Source of the DNA: a virus
Strand: one strand, 5' to 3'
DNA: 39,711 nucleotides
Virus record (IMG/VR): IMGVR_UViG_3300009506_000165
Coordinates: 1-39,711 of that record
The notes under the pieces were generated by a model. That model saw only the letters and a list, made by a program, of their open reading frames with translations, did not search any database and was not told the DNA's origin. Positions 1-39,711 of the stretch are shown here, one piece after another; the first letter of the stretch is position 1; every line of letters starts with the position of its first letter. Made by a program: the position numbers and the translations under genes.

Positions 1-4
1 CGCA

Positions 5-11
5 GAGGAGG
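5..11 (+). promoter_or_regulatory. Ribosome binding site of first gene
   Basis: GAGGAGG lies 9 bases before the GTG at 21 and fixes that start. The end of the preceding gene is ambiguous: stops occur at 12-14 and at 26-28 in two frames, so no upstream gene is called. Confidence 0.5.
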
Positions 12-20
12 TGACCTTCC

Positions 21-920
21 GTGGCTGACATCGGCGACGTCTACCGCATCTCCACCGTCATCACCAACCAGGCCGACACCCTCGTCGACCCGGTCTCCGT
101 CACCCTCACCGTCACCGACCCCGCCGGGGCCACCACCACCCCGACCCCGACCAACGACGGCACGGGGCTCTACCACGCCGACGTCGCCCTCACCGCCGCC
201 GGCAGGTGGAGGTGGACCTGGGCCACGACCACCCCCACCGGGGTCGACCACGGCTTCGTCGACGTCTCCGCCAACCCAACGGCCCGGCTCGACCCGCTCG
301 CCACCGTCGACGACCTCGAGGAGTTCGTCACCCTGACCGACGCCCAACGGGCCAGGGCGCCAGCTCTGATCCGTAACGCCTCGGTCCAGGTGCGGCGCTT
401 CTGCCGTCAGGACTTCGACCTGGTCACCGGTGACGAAGTGGTCCTCCGCCCAATCGGGACGAAGCTCCGGCTCCCGCAGCGACCGGTCATCGCCGTCAAC
501 TCCGTGACCGCGGTCGGGTCCAACGGGATCCCCGACTTCACCCTCGCCGGGTGGACGTTCGACGGGGTCGACCTGATCGACATCGCCGGGATCGACACCG
601 ACACCTTCGTGTCGCTCCCCGCTTGGTGGGAGGACTACGGCGCCGGGATCAACACGTACCGACCCAACTACGACCACGGGTATCCGATCACGCCGGACGA
701 CATCAAGGGGAAGGTCTGCCAGATGGTGAACCGGGTCCTCACCGCCGACACCCAGGTCGAGGGCATCACCCAGGAAACGATCGGGCAGTACTCCCGGCAG
801 TGGCAGCAGGCCACCGGGTCGACCGGTGTGACGACCGTCCTCACCCGGTCTGACCGGCAGGACCTGATCGACTGGGGCTACCGGCGGACCGCTGGCACGA
901 TCCAGACCCACATCCGCTGA
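21..920 (+). CDS. Head-tail adaptor (connector) protein with N-terminal Ig-like domain
   Basis: This 299-residue protein is probably the adaptor ring that docks onto the portal (HK97 gp6-like family). Residues about 1-90 are Thr/Val/Pro-rich beta strands resembling an Ig-like or carbohydrate-adhesion domain. Residues about 95-299 are the connector part: a helical start (DDLEEFVTLTDAQRARAPALI), an Arg/Cys-containing helix, a strand-rich middle, and a C-terminal helix ending in a WGYRR segment. The start is a GTG with a strong ribosome binding site. It is first of a tightly packed head-tail operon; the next gene starts within its stop codon (TGATG). The family call rests on position and pattern, not on a search. 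Confidence 0.7.
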   Translation: MADIGDVYRISTVITNQADTLVDPVSVTLTVTDPAGATTTPTPTNDGTGLYHADVALTAAGRWRWTWATTTPTGVDHGFVDVSANPTARLDPLATVDDLEEFVTLTDAQRARAPALIRNASVQVRRFCRQDFDLVTGDEVVLRPIGTKLRLPQRPVIAVNSVTAVGSNGIPDFTLAGWTFDGVDLIDIAGIDTDTFVSLPAWWEDYGAGINTYRPNYDHGYPITPDDIKGKVCQMVNRVLTADTQVEGITQETIGQYSRQWQQATGSTGVTTVLTRSDRQDLIDWGYRRTAGTIQTHIR

Positions 921-1279
921 TGGCCATCCCCGAGCACAACCTGATCCACACTGCCGTGGTCGTCGCCCCGGACACCGGCACGACCGACGGGTACGGGAAC
1001 CCGGTCTACGACTACGGGGCCGCCGCCACCCGGACCACGGTGACGGGCCGATTCCAGCAGGACTCCGACGCCGAACGGTTCCCGACCGGCCGGGACGTCC
1101 TGGAGCAACAGTGGACCCTGTTCACGAACTACGCCCTGATCACCGGTCACGACCGGGTCGAATGGGCCGGGCATCCGACCGGGGCGGTGACGTTCGAGGT
1201 GCACGGCCCCCCCGACCCGCAGTTCGGTGCGTCGTCGTTCAACCACGGTGAGATCCCGCTGCGGATCCTGGCCGGATAG
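920..1279 (+). CDS. Head closure (stopper) protein
   Basis: A 119-residue beta-rich protein located between the adaptor and the tail terminator, the standard place of the head-tail stopper that seals the head after packaging. It shows the family's strand pattern: an early HTAVVV strand, a glycine/tyrosine-rich loop (DGYGNPVYDYG), a central GRFQQDSDAERF segment and a late strand near WAGHP. Length matches stopper proteins (100-130 residues). It starts inside the stop of the adaptor gene, suggesting translational coupling. Confidence 0.6.
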   Translation: MAIPEHNLIHTAVVVAPDTGTTDGYGNPVYDYGAAATRTTVTGRFQQDSDAERFPTGRDVLEQQWTLFTNYALITGHDRVEWAGHPTGAVTFEVHGPPDPQFGASSFNHGEIPLRILAG

Positions 1280-1288
1280 GAGACCCCG

Positions 1289-1558
1289 ATGGCTGTCTCG
1301 GGGATGGAGTCCTACAAGGCGAACCGGGCCGGGATCCGGGCCCTTCTGAAATCACCCGGCGTGCAGGCCGACCTGCAGGCCCGGGCCGACCGGGTCGCCG
1401 CCGTCCTCCAAGCCGAACTCGCCGCCGAGGAGGACTGGGAGATCGTGGCCGATGTCCGGGTCGGGCCGGTCCGTGCCGGCGCCCTGGTATCCGGGGTCCC
1501 GATGCGGATCGAGCTGAAGCACCGGATCATGGCCCGGGCCGTCGAGGCGGCCGGGTGA
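1289..1558 (+). CDS. Putative neck or minor head-tail protein
   Basis: An 89-residue protein of unknown exact role. It opens with helices (YKANRAGIRALLKSPGVQADLQARADRVAAVLQ) followed by strands (WEIVADVRVGPVRAGALVSG), a layout seen in short HK97 gp10-like neck proteins that link stopper and tail. The ATG at 1289 follows a GGAGA-like site. The stop overlaps the GTG of the next gene. Position supports a neck role; sequence alone does not prove it. Confidence 0.5.
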   Translation: MAVSGMESYKANRAGIRALLKSPGVQADLQARADRVAAVLQAELAAEEDWEIVADVRVGPVRAGALVSGVPMRIELKHRIMARAVEAAG

Positions 1559-1776
1559 CCGACCAGGAGCTCCTGGCCGCCGCCCTCAACGAGATCACGG
1601 CCACGGCCCGCCGGGTCGACGGGCACCTGGCCCGGATCGCTGCAGCTGTGGAGCGCCTCGCTCCGCCGGTCCCGCTGGTCGAACCGACTCCGTGTGTCCG
1701 GTGCGGAGGCCAGGGCTGGCTCGGCGCCCGGACCGTTCCGTGCCACGTCTGCGACGGGACTGGCCAGGCCGCCTGA
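1555..1776 (+). CDS. Small zinc-ribbon protein of the neck region
   Basis: A 73-residue protein with a helical N-terminal half and a C-terminal DnaJ-like zinc motif: two CxxC pairs, CVRCGGQGW and CHVCDGTG. Such CxxCxGxG pairs bind one zinc ion. Small proteins of this kind are frequent in actinophage structural operons, with no established job. GTG start overlapping the previous stop (GTGA); the next ATG overlaps its own stop (TGATG). Confidence 0.6.
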   Translation: MTDQELLAAALNEITATARRVDGHLARIAAAVERLAPPVPLVEPTPCVRCGGQGWLGARTVPCHVCDGTGQAA

Positions 1777-1976
1777 TGGTCCTGACGGTCGGCCATGAGC
1801 CCCGTTGGACCATGTTCGGACTTCCCTCCGATCCCGTCACCGTCGTGAGGCATCGTTGCGGTACTCCGCTCATGGCCGACCGCAAGCCAAGTACCCGAGG
1901 CACGTCCAGGTCCCGGCGTGCCCGGGAGAGCACGGCTCCCAGGACCCCCGATCGTAGCCCGTCGGGCAGGAGGTGA
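1776..1976 (+). CDS. Small basic hypothetical protein
   Basis: A 66-residue ORF whose ATG overlaps the stop of the preceding gene (TGATG). It fills an otherwise empty 200-base space in a packed operon. The product is very basic at its C-terminus (SRSRRARESTAPRTPDRSPSGRR) and its third-codon GC is lower than that of its neighbours, which weakens the coding case. No family recognised. Confidence 0.4.
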   Translation: MVLTVGHEPRWTMFGLPSDPVTVVRHRCGTPLMADRKPSTRGTSRSRRARESTAPRTPDRSPSGRR

Positions 1977-1979
1977 GCC

Positions 1980-2387
1980 GTGGCGTTCGAAGACCCCCAC
2001 CTGCTCGGCGTCCAGTTCCTCACCGCCCTCCACGCCCCGATCCTCGTCGGCTCCCGGGTCCCCGCCGACCGACCGGCCGAGCTCATCGTCGCCCGCCGGC
2101 TCCCCGCCCCCGAAGTGCCACCGGTGCGGGACACTTACCGGCTCGACGTGCAGCACTGGGCAGAGACCGAACCCCGGGCCATGGAGCTGGCCAACACCAC
2201 CCGCACGGCGCTCCGGGCCCTGGCCGGGAACGACGACTTCGGCGTGATGGTCTACCAGGTCAACGTCTTCAAGGGCGCCGCCCCGGTCGACGACCCCGAG
2301 ACCGGCACCCCGATCGGGTGGCTCACCTACGACCTGATCTACCGGGCTGACGACGTCATCCACTTCGTCCCCGGCACCAGCTCCTAA
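1980..2387 (+). CDS. Tail terminator (tail completion) protein
   Basis: A 135-residue protein directly upstream of the tail-tube gene, the usual place of the tail terminator that caps the tail tube and joins it to the head. It shows an N-terminal helix (EDPHLLGVQFLTAL), a central strand (YRLDVQHWAETEPRAMELANTTRTALRAL) and C-terminal strands ending in WLTYDLIYRADDV, a pattern common to the gpU/gp17-like family. GTG start at 1980, preceded by GGAGG at 1969-1973. Confidence 0.6.
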   Translation: MAFEDPHLLGVQFLTALHAPILVGSRVPADRPAELIVARRLPAPEVPPVRDTYRLDVQHWAETEPRAMELANTTRTALRALAGNDDFGVMVYQVNVFKGAAPVDDPETGTPIGWLTYDLIYRADDVIHFVPGTSS

Positions 2388-2410
2388 CCCCCAACCCGAC
2401 CCCCATCCAC

Positions 2411-2433
2411 CAGGGCTCCCGGTGAGGGGGCTT
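2411..2433 (+). terminator. Weak hairpin before the tail-tube gene
   Basis: Inside the 69-base gap 2388-2456, the segment around 2413-2431 can fold as GCTCCC-loop-GGGGGC (one G-U pair), followed by TTCTG. It may be an attenuator or processing site that lets the tail-tube message be made separately. No promoter is obvious. Confidence 0.25.
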
Positions 2434-2456
2434 CTGCGCGTCCAAGGAGATCACCC

Positions 2457-3041
2457 ATGTCCTACGTCGACACCCTCATCGCCGGCAACGTCCGCGTCGG
2501 GATCACCGGCGCCCTCTGGAAGGGGCCACCCGACGCCCCGCTCCCGATCAACGCCACCTCGGCCCTCGACGCCAGCTACGTGAGCCTCGGCTACATCTCC
2601 GACGAGGGCGTCACCGAGTCATGGGAGGACTCGGTCGACGACATCATCGCCTGGCAGAACGCCGTCCAGGTCCGCTCCTCGACCACCGAGTCGAAGCTGT
2701 CTCTGGCCGCCACCCTCATCGAGATCAACGGCGCCACCCTCCAGACCTTCCACCGGGGCTCCGTCATCACTCCCGACCTCGAGGGGCTCGGCTACCAGAT
2801 CGACATCAAGCCGGTGGTGGCCGACCCGTCCCGGTTCGTGCTCGACGTCCTCGACGGCCCGAAGCTGCTCCGGATCTCGCTCGGCCTGGGCGAGATCGTC
2901 GAGCGGGGAGAGATCATGTACGCCAACGGTCAGCCCATCGCCCTGCCCATCACCCTCCGGGCCTACCCCGACGAGAACGGCAACATCGCCCAGAAGTTCT
3001 CCAACGACGACGCCTGGGCGCTCGGACTGGACGCCTCGTGA
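2457..3041 (+). CDS. Major tail tube protein
   Basis: A 194-residue protein that should polymerise into the tail tube of a siphovirus. Supporting features are its size, the position before the frameshifted chaperone genes, and a typical pattern: an N-terminal strand (GNVRVGITGALWKGP), an early YVSLGYISDEGVTESWEDSVDDI segment, a central strand block and a closing ITLRAYPDENGN segment with terminal WALGLDAS. It has the strongest ribosome binding site in the region (AAGGAGA, 7 bases before the ATG), as expected for an abundant virion protein. Confidence 0.8.
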   Translation: MSYVDTLIAGNVRVGITGALWKGPPDAPLPINATSALDASYVSLGYISDEGVTESWEDSVDDIIAWQNAVQVRSSTTESKLSLAATLIEINGATLQTFHRGSVITPDLEGLGYQIDIKPVVADPSRFVLDVLDGPKLLRISLGLGEIVERGEIMYANGQPIALPITLRAYPDENGNIAQKFSNDDAWALGLDAS

Positions 3042-3454
3042 CGTTCGACGCCCGCGAGGCCAGGTCCAAGGCCCAGGAGATCTACCAGCCGTTCGCCTTC
3101 ATCGGCTACGACGGGTTCACCTACCACCTGCCTCACGCCAAGATGGTCGACCCGGCCGCAGCAGCCAAGATGCAGGCCGACGACCCGGCCGACAGGACCA
3201 GCGCGTTCGCCGACATGGCCCCCGAGGCGTGGGAGGCGCTCCAGCAGATGGAACCCGGCGTGATGGTCATGGTCCTCGAGGCATGGCAGGCACACTCCGG
3301 CCTCAACGACGAGGACGAGGTGGGAAAAGCACAGACGCCATCCTCGCCGCCGAACCGAGCCGCAAGGCGCTCGAAGCCGACCTCGCGATCCGGGGCATCG
3401 ACCTCTACGCGCTCAAGGTCTGGCAAGTCGAAGGCTGCGTCCGGGTCCTCCTAG
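3038..3454 (+). CDS. Tail assembly chaperone, short (zero-frame) product
   Basis: A 138-residue protein read without frameshifting from a GTG overlapping the tail-tube stop. It corresponds to lambda gpG: it coats the tape measure before tube assembly. The N-terminal domain (about residues 1-97) contains aromatic and acidic segments (IYQPFAFIGYDGFTYHLPHAKMVD, MVMVLEAWQAHSGLNDEDE). The 41 residues past the slippery site are low-complexity Ser/Arg-rich, as expected for a frame not under selection for fold. Confidence 0.75.
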   Translation: MTFDAREARSKAQEIYQPFAFIGYDGFTYHLPHAKMVDPAAAAKMQADDPADRTSAFADMAPEAWEALQQMEPGVMVMVLEAWQAHSGLNDEDEVGKAQTPSSPPNRAARRSKPTSRSGASTSTRSRSGKSKAASGSS

Positions 3455-3750
3455 ACGACCCGACCAGCCAGCTGGCCCAACAGGTCGGGGGTGATGGGAT
3501 CAGCCGTACTGATCACCTGCTGTACTTCATCCACGACTTGTTGGCGTCGGCGAACTGGCAGCGGACCGGGAAACGCAGTGGGCGGCCGAAGCCGTTGTCG
3601 CCGAAAGCCAAGCAGCCGGGCCAGGTCCACTACGGTCGGACGGACCGGTCACCGGACGAGGTCAAGGCGCTCCTCGCCCGGTACGGCCCTCAACCAGCCG
3701 CCAACGGTCAGTTGCAGCCCACCCCGTCGCCGTCGGGATCAAGGCCGTAG
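3038..3750 (+). CDS. Tail assembly chaperone, -1 frameshift fusion product
   Basis: The 237-residue gpGT-type fusion. Ribosomes read 97 codons, slip back one base on G GGA AAA (3322-3328) and continue as STDAILAAEP... to the stop at 3748-3750. The downstream 140 residues hold the T-like domain (EADLAIRGIDLYALKVWQ, a helical HLLYFIHDLLASANWQR stretch, a basic tail) that contacts the tape measure. The downstream frame has no suitable start near the join, which supports fusion. The end overlaps the antisense lipoprotein gene by 43 bases. Confidence 0.75.
3322..3328 (+). promoter_or_regulatory. Programmed -1 frameshift slippery heptamer
   Basis: GGGAAAA lies in the zero frame as G GGA AAA, a canonical X XXY YYZ site. 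The P- and A-site tRNAs can re-pair with GGG and AAA after slipping back. It falls exactly where the two chaperone reading frames must join. This is established behaviour for siphovirus tail chaperones. Confidence 0.85.
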
Positions 3751-4418
3751 ACGTCGTCACCAACGACACTCACCGGGCCCTCGACATAGGCCGGGCCGTC
3801 CCCGTCTCCACCGGCACAGTCGACATCTTCCGCTGGTGGCACGCACGGCTCGTAGTTCGGATCGCACTCACCGCCTGACGGCGCTGCTCCGGCGGCAGCC
3901 GCGTTGCGCAGCTGTGCGGAGGCGATGACGCAGTCGGTGAGCGCGTACACATCGGGGCCGAACGGGTCAGCGGCGGGAAGGTTCTCAGCGGAGGGCAGAA
4001 TCGAGTACTCCTCGGCGCTGCTCGACGCTGCGAACAATGGCCCGAGCGGCCCGGGTTCCGGGTCGAAGATCCAGATGTCGGCCGACGACAGTCGCTCACC
4101 GGCGGCGTCGTTGATGTTGGCCACGAGGTACCGGTAGCCAGCGGCGTCGGTCACGGTGAACGCGTCGGCGAGCGTGTTCCCAGAACCGGCGAGTGCCGCC
4201 TGGACGGCGTCGAGGTCAGCGAGCTCGGCTGGGACGCACCAGTCGGGCATCGAGATGTCCGGGGCGGCTGGTTCTGTGTCTGGTGGCTCGGTGGCCGGGG
4301 TGGTCGTGTCGGTCGACGCCGGGGCCGGGTCGTCGGCCGCCGAGGTGACGGTGTCGGTGTCGCACGCTGCGAGTCCGAGCAGGACGACAGCGGTGGTGAT
4401 CAGTGCTCGTCGCTTCAT
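3708..4418 (-). CDS. Secreted lipoprotein with Excalibur-like calcium-binding C-terminus (moron)
   Basis: A 236-residue protein with a lipoprotein signal: basic MKRR, a hydrophobic core and lipobox LAAC with the lipidated Cys at 19. A Thr/Pro/Asp-rich linker (residues about 20-55) leads to a mixed domain. The C-terminus has paired cysteines and DPDGDGVGC, the Excalibur-type Ca-binding pattern of actinobacterial surface proteins. The gene is antisense inside the tail operon, tail-to-tail with the chaperone gene and head-to-head with the tape measure gene, so it is expressed separately. Such morons often alter the host surface or block superinfection; that role is inferred. No convincing promoter was seen. 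Confidence 0.8.
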   Translation of the reverse strand: MKRRALITTAVVLLGLAACDTDTVTSAADDPAPASTDTTTPATEPPDTEPAAPDISMPDWCVPAELADLDAVQAALAGSGNTLADAFTVTDAAGYRYLVANINDAAGERLSSADIWIFDPEPGPLGPLFAASSSAEEYSILPSAENLPAADPFGPDVYALTDCVIASAQLRNAAAAGAAPSGGECDPNYEPCVPPAEDVDCAGGDGDGPAYVEGPVSVVGDDVYGLDPDGDGVGCN

Positions 4419-4439
4419 GGCCTCGCACCGTAACGGCCC

Positions 4440-7400
4440 GTGATGGCCGAACGAGGGGAGGGTTCGTTGAGCGACATCTCCGAGGTCGGCGTAGCTGCAG
4501 TACGGATCATCCCGGTCATGGCCGGTTTCTCCGGTGAGGTGTCCCGCCAGATCGGTGACGGGATCGGGAAGGCCGCCAAGAAGGCTGGTGACGACGCCGG
4601 GAAGCAGATCTCCAAGGGGGTCACCGACGCGGCGAAGAAGTCGATTCCGAAGGGGGTCTCCGACGCTGCGAAGGACGCCGGTCAGCAGGCCGGGGAGCAG
4701 GTCACGAAGGGGATCGCTGATCGGCTCCGGGCGGCGGGGAACCGGATCGGTGACGCCCTCAAAGCGACCAGCGTGGTCAGCGCCGCTACGAAGATCGGGT
4801 CGGACCTGGCCGACGGGATCCGGTCCGGGATCATGGAGATCCGGGGCATCGGCGACCAGGTCGCCAAGGCGGTGTCGAGCACCAAGGCCGTCACCACCGC
4901 CAAGAAGCTCGGCAGCGACATCGCCTCCCACGTCACCACCGGCCTCGACGAGCTCCGCAACATCGGCGACAAGATCTCCGGGCCGCTGAAGAAGGCCCTG
5001 TCCGACAGCAAGATCGCGTCGGCGGCCAAGAAGGTCGGGTCCGGGATCGCGGAGGGCATCTCCTCCGGGGTCAGCTCCGGCCTCGATTCGGTCCGGACGG
5101 CGGCCACCAAGGTCGGCGACGTCTTCACCACGGCGTTGACGGCCACCGGTGTTGCCGCCGGGGCCCTCCTCGTCACGGGCCTCACCTCGGCCATGGACGC
5201 CGAGGTCGCCACCGACCGTCTCGCCGCCCAGCTCGGCAACGCCGAGTTCGGCGAACGGATGGGCGCCATCGCCGGCGAGATCTACGTCAACGCCTTCGGG
5301 GACTCCGTCGGAGAGGTCGGCGACGTCCTGAAGAAGGTGTGGCGGTCCGGCCTGGTCCCCGAGGACGCAGCCGATGCCGACATCCAGCGGGTCACCGAGA
5401 AGCTCCTGACCTTCACGGACGTCATGGAGCAGGACGTCGACATGGCCACCCAGGCCATCTCGAACATGATCCGCACCGGGATCGCCGACTCCAGCGAGGA
5501 GTCCATGGACATCCTGACCCGCGGCGTGCAGCAGGGCGCCGACCGGGCCGGGGATCTCATGGAGACCTTCCAGGAGTTCTCGACCATGTTCCGCGACATC
5601 GGCATCTCGGCCGAGGACGCAACCGGGCTCATGGTCCAAGGCCTCGGAGCCGGGGCCAGAGACGCGACGACCGTTGCGGACGCTCTCAAAGAGGTCGCCA
5701 TCCGGGCCCAGGACGGCTCCAAGACCAGCGCCGAAGGGTTCCGTCTGCTCGGCCTGAACGCCGAGGAGATGACCCGGAAGTTCGCTGCAGGTGGGGAGTC
5801 CGCCCGGGAGGGACTCAGTCAGGTCCTGAACGGGCTACAGGACATGGAGGACCCGGTCGAGCGCAACGCCGCAGCGGTCGCCCTGTTCGGGACCAAGGCT
5901 GAAGATCTTGGCGACGCCCTGTTTGCCATGGATCTCGACACCGCCGCCAGCCGTCTCGGTGATTTCGAGGGGGCGCTGCAAGACGTTGGCGACACCGCCT
6001 ACGACAACGCCGCCACGAAGATCGAGAGCTTCAAGCGTGGCGCCCTCATGCGGCTCACGAACTTCGTCGGCGGGCGGGTCATCCCCCTCATCGAGCGCCT
6101 CGCCGCCGTGGTCGGTCCCCCGATCCAAGCCGCGTTCGGAGCGGCCCGCGACGCCATCGACTCGATCAACTGGGACCGGATCTCGTTCGTCTGGCAGACC
6201 TTCATCGACGCCCTCACCGGGACCGACACCGGGTTCGACTTCGCCGGGTGGGTCGGGACCATCCAGGACATCGGGACCGCCCTCAACGACGCCTACAACA
6301 ACGGCGTCAAGCTGTTCTTCGACTACCTGAACAACAACCGGGAGCTCGTCGTCGGCGCCCTCACCGGGATCGGGATCGTCATCGCAGCGATCGTCGTCCC
6401 CGCCATCGCTTCCCTCGTCGCTGGGATGGTCGCCGCTGCCGCCCCGTTCATCCTGATCGCCCTCGCCGCCGCCGCCCTCGGCGCCGGCCTGGTGTGGCTC
6501 TACAACAACGTCGAGACGTTCCGGAACTTCGTCCAGACCGCCCTCCCGTTGGTGGTCGGGATCTTCTCCTCAGCGTTCGAGCTGATCAAGATCATCGTCG
6601 GCGCCGCGATCGCCGTGCTGTCATGGATCTGGGACAACTTCGGGCAGTACCTGATCGACATCATCACCATTGCCTGGGACCTCGTGTCCGGAGTCGTGCT
6701 CGGCGCCCTCAACGTCATCCTCGGCCTCATCAACTTCTTCGTCGCCCTGTTCACCGGGGACTGGTCCGGGATGTGGGACGCCGTCAAGCAGATCGCGTCG
6801 GGGGCGTGGCAGATCATCTGGTCGATCATCTCGGCCGCCGTGCAACTGATCTGGGTGATCATCCAGGTCGCGTTTACGGCGATCGTCGCGATCATCAAGG
6901 GCGCCCTCACCCTGGCCTGGAACATCGTCAAGGGCGCCTGGTCCCTGATCAAGTCGATCTTCTCCGCAGCGCTGAGCGGACTGGTATCCCTGGTCAGCTC
7001 CGGGATCTCGTCCGTCGTCGGGTTCTTCCAACGCCTCCCCGGCCAGCTCCGATCCGCTGTGTCGACGATCGCCTCGGCGCTCACCTCCCCATTCCGGTCA
7101 GCGTTCAACTCGATCAAGAGCCTGTGGAACCGGACCGTTGGCGGGTTCAGCTTCACGGTGCCCGACTGGATCCCCGGGGTCGGCGGGAAGGGGTTCTCCA
7201 TCCCGACGATGCACTCCGGTGGCATCGTGCCCGGCCCGGTCGGCAGCGACCAGCTCATCCTCGCCCAGGGCGGCGAAGGCATGTTCACCAGGGACCAGAT
7301 GGCCGCCATCGGCACGGCGCAACGAGCCGGCGCGACCCCGGCCGCCCGCCTCACCCTCGACGTCACCGGCGCTGACCGTGACCTCGTCCGGATCGTCCAG

Positions 7401-7478
7401 AAGTGGGTGAGGGTCAACGCCGGCGGTGACGCCCAGCTCGGTCTCGGAACCCGGCGCCGGACAGCGGGAGCAGGGTGA
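4440..7478 (+). CDS. Tail tape measure protein
   Basis: A 1012-residue protein that sets tail length. The N-terminal 220 residues are Lys/Asp/Ala-rich heptad-like helices. A TP901-type core follows (about 265-545, with LMVQGLGAGARDATTVADALKEVA and GLNAEEM segments). Hydrophobic segments lie at about 638-690, 700-735, 740-775 and 800-850. The C-terminus carries the recurrent tape-measure motif HSGGIVPG...LAQGGEGMFTRDQ (about 926-960). Three starts are possible: GTG 4440, ATG 4443, or TTG 4467, which alone has a good ribosome binding site (GAGGGGAGGG, 4453-4462). Confidence 0.9.
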   Translation: MMAERGEGSLSDISEVGVAAVRIIPVMAGFSGEVSRQIGDGIGKAAKKAGDDAGKQISKGVTDAAKKSIPKGVSDAAKDAGQQAGEQVTKGIADRLRAAGNRIGDALKATSVVSAATKIGSDLADGIRSGIMEIRGIGDQVAKAVSSTKAVTTAKKLGSDIASHVTTGLDELRNIGDKISGPLKKALSDSKIASAAKKVGSGIAEGISSGVSSGLDSVRTAATKVGDVFTTALTATGVAAGALLVTGLTSAMDAEVATDRLAAQLGNAEFGERMGAIAGEIYVNAFGDSVGEVGDVLKKVWRSGLVPEDAADADIQRVTEKLLTFTDVMEQDVDMATQAISNMIRTGIADSSEESMDILTRGVQQGADRAGDLMETFQEFSTMFRDIGISAEDATGLMVQGLGAGARDATTVADALKEVAIRAQDGSKTSAEGFRLLGLNAEEMTRKFAAGGESAREGLSQVLNGLQDMEDPVERNAAAVALFGTKAEDLGDALFAMDLDTAASRLGDFEGALQDVGDTAYDNAATKIESFKRGALMRLTNFVGGRVIPLIERLAAVVGPPIQAAFGAARDAIDSINWDRISFVWQTFIDALTGTDTGFDFAGWVGTIQDIGTALNDAYNNGVKLFFDYLNNNRELVVGALTGIGIVIAAIVVPAIASLVAGMVAAAAPFILIALAAAALGAGLVWLYNNVETFRNFVQTALPLVVGIFSSAFELIKIIVGAAIAVLSWIWDNFGQYLIDIITIAWDLVSGVVLGALNVILGLINFFVALFTGDWSGMWDAVKQIASGAWQIIWSIISAAVQLIWVIIQVAFTAIVAIIKGALTLAWNIVKGAWSLIKSIFSAALSGLVSLVSSGISSVVGFFQRLPGQLRSAVSTIASALTSPFRSAFNSIKSLWNRTVGGFSFTVPDWIPGVGGKGFSIPTMHSGGIVPGPVGSDQLILAQGGEGMFTRDQMAAIGTAQRAGATPAARLTLDVTGADRDLVRIVQKWVRVNAGGDAQLGLGTRRRTAGAG

Positions 7479-10120
7479 CGGTGGTCCTCCCATTCGCCGA
7501 GGGTGGCTACACCGCCTCCCGGATCGAGGCAGCGTTCAACCACGCCGAGGCCGCCACCCCGTCCGACTGGACCTGGACCGACCTGTCCGACCGGCTGCAG
7601 TCCCGCCGGGGTGACCTGCGGATCCCGACCACCCGGGGCCGGGGCGACGAGGTCGCCGACACCGAACCGTCCCAGCTCGGCCCGGTCGTGCTCGACAACG
7701 CCGACGGGGCCCTCACCCCCGGGTTCGCCACGTCGCCGTGGTGGCCCGCCGTCGACGTCGGGCTCCCCGTCCGGTACTGGGAGGACGGCACCACCCCCGC
7801 CCTGCTCCTCCCCGGCAAGACGGGCGCCTACGCCTCGACCCCGGACCACCCGGACTTCGACGTCGTCGACCTCGACCTCCGGATCCGGATCGAGCCCGAC
7901 ATGTGGTCCACCGGGATCCACCGGGTCGACAACGTCGTCACGTTCCTCTCCCGCCGGTGGCTCGCCTCCCGCTGGACCGAGACCGGCGACGAGCGGGGCT
8001 GGGTGGCGTACCTGATCGACGCCGGGTGGCCATCGCTCCGATTCTCGCCCGACGGGGCGGCGGTGTCGTCATCGGTCGGGACCCCGACGGTGATCTCCGC
8101 GCTCGTCCCGATCTGGGTGGCGCTCACCGTCGACGCCGACGACGGCGCCGGGAACCGGGTCGCGACCTGGTGGAGGTACGACGGCGACTCGCCACCCGAC
8201 GACGTCACCACCTGGGACGTCGTCGTCCAGGCCGTCACCGCCACCCCGATGGTTCTCCACCCGACCACGGCTCCCCTCGCCATCGGAGCGATCAACGCCG
8301 GGGCCGACGCCACCTGGGCCGGCCGGGTCCTCGCATTCCAGATGCGGGACGCGATCAACGGGACCGTCGTCGCGAACCCCGACTTCACCGGGTTGGAGCC
8401 GGGCACCACCTCGTTCACCGACGCCGCCGGGAAGGACTGGACCCTGGCCGGTGACGCCGCGATCTCCCGGTCCCAGCTCCGGTTCTGCGGTGAAGCCACC
8501 GCCATCGAACCGTTCTGGCCCTACGGCGACAACCACCCGTTGGCCGGCCTCGACGACCCCCGCCCCACCGAGGCACGGGTGGCGCTCACCGCCCGCGGTG
8601 TCCTCGGCCGGCTCACCACCGGCCAGGACCCGCTCCGGTCCCCCCTCACCCGGGCCGTGACGGCCCGGGCGGCCAACGTCGTGGCCTACTGGCCGTGCGA
8701 GGACGGCCGGTCAGCGGTCCAGCTCGCCGCCGGGATCCCCGACGTCGCACCGCTCGCCACGACCGGGCTCACCATGGCCGCCGACGACTCCCTCCCCGCC
8801 GCCGGAGCCCTGCCCAGCGTGCCCGCGGGAGAGGCAGCAACGTGGATCGCCCCGGTCTCGGACTGCCCGACCGATGCGTGGACCCTCGAGGTCGTCCTCC
8901 GGATCCCGACCCCGGAGACCGCCCCCACCGAAACCCAGATCCTCGGGTGGGTGACCAGCGGGTCGATCGCCTGGTGGCACGTCACGGTGTCAGCCACGAC
9001 CGTCACCGTCACCGCCTACGACCCGATCGGTGGCGTGATCGACACCAACGTCACCGGCCTGTTCGACATCGCCGACAAGTGGATCCTGTTCCGGTTCGAC
9101 GCCGTCCAGGACGGCTCCGACGTCGACTGGGCGTGGACCATCATCGACATCGACACCGGCAGCGGCGGCGGGAACGGCGACACCATCACCGGCGAAACCA
9201 TCGGTGGGATCACCTACATCGGGACCGCAGCCACCGGCCCACCCGACGGGATGAGCTTCGGGCACCTCGTCGTCCACGACGGCGCCCTCGCCACCGGATG
9301 GCTCGCCGGGGCCGACACCGCCTGGGCCGGGGAGACCGCCGCCCACCGATTCTGGCGGCTCTGCGACGAGTCCGGCATCCCGGCCGAGATCATCGGCGAC
9401 CCCGACGTCGCCGGCTCGATCCGAGGCGACCTCGCCTGGTCCCAGGCTATGGGCCCCCAAGGCCAGAAGACCCTCGCCGAGCTCCTCGCCGACTGCGCCG
9501 CTGTCGACCTCGGGATCATCATCGAGAACACCGGCCACCCCGGCCTGATCTACCGGTGCCGGCACACCCTCGAGGACCAGGCGGCCGTCCTGTCCCTCGA
9601 CGCCGCCACGAACGACATCGCCGACCTGGCCCCGGTCCTCGACACCCAGGGCATCGTGAACACCATCCAGGTCACCTCCACCGGCGGGTCGTCCGCGGTC
9701 GCTGTGGACGACGACTCCGTGGCCCGGCGGGGCCGGTACTCCGACTCGGTCGAAGTCAACGGCGTCGGAGGCCTCGACATCCAGACCGCGATCATCACCA
9801 CCCAGGACGGCCTCGCCTCCGCGATCGCCGAGCAGAACGGCCACCAGGCCGGGTGGCGCCTGGCGTTGGGCACCACCACCGGGTTGCGGTACCCGTCCAT
9901 CGTCATCGACCTCCGCGTCGCTCCCCACCTGATCGACGCCTGGTTAGCGACCCGGCTCGGTGACCGGATCACCCTCACCAACCTCCCCGTCCAGCACCCC
10001 ACCGACCTCGTCGACCTCCTCGTCCAGCACGCCGCCGAGACCGTCACCCCGTCGTCGTGGGTGGTGGAGCTCACCGTGTCACCAGGCGAGCCGTGGCTCA
10101 TCGGGGAACTGGTCGAATGA
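7475..10120 (+). CDS. Minor tail protein with LamG-like domains (tail tip)
   Basis: An 881-residue protein immediately after the tape measure, where distal tail and tail-associated proteins lie. Residues about 1-110 resemble a baseplate-attachment part (FNHAEAATPSDWTWTDLSDRLQ, then a WWPAVDVGLPVRYW strand). Two concanavalin/LamG-like beta-sandwich stretches follow (about 120-290 and 410-610). The last 200 residues (QVTSTGGSSAVAVDDDSVARRGRYS, then strands to WVVELTVSPGEPW) match the Tal-like C-terminus of actinophage minor tail proteins. It likely contacts host surface glycans. GTG start overlaps the tape measure stop. Confidence 0.75.
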   Translation: MTVVLPFAEGGYTASRIEAAFNHAEAATPSDWTWTDLSDRLQSRRGDLRIPTTRGRGDEVADTEPSQLGPVVLDNADGALTPGFATSPWWPAVDVGLPVRYWEDGTTPALLLPGKTGAYASTPDHPDFDVVDLDLRIRIEPDMWSTGIHRVDNVVTFLSRRWLASRWTETGDERGWVAYLIDAGWPSLRFSPDGAAVSSSVGTPTVISALVPIWVALTVDADDGAGNRVATWWRYDGDSPPDDVTTWDVVVQAVTATPMVLHPTTAPLAIGAINAGADATWAGRVLAFQMRDAINGTVVANPDFTGLEPGTTSFTDAAGKDWTLAGDAAISRSQLRFCGEATAIEPFWPYGDNHPLAGLDDPRPTEARVALTARGVLGRLTTGQDPLRSPLTRAVTARAANVVAYWPCEDGRSAVQLAAGIPDVAPLATTGLTMAADDSLPAAGALPSVPAGEAATWIAPVSDCPTDAWTLEVVLRIPTPETAPTETQILGWVTSGSIAWWHVTVSATTVTVTAYDPIGGVIDTNVTGLFDIADKWILFRFDAVQDGSDVDWAWTIIDIDTGSGGGNGDTITGETIGGITYIGTAATGPPDGMSFGHLVVHDGALATGWLAGADTAWAGETAAHRFWRLCDESGIPAEIIGDPDVAGSIRGDLAWSQAMGPQGQKTLAELLADCAAVDLGIIIENTGHPGLIYRCRHTLEDQAAVLSLDAATNDIADLAPVLDTQGIVNTIQVTSTGGSSAVAVDDDSVARRGRYSDSVEVNGVGGLDIQTAIITTQDGLASAIAEQNGHQAGWRLALGTTTGLRYPSIVIDLRVAPHLIDAWLATRLGDRITLTNLPVQHPTDLVDLLVQHAAETVTPSSWVVELTVSPGEPWLIGELVE

Positions 10121-12699
10121 CCGACCGTCGCCTCCTCGACGACGGGACGTCGCTCACCGCCGCCCCGCTCACCGCCACCGCCACGTCGATCCCCGTGTCG
10201 GACGCCCAGTGGACCACCGACACCGCCAACTACCCCCTCGACCTCGAGGTCGGCGGGGAGCTGGTCACGGCCGCCGGGGTCAGCACGGCGGGGACGCAGA
10301 CCTTCACCGGGGTCACCCGGGCCGTGAACGGGGTCTCGAAGGCGCACGCTGCCGGCGCCCCGGTCCGGGTCGCCCGGCCCCTCCGGCTCAGCCTCGGCCA
10401 CGCCGCCACCGCCACCCCCGCAGCGGTGTCCGCCCCGGCACCGACCCCGTCGATCCCGACCAGCGGCCTCGTGCTGTGGGTCGACGCCGGGGTCGACCCG
10501 GCCGCCACGAACCTCGCCACCGGGCAGCCGTATGTCGCCGAGCTCGGCTCGACGTCCGGCGCCGACGCCCAGGACCCCACGGTCACCACGGCCGCCACGG
10601 TCGACGTGTGGGACCCCGACGGCGTCGACGACCACATCGACACCGACTACACCCCGGCCTTCACCCCCAGCAGCGGGGCGCTGACCATCGTGTTCGTCGG
10701 GGTCTACGACGCCTCCGACGCCGCAGGGACCTTCCACCGGCTCGTCAGCTGCGAGTCGGCCAACACCAACGGCCTCAACATCTCCCACGGCGGGTCCGGC
10801 GCCCGGGAGCTGTGGGTCAACGCCGGCGGCGCCAGCGGCACCGCGTTCCGGAACTACCTGCCGTCCGACGGCCTGAACCTCGTCGACGGGGCCCGGTTCA
10901 TGGTCGCCGCCACCCTCGACTCCGGCGCCCTCCGGATCTACGTCCCCGGCCTCGGCCTGTCCACCCCGGCCAGCATCGCCAGCGTCGGAACGATCACCCC
11001 GAGCAGCGTCCGGTTCTTCCGGCCCACCATCGACTCGCTCGCCAACCGGGCCGGGACGACCCCGATGCAGGCCGGCCTGGTCTACGACCGGGCCCTCACC
11101 GCCACCGAGCTCGGGAACATCGCCGCCGCGTACTCGCTCGACACCGTCACCCCGCCGACCGTCGCCGGGTTCCGCACCCAGCAGGACCTGGCCGTGCCCG
11201 GCACCCCGGACCACGTGCTCACCGCCCTCGGCTACACGAGCTCGGCGAAGATCACCCGGGCTGACCTCGACGGGATCCTCGACGACTGGGTCGCCTCCAC
11301 CGGCGGGACCACCCGCACCGTCACCAGTTCCGCCCAGTGGGCCACCGCCATGGCCGCCGCGGTCCCCGGCGACCTGGTCCGGGTCACGAGCGGGTTCACC
11401 GCCGACCTCGACGCCAGGGGCACCCGGTACGGGCTCACGACCGGGGCGACCATGACCACCTCACCGGCCGGTGGCCTCCCCGGGGTCCCGATCATCGTGA
11501 CCTGCGCCGACGGGGTCTACGTCACCGGCACCAGCCAGGCCAGCAACCAGCCTGTCCTCGACCTCACCAACACCACCCACGTGTGGGGCGTCGGGTTCAA
11601 CGTGACGGGCGGCCAGTTCGGGATCCGGACCCAGAACTGGGGCGGGACCGAGGCCAACCCGGCCTATCTGGCCTACTGCGCCGTCGAGAACTGTGGCCAC
11701 AACGGGATCCAGCATCAGGGCTGGTTCCAGACCATCGCCGCTTCCGGCGGCACCGCACCGGCCGGGTCGGGGAACGAATGGGGCTTCTCCCAGTGGTTCG
11801 TCTGTGAGAGCAACACCGTCGACGGGGTCGGGCAGACCGCCTCGAACTTCGGTGAGGGCATCTACCTCGGCCGGGGCGCGTCCCCCGGCTGGGTGTCCCG
11901 GGCGCTCGACTGCTGGATCCGAGGGAACGTCTGTTCTGACTGGTCAGCCGATGGCATCGACGTCAAACCGGGCACGGAACGGGCGTACATCTACGACAAC
12001 GACTTCCACGTCGGGCACGCCGTCTCGGGCGCCCCGCTCGGGATCTGCTACGTCGCGTCCGGGATCGACAACCGGCCCGCCTGGTTCATCGGCGTCGACC
12101 CCCAGATCTGGGTGTGGGCCAACCGGGTCCACGACTCGAACCTCACGAACACCGACGGGTCCAGCGTCAACATCATGGGCTACATCGGCCTGTCCGGGAT
12201 CCGGTTCGGGTTCAACGTCGCCTATTCCCACCCCCAGTCCGGGGCCCACGCCACGTTCAGGGCCCGGATCGAGAAGGGCACCAACGACACCGACATCCTC
12301 ACCGAGTACGGCACCTCCCCCACGTGGGTCATCAACAACACCTGCTGGGGTGACGACTCCGTCGACCTCGCCGGCTACGGCTCCCCGTTCGTCGGTACCT
12401 TCCCCGCGGCGATCACCAACGCGTTCGTCCTCCGGAACAACATCGTGGACAACGCCTCCCCCGCCACCGGCGAAGTCGACGCCTCCGCCTCCGATTTCGT
12501 CGGGACGGTCCCAGCGATCGGAGCGGTAGGAGACGCCGACGCCGGCGGCGGCCACGGCTCAGCGTTCGACCTCGATCCCGCCTCGAGCCTTGTCGGGGCC
12601 GGCGCCTCGATCGCTGACCTCTCCCTGTTCATGGCCGTCGACATCTACGGCCGCACCATCGACACCGCCGACCCGAGCCCAGGAGCGTTCCAGCCATGA
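10117..12699 (+). CDS. Tail spike or receptor-binding protein with LamG and beta-helix domains
   Basis: An 860-residue protein starting at the ATG that overlaps the previous stop (ATGA). An N-terminal strand-rich anchor (residues 1-100) is followed by a LamG-like domain (about 115-345, opening GLVLWVDAGVDPAA). Residues about 395-830 form a right-handed parallel beta-helix: repeated short strands with Asn/Gly turns (VWGVGFNVTGGQFGI, CAVENCGHNGIQHQG, SADGIDVKPGTERAYIYDNDFHVGHA, WVINNTCWGDDSVDLAGYG). Such folds bind or cleave surface polysaccharide. Catalytic residues cannot be assigned by eye. Confidence 0.75.
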   Translation: MTDRRLLDDGTSLTAAPLTATATSIPVSDAQWTTDTANYPLDLEVGGELVTAAGVSTAGTQTFTGVTRAVNGVSKAHAAGAPVRVARPLRLSLGHAATATPAAVSAPAPTPSIPTSGLVLWVDAGVDPAATNLATGQPYVAELGSTSGADAQDPTVTTAATVDVWDPDGVDDHIDTDYTPAFTPSSGALTIVFVGVYDASDAAGTFHRLVSCESANTNGLNISHGGSGARELWVNAGGASGTAFRNYLPSDGLNLVDGARFMVAATLDSGALRIYVPGLGLSTPASIASVGTITPSSVRFFRPTIDSLANRAGTTPMQAGLVYDRALTATELGNIAAAYSLDTVTPPTVAGFRTQQDLAVPGTPDHVLTALGYTSSAKITRADLDGILDDWVASTGGTTRTVTSSAQWATAMAAAVPGDLVRVTSGFTADLDARGTRYGLTTGATMTTSPAGGLPGVPIIVTCADGVYVTGTSQASNQPVLDLTNTTHVWGVGFNVTGGQFGIRTQNWGGTEANPAYLAYCAVENCGHNGIQHQGWFQTIAASGGTAPAGSGNEWGFSQWFVCESNTVDGVGQTASNFGEGIYLGRGASPGWVSRALDCWIRGNVCSDWSADGIDVKPGTERAYIYDNDFHVGHAVSGAPLGICYVASGIDNRPAWFIGVDPQIWVWANRVHDSNLTNTDGSSVNIMGYIGLSGIRFGFNVAYSHPQSGAHATFRARIEKGTNDTDILTEYGTSPTWVINNTCWGDDSVDLAGYGSPFVGTFPAAITNAFVLRNNIVDNASPATGEVDASASDFVGTVPAIGAVGDADAGGGHGSAFDLDPASSLVGAGASIADLSLFMAVDIYGRTIDTADPSPGAFQP

Positions 12700-13157
12700 C
12701 CCTGTTCTACGCCGGTGAGCGGCTCAGCGCCGCCAAGCTCAACAGCCTCCTACCGGGCCAACAGAGCTGGACCCCCACCATCGGCCAGGGCGGCGCCACC
12801 CCCGACATCGCGAAGACCGTGAACGAGGGCGCCTACGTGATCGCCCAGGGATGGCTGACCGGGGCGATGTTCTGCACGATCTCCGGGACCGGGACCGTGT
12901 CCCAACCGGTCACCGTCAGCCTCCCCGTCGCCCCCGCAGCCGCGTTCTCGGTAGCGATCGGCTACGGGTTCCTGGTCGACGCCACCACCGGGAACAACTA
13001 CCCCCTGATCGCCTACCGCTCGGCGCTGACGACCGCCACGTTCATCCGGACCAACGACGAGTCGAACAACCCGTTCGTCGGCCTGTCCGGCTTCACCGCC
13101 GCCGTCGCCGCCGGGGACCTCCTCACCCTCAACGTCTCCTACCGGGTCGCTGCATGA
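12696..13157 (+). CDS. Small tail fibre or tip-associated protein
   Basis: A 153-residue beta-rich protein beginning with the FYAGERLSAAKLNSL segment common to short actinophage tail-tip proteins, followed by many alternating strands (VTVSLPVAPAAAFSVAIGYGFLV, LLTLNVSYRVAA). ATG overlaps the spike stop and its stop overlaps the next ATG. It is probably the last virion protein of the operon, perhaps a spike accessory or chaperone domain. Confidence 0.55.
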   Translation: MTLFYAGERLSAAKLNSLLPGQQSWTPTIGQGGATPDIAKTVNEGAYVIAQGWLTGAMFCTISGTGTVSQPVTVSLPVAPAAAFSVAIGYGFLVDATTGNNYPLIAYRSALTTATFIRTNDESNNPFVGLSGFTAAVAAGDLLTLNVSYRVAA

Positions 13158-13462
13158 GCCACCTGGCCAGCCTCGCCGTGGCACTCGTCACCGGAGGCGG
13201 CGCAGGGGCGTTCGCCGCCGAGCTCCTCCGCCACTTCCGGGAACGGGACCGGGACGAACACGACCAGGACGCCGCCGACTTCGCCGCGTTCCGGGACACG
13301 TGGCGGGCCGAGGCCGAGATGACCCGCCTTCACGACGAGATCGACGAGCTCCGGGTCGTGGTCGTGGCGTTGGCGACTGAGCTGCGCCGCAACGGTATCG
13401 ACCCGCTCCCCATTCAGATGGCCGCCCTTCGGCCCTCGACATCGAACGGAGAAGCCCCGTGA
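13154..13462 (+). CDS. Small membrane-anchored coiled-coil protein (lysis cassette)
   Basis: A 102-residue protein with one N-terminal membrane segment (ASLAVALVTGGGAGAFAAELL) followed by a charged helix (HFRERDRDEHDQDAADFAAFRDTW) and a coiled coil (MTRLHDEIDELRVVVVALATEL). It directly precedes and overlaps the holin-like gene, so it may be a holin partner, antiholin or spanin-like accessory. The start is the ATG at 13154 overlapping the upstream stop. Confidence 0.5.
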   Translation: MSHLASLAVALVTGGGAGAFAAELLRHFRERDRDEHDQDAADFAAFRDTWRAEAEMTRLHDEIDELRVVVVALATELRRNGIDPLPIQMAALRPSTSNGEAP

Positions 13463-13710
13463 CCCCAACTACCAGCCTCCCGTCGGCCAAGGTCACCGTC
13501 CAGAGCGTGACCAGCCTCATCGTCGCCGTCATCGTCGCCGTGGCGCTCCACCTCTACGGTGTCGAGCTGACCGCCGGTGCTGTCACCGGGATCGCCAGCG
13601 CTGCCGGCTGGGCGGTCGGGCTCGTGGCCGGCTACTTCAAGGCCGAGACCCGGCCGCCGGCGTCGAGCTTCCCGTACCTCCCGCCCGAGGTGGCGCCCCC
13701 GCAGCGGTGA
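13459..13710 (+). CDS. Putative holin
   Basis: An 83-residue protein with two hydrophobic segments (residues about 16-33, LIVAVIVAVALHLYG, and about 38-60, AGAVTGIASAAGWAVGLVAGYF) and a short polar Pro-rich tail. Size and topology suit a phage holin that forms membrane pores for endolysin release. The amidase endolysin is far away at 36416, so the lysis genes are split. GTG start overlaps the preceding stop; last gene of the rightward late operon. Confidence 0.55.
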   Translation: MTPTTSLPSAKVTVQSVTSLIVAVIVAVALHLYGVELTAGAVTGIASAAGWAVGLVAGYFKAETRPPASSFPYLPPEVAPPQR

Positions 13711-13727
13711 ACGCCACCTCGACCCAG

Positions 13728-14018
13728 TCAGTGCCCGGCGTCCTCCTCGGCGAGGAGCTTCCGTCCGGCTTCGACAAGTTGCTGGGCCCGGGAGCGGGAC
13801 AGGCCGAGGTGCTGGGCGAGGGACTCGAAGGAGACCCCGCCCTCGTTGAGGGAGGCGCAGACCCTGGCCCGTTCCCGGCGGGCCTTGACGAGGTCGGCGT
13901 GGGCGGTGGTGGCGGCGGACTCGGCGGCGGTCCGTGCCTCCTTGGCCTGCTCGTGGGTGGTCTCGGCGGCGGTGACGGCCTGGTCGGCGGCGTCGAGGAT
14001 GGCGGTGACGTCGACCAT
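13728..14018 (-). CDS. Small HTH protein, last gene of leftward operon
   Basis: A 96-residue protein. A long Ala/Glu/Arg coiled coil (residues 1-52) precedes a helix-turn-helix (about 60-82, SFESLAQHLGLSRSRAQQLVEAG). It may dimerise through the coil and bind DNA as a small regulator. The ATG at 14018 has GAGGA 8 bases upstream; an ATG at 14033 is also possible but overlaps the upstream gene. The gene is convergent with the holin-like gene, 17 bases apart. Confidence 0.65.
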   Translation of the reverse strand: MVDVTAILDAADQAVTAAETTHEQAKEARTAAESAATTAHADLVKARRERARVCASLNEGGVSFESLAQHLGLSRSRAQQLVEAGRKLLAEEDAGH

Positions 14019-14022
14019 CGGG

Positions 14023-14286
14023 TCAGTCCTCATCGGCGTAGAAGGTCTCGTCGCAGACGATGGCCTCATAGATCTCGTCGATGATGTGCCAGGGCGCGCC
14101 CTGGTAGCCGTTCCCGGCGATGAGGAGGTTCAGCTCGTCCTGGGTCTCAACGAGGGTGACGTCGTCGTCGAGCTTGTCGGCGGCACGCTCTCGGAGGGCG
14201 GCGTTCATCCGGTCGATGTCGGCGGTGGCTGCGGCCCGCTCGTCTCCGAGTCCGTCGGTGGTGATGGCGAGGATGGCGGTGGTCAT
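14023..14286 (-). CDS. Hypothetical acidic protein
   Basis: An 87-residue acidic protein, unrecognised. It has a helical N-terminal half (GLGDERAAATADIDRMNAALRERAADKL) and a C-terminus rich in acidic and aromatic residues (IIDEIYEAIVCDETFYADED). Its ribosome binding site and start context (AGGAGCCAGCC before ATG) is identical to that of the upstream gene at 14786, so the two share a duplicated translation start. Confidence 0.6.
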   Translation of the reverse strand: MTTAILAITTDGLGDERAAATADIDRMNAALRERAADKLDDDVTLVETQDELNLLIAGNGYQGAPWHIIDEIYEAIVCDETFYADED

Positions 14287-14335
14287 GGCTGGCTCCTGTG
14301 TCTGCTCATCAGGCCCCCGGCGACACCCGAGGACG

Positions 14336-14351
14336 ACGGGCCTCGGCCCGT
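14336..14351 (-). repeat. Short inverted repeat between leftward genes
   Basis: ACGGGCCTCGGCCCGT forms a 6-bp stem with a 4-base loop in the 77-base gap between the genes at 14364 and 14286. It may be a weak attenuator; nothing else is visible in this gap besides the downstream ribosome binding site. Confidence 0.3.
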
Positions 14352-14363
14352 TTCGCTGGTCGA

Positions 14364-14786
14364 TCAGTCCTCGCCGCGGATCCCGTCACGGACGATCCCG
14401 GCGGCCCGGTCGACGACGAGCCGGTGGAACCCGTCGGGGTGCTGGCCATCGTGCTCGGCGAGGACGGCGTGGGAGGTCTCGGGCAGGTAGGCGACGACGG
14501 CCTCGACCAGGGCGGACCGGAGCCGGTCGATCTGGCCGGCGAGGATCTCGTCATCGCTCATGTCCTCGTAGCGGGGCACGATGATCGTGTTGTCCCGCTC
14601 GGGGCGGGGGAGCTGGCCATCGGGGTAGAGGTCGTGGACGTACCCGGCGGCCCAGTTGCAGGCGTGTTGGGTAGTGACGGCCTCGTCGAACTGGAGGGGC
14701 CGGTAGGTGGGGTTGAGCCTGTCGGCCCGGTGGCGGACGTTGATCGCCTGGTTGAGGAGGGTCTCGATCTCGGCGAGGGTGGTCAT
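14364..14786 (-). CDS. Hypothetical protein, likely regulatory or metabolic, unrecognised
   Basis: A 140-residue mostly helical protein. It starts with a helix (LAEIETLLNQAINVRHRADRL), has an aromatic middle (AGYVHDLYPDGQLPRPERDN) and ends in an acidic/His helix (SHAVLAEHDGQHPDGFHRLVVDRAAGIV). No family recognised. The ATG is supported by AGGAG 8 bases upstream. Second gene behind the promoter at 14995-15023. Confidence 0.6.
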   Translation of the reverse strand: MTTLAEIETLLNQAINVRHRADRLNPTYRPLQFDEAVTTQHACNWAAGYVHDLYPDGQLPRPERDNTIIVPRYEDMSDDEILAGQIDRLRSALVEAVVAYLPETSHAVLAEHDGQHPDGFHRLVVDRAAGIVRDGIRGED

Positions 14787-14809
14787 GGCTGGCTCCTGGT
14801 GGGTTGGGT

Positions 14810-14838
14810 GGCCCCGGGGGTTGTGGCCCCCCGGGGCC
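14810..14838 (-). terminator. GC-rich hairpin after the first leftward gene
   Basis: A perfect 11-bp stem (GGCCCCGGGGG with CCCCCGGGGCC) and 7-base loop lies just after the 45-residue gene. There is no T-run. It may be a partial terminator that lowers expression of the three downstream genes. Confidence 0.45.
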
Positions 14839-14850
14839 GGGGCTGGTGGG

Positions 14851-14988
14851 TCAGAGGGTGATGCGGGTGGCGGCGGTGCGGGCGATGAGTGCTCGGATGG
14901 CGGCGATCTCGTCGATCCCGGCGGCCTGGCGGGCGTTGAGGGCTTCGAGGCTGTGGAGGCGGCGGGTGCGGTTGGTGTCGGTGTGCAT
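14851..14988 (-). CDS. 45-residue leaderless small protein
   Basis: The ORF starts at an ATG six bases after the -10 box of a strong promoter, so its mRNA should begin at or next to the start codon. The product is a single basic-to-neutral helix (RTRRLHSLEALNARQAAGIDEIAAIRALIART) with regular leucine and isoleucine spacing, compatible with a small dimer or an adaptor. Unrecognised. First gene of the four-gene leftward operon. Confidence 0.55.
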   Translation of the reverse strand: MHTDTNRTRRLHSLEALNARQAAGIDEIAAIRALIARTAATRITL

Positions 14989-14994
14989 ATAGAT

Positions 14995-15023
14995 AATGTA
15001 CAACCCTATGCATAGGGTGTCAA
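14995..15023 (-). promoter_or_regulatory. Leftward promoter with operator in spacer
   Basis: On the minus strand: perfect -35 TTGACA (15023-15018), a 17-base spacer, and -10 TACATT (15000-14995), then six bases to the ATG at 14988. The spacer is almost wholly filled by the perfect palindrome ACCCTATGCATAGGGT (15003-15018), an obvious repressor site. The best sigma-70-type promoter in the window. Confidence 0.8.
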
Positions 15024-15038
15024 GAGGATCTATGCAGA

Positions 15039-15054
15039 TAGGTACCGATACCTA
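15039..15054. promoter_or_regulatory. Second dyad upstream of the leftward promoter
   Basis: TAGGTACCGATACCTA has 6-bp arms (TAGGTA/TACCTA) around a 4-base centre. It lies 16 bases upstream of the -35 box, a place for an activator or a second repressor dimer. A half-site resembling the spacer palindrome (TATGCA, 15031-15036) sits between them. Confidence 0.5.
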
Positions 15055-15062
15055 GACGCAGA

Positions 15063-15090
15063 ACGGCCCCCACCCGAAGGTGAGGGCCGT
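15063..15090 (-). terminator. UUCG-loop intrinsic terminator of the Tra-like operon
   Basis: Read on the minus strand the hairpin has a 12-bp stem (one G-U pair) closed by C(UUCG)G, the very stable tetraloop, directly after the last gene of the membrane/translocase operon. On the plus strand the same hairpin has a C-A mismatch, so it is tuned to leftward transcription. Confidence 0.75.
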
Positions 15091-15109
15091 CCCCGTCGCT
15101 GCCCGAACC

Positions 15110-15313
15110 CTACCAGGCCACCTCCAACAGGATCCCCACCCCCAGACCAGCCACCACCACGCACGCCACCGGCACCGCCGCCACCGCCACCCGGGCCACG
15201 AACGGCGCCCGCTCACCACCAGGACCCGGCGGCTCGTCCGTCACCCCCCACCCCCACCAGCCAGCCACACCGGCCACCAGCACCGTCACCACCGCCACGA
15301 CCATCGCCGTCAC
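15110..15313 (-). CDS. Small two-span membrane protein
   Basis: A 67-residue protein with two hydrophobic segments (residues about 3-23, AMVVAVVTVLVAGVAGWWGWG, and about 40-65, VARVAVAAVPVACVVVAGLGVGI) around a Pro/Gly/Glu loop. GTG start overlaps the stop of the nuclease-like gene. Spd-type small membrane proteins of this size accompany TraB in Streptomyces plasmids; that link is inferred from context. Confidence 0.55.
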   Translation of the reverse strand: MTAMVVAVVTVLVAGVAGWWGWGVTDEPPGPGGERAPFVARVAVAAVPVACVVVAGLGVGILLEVAW

Positions 15314-15732
15314 CCCCGCTTCCCGACCAGCACCCGCCACCACCACTTCCGCAGCGGCGACGACTTCGACTTCGACCAATCCCACGGCGCCGCACCCAGA
15401 GACAGCACCATCAACCAGTGCACCGGGACCACGCCGAGCACCCAGACCCGGCCCACCTCCCGACCCCAGTCGTCCACATCGGTCGGGACGACCACGACCA
15501 GGCGGGGCCACAGCAGGAACCGGAGCCGCCACGTCGCCAACCTGCCCCGGACGGTTCCCCCATCGGGGGCATCGATCCGCCCCACCCGGATCCGCCGTCC
15601 GGCCCGGTCCACGACGGTGTCCCCGTCGATGATGCGGCTGATCAGGGTCACCCGCCGCCCGCCGGGGACGACACCGATCACGGCCAGCCACACAACCCAG
15701 ACCACGACAGCGGCGGCCACGACCCGGATCAC
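15310..15732 (-). CDS. Membrane-anchored staphylococcal-nuclease-like (TNase) protein
   Basis: A 140-residue protein with an N-terminal membrane anchor (residues 1-22) and an SNase-like OB-fold. Catalytic signatures align with S. aureus nuclease: IDGDT (D36, D38, T39 for D19, D21, T22), R49 for R35, IDAPD (D54 for D40, D57 in place of E43), and DDWGR with R91 for R87. The general base is thus Asp instead of Glu. The fold is short; the C-terminal helices are truncated and replaced by a basic Trp-rich tail. GTG start overlaps the upstream stop. It probably acts outside or at the membrane on DNA. Confidence 0.75.
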   Translation of the reverse strand: MIRVVAAAVVVWVVWLAVIGVVPGGRRVTLISRIIDGDTVVDRAGRRIRVGRIDAPDGGTVRGRLATWRLRFLLWPRLVVVVPTDVDDWGREVGRVWVLGVVPVHWLMVLSLGAAPWDWSKSKSSPLRKWWWRVLVGKRG

Positions 15733-16280
15733 AGGTCGAGATCCTCGAGGCGGCGCCGGTCGCGGCGGCTGGCCCGCAGCGTCGTCCGACCGGTCCGGCC
15801 GGCGGCGATGAAGTCGTCCAGCCAGAGCCGCTCGTCGGACGGGTCGAGCAGATCCTCGACGCTGGTCTTGGCTCGCTGTTCCCGCTGGACAGCGTGCGCC
15901 GTCTCCCACGTCCGCATCGCCGCCGGCGCCCACTCCGCCTCGGTGAGCTTCCCGTTCACCCAGCTGGCCGCCTTCACCGGCTCGGTGCCCTGCATCGGGA
16001 GGAGCAGCATCCGGTTCGTCAGGTCCGACACCCGTAGCTCGCCCTCCAGCTCGGCCACCCGGGCCGACGTCTTCGGTGCCGCTGCCCGGGCCTCGGCCAG
16101 CTCCCGCCGGGCCCGGGCCCGCCACCGGATGTTGGCGGCCAGGAGCCCGACGGCGAACACGAGGACGACAGCCCCGAGGCCGGGAGCGGCGGCGCCCGCC
16201 TCGGCCACCCTGGTCAGCACCTTGAGGACCACGCCGAGCACCAGGAGCCCGACGATTCCCTTCACGATTCCTGTTCTCAC
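15729..16280 (-). CDS. Membrane coiled-coil protein of the Tra-like operon
   Basis: A 183-residue protein with two membrane segments (residues about 8-24 and 33-50), a cytoplasmic coiled coil (RARARRELAEARAAAPKTSARVAELEGELRV) and a mixed C-terminal domain ending in basic and acidic residues. Unrecognised. GTG start at 16280 follows GAGGAGGG. It is separated from the translocase gene by the only real gap (161 bases) in this operon, which contains repeats. Confidence 0.55.
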   Translation of the reverse strand: MRTGIVKGIVGLLVLGVVLKVLTRVAEAGAAAPGLGAVVLVFAVGLLAANIRWRARARRELAEARAAAPKTSARVAELEGELRVSDLTNRMLLLPMQGTEPVKAASWVNGKLTEAEWAPAAMRTWETAHAVQREQRAKTSVEDLLDPSDERLWLDDFIAAGRTGRTTLRASRRDRRRLEDLDL

Positions 16281-16441
16281 ATCGCCCTCCTCTGGGCCGT
16301 GACGCGGGGAGCGCTCACACTCCCCTACTGGACGTTTCCCCTGGTCAGGACCCGGATGGTGTGTGACCTCACCGTCACACCGTCACACCGCCCCCGACCA
16401 GGGAAAACACGGCGTGGCACTGTGACGGCCGGACGAACCCC
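16281..16441. repeat. Repeat-rich gap next to the TraB-like gene (possible cis transfer or regulatory site)
   Basis: This gap holds five copies of TGTGAC/GTCACA in mixed orientation (16362, 16374, 16382, 16421, 16455; the last is inside the 3' end of the translocase gene) and a near-perfect inverted repeat TTTCCCCTGGTC (16335-16346) / GACCAGGGAAAA (16396-16407). In Streptomyces plasmids the cis-acting transfer locus often lies next to tra. A single GACCCGGA octamer (16349-16356), the pSVH1 TraB recognition word, also occurs. A plain operator region for the 16280 gene is the simpler alternative. Confidence 0.4.
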
Positions 16442-18499
16442 CTAGTCAGGGGCCGTCACATCGAATTCCTGCTCGAACGCGGCGACGACGTCGATCTGCC
16501 GCCAACCCCAGACCTGCCGGCCGCCCGGCTCCGGGCGGAACCGCCGCGTCTTCACGGCCACCAGGTCGCGCAGCGCCTGCTCCGTCATCGCGCCGTACCG
16601 GTCCGGGTTCACGATCCGCAGGGACTCCAGCACGAACGCCACCTGGACCCCGTCGTCGGACGGTCCGTAGCAGCCCAACACGTCGTCCAGGACCTGGCCA
16701 CGGGACACCGCCTCAGCCACCGGGACCGGCGGCACGACACCGGCCAGGCGCTCGACGATGGCCTCAGCCGACACCTTCGGCCAGCGGACCAGGCGGCCCT
16801 TGCCCTCCACCACCAGCCACGACATCCCGGCGTCGTCCTGGGAGAGGTCCGACGGTGCCCAGCCACGGCTGTGCGCCCGGGGGCCGAGCACCGCGTTGCC
16901 ATCACGCCACTCGTCCACGGCGAAACAGATCGCCGTCCCGCAGGATTTCAGCAGGTCAGCGGCCTTGGTGAGCGACCCGGGCCGCTGCGTCGACCAGATC
17001 GCTCCCACGCCGTACCCGGCTCCCTTGCGTGCCACGACCCCGCCGAGCCGGATGATCTCCGGGCCGTGCACGGGGTGCTCGACCGCCTCGGCCATCTCGT
17101 CCACGGACAGGAGCTCGAGCTGGAACCCGGGGGTGGCGTGGATCTCCGGGGTGATCCTCGACCAGCCCCTGGCCTTGTACTCGGGTGCCCTGGCCCGCCA
17201 CACGGCGTCGAGGTGGCGGAGGCCGGCCAGGACCGCCTCGGCGGCCTCGTCGTCGTCGGCGGTCGTCACCGAGCTGGCCACCCTGCCTTCCAGCGGGGCG
17301 CCATCACTGCCGCCCTTGGCCCACACGCATCGGACCCCGGCGCCGGCAGCTGCGGCGGCGGCCACCAGCGGCCGTAGGGCGGCAGTGGTCTTCCCGGTGC
17401 CGGACTGGCCGCCGATGATCACGTTCCGGTCGGCGAGTTGGATGGCCACCGTCTCCCCGTCGAGAGTCTGGCCGATCGGCACCCGCCACAGGTCGACGGG
17501 GGTGGCCGGGTCGGCCAGTGGCCATGGCACGTCGGCCGGGTCCTCGTCGAGGATCGTGACCCGGAGCCGGCCGGCCGAGTGGCCACGGCCAGCGTGGCCG
17601 AGGCGGAGCCGGTCGAGGGCGACGTCCATGGCCGAGCTGACCCCGGCGGCCACCTTGGCCACGTCGTCGGCGGCCACCCCTCCCGGGAGCTCGAGGACCC
17701 CGGTCTCGCCGTGGCCGGTGTGGTGTGGCCGCTCCGCCCACCTGGCCTCATGACCGGCGGCCAGGGCCCTGGCCACGGCGGGGATCTTGGTGGCCACGGC
17801 GGCCATGACGGCGGCGGCCACCAGGCGGCCACCCGTGGCCGGGTCGTCGTCGACCTCGGTGGCCACCTGCGGCCGGAGGCTGGCCACCAGGCCCATGGCC
17901 ACGGCCAGACGCCCGGCCGGCCAACCGGCGGCCACGGCCACGATGGCCACGACGGCGATGGCCAGCCACCGGCCACCGGCCACGAGCCACCACCCGGCGG
18001 CCACCACGGCGGCCACCGTGGCCACGGCCGTGAGGAACAGGGCGGCCACGATCACCGCGGTGTTGGCCACGAACGCGGTTCCGGCCACGGCGGCGGCCAC
18101 CCCGTCGTCACCGGCCACGGTGGCGGTGGCCATGGCCGCTCCGGCCACGACGGCCAGGAGGACCACGGCGGCCACGGTGAGCCACCCGGTGGCGCCGGCC
18201 ACGGTGGCCACGACTGAGACGGCCAGGGCGACGACGGCGGCAGCGGCGGCCCGTTCCTCGACGGGGGTGGCGAGTTCGGCCATCCGGGCCCGGCGGGCGG
18301 CGTGGAGGTCGCCGAGCTCCTGGCCGGTGGTCCCGGCGAGCTGGGCGGCGGCGATGTCCCGGGTCCAGGCCCGGCCGACGTCGCGGGCGTCGTGGTCGAG
18401 GCACCACCATGGCCACCATGCTCCGGCGGCTGCTGCGGGGCGCCAGGCGTGGCGGGCGGTGGCCCACCACCATGCGAGGAGGCGACGGATGCGGGTCAC
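16442..18499 (-). CDS. TraB/FtsK-type DNA translocase
   Basis: A 685-residue protein. The N-terminal third has four to six membrane segments (residues about 85-225). The motor follows: Walker A GGQSGTGKT (about 358-366), Walker B LLSVDE (about 460-466) and an FtsK-like STQRPG segment. The last 70 residues (VLESLRIVNPDRYGAMTEQALRDLVA, then WGWRQIDVVAAFEQEF) look like a winged helix, where TraB/FtsK read DNA. The architecture matches actinomycete plasmid TraB/TraSA, which moves double-stranded DNA between cells, rather than a phage packaging enzyme. The start is the GTG at 18499 overlapping the upstream stop. Confidence 0.8.
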   Translation of the reverse strand: MTRIRRLLAWWWATARHAWRPAAAAGAWWPWWCLDHDARDVGRAWTRDIAAAQLAGTTGQELGDLHAARRARMAELATPVEERAAAAAVVALAVSVVATVAGATGWLTVAAVVLLAVVAGAAMATATVAGDDGVAAAVAGTAFVANTAVIVAALFLTAVATVAAVVAAGWWLVAGGRWLAIAVVAIVAVAAGWPAGRLAVAMGLVASLRPQVATEVDDDPATGGRLVAAAVMAAVATKIPAVARALAAGHEARWAERPHHTGHGETGVLELPGGVAADDVAKVAAGVSSAMDVALDRLRLGHAGRGHSAGRLRVTILDEDPADVPWPLADPATPVDLWRVPIGQTLDGETVAIQLADRNVIIGGQSGTGKTTAALRPLVAAAAAAGAGVRCVWAKGGSDGAPLEGRVASSVTTADDDEAAEAVLAGLRHLDAVWRARAPEYKARGWSRITPEIHATPGFQLELLSVDEMAEAVEHPVHGPEIIRLGGVVARKGAGYGVGAIWSTQRPGSLTKAADLLKSCGTAICFAVDEWRDGNAVLGPRAHSRGWAPSDLSQDDAGMSWLVVEGKGRLVRWPKVSAEAIVERLAGVVPPVPVAEAVSRGQVLDDVLGCYGPSDDGVQVAFVLESLRIVNPDRYGAMTEQALRDLVAVKTRRFRPEPGGRQVWGWRQIDVVAAFEQEFDVTAPD

Positions 18500-18957
18500 C
18501 GGTCCACGTCCGACCATGGGCAGTGGAGCGTGATGGCCTCGTCGTCCTGGGCGGGTACCGAGCACGTCATCTCGTAGCCACCGGCGTTGGTGACCCTGAT
18601 CGGGCCGTAGTCGACCGGGGCCGGCTCGCCACCGGGGAGCACAGCCCACATGGCCACAGGCAGCGACGCCAGCCAGATCCCGACTCCGACCGCCAGCCAC
18701 ACCCGCTGCCGCCGCCACAGCGGTGCCGTGGGCTCGGAGGCCGTGGCCCGGTCGTGCGCGTCGAGGAGCTCCTGGACCCGGCCCGTGCAGGTGTCCGGGG
18801 CCAGAGCCCAGACCCCGTCACCGTGGCGCAAGGTCTCGACCGCTACGAGCTGGGCCCGCTCAGCGGCCTCGGTCGGCAGCTCCGGCTCACCGGGCCACCG
18901 GGCCACGTCGGCGGCGACCAGCGCCGCCAACGTGTGGTTGTCGACCTCGATCCTCAT
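18496..18957 (-). CDS. Single-span membrane protein upstream of the translocase
   Basis: A 153-residue protein with a soluble helical N-terminal domain (residues 1-80, acidic), one membrane segment (about 87-108, VWLAVGVGIWLASLPVAMWAVL) and a short outer domain containing two cysteines (MTCSVP, LHCPW) that could form a disulfide. Unrecognised. ATG overlaps the upstream stop and its own stop overlaps the translocase start, so it is likely a partner of that protein. Confidence 0.6.
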   Translation of the reverse strand: MRIEVDNHTLAALVAADVARWPGEPELPTEAAERAQLVAVETLRHGDGVWALAPDTCTGRVQELLDAHDRATASEPTAPLWRRQRVWLAVGVGIWLASLPVAMWAVLPGGEPAPVDYGPIRVTNAGGYEMTCSVPAQDDEAITLHCPWSDVDR

Positions 18958-19676
18958 CCCACCTTCTCCTCTGCTCGCTCTTCCTTCATGTCCCGCGCCC
19001 AGTTGCTGACCGTCTTGCGGGGCACGTCGACCTCACGGGCCGTCTCCGACACCGACGTCCCGTCGGCCAGGAGCTCCCGGGCCCGGGCCACGGTGGCCGG
19101 GTCGTGCTGGCCGGCCGCCTTCCGTGCCGTCCGCTTCCTGCTCGGCCTCGGCGCCGGTGCCGGGGCGGGCACGGGGATCGGGGCCGGGTCGGCGTCGTCG
19201 GCGTGGACGACCCGGAGGCGGTGCCCGTGGCCCCCGCCCGCCTCCGGGTCGGGAGCCGTCACGGGCAGCGGGTTGGGGACTACCCGGCTGCCGGCTGGCT
19301 CGACCTCGGCCACGTCCTCATCCGGTCGGGCCCACAGCAGGTAGAGGCCACCCATCGTCATGATCAGATCCGCCAGGGCCGGGTAGACGGTGGCGATCCA
19401 CGCCTCCTCGGTGAGGCGGACGTAGGCCGAGATGTGCCCGTAGGACACGGCGGCGCCGATGGCCCACACCGACGCGCCGAACATGGAGATCACACCCCGC
19501 CGCCACCCGGCGACCCGGTGGCCCCGGACGATGAGCTCGAACGCGAGGAGCTGCCCGACGGGGGCGACCATGCGGGTCGCTCCGGCGGTGACGTCTGGGG
19601 CCATGAGGGCGTTGGCGGCCATGGATGCGGCGAGCCCTCCCCAGAGGCACAGGGCGGCGAGGCGCCGGTCGGTCAT
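18954..19676 (-). CDS. DUF2637-like membrane protein with C-terminal HTH
   Basis: A 240-residue protein. Residues 1-120 contain four membrane segments (LAALCLWGGLAASMAANALM, VAPVGQLLAFELIVRG, GVISMFGASVWAIGAAVSYG, IATVYPALADLIMTMGGLYLLW), resembling DUF2637/Spd proteins of actinomycete conjugative elements. A Pro/Ala linker (about 130-185) leads to a helix-turn-helix (about 195-225, VARARELLADGTSVSETAREVDVPRKTVSNWARD). It may tie plasmid DNA to the membrane. ATG 19676 or GTG 19679 are both possible. Confidence 0.65.
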   Translation of the reverse strand: MTDRRLAALCLWGGLAASMAANALMAPDVTAGATRMVAPVGQLLAFELIVRGHRVAGWRRGVISMFGASVWAIGAAVSYGHISAYVRLTEEAWIATVYPALADLIMTMGGLYLLWARPDEDVAEVEPAGSRVVPNPLPVTAPDPEAGGGHGHRLRVVHADDADPAPIPVPAPAPAPRPSRKRTARKAAGQHDPATVARARELLADGTSVSETAREVDVPRKTVSNWARDMKEERAEEKVG

Positions 19677-19966
19677 CACCCGAACACCGCCGAGATCAGT
19701 GCGTTCCCGGTGGTCATGACCCACGTGATGATGACCCACAGGGCACCACCGAGCAGGACTCCGATGATCAACGGCCGCTTCATCACGGCCCCGATCGCGC
19801 CCCGGGGGATCTCCCCGGTGGCACCGCCGATCAGGAGCAGGATGAACCCGATCACGATGACGGCGTAGACACCCCACCTGGCGTAGTACTCGATGGTGCT
19901 CTTCGCCTCGCCGAGCTTGCTGTCGATGGCGGTGGACTGTGCGATGAAGGCGATCAGCGGAGCCAC
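19676..19966 (-). CDS. Small two-span membrane protein (TrbC/VirB2-like topology)
   Basis: A 96-residue protein with a polar N-terminal part and two membrane segments (residues about 33-52, VYAVIVIGFILLLIGG, and about 66-84, LIIGVLLGGALWVIITWV) joined by a short basic loop. The topology recalls pilin-like or TrbC-type subunits, but no pilin signature is seen. The GTG at 19966 is chosen because AAGGAGG lies 7 bases before it; a longer ORF would place that site inside the coding region. Confidence 0.6.
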   Translation of the reverse strand: MAPLIAFIAQSTAIDSKLGEAKSTIEYYARWGVYAVIVIGFILLLIGGATGEIPRGAIGAVMKRPLIIGVLLGGALWVIITWVMTTGNALISAVFG

Positions 19967-20298
19967 GATCCGCCCTCCTTCCAATCACCGGACCGGCCCC
20001 ACCGGGGGGTGGACTGGGCGACCTGGTCCCGTGCGGCGCCCCACCCACGGGCAGCGCCTCGCACGGCGGCCGAGCGGGCAGCGGTCTGGGCCTGGGCCCG
20101 TGTCGGGGCCTGCTTGCGGGCCTCGGTGGCCACATCGGCCCCGAACCCCTTGGCGGCACCCCAGCCCCGGGAGGCTCCCCGGGACGCCGTGCGGGTGGCG
20201 GTCCCAGCCCACCCGGTGCGGCCCTGGGGGCGGCGGGCCGGGGGCCGGCTCGAGGGGGCGCCGTTGGGCGCCTCGGTCTTCTTGCCTCGGCCCCACAT
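19954..20298 (-). CDS. Basic Ala/Arg/Gly/Trp-rich protein of the Tra-like operon
   Basis: A 114-residue, strongly basic, low-complexity protein with internal duplications: GASRGWGAAKGFGADVATEARKQ and VRGAARGWGAARDQVAQ. It could bind nucleic acid or the inner face of the membrane. The ATG at 20298 overlaps the previous stop (TGATG), and the end overlaps the next gene by 13 bases. Unrecognised. Confidence 0.5.
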   Translation of the reverse strand: MWGRGKKTEAPNGAPSSRPPARRPQGRTGWAGTATRTASRGASRGWGAAKGFGADVATEARKQAPTRAQAQTAARSAAVRGAARGWGAARDQVAQSTPRWGRSGDWKEGGSWLR

Positions 20299-20537
20299 CA
20301 GGCGTTCACCAGCTTCACGGCCTGGGCCCGGGAGTAGTAGAAGCTCTCGTCGCCGTACTGGGCGTGGTGGACGTAGATGATGCAGTGCACACCGTCGCCG
20401 CAGTACTCGACGCCGGTCACCCGGAACTCGGTGCCCTCGGCGTAGTCCTCGCATCCGGCGTGCTCGAAGACGTCGTCGATCCCGAGGTCCTCGGCGGCCA
20501 CCTCGTCGCCGGTCGTGCTGTTCGATCCCCATCTCAT
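20298..20537 (-). CDS. Small acidic hypothetical protein, first gene of the Tra-like operon
   Basis: A 79-residue acidic protein with an N-terminal acidic helix and a strand-rich C-terminal half (TEFRVTGVEYCGDGVHCIIYVHHAQYGDESFYYSRAQAVKLVNA) that looks like a compact beta fold with three cysteines. Unrecognised. The ATG follows GAGGTGAC. It is preceded by a 117-base leader with a large hairpin. Confidence 0.6.
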   Translation of the reverse strand: MRWGSNSTTGDEVAAEDLGIDDVFEHAGCEDYAEGTEFRVTGVEYCGDGVHCIIYVHHAQYGDESFYYSRAQAVKLVNA

Positions 20538-20575
20538 GGTCTGTCACCTCGCTGGTCGGCGGTAGGGGGAACGGG

Positions 20576-20614
20576 GCCGGCCCCGGTGGTGGAGGGGGTC
20601 CACCTGGGGCCGGC
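20576..20614 (-). promoter_or_regulatory. Leader hairpin of the Tra-like operon
   Basis: GCCGGCCCC-GGTGG pairs with CCACC-T-GGGGCCGGC (9 + 5 bp with one bulge, 10-base loop) in the untranslated leader between the promoter at 20661-20689 and the first gene at 20537. It may attenuate or stabilise the message. There is no adjacent T-run. Confidence 0.45.
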
Positions 20615-20657
20615 TCCGGCGTGCGGTCCGGTCCGCCGTCCGGACCAGCACCGCCCC

Positions 20658-20686
20658 TTGATCGTAAACCCGATCCGGTTGATAAT
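20658..20686 (+). promoter_or_regulatory. Rightward leaderless promoter of the gene at 20693
   Basis: TTGATC (20658-20663), 17-base spacer, GATAAT (20681-20686), then six bases to the ATG at 20693. The -10 box is embedded in the palindrome GTTGATAATCAAC (20678-20690). It overlaps almost fully with an opposing leftward promoter. Confidence 0.65.
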
Positions 20687-20689
20687 CAA
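20661..20689 (-). promoter_or_regulatory. Leftward promoter of the Tra-like operon
   Basis: On the minus strand: TTGATT (20689-20684), 17-base spacer, TACGAT (20666-20661). It would start RNA near 20654, upstream of the gene at 20537. Polymerase cannot sit on this and the rightward promoter at once, so the two are mutually exclusive. Confidence 0.6.
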
Positions 20690-20692
20690 CAC

Positions 20693-21079
20693 ATGTCGTA
20701 CGATCATCTACCGGACCAGGACGGAGGCCGTACCCTCGTGCTCGTGACCAGGCCCCGACAAGACGTCCCCGAAGACCTCGCCCGCCGGCTCGCCGAGGCC
20801 CGCGACCGAGGCGCCACCGACCACGACGCCTACGCCGCCCTGGCCCCCACCGACCCCCTCGAACGGGTCGCCTGGTCCACCCCCCTCGGCATGGACTCCG
20901 ACATCCACCTCGACGCCGTCACCGAATGCCGGGCACGCCTCATCCCCTGGCGGTGGATCTCCGTCGCCGCCGGCAACCCCGACGACGACCGGGTCACCGA
21001 CCTCCACCGCCGGGCACTGGAACGGGCACTCGACCGGCAGGCCGACCGCCGCCCCCCGCAACCTGACCGTAACAGGTAG
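20693..21079 (+). CDS. Hypothetical leaderless protein opposite the Tra-like operon
   Basis: A 128-residue protein, unrecognised. It has helical segments (VPEDLARRLAEARDRGATDHDAYAAL; VTDLHRRALERALDRQ) and a central aromatic part (CRARLIPWRWISVAAG). The ATG lies 6 bases after a -10 box, suggesting leaderless translation. Because it is controlled by a promoter that excludes the Tra-like operon promoter, a regulatory role is possible but unproven. Confidence 0.55.
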   Translation: MSYDHLPDQDGGRTLVLVTRPRQDVPEDLARRLAEARDRGATDHDAYAALAPTDPLERVAWSTPLGMDSDIHLDAVTECRARLIPWRWISVAAGNPDDDRVTDLHRRALERALDRQADRRPPQPDRNR

Positions 21080-21119
21080 AATCACCCACGGCCCGTCCGC
21101 CAAGACCAGGGCCACACAT

Positions 21120-21148
21120 GAGGCCCCGGGAGTCGCCCCCGGGGCCTC
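21120..21148 (+). terminator. Hairpin terminator after the gene at 20693
   Basis: GAGGCCCCGGG and CCCGGGGCCTC form a perfect 11-bp stem with a 7-base loop, 41 bases after the stop. T-run absent, which is common for high-GC actinobacterial terminators. Confidence 0.65.
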
Positions 21149-21173
21149 GCTGCGTCACCGCCGTAGGCTCACC

Positions 21174-21231
21174 GGGGAGGGGAGGGGACCACGGCTAGGC
21201 ATCCCAACGCTGGCCTGAGGGCCCCCTCCCC
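21174..21231. repeat. Long-loop inverted repeat beside the integrase remnant
   Basis: GGGGAGGGG (21174-21182) can pair with CCCCTCCCC (21223-21231) across a 40-base loop, just past the integrase stop. It may be a bidirectional terminator or part of the former attachment region. The core attP sequence cannot be identified by eye. Confidence 0.3.
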
Positions 21232-21238
21232 CACCGAG

Positions 21239-21550
21239 TCACCCACGATCCAGATACGTCGCATCGAGTACGTAGTCGTGTAGATCGATCGCAGCAGCGT
21301 TCAGATACACCTCCGTGCTGCTGATCGACTCGTGGCCCAGGAGACGCTGCAGGATCGGCATCGGGGTCCCCGCCAGAGCGTGCTCCAAGGCGAACGTGTG
21401 CCGCCACTGATGCGACGTCACATGCGCCCCCACCAGCCACGACGCCTCCAGCATCACCCGGGCCGCCGTCCCCGGCGTCACGTTGCCCTTCGCCCCCGGG
21501 CCCGGGCGCTTCGACGCCCACATCGGCCCCGCGTACCGGCCCTTGCCGAG
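21239..21550 (-). pseudogene. Truncated tyrosine recombinase (integrase), C-terminal catalytic part only
   Basis: About 100 residues of an integrase catalytic domain remain: HQWR (box II His and Arg), LGH (second His) and STEVYLN with the nucleophilic Tyr. The first catalytic Arg and the whole N-terminal arm-binding and core-binding parts are missing. The frame stays open further upstream, but past about 21550 its sequence is the shadow of the opposite-strand gene. An ATG at 21523 could make a 94-residue fragment, which would lack recombinase activity. The exact break is an estimate. Confidence 0.7.
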
Positions 21551-21655
21551 ATCAAGGCGGCCGATGGGCTCGTCGTCACCACCGGCCACCACACCGGCGA
21601 GATCGACCCAGCGGGGCGGTGGTACGTTGACGCCGTCATCGACGGAGCGTCGGTG

Positions 21656-21955
21656 ATGGGGGACATCACGGTGGGCAGCAACACGATGCTCGTCAACTCG
21701 AAGGTGTACGGCGGGGTCGAGGGCCTGCCGTACGCCTCGGCGGTGCGACTCATCGGCAACACCATCTTCGGCAAGGGCTTCAGTGGCATCAGGTACCACG
21801 CCGATGGTGAGGACGTTGTCGTGGCCCCGACCGGGGCCCGGATGATGATGCGCCCCGGGTTCACCTGGGACCCATCGGGGGCGGGCGAGGTCAACCCGCC
21901 ACAGGTCGCCCACGACCTGTTCTGGCCGGACGGCTCCACCGAGGAGACCCCGTGA
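21656..21955 (+). CDS. Hypothetical beta-rich protein, possibly 5'-truncated
   Basis: A 99-residue ORF from ATG 21656 (GACGGAGCG upstream); the frame is open further upstream. The sequence GDITVGSNTMLVNSKVYGG...LIGNTIFGKGFSGI has short-strand/turn periodicity like a left-handed helix or surface beta-helix piece, followed by a Pro/Trp-rich tail. Upstream of about 21550 the frame runs into the integrase remnant on the other strand, so this gene may have lost its original start at the same junction. Confidence 0.45.
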   Translation: MGDITVGSNTMLVNSKVYGGVEGLPYASAVRLIGNTIFGKGFSGIRYHADGEDVVVAPTGARMMMRPGFTWDPSGAGEVNPPQVAHDLFWPDGSTEETP

Positions 21956-22239
21956 CCGGCGAATCGCCACTCTCCAACCTCCGACGGGCCGCTGCTAAGT
22001 GGGCCGAGCAGGTCGGGCCGGAGGGCTTGGCGCTCGGCTCCGGGCCACTACTGACCGGCTCCGAGCGGGAACTGTTCCACCGGGCCGAGCAGGTGGAGCT
22101 GGCCGCTGCCCGCCACGGCCTCGACCGGGAGGCGCTCGCAACCGCCGTCTCCGACGCCCTAGCCCAGTCATGGAAGCTGGAGTTCGACGACGCCCTGCGG
22201 TCCGCCATCCAAGACCTCACCACCGAGGAGGGCCCGTAG
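21952..22239 (+). CDS. Hypothetical helical protein
   Basis: A 95-residue mainly helical protein (LRRAAAKWAEQVG; ERELFHRAEQVELAAARHGLDREALATAVSDALAQSWKLEFDDALRSAI). Unrecognised. GTG start overlaps the preceding stop (GTGA), and a perfect terminator follows 52 bases after its stop, so these two genes form a short unit. Confidence 0.55.
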   Translation: MTGESPLSNLRRAAAKWAEQVGPEGLALGSGPLLTGSERELFHRAEQVELAAARHGLDREALATAVSDALAQSWKLEFDDALRSAIQDLTTEEGP

Positions 22240-22290
22240 CACACCCCCCGCAACCGGCCCGCAACGGCCTACCATCGGACACGGACGAGG

Positions 22291-22316
22291 AGCCCCCAGC
22301 CCATCAGCTGGGGGCT
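22291..22316 (+). terminator. Intrinsic terminator
   Basis: AGCCCCCAGC and GCTGGGGGCT form a perfect 10-bp stem with loop CCATCA, followed by CTTCC. It separates the 21656-22239 unit from the early operon promoter downstream. Confidence 0.75.
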
Positions 22317-22399
22317 CTTCCACGTCCCAGGGGCGGGCTGTCACACCTCGCCGTCAGCATGGCCGTGTGGGTCGAACGGCTCATCTGCTCTGGAAACCC

Positions 22400-22431
22400 T
22401 TGCACGGTCAACGGTCACCGTGTACCGTGCA
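22400..22431 (+). promoter_or_regulatory. Early operon promoter within a 31-bp palindrome
   Basis: TTGCAC (22400-22405), 17-base spacer and a weak -10 TACCGT (22423-22428), seven bases before the ATG at 22436. A 31-bp near-palindrome at 22401-22431 covers it: outer arms TGCACGGT/ACCGTGCA, inner arms ACGGT/ACCGT, centre 22416, with only two mismatched pairs. It is a strong candidate operator for a repressor of the rightward early operon. Confidence 0.6.
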
Positions 22432-22435
22432 TCAC

Positions 22436-22609
22436 ATGGTCAAACGCAGCAACACAGCAGCGGCGACACAAGCCCGCATGGCCGCCGCCGCACACCAGCG
22501 GGCACACAACCCCGACACCCTCGGCCACGCACTCCGCACCATCCGAGCCGCCGTGGCCGCCGACCTCGTCACCACCGACCAGGTCATCACCGAGATCACC
22601 GCCGCCTGA
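22436..22609 (+). CDS. Small helical protein, first gene of the early operon
   Basis: A 57-residue protein: a basic Ala-rich N-terminal part followed by a helical C-terminal half (LGHALRTIRAAVAADLVTTDQVITEITAA). The ATG is 7 bases after the predicted -10, so the mRNA is probably leaderless. Placed directly at an operator, it could be a small autoregulator, but no DNA-binding motif is evident. Confidence 0.5.
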   Translation: MVKRSNTAAATQARMAAAAHQRAHNPDTLGHALRTIRAAVAADLVTTDQVITEITAA

Positions 22610-22766
22610 GATCTGCGGACCCGGCACGGGGCACAGCGACCCGGCCAGGCCCGCACACCCCGGCGCCGAACCCGCAGCCCCGACAAAGGGGCCGGGGGCG
22701 CCGCCCGCACCGGCGCCGGGGCAACAACTCCACCAACCCACGACCCCTCAAGGAGGGCTCTTCGCC
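22610..22766 (+). promoter_or_regulatory. Structured 157-base intergenic leader
   Basis: No gene. The 11-bp perfect inverted repeat CCCCGGCGCCG (22658-22668) / CGGCGCCGGGG (22711-22721) encloses a smaller hairpin (GCCCC/GGGGC). The region ends in the strong ribosome binding site AAGGAGGG (22750-22757) of the next gene. It may be an RNA element or attenuator. Confidence 0.35.
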
Positions 22767-23237
22767 ATGCCTCTGAACACGACCGAGACCACCACGACCA
22801 CCGACACCAACCTCAAGGCCACGCTCCCCCCGGGACCGTGGCAGGACGAACCCGACAAGGCCCTGTGGAACGACGAGACCACCGGCCTCCACTGCCTCAT
22901 CATCCGGCACCCCTCGGGCCACCTGTGCGGCTACGTCGGCATCGACACCGCCCACCCGTGGCACGGCGACGCCTACAACGACCACTACGAGATCACGGTC
23001 CACGGCGGCCTGACCTACGCCGACAGCAGGGACGACGACGAGATCTGGTGGTTCGGCTTCGACTGCGCCCACCTCGGCGACCTGACCCCTCGGCACTTCC
23101 ATGCCGACCCGGTCACCGAGGCCGCCATCGCCCTGTGTGGAGACGGAATCGGCGGCGGCAACACCTACCGCGACTTCGGCTACGTCACCGCAGAGGTCAC
23201 CCGCCCCGCCGAGCAGCTCGCGGCGGTGACGGCGTGA
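22767..23237 (+). CDS. Conserved phage protein with paired Trp/Cys motif, function unknown
   Basis: A 156-residue protein. Its core, GYVGIDTAHPWHG...VHGGLTYA...WWFGFDCAHLGDLTP...YRDFGYVTAEVTRPAEQLA, is a pattern I recognise as recurrent in small phage proteins of many hosts, with no known function. The order is Thr-rich disordered head (1-20), alpha/beta body (25-120) and a final helix. A strong AAGGAGGG sits 9 bases before the ATG, so it is probably well expressed early. Confidence 0.65.
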   Translation: MPLNTTETTTTTDTNLKATLPPGPWQDEPDKALWNDETTGLHCLIIRHPSGHLCGYVGIDTAHPWHGDAYNDHYEITVHGGLTYADSRDDDEIWWFGFDCAHLGDLTPRHFHADPVTEAAIALCGDGIGGGNTYRDFGYVTAEVTRPAEQLAAVTA

Positions 23238-23920
23238 CCATCAGCCTGAACACCGACCAGATCCTCACCCGCCTCGACCACGGCAACCAATGGACCCAAG
23301 GCACCTGGGGCGACCCCGCCGACACCGAGGCACCCACCTGCCTCCACGGCGCCATCCGGGCCTGCCAACCCACCCCCGGCGACGCCTACCTCATCCGACA
23401 GGTCGCCGAACGCCAGGGCTGGGGCACCACCTTCAACGACGCCGTCGGTACCGAGTGGCACGACATCGAAGTAGCGCTCCTCACCCACCGCGAGGTCACC
23501 GACGCCGACCTCGCTGACACGTTCGGCCCGACCTGGGAGATCACGGTCGACACGGTCCGCACCATCGCCGCCGCCACCCCCACCCAGATCCAGGCACTAG
23601 CCGCCGCCAGGGCCGCCGCCTGGGACGCCGCCTGGGCCGCCGCCAGGGACGCCGCCTGGGCCGCCGCCAGGGACGCCGCCTGGGACGCCTGGGCCGCCGC
23701 CTGGGCCGCCGCCAGGGACGCCGCCTGGGCCGCCGCCAGGGACGCCGCCTGGGCCGCCGCCAGGGACGCCGCCTGGGACGCCACCAATGCCGGCGTCGTG
23801 ATCGATCTCGTCGGGCAGCACGGACTCCCCGCCGACCACATCCGCACCATCGCCGGCCCGTGGTGCGCCGTGTTCCCCGACTCCGCCCTCGCCCACGCCG
23901 TCACCGCACTGGAGGACTGA
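23234..23920 (+). CDS. Protein with Ala/Trp tandem-repeat helix
   Basis: A 228-residue protein. Residues 1-120 are an ordinary alpha/beta domain (GTWGDPADTEAPTCLHGAIRACQPTPGDAYLIRQVAERQGWG). Residues about 122-183 are tandem octads of the type DAAWAAAR, giving a long amphipathic helix with a Trp on every second turn. A final globular piece contains GQHGLPADHIRTIAGPW. Similar Ala/Trp repeats occur in other phage small proteins of unknown role. GTG start overlaps the previous stop. Confidence 0.6.
   Translation: MTISLNTDQILTRLDHGNQWTQGTWGDPADTEAPTCLHGAIRACQPTPGDAYLIRQVAERQGWGTTFNDAVGTEWHDIEVALLTHREVTDADLADTFGPTWEITVDTVRTIAAATPTQIQALAAARAAAWDAAWAAARDAAWAAARDAAWDAWAAAWAAARDAAWAAARDAAWAAARDAAWDATNAGVVIDLVGQHGLPADHIRTIAGPWCAVFPDSALAHAVTALED
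23599..23782 (+). repeat. 24-bp tandem repeat inside the gene at 23234
   Basis: Units of the kind GCCTGGGCCGCCGCCAGGGAC repeat in register with the codon frame, with a shorter unit in the middle (GCCTGGGACGCC). Copy number could change by slippage without breaking the frame. Confidence 0.75.
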
Positions 23921-23922
23921 CC

Positions 23923-24276
23923 ATGACCGAACACACACCCAGCGAACGGCTCATCGCCGCCATCAACGCCCCAGCCACCTACCCCGTCGACACCTCCAGG
24001 CCCTACGGATATTGGGCCTACACCATCGGCGCCACCGCCAAGACCCACCAGGTCGGGGACCTCGTCGACTGCGTCGACGCCAGGGACGACTACGAGTTCA
24101 CCGGCAGGATCGTCCAGTTCACCACCGACGACATCGGCCCCCGCGCCGTCGTCGTCCTCCACTCCGACACCACCGGGTTCGACCACGCGGCGCTCCGCTC
24201 CGCCGCCGGGGTCCGCTGCCCCATGACCGCCACCCTCGCCGTTGTCCTCAACCTCCGGGACGGGGGTGCCCAGTGA
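23923..24276 (+). CDS. Hypothetical small beta protein
   Basis: A 117-residue protein with a helical head and a strand-rich, SH3-like middle (HQVGDLVDCVDARDDYEFTGRIVQFTTDDIGPRAVVVLHSD). Unrecognised. The ATG follows GGAGGAC. Part of the run of small early genes that commonly encode host-takeover functions. Confidence 0.55.
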   Translation: MTEHTPSERLIAAINAPATYPVDTSRPYGYWAYTIGATAKTHQVGDLVDCVDARDDYEFTGRIVQFTTDDIGPRAVVVLHSDTTGFDHAALRSAAGVRCPMTATLAVVLNLRDGGAQ

Positions 24277-24557
24277 CCCGGTTCCAGCTCACCATCTCCA
24301 CCACCGTCGAACTCGACGTCCCCGACGACACCCTCGGCCACATCGACGACATCGATGCCCACCTCACCCACCTCGTCGCCCTCGGCCACGGCACCGAGAT
24401 CCGCAGCGGGAAGGCCGTCAGTGCCCACGTCCCCTACTACGACACCGAGAACCCCCGGTGGACGCAGATCAGCGTCGACGCCGGGACCGGTGTCCTGTGG
24501 GAGGACGTGCGGGACGCCCTGTGGCCCGCAGAGCACGCCGGAGGTGCAGCAGCATGA
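24273..24557 (+). CDS. Hypothetical protein, paralogue of the gene at 24784
   Basis: A 94-residue protein opening with RFQLTISTTVELDVP, clearly similar to KFRVTVSTTLEINCIP at the start of the product at 24784: a strand pair followed by a helix. Both are probably the same small alpha/beta fold. GTG start overlaps the previous stop. Ends in GGAAA, encoded by the ribosome binding site of the next gene. Confidence 0.55.
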   Translation: MTRFQLTISTTVELDVPDDTLGHIDDIDAHLTHLVALGHGTEIRSGKAVSAHVPYYDTENPRWTQISVDAGTGVLWEDVRDALWPAEHAGGAAA

Positions 24558-24787
24558 CCGCCACCTGGAACCCCCTCACCGACGACGACGGGATCCTCGC
24601 CACCCGGGTCGTCGTCCACGACGTCGCCCTCACCGACGACGAGGTCCGCCTCGTCCAGGCCGCCCAGCACCGCGCCGGGTACGACGACCTGCGCGACACC
24701 TGCTCCGACGAGATCGTCGCCGTGGCCCTCCTCCTCGACCGGCTCGCCACCACCCTCGACCAGCCAAACGGAGGTGCAGCAGCATGA
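24554..24787 (+). CDS. Hypothetical small helical protein
   Basis: A 77-residue protein with a strand (ATRVVVHDVALT) and helices (DDEVRLVQAAQHRAGYDDL; SDEIVAVALLLDRLATTL). Unrecognised. It lies between two paralogous genes, and its stop region repeats the same 18-base sequence (GGAGGTGCAGCAGCATGA) that precedes its own start. Confidence 0.5.
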   Translation: MTATWNPLTDDDGILATRVVVHDVALTDDEVRLVQAAQHRAGYDDLRDTCSDEIVAVALLLDRLATTLDQPNGGAAA

Positions 24788-25122
24788 GCGACACCGAGCG
24801 CTACATCAAGTTCCGAGTCACCGTCAGCACCACCCTGGAGATCAACTGCATCCCCGGCGAGCTGGACGGGCTGAACACCTCCCGAGACGTCGAACGGTTC
24901 CTGACCGACGCCATCACCGATGGCGCCTACGACGACCTCGGCTGTGACTACGACGATCACCGCGTACTCACCATGCGGCCTGACGGCAGGGACATCGCGT
25001 GGGTCTGGATCGAAGACGAGGAGTGGCCGACCCTGGCCAAGCGCCTTGGCCTCACCACGGGGATCCAGTCCCTCGCCGACCGCAAGCGGGACTTCGCCGC
25101 CACCAAGGACGGTGAGTCGTGA
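24784..25122 (+). CDS. Hypothetical protein, paralogue of the gene at 24273
   Basis: A 112-residue protein sharing its N-terminal strand pair with the product at 24273, then an acidic middle (YDDLGCDYDDHR) and a Trp-rich strand (DIAWVWIEDEEWPTLAKRLGL). Unrecognised. ATG at 24784, preceded by GGAGG. Confidence 0.55.
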   Translation: MSDTERYIKFRVTVSTTLEINCIPGELDGLNTSRDVERFLTDAITDGAYDDLGCDYDDHRVLTMRPDGRDIAWVWIEDEEWPTLAKRLGLTTGIQSLADRKRDFAATKDGES

Positions 25123-25403
25123 TCGCCCTCCAGCCCATCACCCTCACCTTCGCCGTCACCTGGCTCGCCGTCATCGCCATCCTCGGCGCCGCCGCATGGC
25201 ACTGGTGGGACGCCATCACCGGCCCCGTCGCCCGGTTCCTGTTCGGCGACCCCGGCGAGCCGCTGGGGTGGGACGTGGAGCTCCACATCGTCGAGCTCCA
25301 CCGGGCCGCCCGGACCCCCGACGAGATCGCCGAACGGCTCGGTCTCACCTCGGACGCCGTCGAGTGGATCATCGGCCGCTACGACGACGGAGACGCAGCA
25401 TGA
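25119..25403 (+). CDS. Membrane-anchored protein with HTH-like C-terminus
   Basis: A 94-residue protein with one membrane segment (residues about 8-30, LTFAVTWLAVIAILGAAAWHWW) and a C-terminal segment ELHRAARTPDEIAERLGLTSDAVEWII that reads as a helix-turn-helix of the sigma-region-4/HTH_38 type. A membrane anchor plus HTH would place DNA at the membrane. GTG start overlaps the previous stop. Confidence 0.55.
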   Translation: MIALQPITLTFAVTWLAVIAILGAAAWHWWDAITGPVARFLFGDPGEPLGWDVELHIVELHRAARTPDEIAERLGLTSDAVEWIIGRYDDGDAA

Positions 25404-25882
25404 GCGACCTGCCGTTCGACGAAAACGAGATCGTCACGATCTCCCAACTTCTCCTCGCCGCCGTCGGCGCCAGCCGTGCCCGAGACGAGGTCCGCTACAA
25501 CGCCCTCACCGCCGAGGCGCTCGACCGGATGGAAGCCCTCGACCCCGGCATGCACCGGGTGATGTGGCACATCAACCTCACCCTCATCGGTTCCGCCTGC
25601 CACATCGGCATGCAGGGCGACGACACCGACTGGCGCCTCATCGCCACCGACATGGAGACCGGCGACGTCGTCAACCCCGACGACCGCCCCGAAGCCCGGC
25701 CCGCCGTGACCGCCATGCGCCTCATGGCCACCTACAAGAACGGCGACATCGACACGTGCTGCGCCCTGCTCCAGGCGGCGATGGTCGACGAGGCCGCTGC
25801 CAGTGAGATCACCTGGGCGCTGGCCCGGGTCGTGCACCTGCTCGCCAAGGACGCCGGCCTCATCGAAGGAGCTACGGCATGA
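25400..25882 (+). CDS. Hypothetical helical protein
   Basis: A 160-residue, largely helical acidic protein (EIVTISQLLLAAVGASRARDEVRYNALTAEALDRMEAL; ITWALARVVHLLAKDAGL) with a cysteine pair in the middle (CCALLQAA). Unrecognised. ATG overlaps the previous stop. Confidence 0.5.
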   Translation: MSDLPFDENEIVTISQLLLAAVGASRARDEVRYNALTAEALDRMEALDPGMHRVMWHINLTLIGSACHIGMQGDDTDWRLIATDMETGDVVNPDDRPEARPAVTAMRLMATYKNGDIDTCCALLQAAMVDEAAASEITWALARVVHLLAKDAGLIEGATA

Positions 25883-26157
25883 CCCTGCTCCCCCTCAACG
25901 ACGACGAGGTCGCCTACCTCGACCTCCTCCACGGTGACGCCAGCGACTGGGCGTACCGGACCCTCGCCAACCCCGACTCCACCCCCGACGACACGATCAC
26001 CGCCAAGGCCATCGTTCATCGGTGCGGGCCGGCACCCACCTGGCCCGAGGACGACGACCGCCTCATGGGCCTCGCCGGGCTCTGCGTCGTCGCCCTCACC
26101 TCCGGCGCCGTCGGAGCCTGCATCGGCGCCGCCATCGCCTGGGCGGTGACCCGGTGA
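25879..26157 (+). CDS. Small membrane protein
   Basis: A 92-residue protein with a soluble acidic N-terminal part (residues 1-60) and a C-terminal membrane segment (about 66-90, GLCVVALTSGAVGACIGAAIAWAV). Tail-anchored topology. Unrecognised. Overlaps both neighbours by 4 bases. Confidence 0.5.
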   Translation: MTLLPLNDDEVAYLDLLHGDASDWAYRTLANPDSTPDDTITAKAIVHRCGPAPTWPEDDDRLMGLAGLCVVALTSGAVGACIGAAIAWAVTR

Positions 26158-26297
26158 GGCCCGACCTCGTCCTCCTCGCCGGGCTCGCCTACCTCGGCCT
26201 CGTCCTCACCGCCGCCCTCGTCCTCGAGGTCGCCCTCGACCTCCACGACCGGGACGACCACCTCGACGCCACCACCTACCGCAAGGAGACCCACTGA
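26154..26297 (+). CDS. Tiny membrane protein
   Basis: A 47-residue protein: one membrane segment (residues about 4-26, DLVLLAGLAYLGLVLTAALVLEV) and an acidic/His-rich tail. GTG start overlaps the preceding stop; the next ATG overlaps its own stop. Accepted because it fits the unbroken chain of overlapping genes. Confidence 0.5.
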   Translation: MRPDLVLLAGLAYLGLVLTAALVLEVALDLHDRDDHLDATTYRKETH

Positions 26298-26449
26298 TGA
26301 CCACCACCAAGAGCAAGGGCTGGAAGCTGCCCGAAGGGGCAACCAGGTGGGAGACGTTCCTCCGGCACACCGGCGACGGTGAGACCTGGGCCATGATCCG
26401 GTTCTACAACGACGCCGGAGACCTCGTCTACGAGACGGCGGTCGGCTGA
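26297..26449 (+). CDS. 50-residue hypothetical protein
   Basis: A short protein with a Lys/Trp-rich head and a beta-hairpin-like body (TWAMIRFYNDAGDLVYETAVG). It joins the flanking genes by TGATG overlaps at both ends, the main argument that it is real. Unrecognised. Confidence 0.5.
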   Translation: MTTTKSKGWKLPEGATRWETFLRHTGDGETWAMIRFYNDAGDLVYETAVG

Positions 26450-26838
26450 TGGGTGCCGCATCCCGACGCAAAGGCGCCGCCGCCGAGAACGAGGTCGTCA
26501 AGCACCTCCGAGCCAACGGGTTCCCCACCGCCGAGCGCCGCATCGCCGGCACCGACGACGCCCTCGGCGACATCACCGGCATCCCCGGCCTAGTGCTGGA
26601 GGTGAAGAACCAGAAGGCACTCAACCTCGCCGGATGGGTCGACCAGCTCGGTGACGAACTGGACACCGCCCAGACCACCCATGGCGCCGTCATCCACAAG
26701 CGGGCCGGGAAGATCGACGTGGGGGAGTGGTACGCCACGATGCCCGTCTCCGTCCTCCTCGACCTCCTCCGGACCGCCGGGTACGGCGACGCCACGGCCC
26801 GCCCCCTCGCTGCCACGACCCCGGGGGTGGCGCTGTGA
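26449..26838 (+). CDS. Holliday-junction resolvase (Hjc-like PD-(D/E)xK nuclease)
   Basis: A 129-residue nuclease. It opens with RRKGAAAENEVVKHL (catalytic Glu at 13/15), then GD at 40-41 in DDALGDITGI, and LVLEVKNQK with E51 and K53: the E-D-ExK active site of small resolvases. It would cut four-way junctions made during phage recombination or replication, resolving concatemers before packaging. It belongs to the recombination block with the exonuclease and OB-fold-like genes. Confidence 0.8.
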   Translation: MGAASRRKGAAAENEVVKHLRANGFPTAERRIAGTDDALGDITGIPGLVLEVKNQKALNLAGWVDQLGDELDTAQTTHGAVIHKRAGKIDVGEWYATMPVSVLLDLLRTAGYGDATARPLAATTPGVAL

Positions 26839-27206
26839 CCGCCTCCCGAACCGTCCTCATCATCAACGCCGAGTACACCAACCTCTACACCGGCACCCAA
26901 GCATCCTCGCAGGTCTACCACCTCCCCGGCCTCGGCTGCATCGACAGGTCCGAACACAAGGTCGAGGTCGAAGAACGCCTCGCCGTGGCGTTCGGCCGGC
27001 GCCTCTGCGCCACCTGCACCAACCGGGTCAAGGCCACCGAGTACCTCGACGCCACCCACAAGGCACTCGTCGATGCCGGCTGGCCCGACCTCGACACCCT
27101 CGCCCACCTCGTCCCCGACGGCCTCGAGGTCCGCCTCTACGACACCCGAGGCCGAGGCCAGGCACGCCGGGTGTGGTCCTCCACCGACGCCAGGAGCAAC
27201 CCGTGA
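26835..27206 (+). CDS. Hypothetical protein of the recombination block with a CxxC motif
   Basis: A 123-residue protein. It contains GLGCIDRSEH and LCATCTNRVKATEYL, a possible zinc site formed by C, H and CxxC. Unrecognised. GTG start overlaps the resolvase stop; its stop overlaps the exonuclease start, so it is co-expressed with both. Confidence 0.5.
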   Translation: MTASRTVLIINAEYTNLYTGTQASSQVYHLPGLGCIDRSEHKVEVEERLAVAFGRRLCATCTNRVKATEYLDATHKALVDAGWPDLDTLAHLVPDGLEVRLYDTRGRGQARRVWSSTDARSNP

Positions 27207-28342
27207 CCGCCATCGCCGTCGACTCCATCGCCCCACCGCAACTGTTCGACCAGTACGACCGGTACCTCCTCCCCCGCCCCAACGGAGAACGCGCCCCCCA
27301 CACCAGGGCCAGCACCATCGCAGGCGTCCTCGACAACCGGTACAGCCTCGAACAGTGGCAGCAGCGAGTCGTGGCCAAGGGCATCGCCATGGACCAAGGC
27401 CTACGCGCCCTGGCCGCCAGCTGCGACGTCGACACCGACAAGAAGAAGTTCAAGGAGATCTGCGAAGACGCCATCAAGATCGGCGGCGGGGAACGGGCGG
27501 CGAACGAGGGCACCGGGATCCACACCCTCACCGAAACCGTCGACAAGGGCGGATCGGTCTCCGACATCCCCGAGGAGTGGCGGGACCGGATCGAGTGCTA
27601 CGTCCGGGAGCTCGACCGGGTAGGCCTACACGTCGACCCTGATCTGATCGAACGGATCGTGATCGACGACCGCAACCAGGTCGCCGGACGGTTCGACCGA
27701 GGCCTCACCCTCGACCGGGACATCACCCTCCAGTTCCCGCCCCGCAAGGGGAACAAGAAGGGACGGAAAGCCAACGTCCCCGCCGGGTCGATCCTGGTCG
27801 GCGACGTCAAGACCGGTGGGTACATGTCGTGGCTCAAGTTCACGATCCAGCAGGCCACGTACGCCAACCACACCGCTACCTACGACGAGGCCACACACCA
27901 TCGGGCGCCACGCATCGAGTTCAACACCGACGTGGCCGCCATCATCCACCTCCCCGCCAAGGGCGAACCGGAGTGCCGGATCCACTGGGTTGACCTCGTC
28001 GAGGGCTACGACGCCTACCTGACTGCCCTGGAGGCCTACGCCTTCAGGCGGGACGACAAGGCACTCACGGTCGCCGAACCGGGCGACCCGTTCGCAGGCC
28101 TCGAAGTCGAGACCGCGGCGTGGGTCCGTGACCGGATCCGGACCCTCGCCGGGAACCCCGCCGCCGTCACCGACCTCCGCAACCGGTGGCCCGACACGGT
28201 CCCCCAACCGTTCCCCCCGGACGCGACCCGCGCCCAGATCGACCAGCTCGCCCGGGTTCTCGACGTCGTCGAGGCCCGCAACCAGATCCCCTTCGGAGCC
28301 ACACGGCCCGGAGCCAACAACCAGAAAGCGAACCACCAATGA
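27203..28342 (+). CDS. Cas4/RecB-like PD-(D/E)xK exonuclease
   Basis: A 379-residue nuclease of the kind common in actinophage recombination modules. Motifs in order: GTGIH (H107), ERI (E150), GRFDR (D165), GDVKTG (D201, K203) and QQATYA (Q216/Q217, Y220), together the RecB/Cas4 active site. No iron-sulfur cysteine cluster is seen. It probably resects DNA ends for strand annealing, with the next gene as single-strand binder. GTG start overlaps the previous stop. Confidence 0.8.
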   Translation: MTAIAVDSIAPPQLFDQYDRYLLPRPNGERAPHTRASTIAGVLDNRYSLEQWQQRVVAKGIAMDQGLRALAASCDVDTDKKKFKEICEDAIKIGGGERAANEGTGIHTLTETVDKGGSVSDIPEEWRDRIECYVRELDRVGLHVDPDLIERIVIDDRNQVAGRFDRGLTLDRDITLQFPPRKGNKKGRKANVPAGSILVGDVKTGGYMSWLKFTIQQATYANHTATYDEATHHRAPRIEFNTDVAAIIHLPAKGEPECRIHWVDLVEGYDAYLTALEAYAFRRDDKALTVAEPGDPFAGLEVETAAWVRDRIRTLAGNPAAVTDLRNRWPDTVPQPFPPDATRAQIDQLARVLDVVEARNQIPFGATRPGANNQKANHQ

Positions 28343-28788
28343 CCAGCATCAGCATCGACACCATCGCCGGCCCCGACGGGGACTCCTTCAAGTTCGACGC
28401 CATCGGCGACACCGTCAAGGGCCGCATCCTCCACCTCGAGGAGTTGGAGCGGGAAAACCGCTTCAACGGCAAGACCGAGAAGGTCCTCCGGATCTCACTG
28501 GAGCTCGACGACGGCGAGACCGCCGTCATCTGGCCCGTCACCAGCACCGACGTCAACGGCAACGGGTACGCGTCCCGCATGGCCAAGGCCATCGCCGCCG
28601 CTATCCGGGCCGCTGGGGAGACCGACCTCGCGACCGGCGGGATCCTCGCCGTGAAGTTCTCCGGGGAGCAGCCCACCGACAAGGGCAACCCGGCGAAGTT
28701 GTTCCAGGCCCAGTACAAGGCGCCCGCCGAGGCTCCGGTTGCTGACGGGGACGCCGCCGACGGCGCCGTCAACGACCTCATCGGCTGA
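28339..28788 (+). CDS. Putative single-stranded DNA-binding (OB-fold-like) protein
   Basis: A 149-residue protein with a beta-barrel-like order of strands (FKFDAIGDTVKGRILHLEELER; KVLRISLELDDGETAVIWPV; GILAVKFSGEQ) and an acidic, flexible C-terminus (VADGDAADGAVNDLIG), as in SSB proteins that recruit partners by their tail. It follows the exonuclease directly. The assignment is by fold pattern and context only. Confidence 0.55.
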   Translation: MTSISIDTIAGPDGDSFKFDAIGDTVKGRILHLEELERENRFNGKTEKVLRISLELDDGETAVIWPVTSTDVNGNGYASRMAKAIAAAIRAAGETDLATGGILAVKFSGEQPTDKGNPAKLFQAQYKAPAEAPVADGDAADGAVNDLIG

Positions 28789-28811
28789 CCCGTCCGGCCG
28801 GCAGCCACTCG

Positions 28812-28839
28812 CCCACCAACCCCACGCCGGGTTGGTGGG
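28812..28839 (+). terminator. Intrinsic hairpin after the recombination block
   Basis: CCCACCAACCC and GGGTTGGTGGG form a perfect 11-bp stem with loop CACGCC in the 126-base gap before the next gene. Probably a partial terminator separating recombination and replication genes. Confidence 0.6.
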
Positions 28840-28914
28840 TGGGTGGATGCCTACCGGACCCTCCACCTCCTACCGCTTCCCCGCCGCAGCCACCCCCGAC
28901 ACCCTGGACATCCG

Positions 28915-29196
28915 ATGACAGAACGCCACATCGTCAACACCAAACAGGCCACCCTGCTCGACCTGTCCATCCACGGACTCGGGGACTGGCACACCGACAT
29001 CGCCACCCTCATCGTCCGCCTCGCCGAAGCCAGGGCCTGGCTCCACCAAGGCCACGACCCCCACGGCGTCGCCACACGAGCGGCCGCAGCCCTACCCAGG
29101 CTCCGGGAACTCGCCGACGAGCTCCCCGCCCTCCTCGACCGGGTCGAACAAGCCGCCTACCACCACGGCGTCGACCCCGGACAGGTCGCAGCGTGA
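28915..29196 (+). CDS. Hypothetical helical protein before the RepA-like gene
   Basis: A 93-residue helical protein with leucine-rich helices (LLDLSIHGLGDWHTDIATLIVRLAEARAWL; AAAALPRLRELADELPALLDRVEQAAY). Unrecognised. Its stop overlaps the RepA-like start (TGATG), so it may be a loader or regulator of that ATPase. Only a weak ribosome binding site precedes it. Confidence 0.5.
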   Translation: MTERHIVNTKQATLLDLSIHGLGDWHTDIATLIVRLAEARAWLHQGHDPHGVATRAAAALPRLRELADELPALLDRVEQAAYHHGVDPGQVAA

Positions 29197-30302
29197 TGCC
29201 CCCCGACAAAGACGGGCCGTCCTGGCAGATGCCGGCCGACGAATGGGAACGCCAACAGGAAGCCGGGTGGCCAGAAACCGACCGGCACCTCCGGGCCGTG
29301 GTCGACGCAGACGCCCCGGGAAGCTCCCCGATCGACTGGGCCACGTTCTGGACCGTCGATCAGGAAGCCGTCAGGTGGCTCTGCGAACCGATCATGCTCA
29401 CCGGGAAAGCCATCCACCTCTACGCCCCCCGCGCCGAGGGGAAGTCGTCCCTGTCGCTCTACATCGCCGCAGCGCTCGCCACCGGCCGACAGGTCCTCGA
29501 CCACCCGGCCGGGCCCGGCGTCAAGGTCGCCTACATCGACCTGGAGATGACCCCGGAAGACCTCCGGGAACACCTCATCGACTACGGGTACGGGCCCGAC
29601 TCCGACCTGTCGAACCTCGTCTACTACGTCGACCCGCCCTGGTCGAAGCTCGACACCGAGACCCACGCACTCAACATGCTCGCCTGGATCGACGACGTCG
29701 CCCCCGACCTCGTCGTCGTCGACTCGATCTCTCGGTGCATCTCCGGCGAGGAGAACTCGAACGACGTCTACGACGCCCTCTACGACCACGCCATCGGCCC
29801 GTTGAAGCGCCGCGGGGTGACCAACCTGTGGCTCGGGAACTCAGGGAAGGACAAGGAGAAGGGTTCCCGGGGCGGGTCACGCAAGGAAGACGTGATGGAC
29901 ACCATCTGGGCCATGTCCCGAGGTGACGACGGCGCCGTCAAGCTCCGGAACACCAAGAGCCGGTCGAGGTGGATCCCGATGGGTGGCGAAGTCGGGTTGC
30001 AACGGGCCGAGGACGACGACGGTGTCATCACCTACCGCACCTGCAACCCGTCGGCCCAGCTGCCCAAGGGGTCGATCGAGGTGGCCGCCCTCCTCGACAA
30101 GCTCACGGTCCCGCTCGACGCGTCGGTGAAGGCGGCCAAGGCGGCATTGACCGGGATCGGACAGGGCCGCCGGACCGACACGGTTGCCGGAGCGTTGAAG
30201 TACCGGCGGTGGCAGGCGCAGACCATCCAGATCCGTGGGGAACGCTCGGGGAACGCCCCGATCGGGACCTCCGGGAACGGTCGGGGAACGGATGACTTCT
30301 AA
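29196..30302 (+). CDS. RepA-like RecA-fold ATPase (AAA_25 replicative helicase)
   Basis: A 368-residue ATPase. Walker A APRAEGKSS (77-85), a YIDLEM strand with the conserved acidic residue (113-118), Walker B DLVVVDS (171-177), and a LGNSGKDK loop (213-220) fit the AAA_25 family that includes RSF1010 RepA, a hexameric helicase for plasmid replication. The C-terminal 100 residues may be the origin-reading part. Iterons start within its last 22 codons and continue downstream. It is the only replication enzyme in the window, suggesting use of host polymerase. Confidence 0.75.
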   Translation: MPPDKDGPSWQMPADEWERQQEAGWPETDRHLRAVVDADAPGSSPIDWATFWTVDQEAVRWLCEPIMLTGKAIHLYAPRAEGKSSLSLYIAAALATGRQVLDHPAGPGVKVAYIDLEMTPEDLREHLIDYGYGPDSDLSNLVYYVDPPWSKLDTETHALNMLAWIDDVAPDLVVVDSISRCISGEENSNDVYDALYDHAIGPLKRRGVTNLWLGNSGKDKEKGSRGGSRKEDVMDTIWAMSRGDDGAVKLRNTKSRSRWIPMGGEVGLQRAEDDDGVITYRTCNPSAQLPKGSIEVAALLDKLTVPLDASVKAAKAALTGIGQGRRTDTVAGALKYRRWQAQTIQIRGERSGNAPIGTSGNGRGTDDF

Positions 30303-30395
30303 CCTCCTCCGACTAGGCGGGGAACGCGGCGGGGAACGCCGGGGAACGCCCAGCAGCCAATCGGGGAACGCGTCCCCCCCCTATGGGGGGAACGC
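30237..30395 (+). repeat. Iteron array GGGGAACGC
   Basis: Direct copies of GGGGAACGC start at 30237, 30248, 30319, 30331, 30341, 30363 and 30387; a variant GGGGAACGG is at 30283. Spacings are 11, 35, 36, 12, 10, 22 and 24 bases, close to multiples of one helical turn, so all copies face the same side of the helix. The array overlaps the 3' end of the RepA-like gene. Two copies are extended into palindromes, e.g. GGGGAACGCTTCCCC (30387-30401). Confidence 0.8.
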
Positions 30396-30419
30396 TTCCC
30401 CAGGCCGACACCACTCATC

Positions 30420-30440
30420 TCATCCACAACCTGTGGATAA
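30420..30440. promoter_or_regulatory. Inverted pair of DnaA boxes
   Basis: ATCCACA and TGTGGAT flank a 3-base centre (30422-30438). The right-hand box equals the consensus TTATCCACA read on the minus strand. In a genome this GC-rich, a perfect 9-base box beside iterons is unlikely by chance. Confidence 0.7.
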
Positions 30441-30465
30441 CCACTCGACACCCACGGAGAACCCC

Positions 30466-31020
30466 ATGACCACCAACCCCACCGCCATCGTCATCCCCGA
30501 CACCTGGGCCTGGACCACCGACGCCAACCAGGTCCACGCCATCGCCATCGTCATCCCCGACACCTGGGCCTGGACCACCGACGCCAACCAGGTCCACGCC
30601 ATCGCCGTCGCCACCCCCACCGGCCGAGAGCAACCCATCCTCACCGCCCGGGTCCGTGACGCCGTCGAAGGCATCCAGCTCATCCACCTCGGCTCCGTGC
30701 CCGCCACCTGGTCCGCCGGAGCTCCCTGCGGCGACATCATCGCCCTCGACCTGTGGGGCGACCCCGAACGGCCCGGACGGATCTGGGCCATCGACCGTGC
30801 CCTCAGCACCGCCCTCCGCCACGCCGACGAGGTCCACGCCAACCCGAGCACGGAGACCGGCCCGCAGAGCACCCCGGTCGTGGCCGTCACCGGCGGGGTG
30901 GCCGTCGCCTGCGTCGCCCCGGTCCTGGTGCACCCGTGGGCCCAGCCCGGCACCGAGGCGGCCATCGAGGCCCTCACCGGTGGCGCCGAGCTGGAGCCGG
31001 CCCCCGGGGCGGTGGCGTGA
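30466..31020 (+). CDS. Hypothetical protein with an exact 20-residue tandem duplication
   Basis: A 184-residue protein. Near its N-terminus the unit AIVIPDTWAWTTDANQVHAI occurs twice in tandem and is encoded by identical DNA. The rest is alpha/beta (GIQLIHLGSVPATW; GDIIALDLWGD; VVAVTGGVAVACVAPVLVH). Unrecognised. It is the first gene after the putative origin; ATG 30466 follows ACGGAGA. Confidence 0.5.
   Translation: MTTNPTAIVIPDTWAWTTDANQVHAIAIVIPDTWAWTTDANQVHAIAVATPTGREQPILTARVRDAVEGIQLIHLGSVPATWSAGAPCGDIIALDLWGDPERPGRIWAIDRALSTALRHADEVHANPSTETGPQSTPVVAVTGGVAVACVAPVLVHPWAQPGTEAAIEALTGGAELEPAPGAVA
30484..30603 (+). repeat. Perfect 60-bp tandem duplication
   Basis: 30484-30543 and 30544-30603 are identical base for base and in frame. 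The lack of any silent difference means a very recent duplication or an assembly error. Confidence 0.9.
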
Positions 31021-31394
31021 TGCCCCGCCGCATGTCGTTCTCAGCGACCACCGAGCAGATGTGGGCCGGCTCGAAGACCGTCACCCGCCGCGACCCCGCC
31101 ACGTGGCGCCACCTCACCCCCGGCGACCGGGTCGTCGCGATCGAGAAGGGCATGGGCCTCGCCGCCGGCGAGCGCCAGGTCGTGATCGGCGAAATCGAGA
31201 TCACCTCGAACGAGGTCATCCGCCTCGACGCCGGCGACGACACCGAGGCCCGCCGGGAGGGGTTCGAGTCGTGGGCCGAGTTCCTGTCGGTGTGGTACCG
31301 CCTGCACGGCGAACCGAAGCCGGGTGAGCTCGTCCGCCGGATCGAGTTCCGCCACGTCGACCAGGCCGAGCAGTTGGAGCTGGAGGCGTCGTGA
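31020..31394 (+). CDS. ASCH-domain protein
   Basis: A 124-residue protein. The order MSFSATTEQMWAGSKTVTRR, W...PGDRVVAIEKGMGL, then strand VVIGEIEITSNEVIRL, is typical of the PUA-related ASCH fold, which binds RNA or modified nucleotides. In phages, ASCH proteins may affect translation or nucleotide metabolism. ATG overlaps the preceding stop (TGATG). Confidence 0.7.
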   Translation: MPRRMSFSATTEQMWAGSKTVTRRDPATWRHLTPGDRVVAIEKGMGLAAGERQVVIGEIEITSNEVIRLDAGDDTEARREGFESWAEFLSVWYRLHGEPKPGELVRRIEFRHVDQAEQLELEAS

Positions 31395-31780
31395 TCACCG
31401 CCGCCCTCATCCTCCTCGCCACCGTCGGCGCCACCGCCGGGCTCGCCGTCCTCGTCGCCCTCCACCACCACCTCGCACACCGCCGAGACCGGTGGCGTGC
31501 CGACCAGACCGCCGACGCCGCCGTCGCCGAGAGAGCCGCCCGCCTCGCCGCCGGCCGCATCGACCAGCTCACCGCCACCGTCGCCGCCCTCAACCGGGAG
31601 ATCGCACGGAGGGACGCAGCCCTCAACCGGGCCGCCGACATCGTCGTCGACCTCGAACACCAGTTGGCCGCCGCCCGGGACACCCGGTGGGCGCTCGCCG
31701 ACATCACCGGCCCGATCGTCATCAACCGCCTCGACCGGACCATGGAACTCCCCGCGATCACCAGCGGACGCCGGCCGTGA
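31391..31780 (+). CDS. Membrane-anchored coiled-coil protein
   Basis: A 129-residue protein with an N-terminal membrane segment (residues about 2-25) followed by a His/Arg patch and a long coiled coil (residues about 35-100, AVAERAARLAAGRIDQLTATVAALNREIARRDAAL). The topology resembles small Rz-like or scaffold proteins; the position between ASCH and WhiB genes does not clarify its role. Confidence 0.55.
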   Translation: MITAALILLATVGATAGLAVLVALHHHLAHRRDRWRADQTADAAVAERAARLAAGRIDQLTATVAALNREIARRDAALNRAADIVVDLEHQLAAARDTRWALADITGPIVINRLDRTMELPAITSGRRP

Positions 31781-31859
31781 CGCCCCGCCACAGCCCCACA
31801 GCGCCCCCCTACGGGCCTCCGACACCCCGAGACGCACAGACACCCCCAGACACCACGAA

Positions 31860-31895
31860 GGGCCGGAGAGGAGCCCCTACGACCCTCCCCGGCCC
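31860..31895 (+). terminator. Hairpin before the LacI-WhiB gene
   Basis: In the 143-base gap 31781-31923, GGGCCGGAGAGG pairs with CCTCCCCGGCCC (one mismatch) around a 12-base loop. It could end the early operon. No clear promoter is seen for the next gene. Confidence 0.5.
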
Positions 31896-31923
31896 CCACG
31901 CCAACCAGACAGGACCCTACCCC

Positions 31924-32331
31924 ATGCCCACCACCACCGACATCGCCCGGGAAGCCGGCGTGTCCCGCCCCACCGTCCACAACGTCCTCCACGGCACCGG
32001 CCGCCACCTCCCCGAAACCCGGCGCCGGGTCCTCGACGCCGCCCGCCGCCTCGGCTACGGCCCGACCCGGACCGACGACGAGGCGTGGCGCACCCAGGCG
32101 GCGTGCGCCGGCCTCGACCCCGGCCTGTTCTTCCCCGACCCCGACGACCGGCGCATGCAGGCCAAGACCGCCGAGGCCAAAGCGGTCTGTCACCGCTGCC
32201 CCGTCCGGGAGCAGTGCCTGGCCTGGGCGCTCGACCACCGGATCGAGCACGGCGTGTGGGGCGGCCACTCGGCCCGGCAGCTCAAGGCCCTCGGCCCCGC
32301 CCACCGAGGCACCTCGAAGGGGGCGGCGTGA
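31924..32331 (+). CDS. LacI-type HTH fused to a WhiB-like [4Fe-4S] domain
   Basis: A 135-residue regulator. Residues 3-48 match the LacI-family DNA-binding headpiece (TDIAREAGVSRPTVHNVLHG, ETRRRVLDAARRLGYGP), including the hinge-helix region. Residues 55-116 are a complete WhiB-like domain: C61, C89, C92, C98 for the iron-sulfur cluster, then GVWGG (110-114), the turn that contacts the main sigma factor. WhiB proteins normally lack a HTH, and LacI proteins normally carry a sugar-binding domain. It may be a redox- or NO-responsive DNA-bound regulator. ATG has AGGA upstream. Confidence 0.85.
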   Translation: MPTTTDIAREAGVSRPTVHNVLHGTGRHLPETRRRVLDAARRLGYGPTRTDDEAWRTQAACAGLDPGLFFPDPDDRRMQAKTAEAKAVCHRCPVREQCLAWALDHRIEHGVWGGHSARQLKALGPAHRGTSKGAA

Positions 32332-33611
32332 CCGTCACCCACCTCACCGGCCCCGCCCTCGACGTCATCCACACCCTCCCCGACGCATCAGTCGACGCCG
32401 CCATCTGCTCCCCGCCGTTCTGGAACCTCCGGGACTACAACGGCTGCGAGGGCCAGTGGGGGAGCGAACCCACCCCAGCCGAGTTCCTCGGCAACCTCCT
32501 GGCCCTCGCCTGCGAGATCCGCAGGGTCCTCACCCCGCACGGCTCCCTCGTGCTCGAACTCGGCGACACCTACGCCGGATCGGGTGGCGCTGGCGGCGAC
32601 TACGCCGAGGGCGGGCTCCGTGACGGGCAGCGCCGGTTCAACGGGTCAGCGGCCCGGGCCCGGGCGCACACCGGCTGCCCGCCGGCGAAGTCGGCGTGCT
32701 TCACCCCGGAACTGTTCGGCGCCAGCCTCGCCTACGGCCGGAACCTCCTCGATCCCGACATGGTGTTCGAGCCGTGGATCGTGCGGAACAAGATCACGTG
32801 GGCGAGGAGCAACCCGCCGGTCGGTGCGTTGGGCGACAAGTTCCGGCCGGCGTCGTCGCTGATCACGGTGGCGTGCACGTCCCGGACCCGGTGGTTCGAC
32901 CTCGACGCCGTGCGGACCGCGAACCCACGCGTCGCCGAGACGCAGGCCCAGCACCGCCGCCAGCCCTGCCGTGGAGGCGAGCGGGAGACGAACGACGTCA
33001 TCCGTCAGGACCCCGCCGGCGCCCCGCCGCTCGATCACTGGTGGGACGAACCCGACCCCGACCCCGACCTCGCCTGGCTCGTCAACACCCAAGGCAGCAA
33101 CCTGGCCCACTACGCCATGTGGCCACCCCGGCTCGCCGAGCGCCTGATCCTGTCGATGGCACCGGAGCGGGTGTGCCGCACCTGCGGGGAACCATCGAGA
33201 CGGATCGTCGGGCCGGCGGAGTACCAGCCGTCCAGCCACTACCGGGGCGGCGCCCACGACGCGATGAGCGCCGGGGAGCGGGTGACGGACGATGCGGGTG
33301 TCAACCAGTGGCGGAAGGGCAGCCAGGCCAACACCAGCGTCACCCGCCACGCACCGACCATCGGCTGGTCCGATTGCGGCCACGACGACTGGCGGCCCGG
33401 CGTCGTCCTCGACCCGTTCGCCGGAGCCGGAACCACCCTCGCCGTAGCGGACATCCACGGCCGGGACGCCATCGGCATCGACCTCGACCCCGCCAACCGG
33501 GCTCTCTACGAACCCCGCTACGAGCAGTGCTGGCGATCACTGGGCCGGACCGGGGCGTCACCCGTCACCGAACACGGCGAACAGCTCGACCTGCTCGGAG
33601 GTGTGGCGTGA
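32328..33611 (+). CDS. DNA methyltransferase, beta class (N4-cytosine or N6-adenine)
   Basis: A 427-residue enzyme. Catalytic motif IV CSPPFWNLRDY lies at 27-37 and the AdoMet motif I DPFAGAGTT at about 361-369; this IV-then-I order defines the beta class. SPPF favours N4-cytosine but N6-adenine is possible. A CRTCGEP...DCGHDD segment suggests a zinc-bound target-recognition part. No restriction gene lies beside it, so its job is probably to protect phage DNA. GTG start overlaps the WhiB gene stop. Confidence 0.8.
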   Translation: MTVTHLTGPALDVIHTLPDASVDAAICSPPFWNLRDYNGCEGQWGSEPTPAEFLGNLLALACEIRRVLTPHGSLVLELGDTYAGSGGAGGDYAEGGLRDGQRRFNGSAARARAHTGCPPAKSACFTPELFGASLAYGRNLLDPDMVFEPWIVRNKITWARSNPPVGALGDKFRPASSLITVACTSRTRWFDLDAVRTANPRVAETQAQHRRQPCRGGERETNDVIRQDPAGAPPLDHWWDEPDPDPDLAWLVNTQGSNLAHYAMWPPRLAERLILSMAPERVCRTCGEPSRRIVGPAEYQPSSHYRGGAHDAMSAGERVTDDAGVNQWRKGSQANTSVTRHAPTIGWSDCGHDDWRPGVVLDPFAGAGTTLAVADIHGRDAIGIDLDPANRALYEPRYEQCWRSLGRTGASPVTEHGEQLDLLGGVA

Positions 33612-33722
33612 CCGACTGGCCCACCCTCGACGCCCAGCTCACCATCCACGACGAGCTCGGAGACTGGCCCTGGACACGCCTCCTCGACCTGTTCTGCTGT
33701 GCCGGTGCGCTACAGTACGAGT
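33608..33722 (+). pseudogene. 5' fragment of a cytosine-C5 methyltransferase gene
   Basis: A GTG overlapping the previous stop starts TDWPTLDAQLTIHDELGDWPWTRLLDLFCCAGA, which ends in a near-copy of methyltransferase motif I (DLFCGAGG). The frame then runs through the HNH gene as noise. The fragment looks like the original start of the methyltransferase gene cut off by an insertion; the functional copy begins again at 34288. Confidence 0.55.
33711..33722 (+). promoter_or_regulatory. -10-only promoter of the HNH gene
   Basis: TACAGT (33711-33716) lies six bases before the ATG at 33723, the same spacing as at 14988 and 20693. No -35 match is visible. It would allow the inserted gene to be expressed from a leaderless message. 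Confidence 0.4.
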
Positions 33723-34277
33723 ATGGCTATGACAATAGAATGCGGGTACTGCGGGCGCACCGTCCCCGCCCAGCGGACCACCAAGAAGTTCTGTTCGGCC
33801 AGATGCGCTCAGAGGAAAGCCAGGGGGTGGCCGAAGAAGCGCTCCTGCCGACACTGCGGCGCCGAATTCGAGGTCCGCTCCCGAGGAGATGCCAACCGAC
33901 AGCACTGCTCTCGCCAGTGTGCGAAGAATCACAACTCCAAGCGCATCAGCACCTGGAAGTCAGAAAATCCGGATGCGATGAAGCGCTACAACCAGAACCG
34001 CAAGACCAAGGATCCGCTGGTTTGGAAAAAGCAGCATCGCGCCACCCGCATGAAGATCCTGAATCTACTCGGGGCAAAGTGCGTTGTCTGTGGTGTGGAG
34101 AACCCCCTCTGGCTCCACGTGGACTTCATCCCAACACAGCGCAACGAGCAGTACAGGCACCCGCGACATCTCGCTTTCGTTCGACGCAACCCAGACTTGT
34201 TCCGGGTCCTTTGCGCCAACCACCACTACGAACTCACCTTGAGCGGGGCCATCGAGGGGAGCGACATCACGCAGTAG
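33723..34277 (+). CDS. HNH endonuclease with N-terminal zinc fingers (probable homing endonuclease)
   Basis: A 184-residue protein. Two Cys4 zinc knuckles (CGYC...CSARC and CRHC...CSRQC) are followed by a basic linker and a C-terminal HNH domain: CVVC, LHVDFIP, HLAFVRRNPDLFRVLCANHH. The first His-pair position reads HVD, slightly atypical. GC and codon choice are clearly lower than in the neighbours, marking recent transfer. It sits between two copies of methyltransferase motif I. ATG 33723 chosen; 33729 is an alternative. Confidence 0.75.
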   Translation: MAMTIECGYCGRTVPAQRTTKKFCSARCAQRKARGWPKKRSCRHCGAEFEVRSRGDANRQHCSRQCAKNHNSKRISTWKSENPDAMKRYNQNRKTKDPLVWKKQHRATRMKILNLLGAKCVVCGVENPLWLHVDFIPTQRNEQYRHPRHLAFVRRNPDLFRVLCANHHYELTLSGAIEGSDITQ

Positions 34278-34287
34278 TTGGTGGGCC

Positions 34288-34965
34288 ATGAGCCGCCGAC
34301 CCGTCTTGCTGGATCTCTTTTCGGGAGCCGGCGGTGCTGGCATGGGCTACCACTTGGCCGGGTTCGACGTCGTCGGCGTCGACATCCACCCGCAGCCCAA
34401 CTACCCGTTCCCGTTCATCCAGGCCGACGCTCTCCGCCCACCGGTCGACCTCACGGCGTTCGACGCCATCCACGCCTCACCGCCCTGCCAGCGGTACTCC
34501 ATCGCCAACAACATCCACGGCCGCGACGACCACCCGGATCTGATCGCCCCAACCCGGGAGCTCGTGGTTGCGGCGGGGCTCCCCTACGTGATCGAGAACG
34601 TGCCGGGGGCGCCGCTCGTCAACCCCTACACGATCTGCGGCAGGGCGCTCGGGATCGGCGTCAAGCGACACCGCCACTTCGAGACCAACGTTGCGCTGCT
34701 GGTTCCCCCCTGCCCGCATGGCCATCCCGGTGACTGGCTCACCGTGTTCGGCAACACCGTCCTCACTCGGGGGCACGTGATCGGCAAGGCGAAGGGCGGC
34801 GGGAACCGCATCCACCGAGACCACGTCGGTGTCGAACGGGGCAGGGAGGCAATGTGCATCGACTGGATGACCCGTGCCGAGCTGTCCCAGGCGATCCCCC
34901 CCCCTTACACCGAGCTCATCGGGTCCCAGCTGCTGGGAACGATTCGAGAGGGGATAGCGGCGTGA
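34288..34965 (+). CDS. Cytosine-C5 DNA methyltransferase
   Basis: A 225-residue enzyme, short for the family. Motif I LLDLFSGAGGAGMGYHLAGF (7-26), motif II VDI, catalytic motif IV SPPCQRYS (C67), motif VI ENVPGA (about 102), RHRHFE (motif VIII) and C-terminal motifs IX/X near TELIGSQLL. The target-recognition region is minimal. The first 20 codons have lower GC than the rest, as if recoded or imported with the HNH gene. It may mask phage DNA from restriction. Confidence 0.85.
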   Translation: MSRRPVLLDLFSGAGGAGMGYHLAGFDVVGVDIHPQPNYPFPFIQADALRPPVDLTAFDAIHASPPCQRYSIANNIHGRDDHPDLIAPTRELVVAAGLPYVIENVPGAPLVNPYTICGRALGIGVKRHRHFETNVALLVPPCPHGHPGDWLTVFGNTVLTRGHVIGKAKGGGNRIHRDHVGVERGREAMCIDWMTRAELSQAIPPPYTELIGSQLLGTIREGIAA

Positions 34966-35291
34966 CCTCCGAGATCCACGCTTCGGTGTCGGCTGCTCTG
35001 GCCCTGGCCGTCGACCGGGCGACCCAGGCCGCCACCCCCGCCAAGGCGCTCACGGCGGCGTGGGGCGCGATGCATCACCACCCCGACCTGATCCGCCTGG
35101 GCCAGTCGCCCGACGACCCGTACCCCCAGGCGATCGGGGCGGCGTTCCGTGCGTGGTGCACCGCCGAGGGGTTCGACGCTCACCCGTCGGGCCTGGGTGC
35201 CGTGCTGCGTCGCCGGCACTCGTCGGTGGCCGCCATCGTCGAGGGCTTGGAGCGGGCCGTGAAGCTCCACGCCGGGGAGGCGGCCGGGTGA
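34962..35291 (+). CDS. Hypothetical helical protein between methyltransferase and WhiB genes
   Basis: A 109-residue helical protein (SVSAALALAVDRATQAATPAKALTAAWGAM; AIGAAFRAWCTAEGF; LRRRHSSVAAIVEGLERAVKL). Unrecognised. GTG start and stop both overlap neighbours by 4 bases. Confidence 0.5.
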   Translation: MTSEIHASVSAALALAVDRATQAATPAKALTAAWGAMHHHPDLIRLGQSPDDPYPQAIGAAFRAWCTAEGFDAHPSGLGAVLRRRHSSVAAIVEGLERAVKLHAGEAAG

Positions 35292-35716
35292 CCGCAGCCC
35301 CCACCCGCACCGAACTCGCCGACCGGGCCGGGCTGTCGACCCCCACCGTCGACCGGCTCCTCGACGGCCGGATCGGGCACCCCGACACCGTCCGCCTGAT
35401 CTGCGCCATCATCACCGCTGCCCTCACCCCCGCACCGGCACCGCCCCCGGCACCAACCCCCGCCGTGGTCCGGATCCGGCCCGGGGACACGTGGCGCCTC
35501 GACGCTGCCTGCCGGGACATGGGGCCCGCCGTGTTCTACCCCAGGGGCCGGGACTGGGACGCCCAGGTCGCCGACGCCCGACGGGTCTGCCGGTCCTGCC
35601 CGGTCCGGGAGCAGTGCGGCGACCACGCCGACACGGTCGGCGAGACCCACGGGATCTGGGGTGGCGAGGAACGGGACGTCTTCCGAGGTGGCCGACGCAC
35701 CAAGGGGGCAGCGTGA
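35288..35716 (+). CDS. Second HTH-WhiB fusion regulator
   Basis: A 142-residue protein. Residues about 7-45 form an XRE/IclR-like helix-turn-helix (TRTELADRAGLSTPTVDRLLDGRIG). A Pro/Ala linker (46-60) joins a WhiB-like domain with C75, C101, C104, C110 and GIWGG at 122-126. It shares CPVREQC with the protein at 31924, but its HTH is of another family, so two fusions seem to have arisen separately. GTG start overlaps the previous stop. Probably controls phage or host promoters through the host sigma factor. Confidence 0.8.
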   Translation: MTAAPTRTELADRAGLSTPTVDRLLDGRIGHPDTVRLICAIITAALTPAPAPPPAPTPAVVRIRPGDTWRLDAACRDMGPAVFYPRGRDWDAQVADARRVCRSCPVREQCGDHADTVGETHGIWGGEERDVFRGGRRTKGAA

Positions 35717-36015
35717 CCACCCCGATGGACCGCCTCCACGACTGGGACACCTGGACCGAGTGGGCGCCGGCCGACAACGACCTGCCACCCACCGAGCCAG
35801 ACCCGGACGACTACGCACCCTGGTGGGACACCGAACCCGAGGTCGACGAACCCCACCCCGACATGGAGGGCTACATCTGCTCCGCCGGGTGGGCCCACGT
35901 CACCCACTACCGGGACCCGGTGCCACCGGTCGGCCTGGCCCGCCTCCCGCTGGGGTCCCTGCCCTACGTGACCGAGATCGACGCCGCCGTGGTGGCGGCA
36001 GAAGGAGACACCTGA
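35713..36015 (+). CDS. Acidic Trp-rich hypothetical protein
   Basis: A 100-residue very acidic protein (WDTWTEWAPADNDLPPTEPDPDDYAPWWDTEPEVDEPHPD) that could mimic DNA charge. A short strand region follows (AGWAHVTHYRDPVPPVGLARLPLG). Unrecognised; an anti-restriction or inhibitor role is only a guess. GTG start overlaps the WhiB stop. Confidence 0.45.
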   Translation: MTTPMDRLHDWDTWTEWAPADNDLPPTEPDPDDYAPWWDTEPEVDEPHPDMEGYICSAGWAHVTHYRDPVPPVGLARLPLGSLPYVTEIDAAVVAAEGDT

Positions 36016-36419
36016 TGGAACCAGACGAAGCCGAGACCATCGCCCAGGCCTTCCACGAGGCCTACGAACGCCTCGCACCCGACTACGGCTACGAGACCCG
36101 TGAAGCGACCGCTGTGCCGTGGAACGACGTCCCGGACAACAACCGGTGGCTCATGACCGCCGTCGCCAGGGACCTCATCGATCGGGCCGTCATCACGCCC
36201 CTCGGAGAGCACCCACCGGAGCACCCGGACGACACCGTCATCCCCACGAGGCCCAGCGTCGGTGAACGAGTCCGCGACCTCGTGACCATGGCCCTGACCA
36301 CCGACGGCGAACGCCACAAGCAGTGGTACCTGGAGCAGATTGCCGATCTGGTGCTGTCCCCGTTCGAGCGGGAGCACTTCGAGGCCGAGTACGACTACGA
36401 ACCGGGGATCGCACCGTGA
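36015..36419 (+). CDS. Hypothetical helical protein upstream of the endolysin
   Basis: A 134-residue acidic helical protein (EAETIAQAFHEAYERLAPDYGYE; RDLIDRAVITPLG; QWYLEQIADLVLSPFEREHFEAEYDYE). Unrecognised. ATG overlaps the previous stop and its stop overlaps the endolysin GTG. Confidence 0.5.
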   Translation: MEPDEAETIAQAFHEAYERLAPDYGYETREATAVPWNDVPDNNRWLMTAVARDLIDRAVITPLGEHPPEHPDDTVIPTRPSVGERVRDLVTMALTTDGERHKQWYLEQIADLVLSPFEREHFEAEYDYEPGIAP

Positions 36420-37246
36420 GCCGCGTCTACCTCGAGGACCACCCACCGGCCCGGTCCCAGTACCGGAACCCGCGCCGGGCCGCCGTGACCGGCGCCGTCG
36501 TGGTCCACACCGCCGAGGTGGAGGCCGACACCACCCTCCCCGATCGGGGGGCCGAGGCCGTCGCCGCGTTCATCGCCTCCCGCACCGACGGGCCCGGCTC
36601 CTACCACACCGTCGTCGACTCCGACACCATCGTCCGGGTCGGCCGGTACGAGTGGGAGATGTTCCACGAGGGCACCGGCGGTAACCGCTGGTCCCTCGGC
36701 CTGTCGTTCGCGTGCAAGGCCGAGCAGTGGCCGACCCTGCCCGACCGGTGGTTCGTCGGGGCGCTCCGAAACGGCGCCACCGAGGCCGCCAACATGGCCC
36801 GCTGGGTGAAGAGCACCGTCGGCGTCGTCGTCCCCGGACGCCGGATCACCGCCGCCGAGTACCGGGCCGGGAAACCCGGGTTCGTGGGTCACGGCGAGCT
36901 CGACCCCGGCCGTCGTTCGGACCCCGGCCTCGATTTCCCCTGGGGCAAGTTCCTCGCCTACTTCGGCGCCGAGATGGCATCCCCACCAGTCGTAATCCCA
37001 CCAACAGAGGAGGACCTCATGGGCATCTACCACGAGGCAATGGAAGACGTCGCAGACCTCTACAAGGCCTACCGCGAAACCGAGATCACCCAGCGGGACC
37101 GGGGGATCTGGGGTCGGGACCTGGCCCGCAAGGTCATCGCCCTGCGCCAGGACCCCGCCCCCACGATCGAGTTCGTCGAGCTGTACCTCCGGGAGGAGTA
37201 CGAGGCCGACCCGAAGGGCCCCAAGACCCCGAAGGCGGCCGGGTGA
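36416..37246 (+). CDS. Endolysin, N-acetylmuramoyl-L-alanine amidase
   Basis: A 276-residue enzyme that cleaves the bond between muramic acid and the peptide stem. The amidase_2/PGRP domain spans about 15-190: zinc ligands are likely H in VVVHTAEVE, H in VGHGELDPG and D in RRSDPG, with SYHTVVDSD as the central strand. The C-terminal 80 residues (helical, EDVADLYKAYRETEITQRDRGIWGRDLARKVIAL) may bind the wall. No signal peptide, so it needs a holin. GTG start overlaps the previous stop. Confidence 0.85.
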   Translation: MSRVYLEDHPPARSQYRNPRRAAVTGAVVVHTAEVEADTTLPDRGAEAVAAFIASRTDGPGSYHTVVDSDTIVRVGRYEWEMFHEGTGGNRWSLGLSFACKAEQWPTLPDRWFVGALRNGATEAANMARWVKSTVGVVVPGRRITAAEYRAGKPGFVGHGELDPGRRSDPGLDFPWGKFLAYFGAEMASPPVVIPPTEEDLMGIYHEAMEDVADLYKAYRETEITQRDRGIWGRDLARKVIALRQDPAPTIEFVELYLREEYEADPKGPKTPKAAG

Positions 37247-37506
37247 GCACCGTCGATCAGATGATGGCCGCCGTCGCAGACTGCGCCGACGAGACCCCCC
37301 ACGGGGCCCGGATCGGGGTGATCATGGCCCAGCTCGAACAAGCCCGCGAAGCGCTCTACGCCGACACTGCCCTGATGGGCACGTTGGAGGGCGCCCTGGC
37401 CGCTGGGGACGTGTCCCGGGTCGTGATTGACCTCACGTCGGTCACGCTCCGCCTCATCGACCTCGAATCCACCCTCGGAGCGGACCGGGAGGACACCGAT
37501 GGCTGA
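37243..37506 (+). CDS. Hypothetical helical protein after the endolysin
   Basis: An 87-residue helical protein (VDQMMAAVADCADE; IGVIMAQLEQAREALYADTALMGTLEGALAAG). Unrecognised. GTG start overlaps the endolysin stop, so it may help lysis or simply be a co-transcribed small gene. Confidence 0.5.
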   Translation: MSTVDQMMAAVADCADETPHGARIGVIMAQLEQAREALYADTALMGTLEGALAAGDVSRVVIDLTSVTLRLIDLESTLGADREDTDG

Positions 37507-37801
37507 CCCCGGTGCCGGCATCACACTCGACGAGCTGTGGGAACGGGTCCCCGGCGCCACCGCCGACGACCTCGACCGGTGGCGGACGGAACTGGACCAG
37601 CGGGCCGCCCAGGCCGAGATCGACATCAGCAACGCTCAACTCGCTGGGGGTCAAGCCGGCCACGTGGTCGTCGTCCTCCCCAAGCACGAGATGACCCCGA
37701 CCGAGGCCGTCGTGCACGCCACCTGGCTCATCCTCGTCGCCGAGGCCGCCGACCCCGACCTCGACGTCGAAGCGATCCGGCGGGCGGTGCTGGAGTCGTG
37801 A
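37499..37801 (+). CDS. Hypothetical protein of the lysis unit
   Basis: A 100-residue protein: helical first half (TLDELWERVPGATADDLDRWRTELDQRAAQAEIDI), then a strand-helix part (HVVVVLPKHEMTPTEAVVHATWLILVAEAA). Unrecognised. Overlaps the preceding gene by 8 bases. Confidence 0.5.
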   Translation: MADPGAGITLDELWERVPGATADDLDRWRTELDQRAAQAEIDISNAQLAGGQAGHVVVVLPKHEMTPTEAVVHATWLILVAEAADPDLDVEAIRRAVLES

Positions 37802-37899
37802 GCCACCTCCTGGCCGCTGCCGCAGGCGCTGCCGTGGCCCTCGCCGCTGTGGCCGCCGTGGGCCTGGTCCTCGCCGACCGGGCCGACCGTCTGACCTGA
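37798..37899 (+). CDS. 33-residue membrane peptide
   Basis: A tiny ORF with a single Ala/Val/Leu membrane helix (residues about 3-26) and a charged tail (DRADRLT). GTG start overlaps the previous stop and a terminator follows. Its place in the endolysin unit suggests a holin-like or lysis-modulating peptide, but it may be too short to act alone. Confidence 0.45.
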   Translation: MSHLLAAAAGAAVALAAVAAVGLVLADRADRLT

Positions 37900-37906
37900 C
37901 CTCATC

Positions 37907-37943
37907 CACCGCCCCGGGACCATCACCACGGCCCGGGGCGGTG
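37907..37943 (+). terminator. Strong hairpin terminator of the endolysin unit
   Basis: CACCGCCCCGGG and CCCGGGGCGGTG form a perfect 12-bp stem with a 13-base loop, 8 bases after the last stop codon. Confidence 0.7.
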
Positions 37944-37957
37944 CCGCGTCTGGCACC

Positions 37958-38182
37958 ATGGTGGCCATGGCCACCCAGCTCGCCGCCACCAGCCCCGACC
38001 CGTTCGTCACGCTCGCTGAGCGCTGCCAGGCCATCACCGACCGGGTCACAGCGATCCTCGCTGACTGGTGGGAGGCCAACGCCCCCACCGTGCGGGCCGT
38101 TGTCGCCTGGTACGAGGGCCTGGCCCGCTCCGACGACTGGGAGACCCGGGCCGTAGTCTGGCACCTCGGCCGGCGGCCATGA
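37958..38182 (+). CDS. Hypothetical small protein with a WETRA motif
   Basis: A 74-residue helical protein ending in DDWETRAVVWHLGRR, a motif also found in the protein at 38427. Starts at 37958 or 37967 are possible in the same frame; the second lies 7 bases after a CACCAT that could be a weak -10. Unrecognised. Confidence 0.5.
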   Translation: MVAMATQLAATSPDPFVTLAERCQAITDRVTAILADWWEANAPTVRAVVAWYEGLARSDDWETRAVVWHLGRRP

Positions 38183-38430
38183 CCCGCCAGGACCTCGCCG
38201 TGGACCTCGTCGTCGGAGACACCATGGAAACAGCGGTGAGGCTGTGTCGGCGCCACGGGATCGACCCACGGAAGGCGATACCGGTCCAGAGCGCCGCCCG
38301 GCGCCTGGAGGGCACCCGTGGATTCCGGGTCGTCGAGGTCGCCCGACCCGGTGCCGCCCGGTGGGGCGAGTTCTACGACGTGGCCCGCCGCTGCGGAGTC
38401 GAGTTCGTAGAGCTGGAGCCGGTGGCATGA
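38179..38430 (+). CDS. Hypothetical small basic protein
   Basis: An 83-residue protein. The middle (METAVRLCRRHGIDPRKAIPVQSAARRL) reads like a DNA-binding or arm-type helix pair; the rest is a short alpha/beta stretch (FRVVEVARPGAARWGEFYDVARRCGVEFVEL). Unrecognised. ATG overlaps the previous stop. Confidence 0.45.
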   Translation: MTRQDLAVDLVVGDTMETAVRLCRRHGIDPRKAIPVQSAARRLEGTRGFRVVEVARPGAARWGEFYDVARRCGVEFVELEPVA

Positions 38431-38579
38431 GGACACACCGGTGGCTCGATGCGATCTACCTCGGCCGGGCAGCGCCGAAACGGCCCGATTCGTGGGAGAC
38501 CCGGGCCGCGATGTGGTGGCTGGCCCGGTCGACCTGGCCCAGGTGGAGCTACGTGGAGGTCGCGACATGCCCTGGTTGA
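38427..38579 (+). CDS. 50-residue protein, partial paralogue of the gene at 37958
   Basis: A Trp/Arg-rich short protein containing DSWETRAAMWWLARS, which repeats the WETRA motif of the 37958 product. ATG overlaps the preceding stop; the next gene starts inside its end. Unrecognised. Confidence 0.45.
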   Translation: MRTHRWLDAIYLGRAAPKRPDSWETRAAMWWLARSTWPRWSYVEVATCPG

Positions 38580-38863
38580 TGGAACACCAGCAGCAGGACG
38601 ACGACTCACGGTTCCACGCCGCCACCGGAGGCACACCCGGGTGGTCCGCCTGGGACACCCTCTGCGGACTCACCGTCACCGGGAACGGCCACGCCACCCC
38701 CGAAGACCTCTACGCCGCCGTGGTCGCCACCAACGGCCAGCACGGCCACCCCACGATCACGTGGTGCCCGGCGTGTCTCGCCGCCGCCCTCCACACCCAC
38801 CTGACCATCATCGGCTACTACGCCCCCGACGCACCCCTCTGGCGAATGGAACAGCCCTACTGA
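38567..38863 (+). CDS. Hypothetical protein with Cys/His zinc-like motif
   Basis: A 98-residue protein. It contains WDTLCGLTVTGNG and ITWCPACLAAALHTHL, where C, CxxC and HxH could bind zinc. Unrecognised. The ATG at 38567 is supported by GTGGAGGT upstream and overlaps the previous gene by 13 bases. Confidence 0.5.
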   Translation: MPWLMEHQQQDDDSRFHAATGGTPGWSAWDTLCGLTVTGNGHATPEDLYAAVVATNGQHGHPTITWCPACLAAALHTHLTIIGYYAPDAPLWRMEQPY

Positions 38864-39051
38864 TGCGCTGGCGGTCCGTCCGGGCGTTCTGTGCCGGAGT
38901 GTGGCTCATGGCGGGCGCCGGGTGGCTCACCGAGCAGCAACGGTTCTGGCTCTGGACCGCCGCCGCCGTCACCATGGCCGGGGCCACCGTCTGGGGAGCC
39001 ACCAGGCCCAACCCGGCCGAGACCACCGCACCGGGCCGCCTCCACCCGTAA
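38863..39051 (+). CDS. Small two-span membrane protein
   Basis: A 62-residue protein with two membrane segments (residues about 6-22, VRAFCAGVWLMAGAGWL, and about 29-47, WLWTAAAVTMAGATVWGA) and a polar tail. ATG overlaps the preceding stop (TGATG). Unrecognised. Confidence 0.5.
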   Translation: MRWRSVRAFCAGVWLMAGAGWLTEQQRFWLWTAAAVTMAGATVWGATRPNPAETTAPGRLHP

Positions 39052-39075
39052 CCATGGGCACCACTGCCCCTGCAG

Positions 39076-39088
39076 TACCATCCGTCCC
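39076..39088 (+). promoter_or_regulatory. -10 element of the final unit
   Basis: TACCAT (39076-39081) lies seven bases before the ATG of a short leader ORF at 39089. No good -35 is visible. The spacing matches other putative leaderless starts in this window. Confidence 0.4.
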
Positions 39089-39121
39089 ATGACGAGACTG
39101 ACAGGCCAGGACGTCGCATGA
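39089..39121 (+). CDS. 10-codon leader peptide ORF
   Basis: ATG 39089 opens MTRLTGQDVA and stops at 39119-39121, overlapping the next gene's ATG at 39118 (ATGA). If the mRNA begins at the ATG, ribosomes would load without a Shine-Dalgarno and re-initiate on the next gene. Coupling is inferred from arrangement. Confidence 0.4.
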   Translation: MTRLTGQDVA

Positions 39122-39708
39122 CGGCACACCCACCCCGCCCCATCCGACCCTCCGACCTCGAACGCCTCGCCGCCACCATCACCCTCCTCGGCACCCGCCT
39201 CGCCGCCCCCTGCACCTGCGGCCGAACCGGATGCACCGCCGGAGAACACCTCTGGCGGGCCACCCGCGACGCCCTCCCCGGGATCCCAGCCCGCCCCCTC
39301 GAACCCACCCGAGGCGGCACCACCGGCCTCGACCTCGACGACCGGCCCCAACGGCCACCCGAACACGAGAACCTCGCCGCCGCCGCCCGCCAGCTCCAGA
39401 CCGACGCCGACACCATCCTCATCCTCCTCGACCTGTGGGCCCACCGCCGCAAGACCGTCGACGACACGGCCACCGACGACCAGTGGTGCTCCTGGCACCT
39501 CTCCACGATCGGGGTCTGCGAAGCCCGCTACCGGGGCGACCAGTGCCGGTTCTGCTACGACTTCTCGAGGCTGCACGGCATGATGCCTCCCGCTGAGATC
39601 CTCCAGACCCGCCATGAGGGCCGCCGGGTCACGACGGCCATGGTGGCCGACGTGAAGGCCAAGCAGCGGCAGAAACGGAAACGGGCACGGCGGAAGGCGA
39701 GACGGTGA
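39118..39708 (+). CDS. Hypothetical Cys-rich protein with basic tail
   Basis: A 196-residue protein. An N-terminal helix leads to CTCGRTGCTAGEH, then a helical middle (NLAAAARQLQTDADTILILLDLWAHRR), a second Cys/His group (WCSWHLSTIGVCEARYRGDQCRFCYDF) and a strongly basic C-terminus (KAKQRQKRKRARRKARR). It probably binds zinc and nucleic acid. Unrecognised. Its position may be just upstream of the packaging genes. Confidence 0.6.
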   Translation: MTAHPPRPIRPSDLERLAATITLLGTRLAAPCTCGRTGCTAGEHLWRATRDALPGIPARPLEPTRGGTTGLDLDDRPQRPPEHENLAAAARQLQTDADTILILLDLWAHRRKTVDDTATDDQWCSWHLSTIGVCEARYRGDQCRFCYDFSRLHGMMPPAEILQTRHEGRRVTTAMVADVKAKQRQKRKRARRKARR

Positions 39709-39711
39709 CCA
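39705..39711 (+). CDS. Start of the next gene, cut by the window end
   Basis: A GTG at 39705 overlaps the TGA of the preceding gene (GTGA), the usual junction in this genome. Only two codons are visible. Confidence 0.4.

Follow-up and report, generated by a model that had tools for sequence, protein, structure and literature searches.

The window analyzed here is the whole of IMG/VR virus record IMGVR_UViG_3300009506_000165, a stretch of 39,711 bp that is classed as linear. Its left end falls inside the structural genes of a phage, encoding a head-tail adaptor, a head closure protein, a tape measure, and tail proteins, while the rest carries early genes for an exonuclease, a RepA-like AAA helicase, DNA methyltransferases, and two WhiB proteins, together with an endolysin. 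No terminase, portal, or capsid gene was recognized in the window, the record being linear and incomplete, and the adaptor and closure, tape measure, tail, endolysin, exonuclease, and helicase genes together bear out the tailed-phage setting that had been read from the letters. Between the tail genes on one side and the early genes and an integrase remnant on the other sits a leftward operon built around a DNA motor, which runs in the direction opposite to the tail genes and is the subject of this report.

Relatives of one of the tail proteins were found only in phages of Streptomyces and Actinoplanes, and because the window also encodes two WhiB proteins, the host appears to be an actinobacterium. 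A search of viral contigs with a window tail protein gave no match. The small protein encoded at 31924-32328 fuses a LacI-type HTH (8e-10) to a WhiB domain (5e-24), and the second WhiB protein lies at 35288-35713. Elsewhere among the early genes, iterons of the word CGTTCCCC, with 12 copies in the window, are clustered at 30237-30364 and adjoin the RepA-like AAA gene (29196-30299), an arrangement that makes them a possible replication origin and gives only a hint that the phage persists as a circle.

The operon itself is real and intact, and consists of nine leftward ORFs that extend from 20537 down to 15110, all on the minus strand. Neighboring genes overlap by 1-13 bp, with the sole exception of a 161-bp gap that follows the motor gene. 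In the order of transcription, the first gene encodes a 79-aa protein (20298-20537), and the second a basic soluble protein of 114 aa (19954-20298), whose ORF overlaps the upstream stop codon (TGATG). A 96-aa protein with two hydrophobic segments follows (19676-19966), with a GTG start after the sequence GGAGGG, and then a 240-aa protein with a hydrophobic N-terminal part and a C-terminal HTH (18954-19676; HTH_23, E=2e-5), an architecture that is DUF2637/SpdB2-like. The 153-aa protein encoded next (18496-18957) has a single transmembrane segment, and its gene has a ribosome binding site and 4-bp overlaps with its neighbors, the second of which is the traB-like motor gene of 685 codons (16442-18499). 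Past the gap lie three further genes, encoding a 183-aa protein with two N-terminal transmembrane segments (15729-16280), preceded by the ribosome binding site AGGAGG; a 140-aa membrane-anchored protein (15310-15732) in which an SNase-like motif (IDGDT..IDAPD..D.WGR) can be made out by eye; and a 67-aa protein with two hydrophobic segments (15110-15313).

The signals that the first-pass annotation had placed at the two ends of the operon were not supported. A scan with consensus motifs detected no leftward promoter between 20661 and 20689, where its matches lie on the plus strand, and no terminator at 15063-15090, where a GC-rich hairpin can be read at approximately 15063-15090 but lacks a run of T. 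A strong sigma-70-like leftward promoter (TTGACA-17-TACATT) is present at 15023-14995, directly after the motor operon, where it precedes a second leftward group of small genes; it serves that next group, and we rejected it as part of the motor operon.

The same annotation likened the operon to the tra/spd block of Streptomyces plasmids, and for the accessory genes this likeness is partial, since it leans on the DUF2637-like protein, which is a weak match, and on a nuclease that is unproven. The 240-aa product scores 19.6 bits against Pfam DUF2637 (PF10935), below the cut-off of 22.8 (E=8.8e-4), and gives no match to a leave-out DUF2637 profile that SpdB2 of pSVH1 matches at 5.8e-5; no segment of it exceeds the strict hydropathy threshold. 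Its C-terminal HTH is supported, and the family label is weak. It is the only accessory protein that resembles a known Spd family, and then weakly. For the proposed membrane nuclease, the motif is what survives: no significant match to Pfam, PHROGs, or the PDB was obtained (the best PHROG is an endonuclease at E=0.028), and the AlphaFold model is poor, with a pLDDT of 53.6. The sps palindrome of SpdA2 has no exact copy and no excess here, no TraR/KorSA-type GntR regulator was recognized in the window, and PADLOC reported no other defense gene in the operon.

The motor combines an N-terminal membrane anchor, seen in hydropathy as hydrophobic segments between residues ~80 and 202, with an FtsK/TraB RecA-like core at approximately residues 320-590, in which an alignment shows Walker A (GGQSGTGKT) and Walker B (..VDE) to be intact. 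Its family was hard to reach with general collections: Pfam and NCBIfam hold nothing specific for the 685-aa protein, the FtsK_SpoIIIE model PF01580 misses it entirely, an alignment of all TraBs proved too divergent to find anything as a scan query, and PHROGs returns phrog_1358, an FtsK/SpoIIIE family, at E=1.9e-9. The connection to TraB came to light through the FtsK protein of the Pseudonocardia record pPaSha2 (CP052773), which matches both the window motor (3e-12) and TraB of pSVH1 (4e-26). We aligned 26 TraB proteins of plasmids and of AICEs into a leave-out profile that excludes the window motor, and this profile matches the motor at E=1.1e-43 over positions 192-691, whereas a profile of chromosomal FtsK proteins, made from E. 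coli and actinobacteria, gives no match and rules out a chromosomal FtsK identity. In a phylogenetic tree, the motor and its counterpart on a sibling contig group with the TraB proteins, apart from FtsK, with a support of 89 and on a long branch of their own. The tree was a quick search with long branches, and we use only those placements that are clearly separate.

Predicted structure gives the same picture. The AlphaFold model of the motor core has pLDDT values mostly between 70 and 93, and the solved structures that it matches best are those of TcpA, which is the conjugation coupling protein of pCW3 (Z 27.4), and of the motor of FtsK (Z 26.5). At the C-terminus, where a winged-helix-like end had been proposed, helices are predicted at residues 600-679 with moderate pLDDT, and the profile alignment reaches position 691 of 736, so that the proposal is consistent with both the TraB profile and the predicted helices and is held with moderate confidence. 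Profile, tree, and fold comparison thus agree on a TraB-type motor in a tailed phage, and on these grounds we assign the 685-aa protein to the TraB family of Streptomyces plasmids and AICEs. The FtsK-like protein of Streptomyces phage Gilgamesh does not group with the motor, which falls among the TraBs, and a phage FtsK or entry-motor family is ruled out by profile and tree alike. It is nevertheless a divergent member, with 22-32% identity to any TraB except that of the sibling; the best cellular relative in 396 Actinomycetota genomes reaches just 32%, and no phage record in the phage collection has a match, including those of phages with related tail proteins.

The only gap in the operon holds a feature absent from the first-pass annotation. 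The word CCGTCACA occurs four times in the 39.7-kb window, which is about the expected number, and all four copies lie within 89 bp (16372-16460), starting at 16372, 16380, 16421 (inverted), and 16453. The cluster reaches from 18 bp short of where the motor gene ends to 70 bp beyond, with one copy within the gene and the other three in the gap, and a 16-nt imperfect inverted repeat (16334-16349/16393-16408) flanks the two tandem copies. In Streptomyces plasmids, TraB assembles on the clt locus, which contains short repeats (PMC4170104), and the experimentally mapped clt of pWTY27 comprises 16 bp of the traA 3′ end and a further 159 bp with four 7-bp repeats (PMC3583192). By this likeness of layout, the CCGTCACA cluster is a candidate clt, or transfer origin, to which the motor may bind, and its position at the 3′ end of the motor gene strengthens the TraB reading of the motor. 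The gap differs by just 2 bases between the window and the sibling contig, and the clusters in these two near-identical sequences count as one observation, not two.

We also looked for such clusters blindly, by scanning 92 TraB loci for 8-mers of low copy number that form clusters around the stop codon of traB. The scan found 60 clusters at the traB 3′ spot where 1.14 were expected, a ratio that is a description and not a probability, because words that overlap and loci that are related are counted among the 60. It recovers the repeat cluster downstream of traB in pSVH1 (ACCCGGAC, six copies), and finds clusters of other words in viral contig L017 and in the chromosomal Pseudonocardia loci L043 and L065.

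The sibling, contig IMGVR_UViG_3300010413_000132 (L005 and L126 in our locus set), matches the window at 15098-21546 with 96% DNA identity and again at 25107-31031 with 97%. The first of these common blocks begins beside the hairpin that follows the operon and ends inside an integrase gene, and the tail genes of the sibling differ from those of the window. Since this second contig carries the same operon and the same right-hand flank, an assembly chimera is an unlikely source of the arrangement of operon and phage genes. The sibling encodes a complete 298-aa tyrosine integrase (6365-7261) and a repressor-like HTH protein. Of that integrase the window retains the C-terminal third, 102 of 298 codons (21239-21546, minus strand; Phage_integrase E=1.4e-8), and its lysogeny region at 21239-22598 is broken relative to the sibling, where two unrelated rightward genes of the window stand in place of the 5′ two-thirds of the integrase and of the repressor-like gene. 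Relatives of the sibling integrase, sought for host assignment, were not found. That the window element is a phage-plasmid is a possibility and no more: the sibling has this complete integrase and repressor-like protein, neither ParA nor ParB was recognized among the window genes searched, a RepA-like AAA gene with iterons nearby is present, and the related pPaSha2 is a circular replicon. A further difference between the siblings lies at 23234-23917 (4333-4938 in the sibling), where a protein with a repeated AAWAAARDA-like motif differs in copy number.

Within the block, the two motors are near identical except at residues 319-589, the ATPase core, where identity falls to 72% with sharp edges. 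The exchanged DNA corresponds to 16730-17550 of the window, while the two ends of the gene, like the clt-like gap, hardly differ between the siblings. Both core alleles keep an open frame, and the dN/dS between them is 0.48. The likeliest source of this divergence is an exchange with another functional allele by recombination, the alternative being a local mix in assembly.

Comparable motors occur in other elements that look like phages. The circular 41.9-kb record of pPaSha2 from Pseudonocardia alni encodes terminase, portal, protease, capsid, and holin together with a DUF2637-TraB pair, and the complete circular plasmid unnamed3 of P. broussonetiae encodes terminase, protease, capsid, connector, and gp10-like proteins together with the same pair. 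In viral contigs L018 and L019, TraB lies beside a tape-measure-like gene, and the latter also has a capsid-like gene; L017 encodes a tail protein related to that of the window. In the tree, the phage-borne motors are scattered among the TraBs of AICEs and plasmids, on three or four separate branches at the least, and of the 80 chromosomal proteins closest to the pPaSha2 TraB, most have near them none of the phage genes that were searched for. Because of this scatter, and because those chromosomal relatives mostly lack the phage genes searched for, it appears that plasmids or AICEs have given the TraB module to phages on more than one occasion.

Several records were noted in the course of this survey. 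The chromosomal loci L043 and L065 have phage genes in the vicinity of TraB, possibly those of a prophage adjoining an AICE. The linear Streptomyces record pFP3 (NC_023067) has a full set of phage structural genes, ParA, dnaB, GntR and WhiB regulators, DUF2637, and an FtsK that fails the TraB profile, and was set aside as an example of TraB; it is a further phage-like element whose genes include a block resembling a transfer region. Four other phage-like plasmid records, from Streptomyces NBC_01259 and NBC_01335, Amycolatopsis pAmyYIM10, and Corynebacterium phiCFAL8171I, give no match to the TraB profile, and most of them have annotated phage structural genes. The 29-kb Streptomyces decoyicus plasmid NZ_CP107886.1 is an apparent head-to-tail dimer, with the same protein accessions occurring twice, ~14.6 kb apart.

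Phages are usually taken to travel in virions only, and plasmids by mating only. The block described here combines a TraB-family membrane motor with a clt-like cluster that overlaps the end of the motor gene and with closely spaced genes that encode small membrane proteins, and it is found in phages whose tails differ. From these sequence features, we think it probable that the operon is a DNA-transfer module of the TraB/clt type, belonging to a temperate lineage of actinobacterial tailed phages and moving double-stranded DNA between hyphae. In lysogens, or in cells that hold the phage DNA as a circle, the motor would form a hexamer on the CCGTCACA repeats, at the membrane or the tip of the hypha, and would pump unprocessed double-stranded phage DNA into the next hypha or compartment, and the accessory membrane proteins would help as spreading factors of the Spd kind. 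Long-distance spread would then fall to the virions, and local spread through the mycelium to the motor. The mating biology in this scheme, in which one plasmid protein moves double-stranded DNA, comes from Streptomyces plasmids and is carried over by homology.

How else might the operon be understood? The motor could work within the mycelium only, spreading or segregating phage DNA between compartments as Spd and stability functions do, with no transfer to new cells; small membrane proteins suit spreading, a clt would be needed there too, and spreading and stability are not cleanly separable in Streptomyces plasmids (PMC4170104). We regard this as unlikely, as the same TraB carries intercellular transfer in the well-studied plasmids (PMC4170104) and nothing in the window removes that ability. 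Intact genes speak against a captured fragment of an AICE or plasmid that is cargo or a decaying passenger without function for the phage: the nine overlapping ORFs and the spacer are preserved, the alleles of the ATPase core stay open at the dN/dS given above, and similar captures occur in several lineages. An intact operon under purifying selection in related phages is in part observed already. Such a passenger is improbable, even though phages do capture mobile elements and the neighboring integrase of the window is already truncated.

FtsK-like translocases are known from other Streptomyces phages such as Gilgamesh, and by analogy with these the motor might aid infection, by drawing the DNA of an entering phage across the membrane or across septa, or by moving it during lytic growth. 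Its grouping with the TraBs of plasmids and AICEs, away from the Gilgamesh protein, the orientation of the operon against the tail genes, and the lack of any match to the motor among phage records, those with related tail proteins included, leave little room for such a virion or entry function. The least room of all is left for a system of defense or superinfection exclusion, in which a HerA/FtsK-type ATPase would act with membrane partners and a nuclease. The motor does have a weak PADLOC match to mad8 (E=1.1e-5, in the generic ATPase region) and a possible SNase-like partner, but the TraB-specific profile is far stronger, a clt-like site is present, and the operon has no other defense gene.

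Conjugation-like transfer of phage DNA is thus the reading that we prefer, and the idea of spread by two routes, which is plausible, is better supported than before. Because a TraB-type pump with a putative docking site is present in a phage, and because unrelated viruses apparently gained such a pump repeatedly, such viruses may spread from cell to cell as well as by virions. We would extend this, as quite possible though short of probable, to the proposal that plasmid TraB/clt modules were captured time and again by tailed phages whose hosts are mycelial actinobacteria, and that these phages make up a class of viruses able to spread horizontally by two means that they encode themselves, namely in virions and through a conjugation-like transfer of double-stranded DNA between hyphae. 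A motor and a matching DNA site that are kept in phage genomes and were apparently gained several times make such a life cycle directly testable in sequenced strains, as pPaSha2 and the P. broussonetiae element reside in cultured hosts, and suggest that some actinobacterial records listed as plasmids are phages that may conjugate.

Among known systems, the Streptomyces TraB/clt plasmids (pSVH1, pJV1, pIJ101, and pWTY27) share with the window a single FtsK-like membrane motor, an upstream membrane protein with a C-terminal HTH, and small accessory proteins, and in pSVH1 and pWTY27, as here, short direct repeats are found at the 3′ terminus of the motor gene or directly beyond it. The window differs from them in that its module is in a tailed phage genome, its motor forms a deep separate branch, its repeat word is another one, no GntR regulator is recognized, and the accessory proteins are not recognized Spd homologues. 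The AICEs likewise have a TraB of this family, clt-like repeats, and an integrase, the last of which is present in the sibling of the window, but the window has virion genes, and phage recombination and replication genes take the place of the AICE prim-pol set; its tape measure, tail, adaptor, and endolysin genes exclude an AICE identity. Streptomyces phage Gilgamesh is an actinophage with an FtsK/HerA ATPase and an adjoining membrane protein gene, and differs in that its FtsK-like protein falls outside the TraB clade and matches the TraB profile at E=9e-25, compared with 1e-43 for the window; the stretch of its genome that we read has no gene annotated as DUF2637.

A phage that also conjugates has a precedent in pZL12/phage ZL12, a Streptomyces plasmid-phage to which both transfer and a lytic phage cycle are ascribed (Zhong et al. 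2010, J Bacteriol 192:3747, as related in PMC3583192 and PMC4487206). It too encodes an FtsK/SpoIIIE-like protein, not far from a gene for a membrane protein, but it is 90 kb in size, encodes ParAB, and relies on a different motor, in that the FtsK-like pZL12-71 is not of the TraB family by profile (E=0.2). The acquisition of mobilization genes is mentioned in a review of phage-plasmids, and plasmid prophages figure in a survey of the prophages of actinobacteria; the passages of these two sources that we searched, within a partial coverage of the literature, make no mention of TraB modules in phages. Further parallels are pPaSha2 and unnamed3 of P. broussonetiae, where capsid, terminase, and tail-type genes occur together with DUF2637 and an FtsK that is a TraB. 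Their motors lie on other branches (24-28% identity), their operons are shorter, and they are listed as plasmids, yet the gene order of pPaSha2 is that of the window: holin, leftward motor operon, integrase, and early genes.
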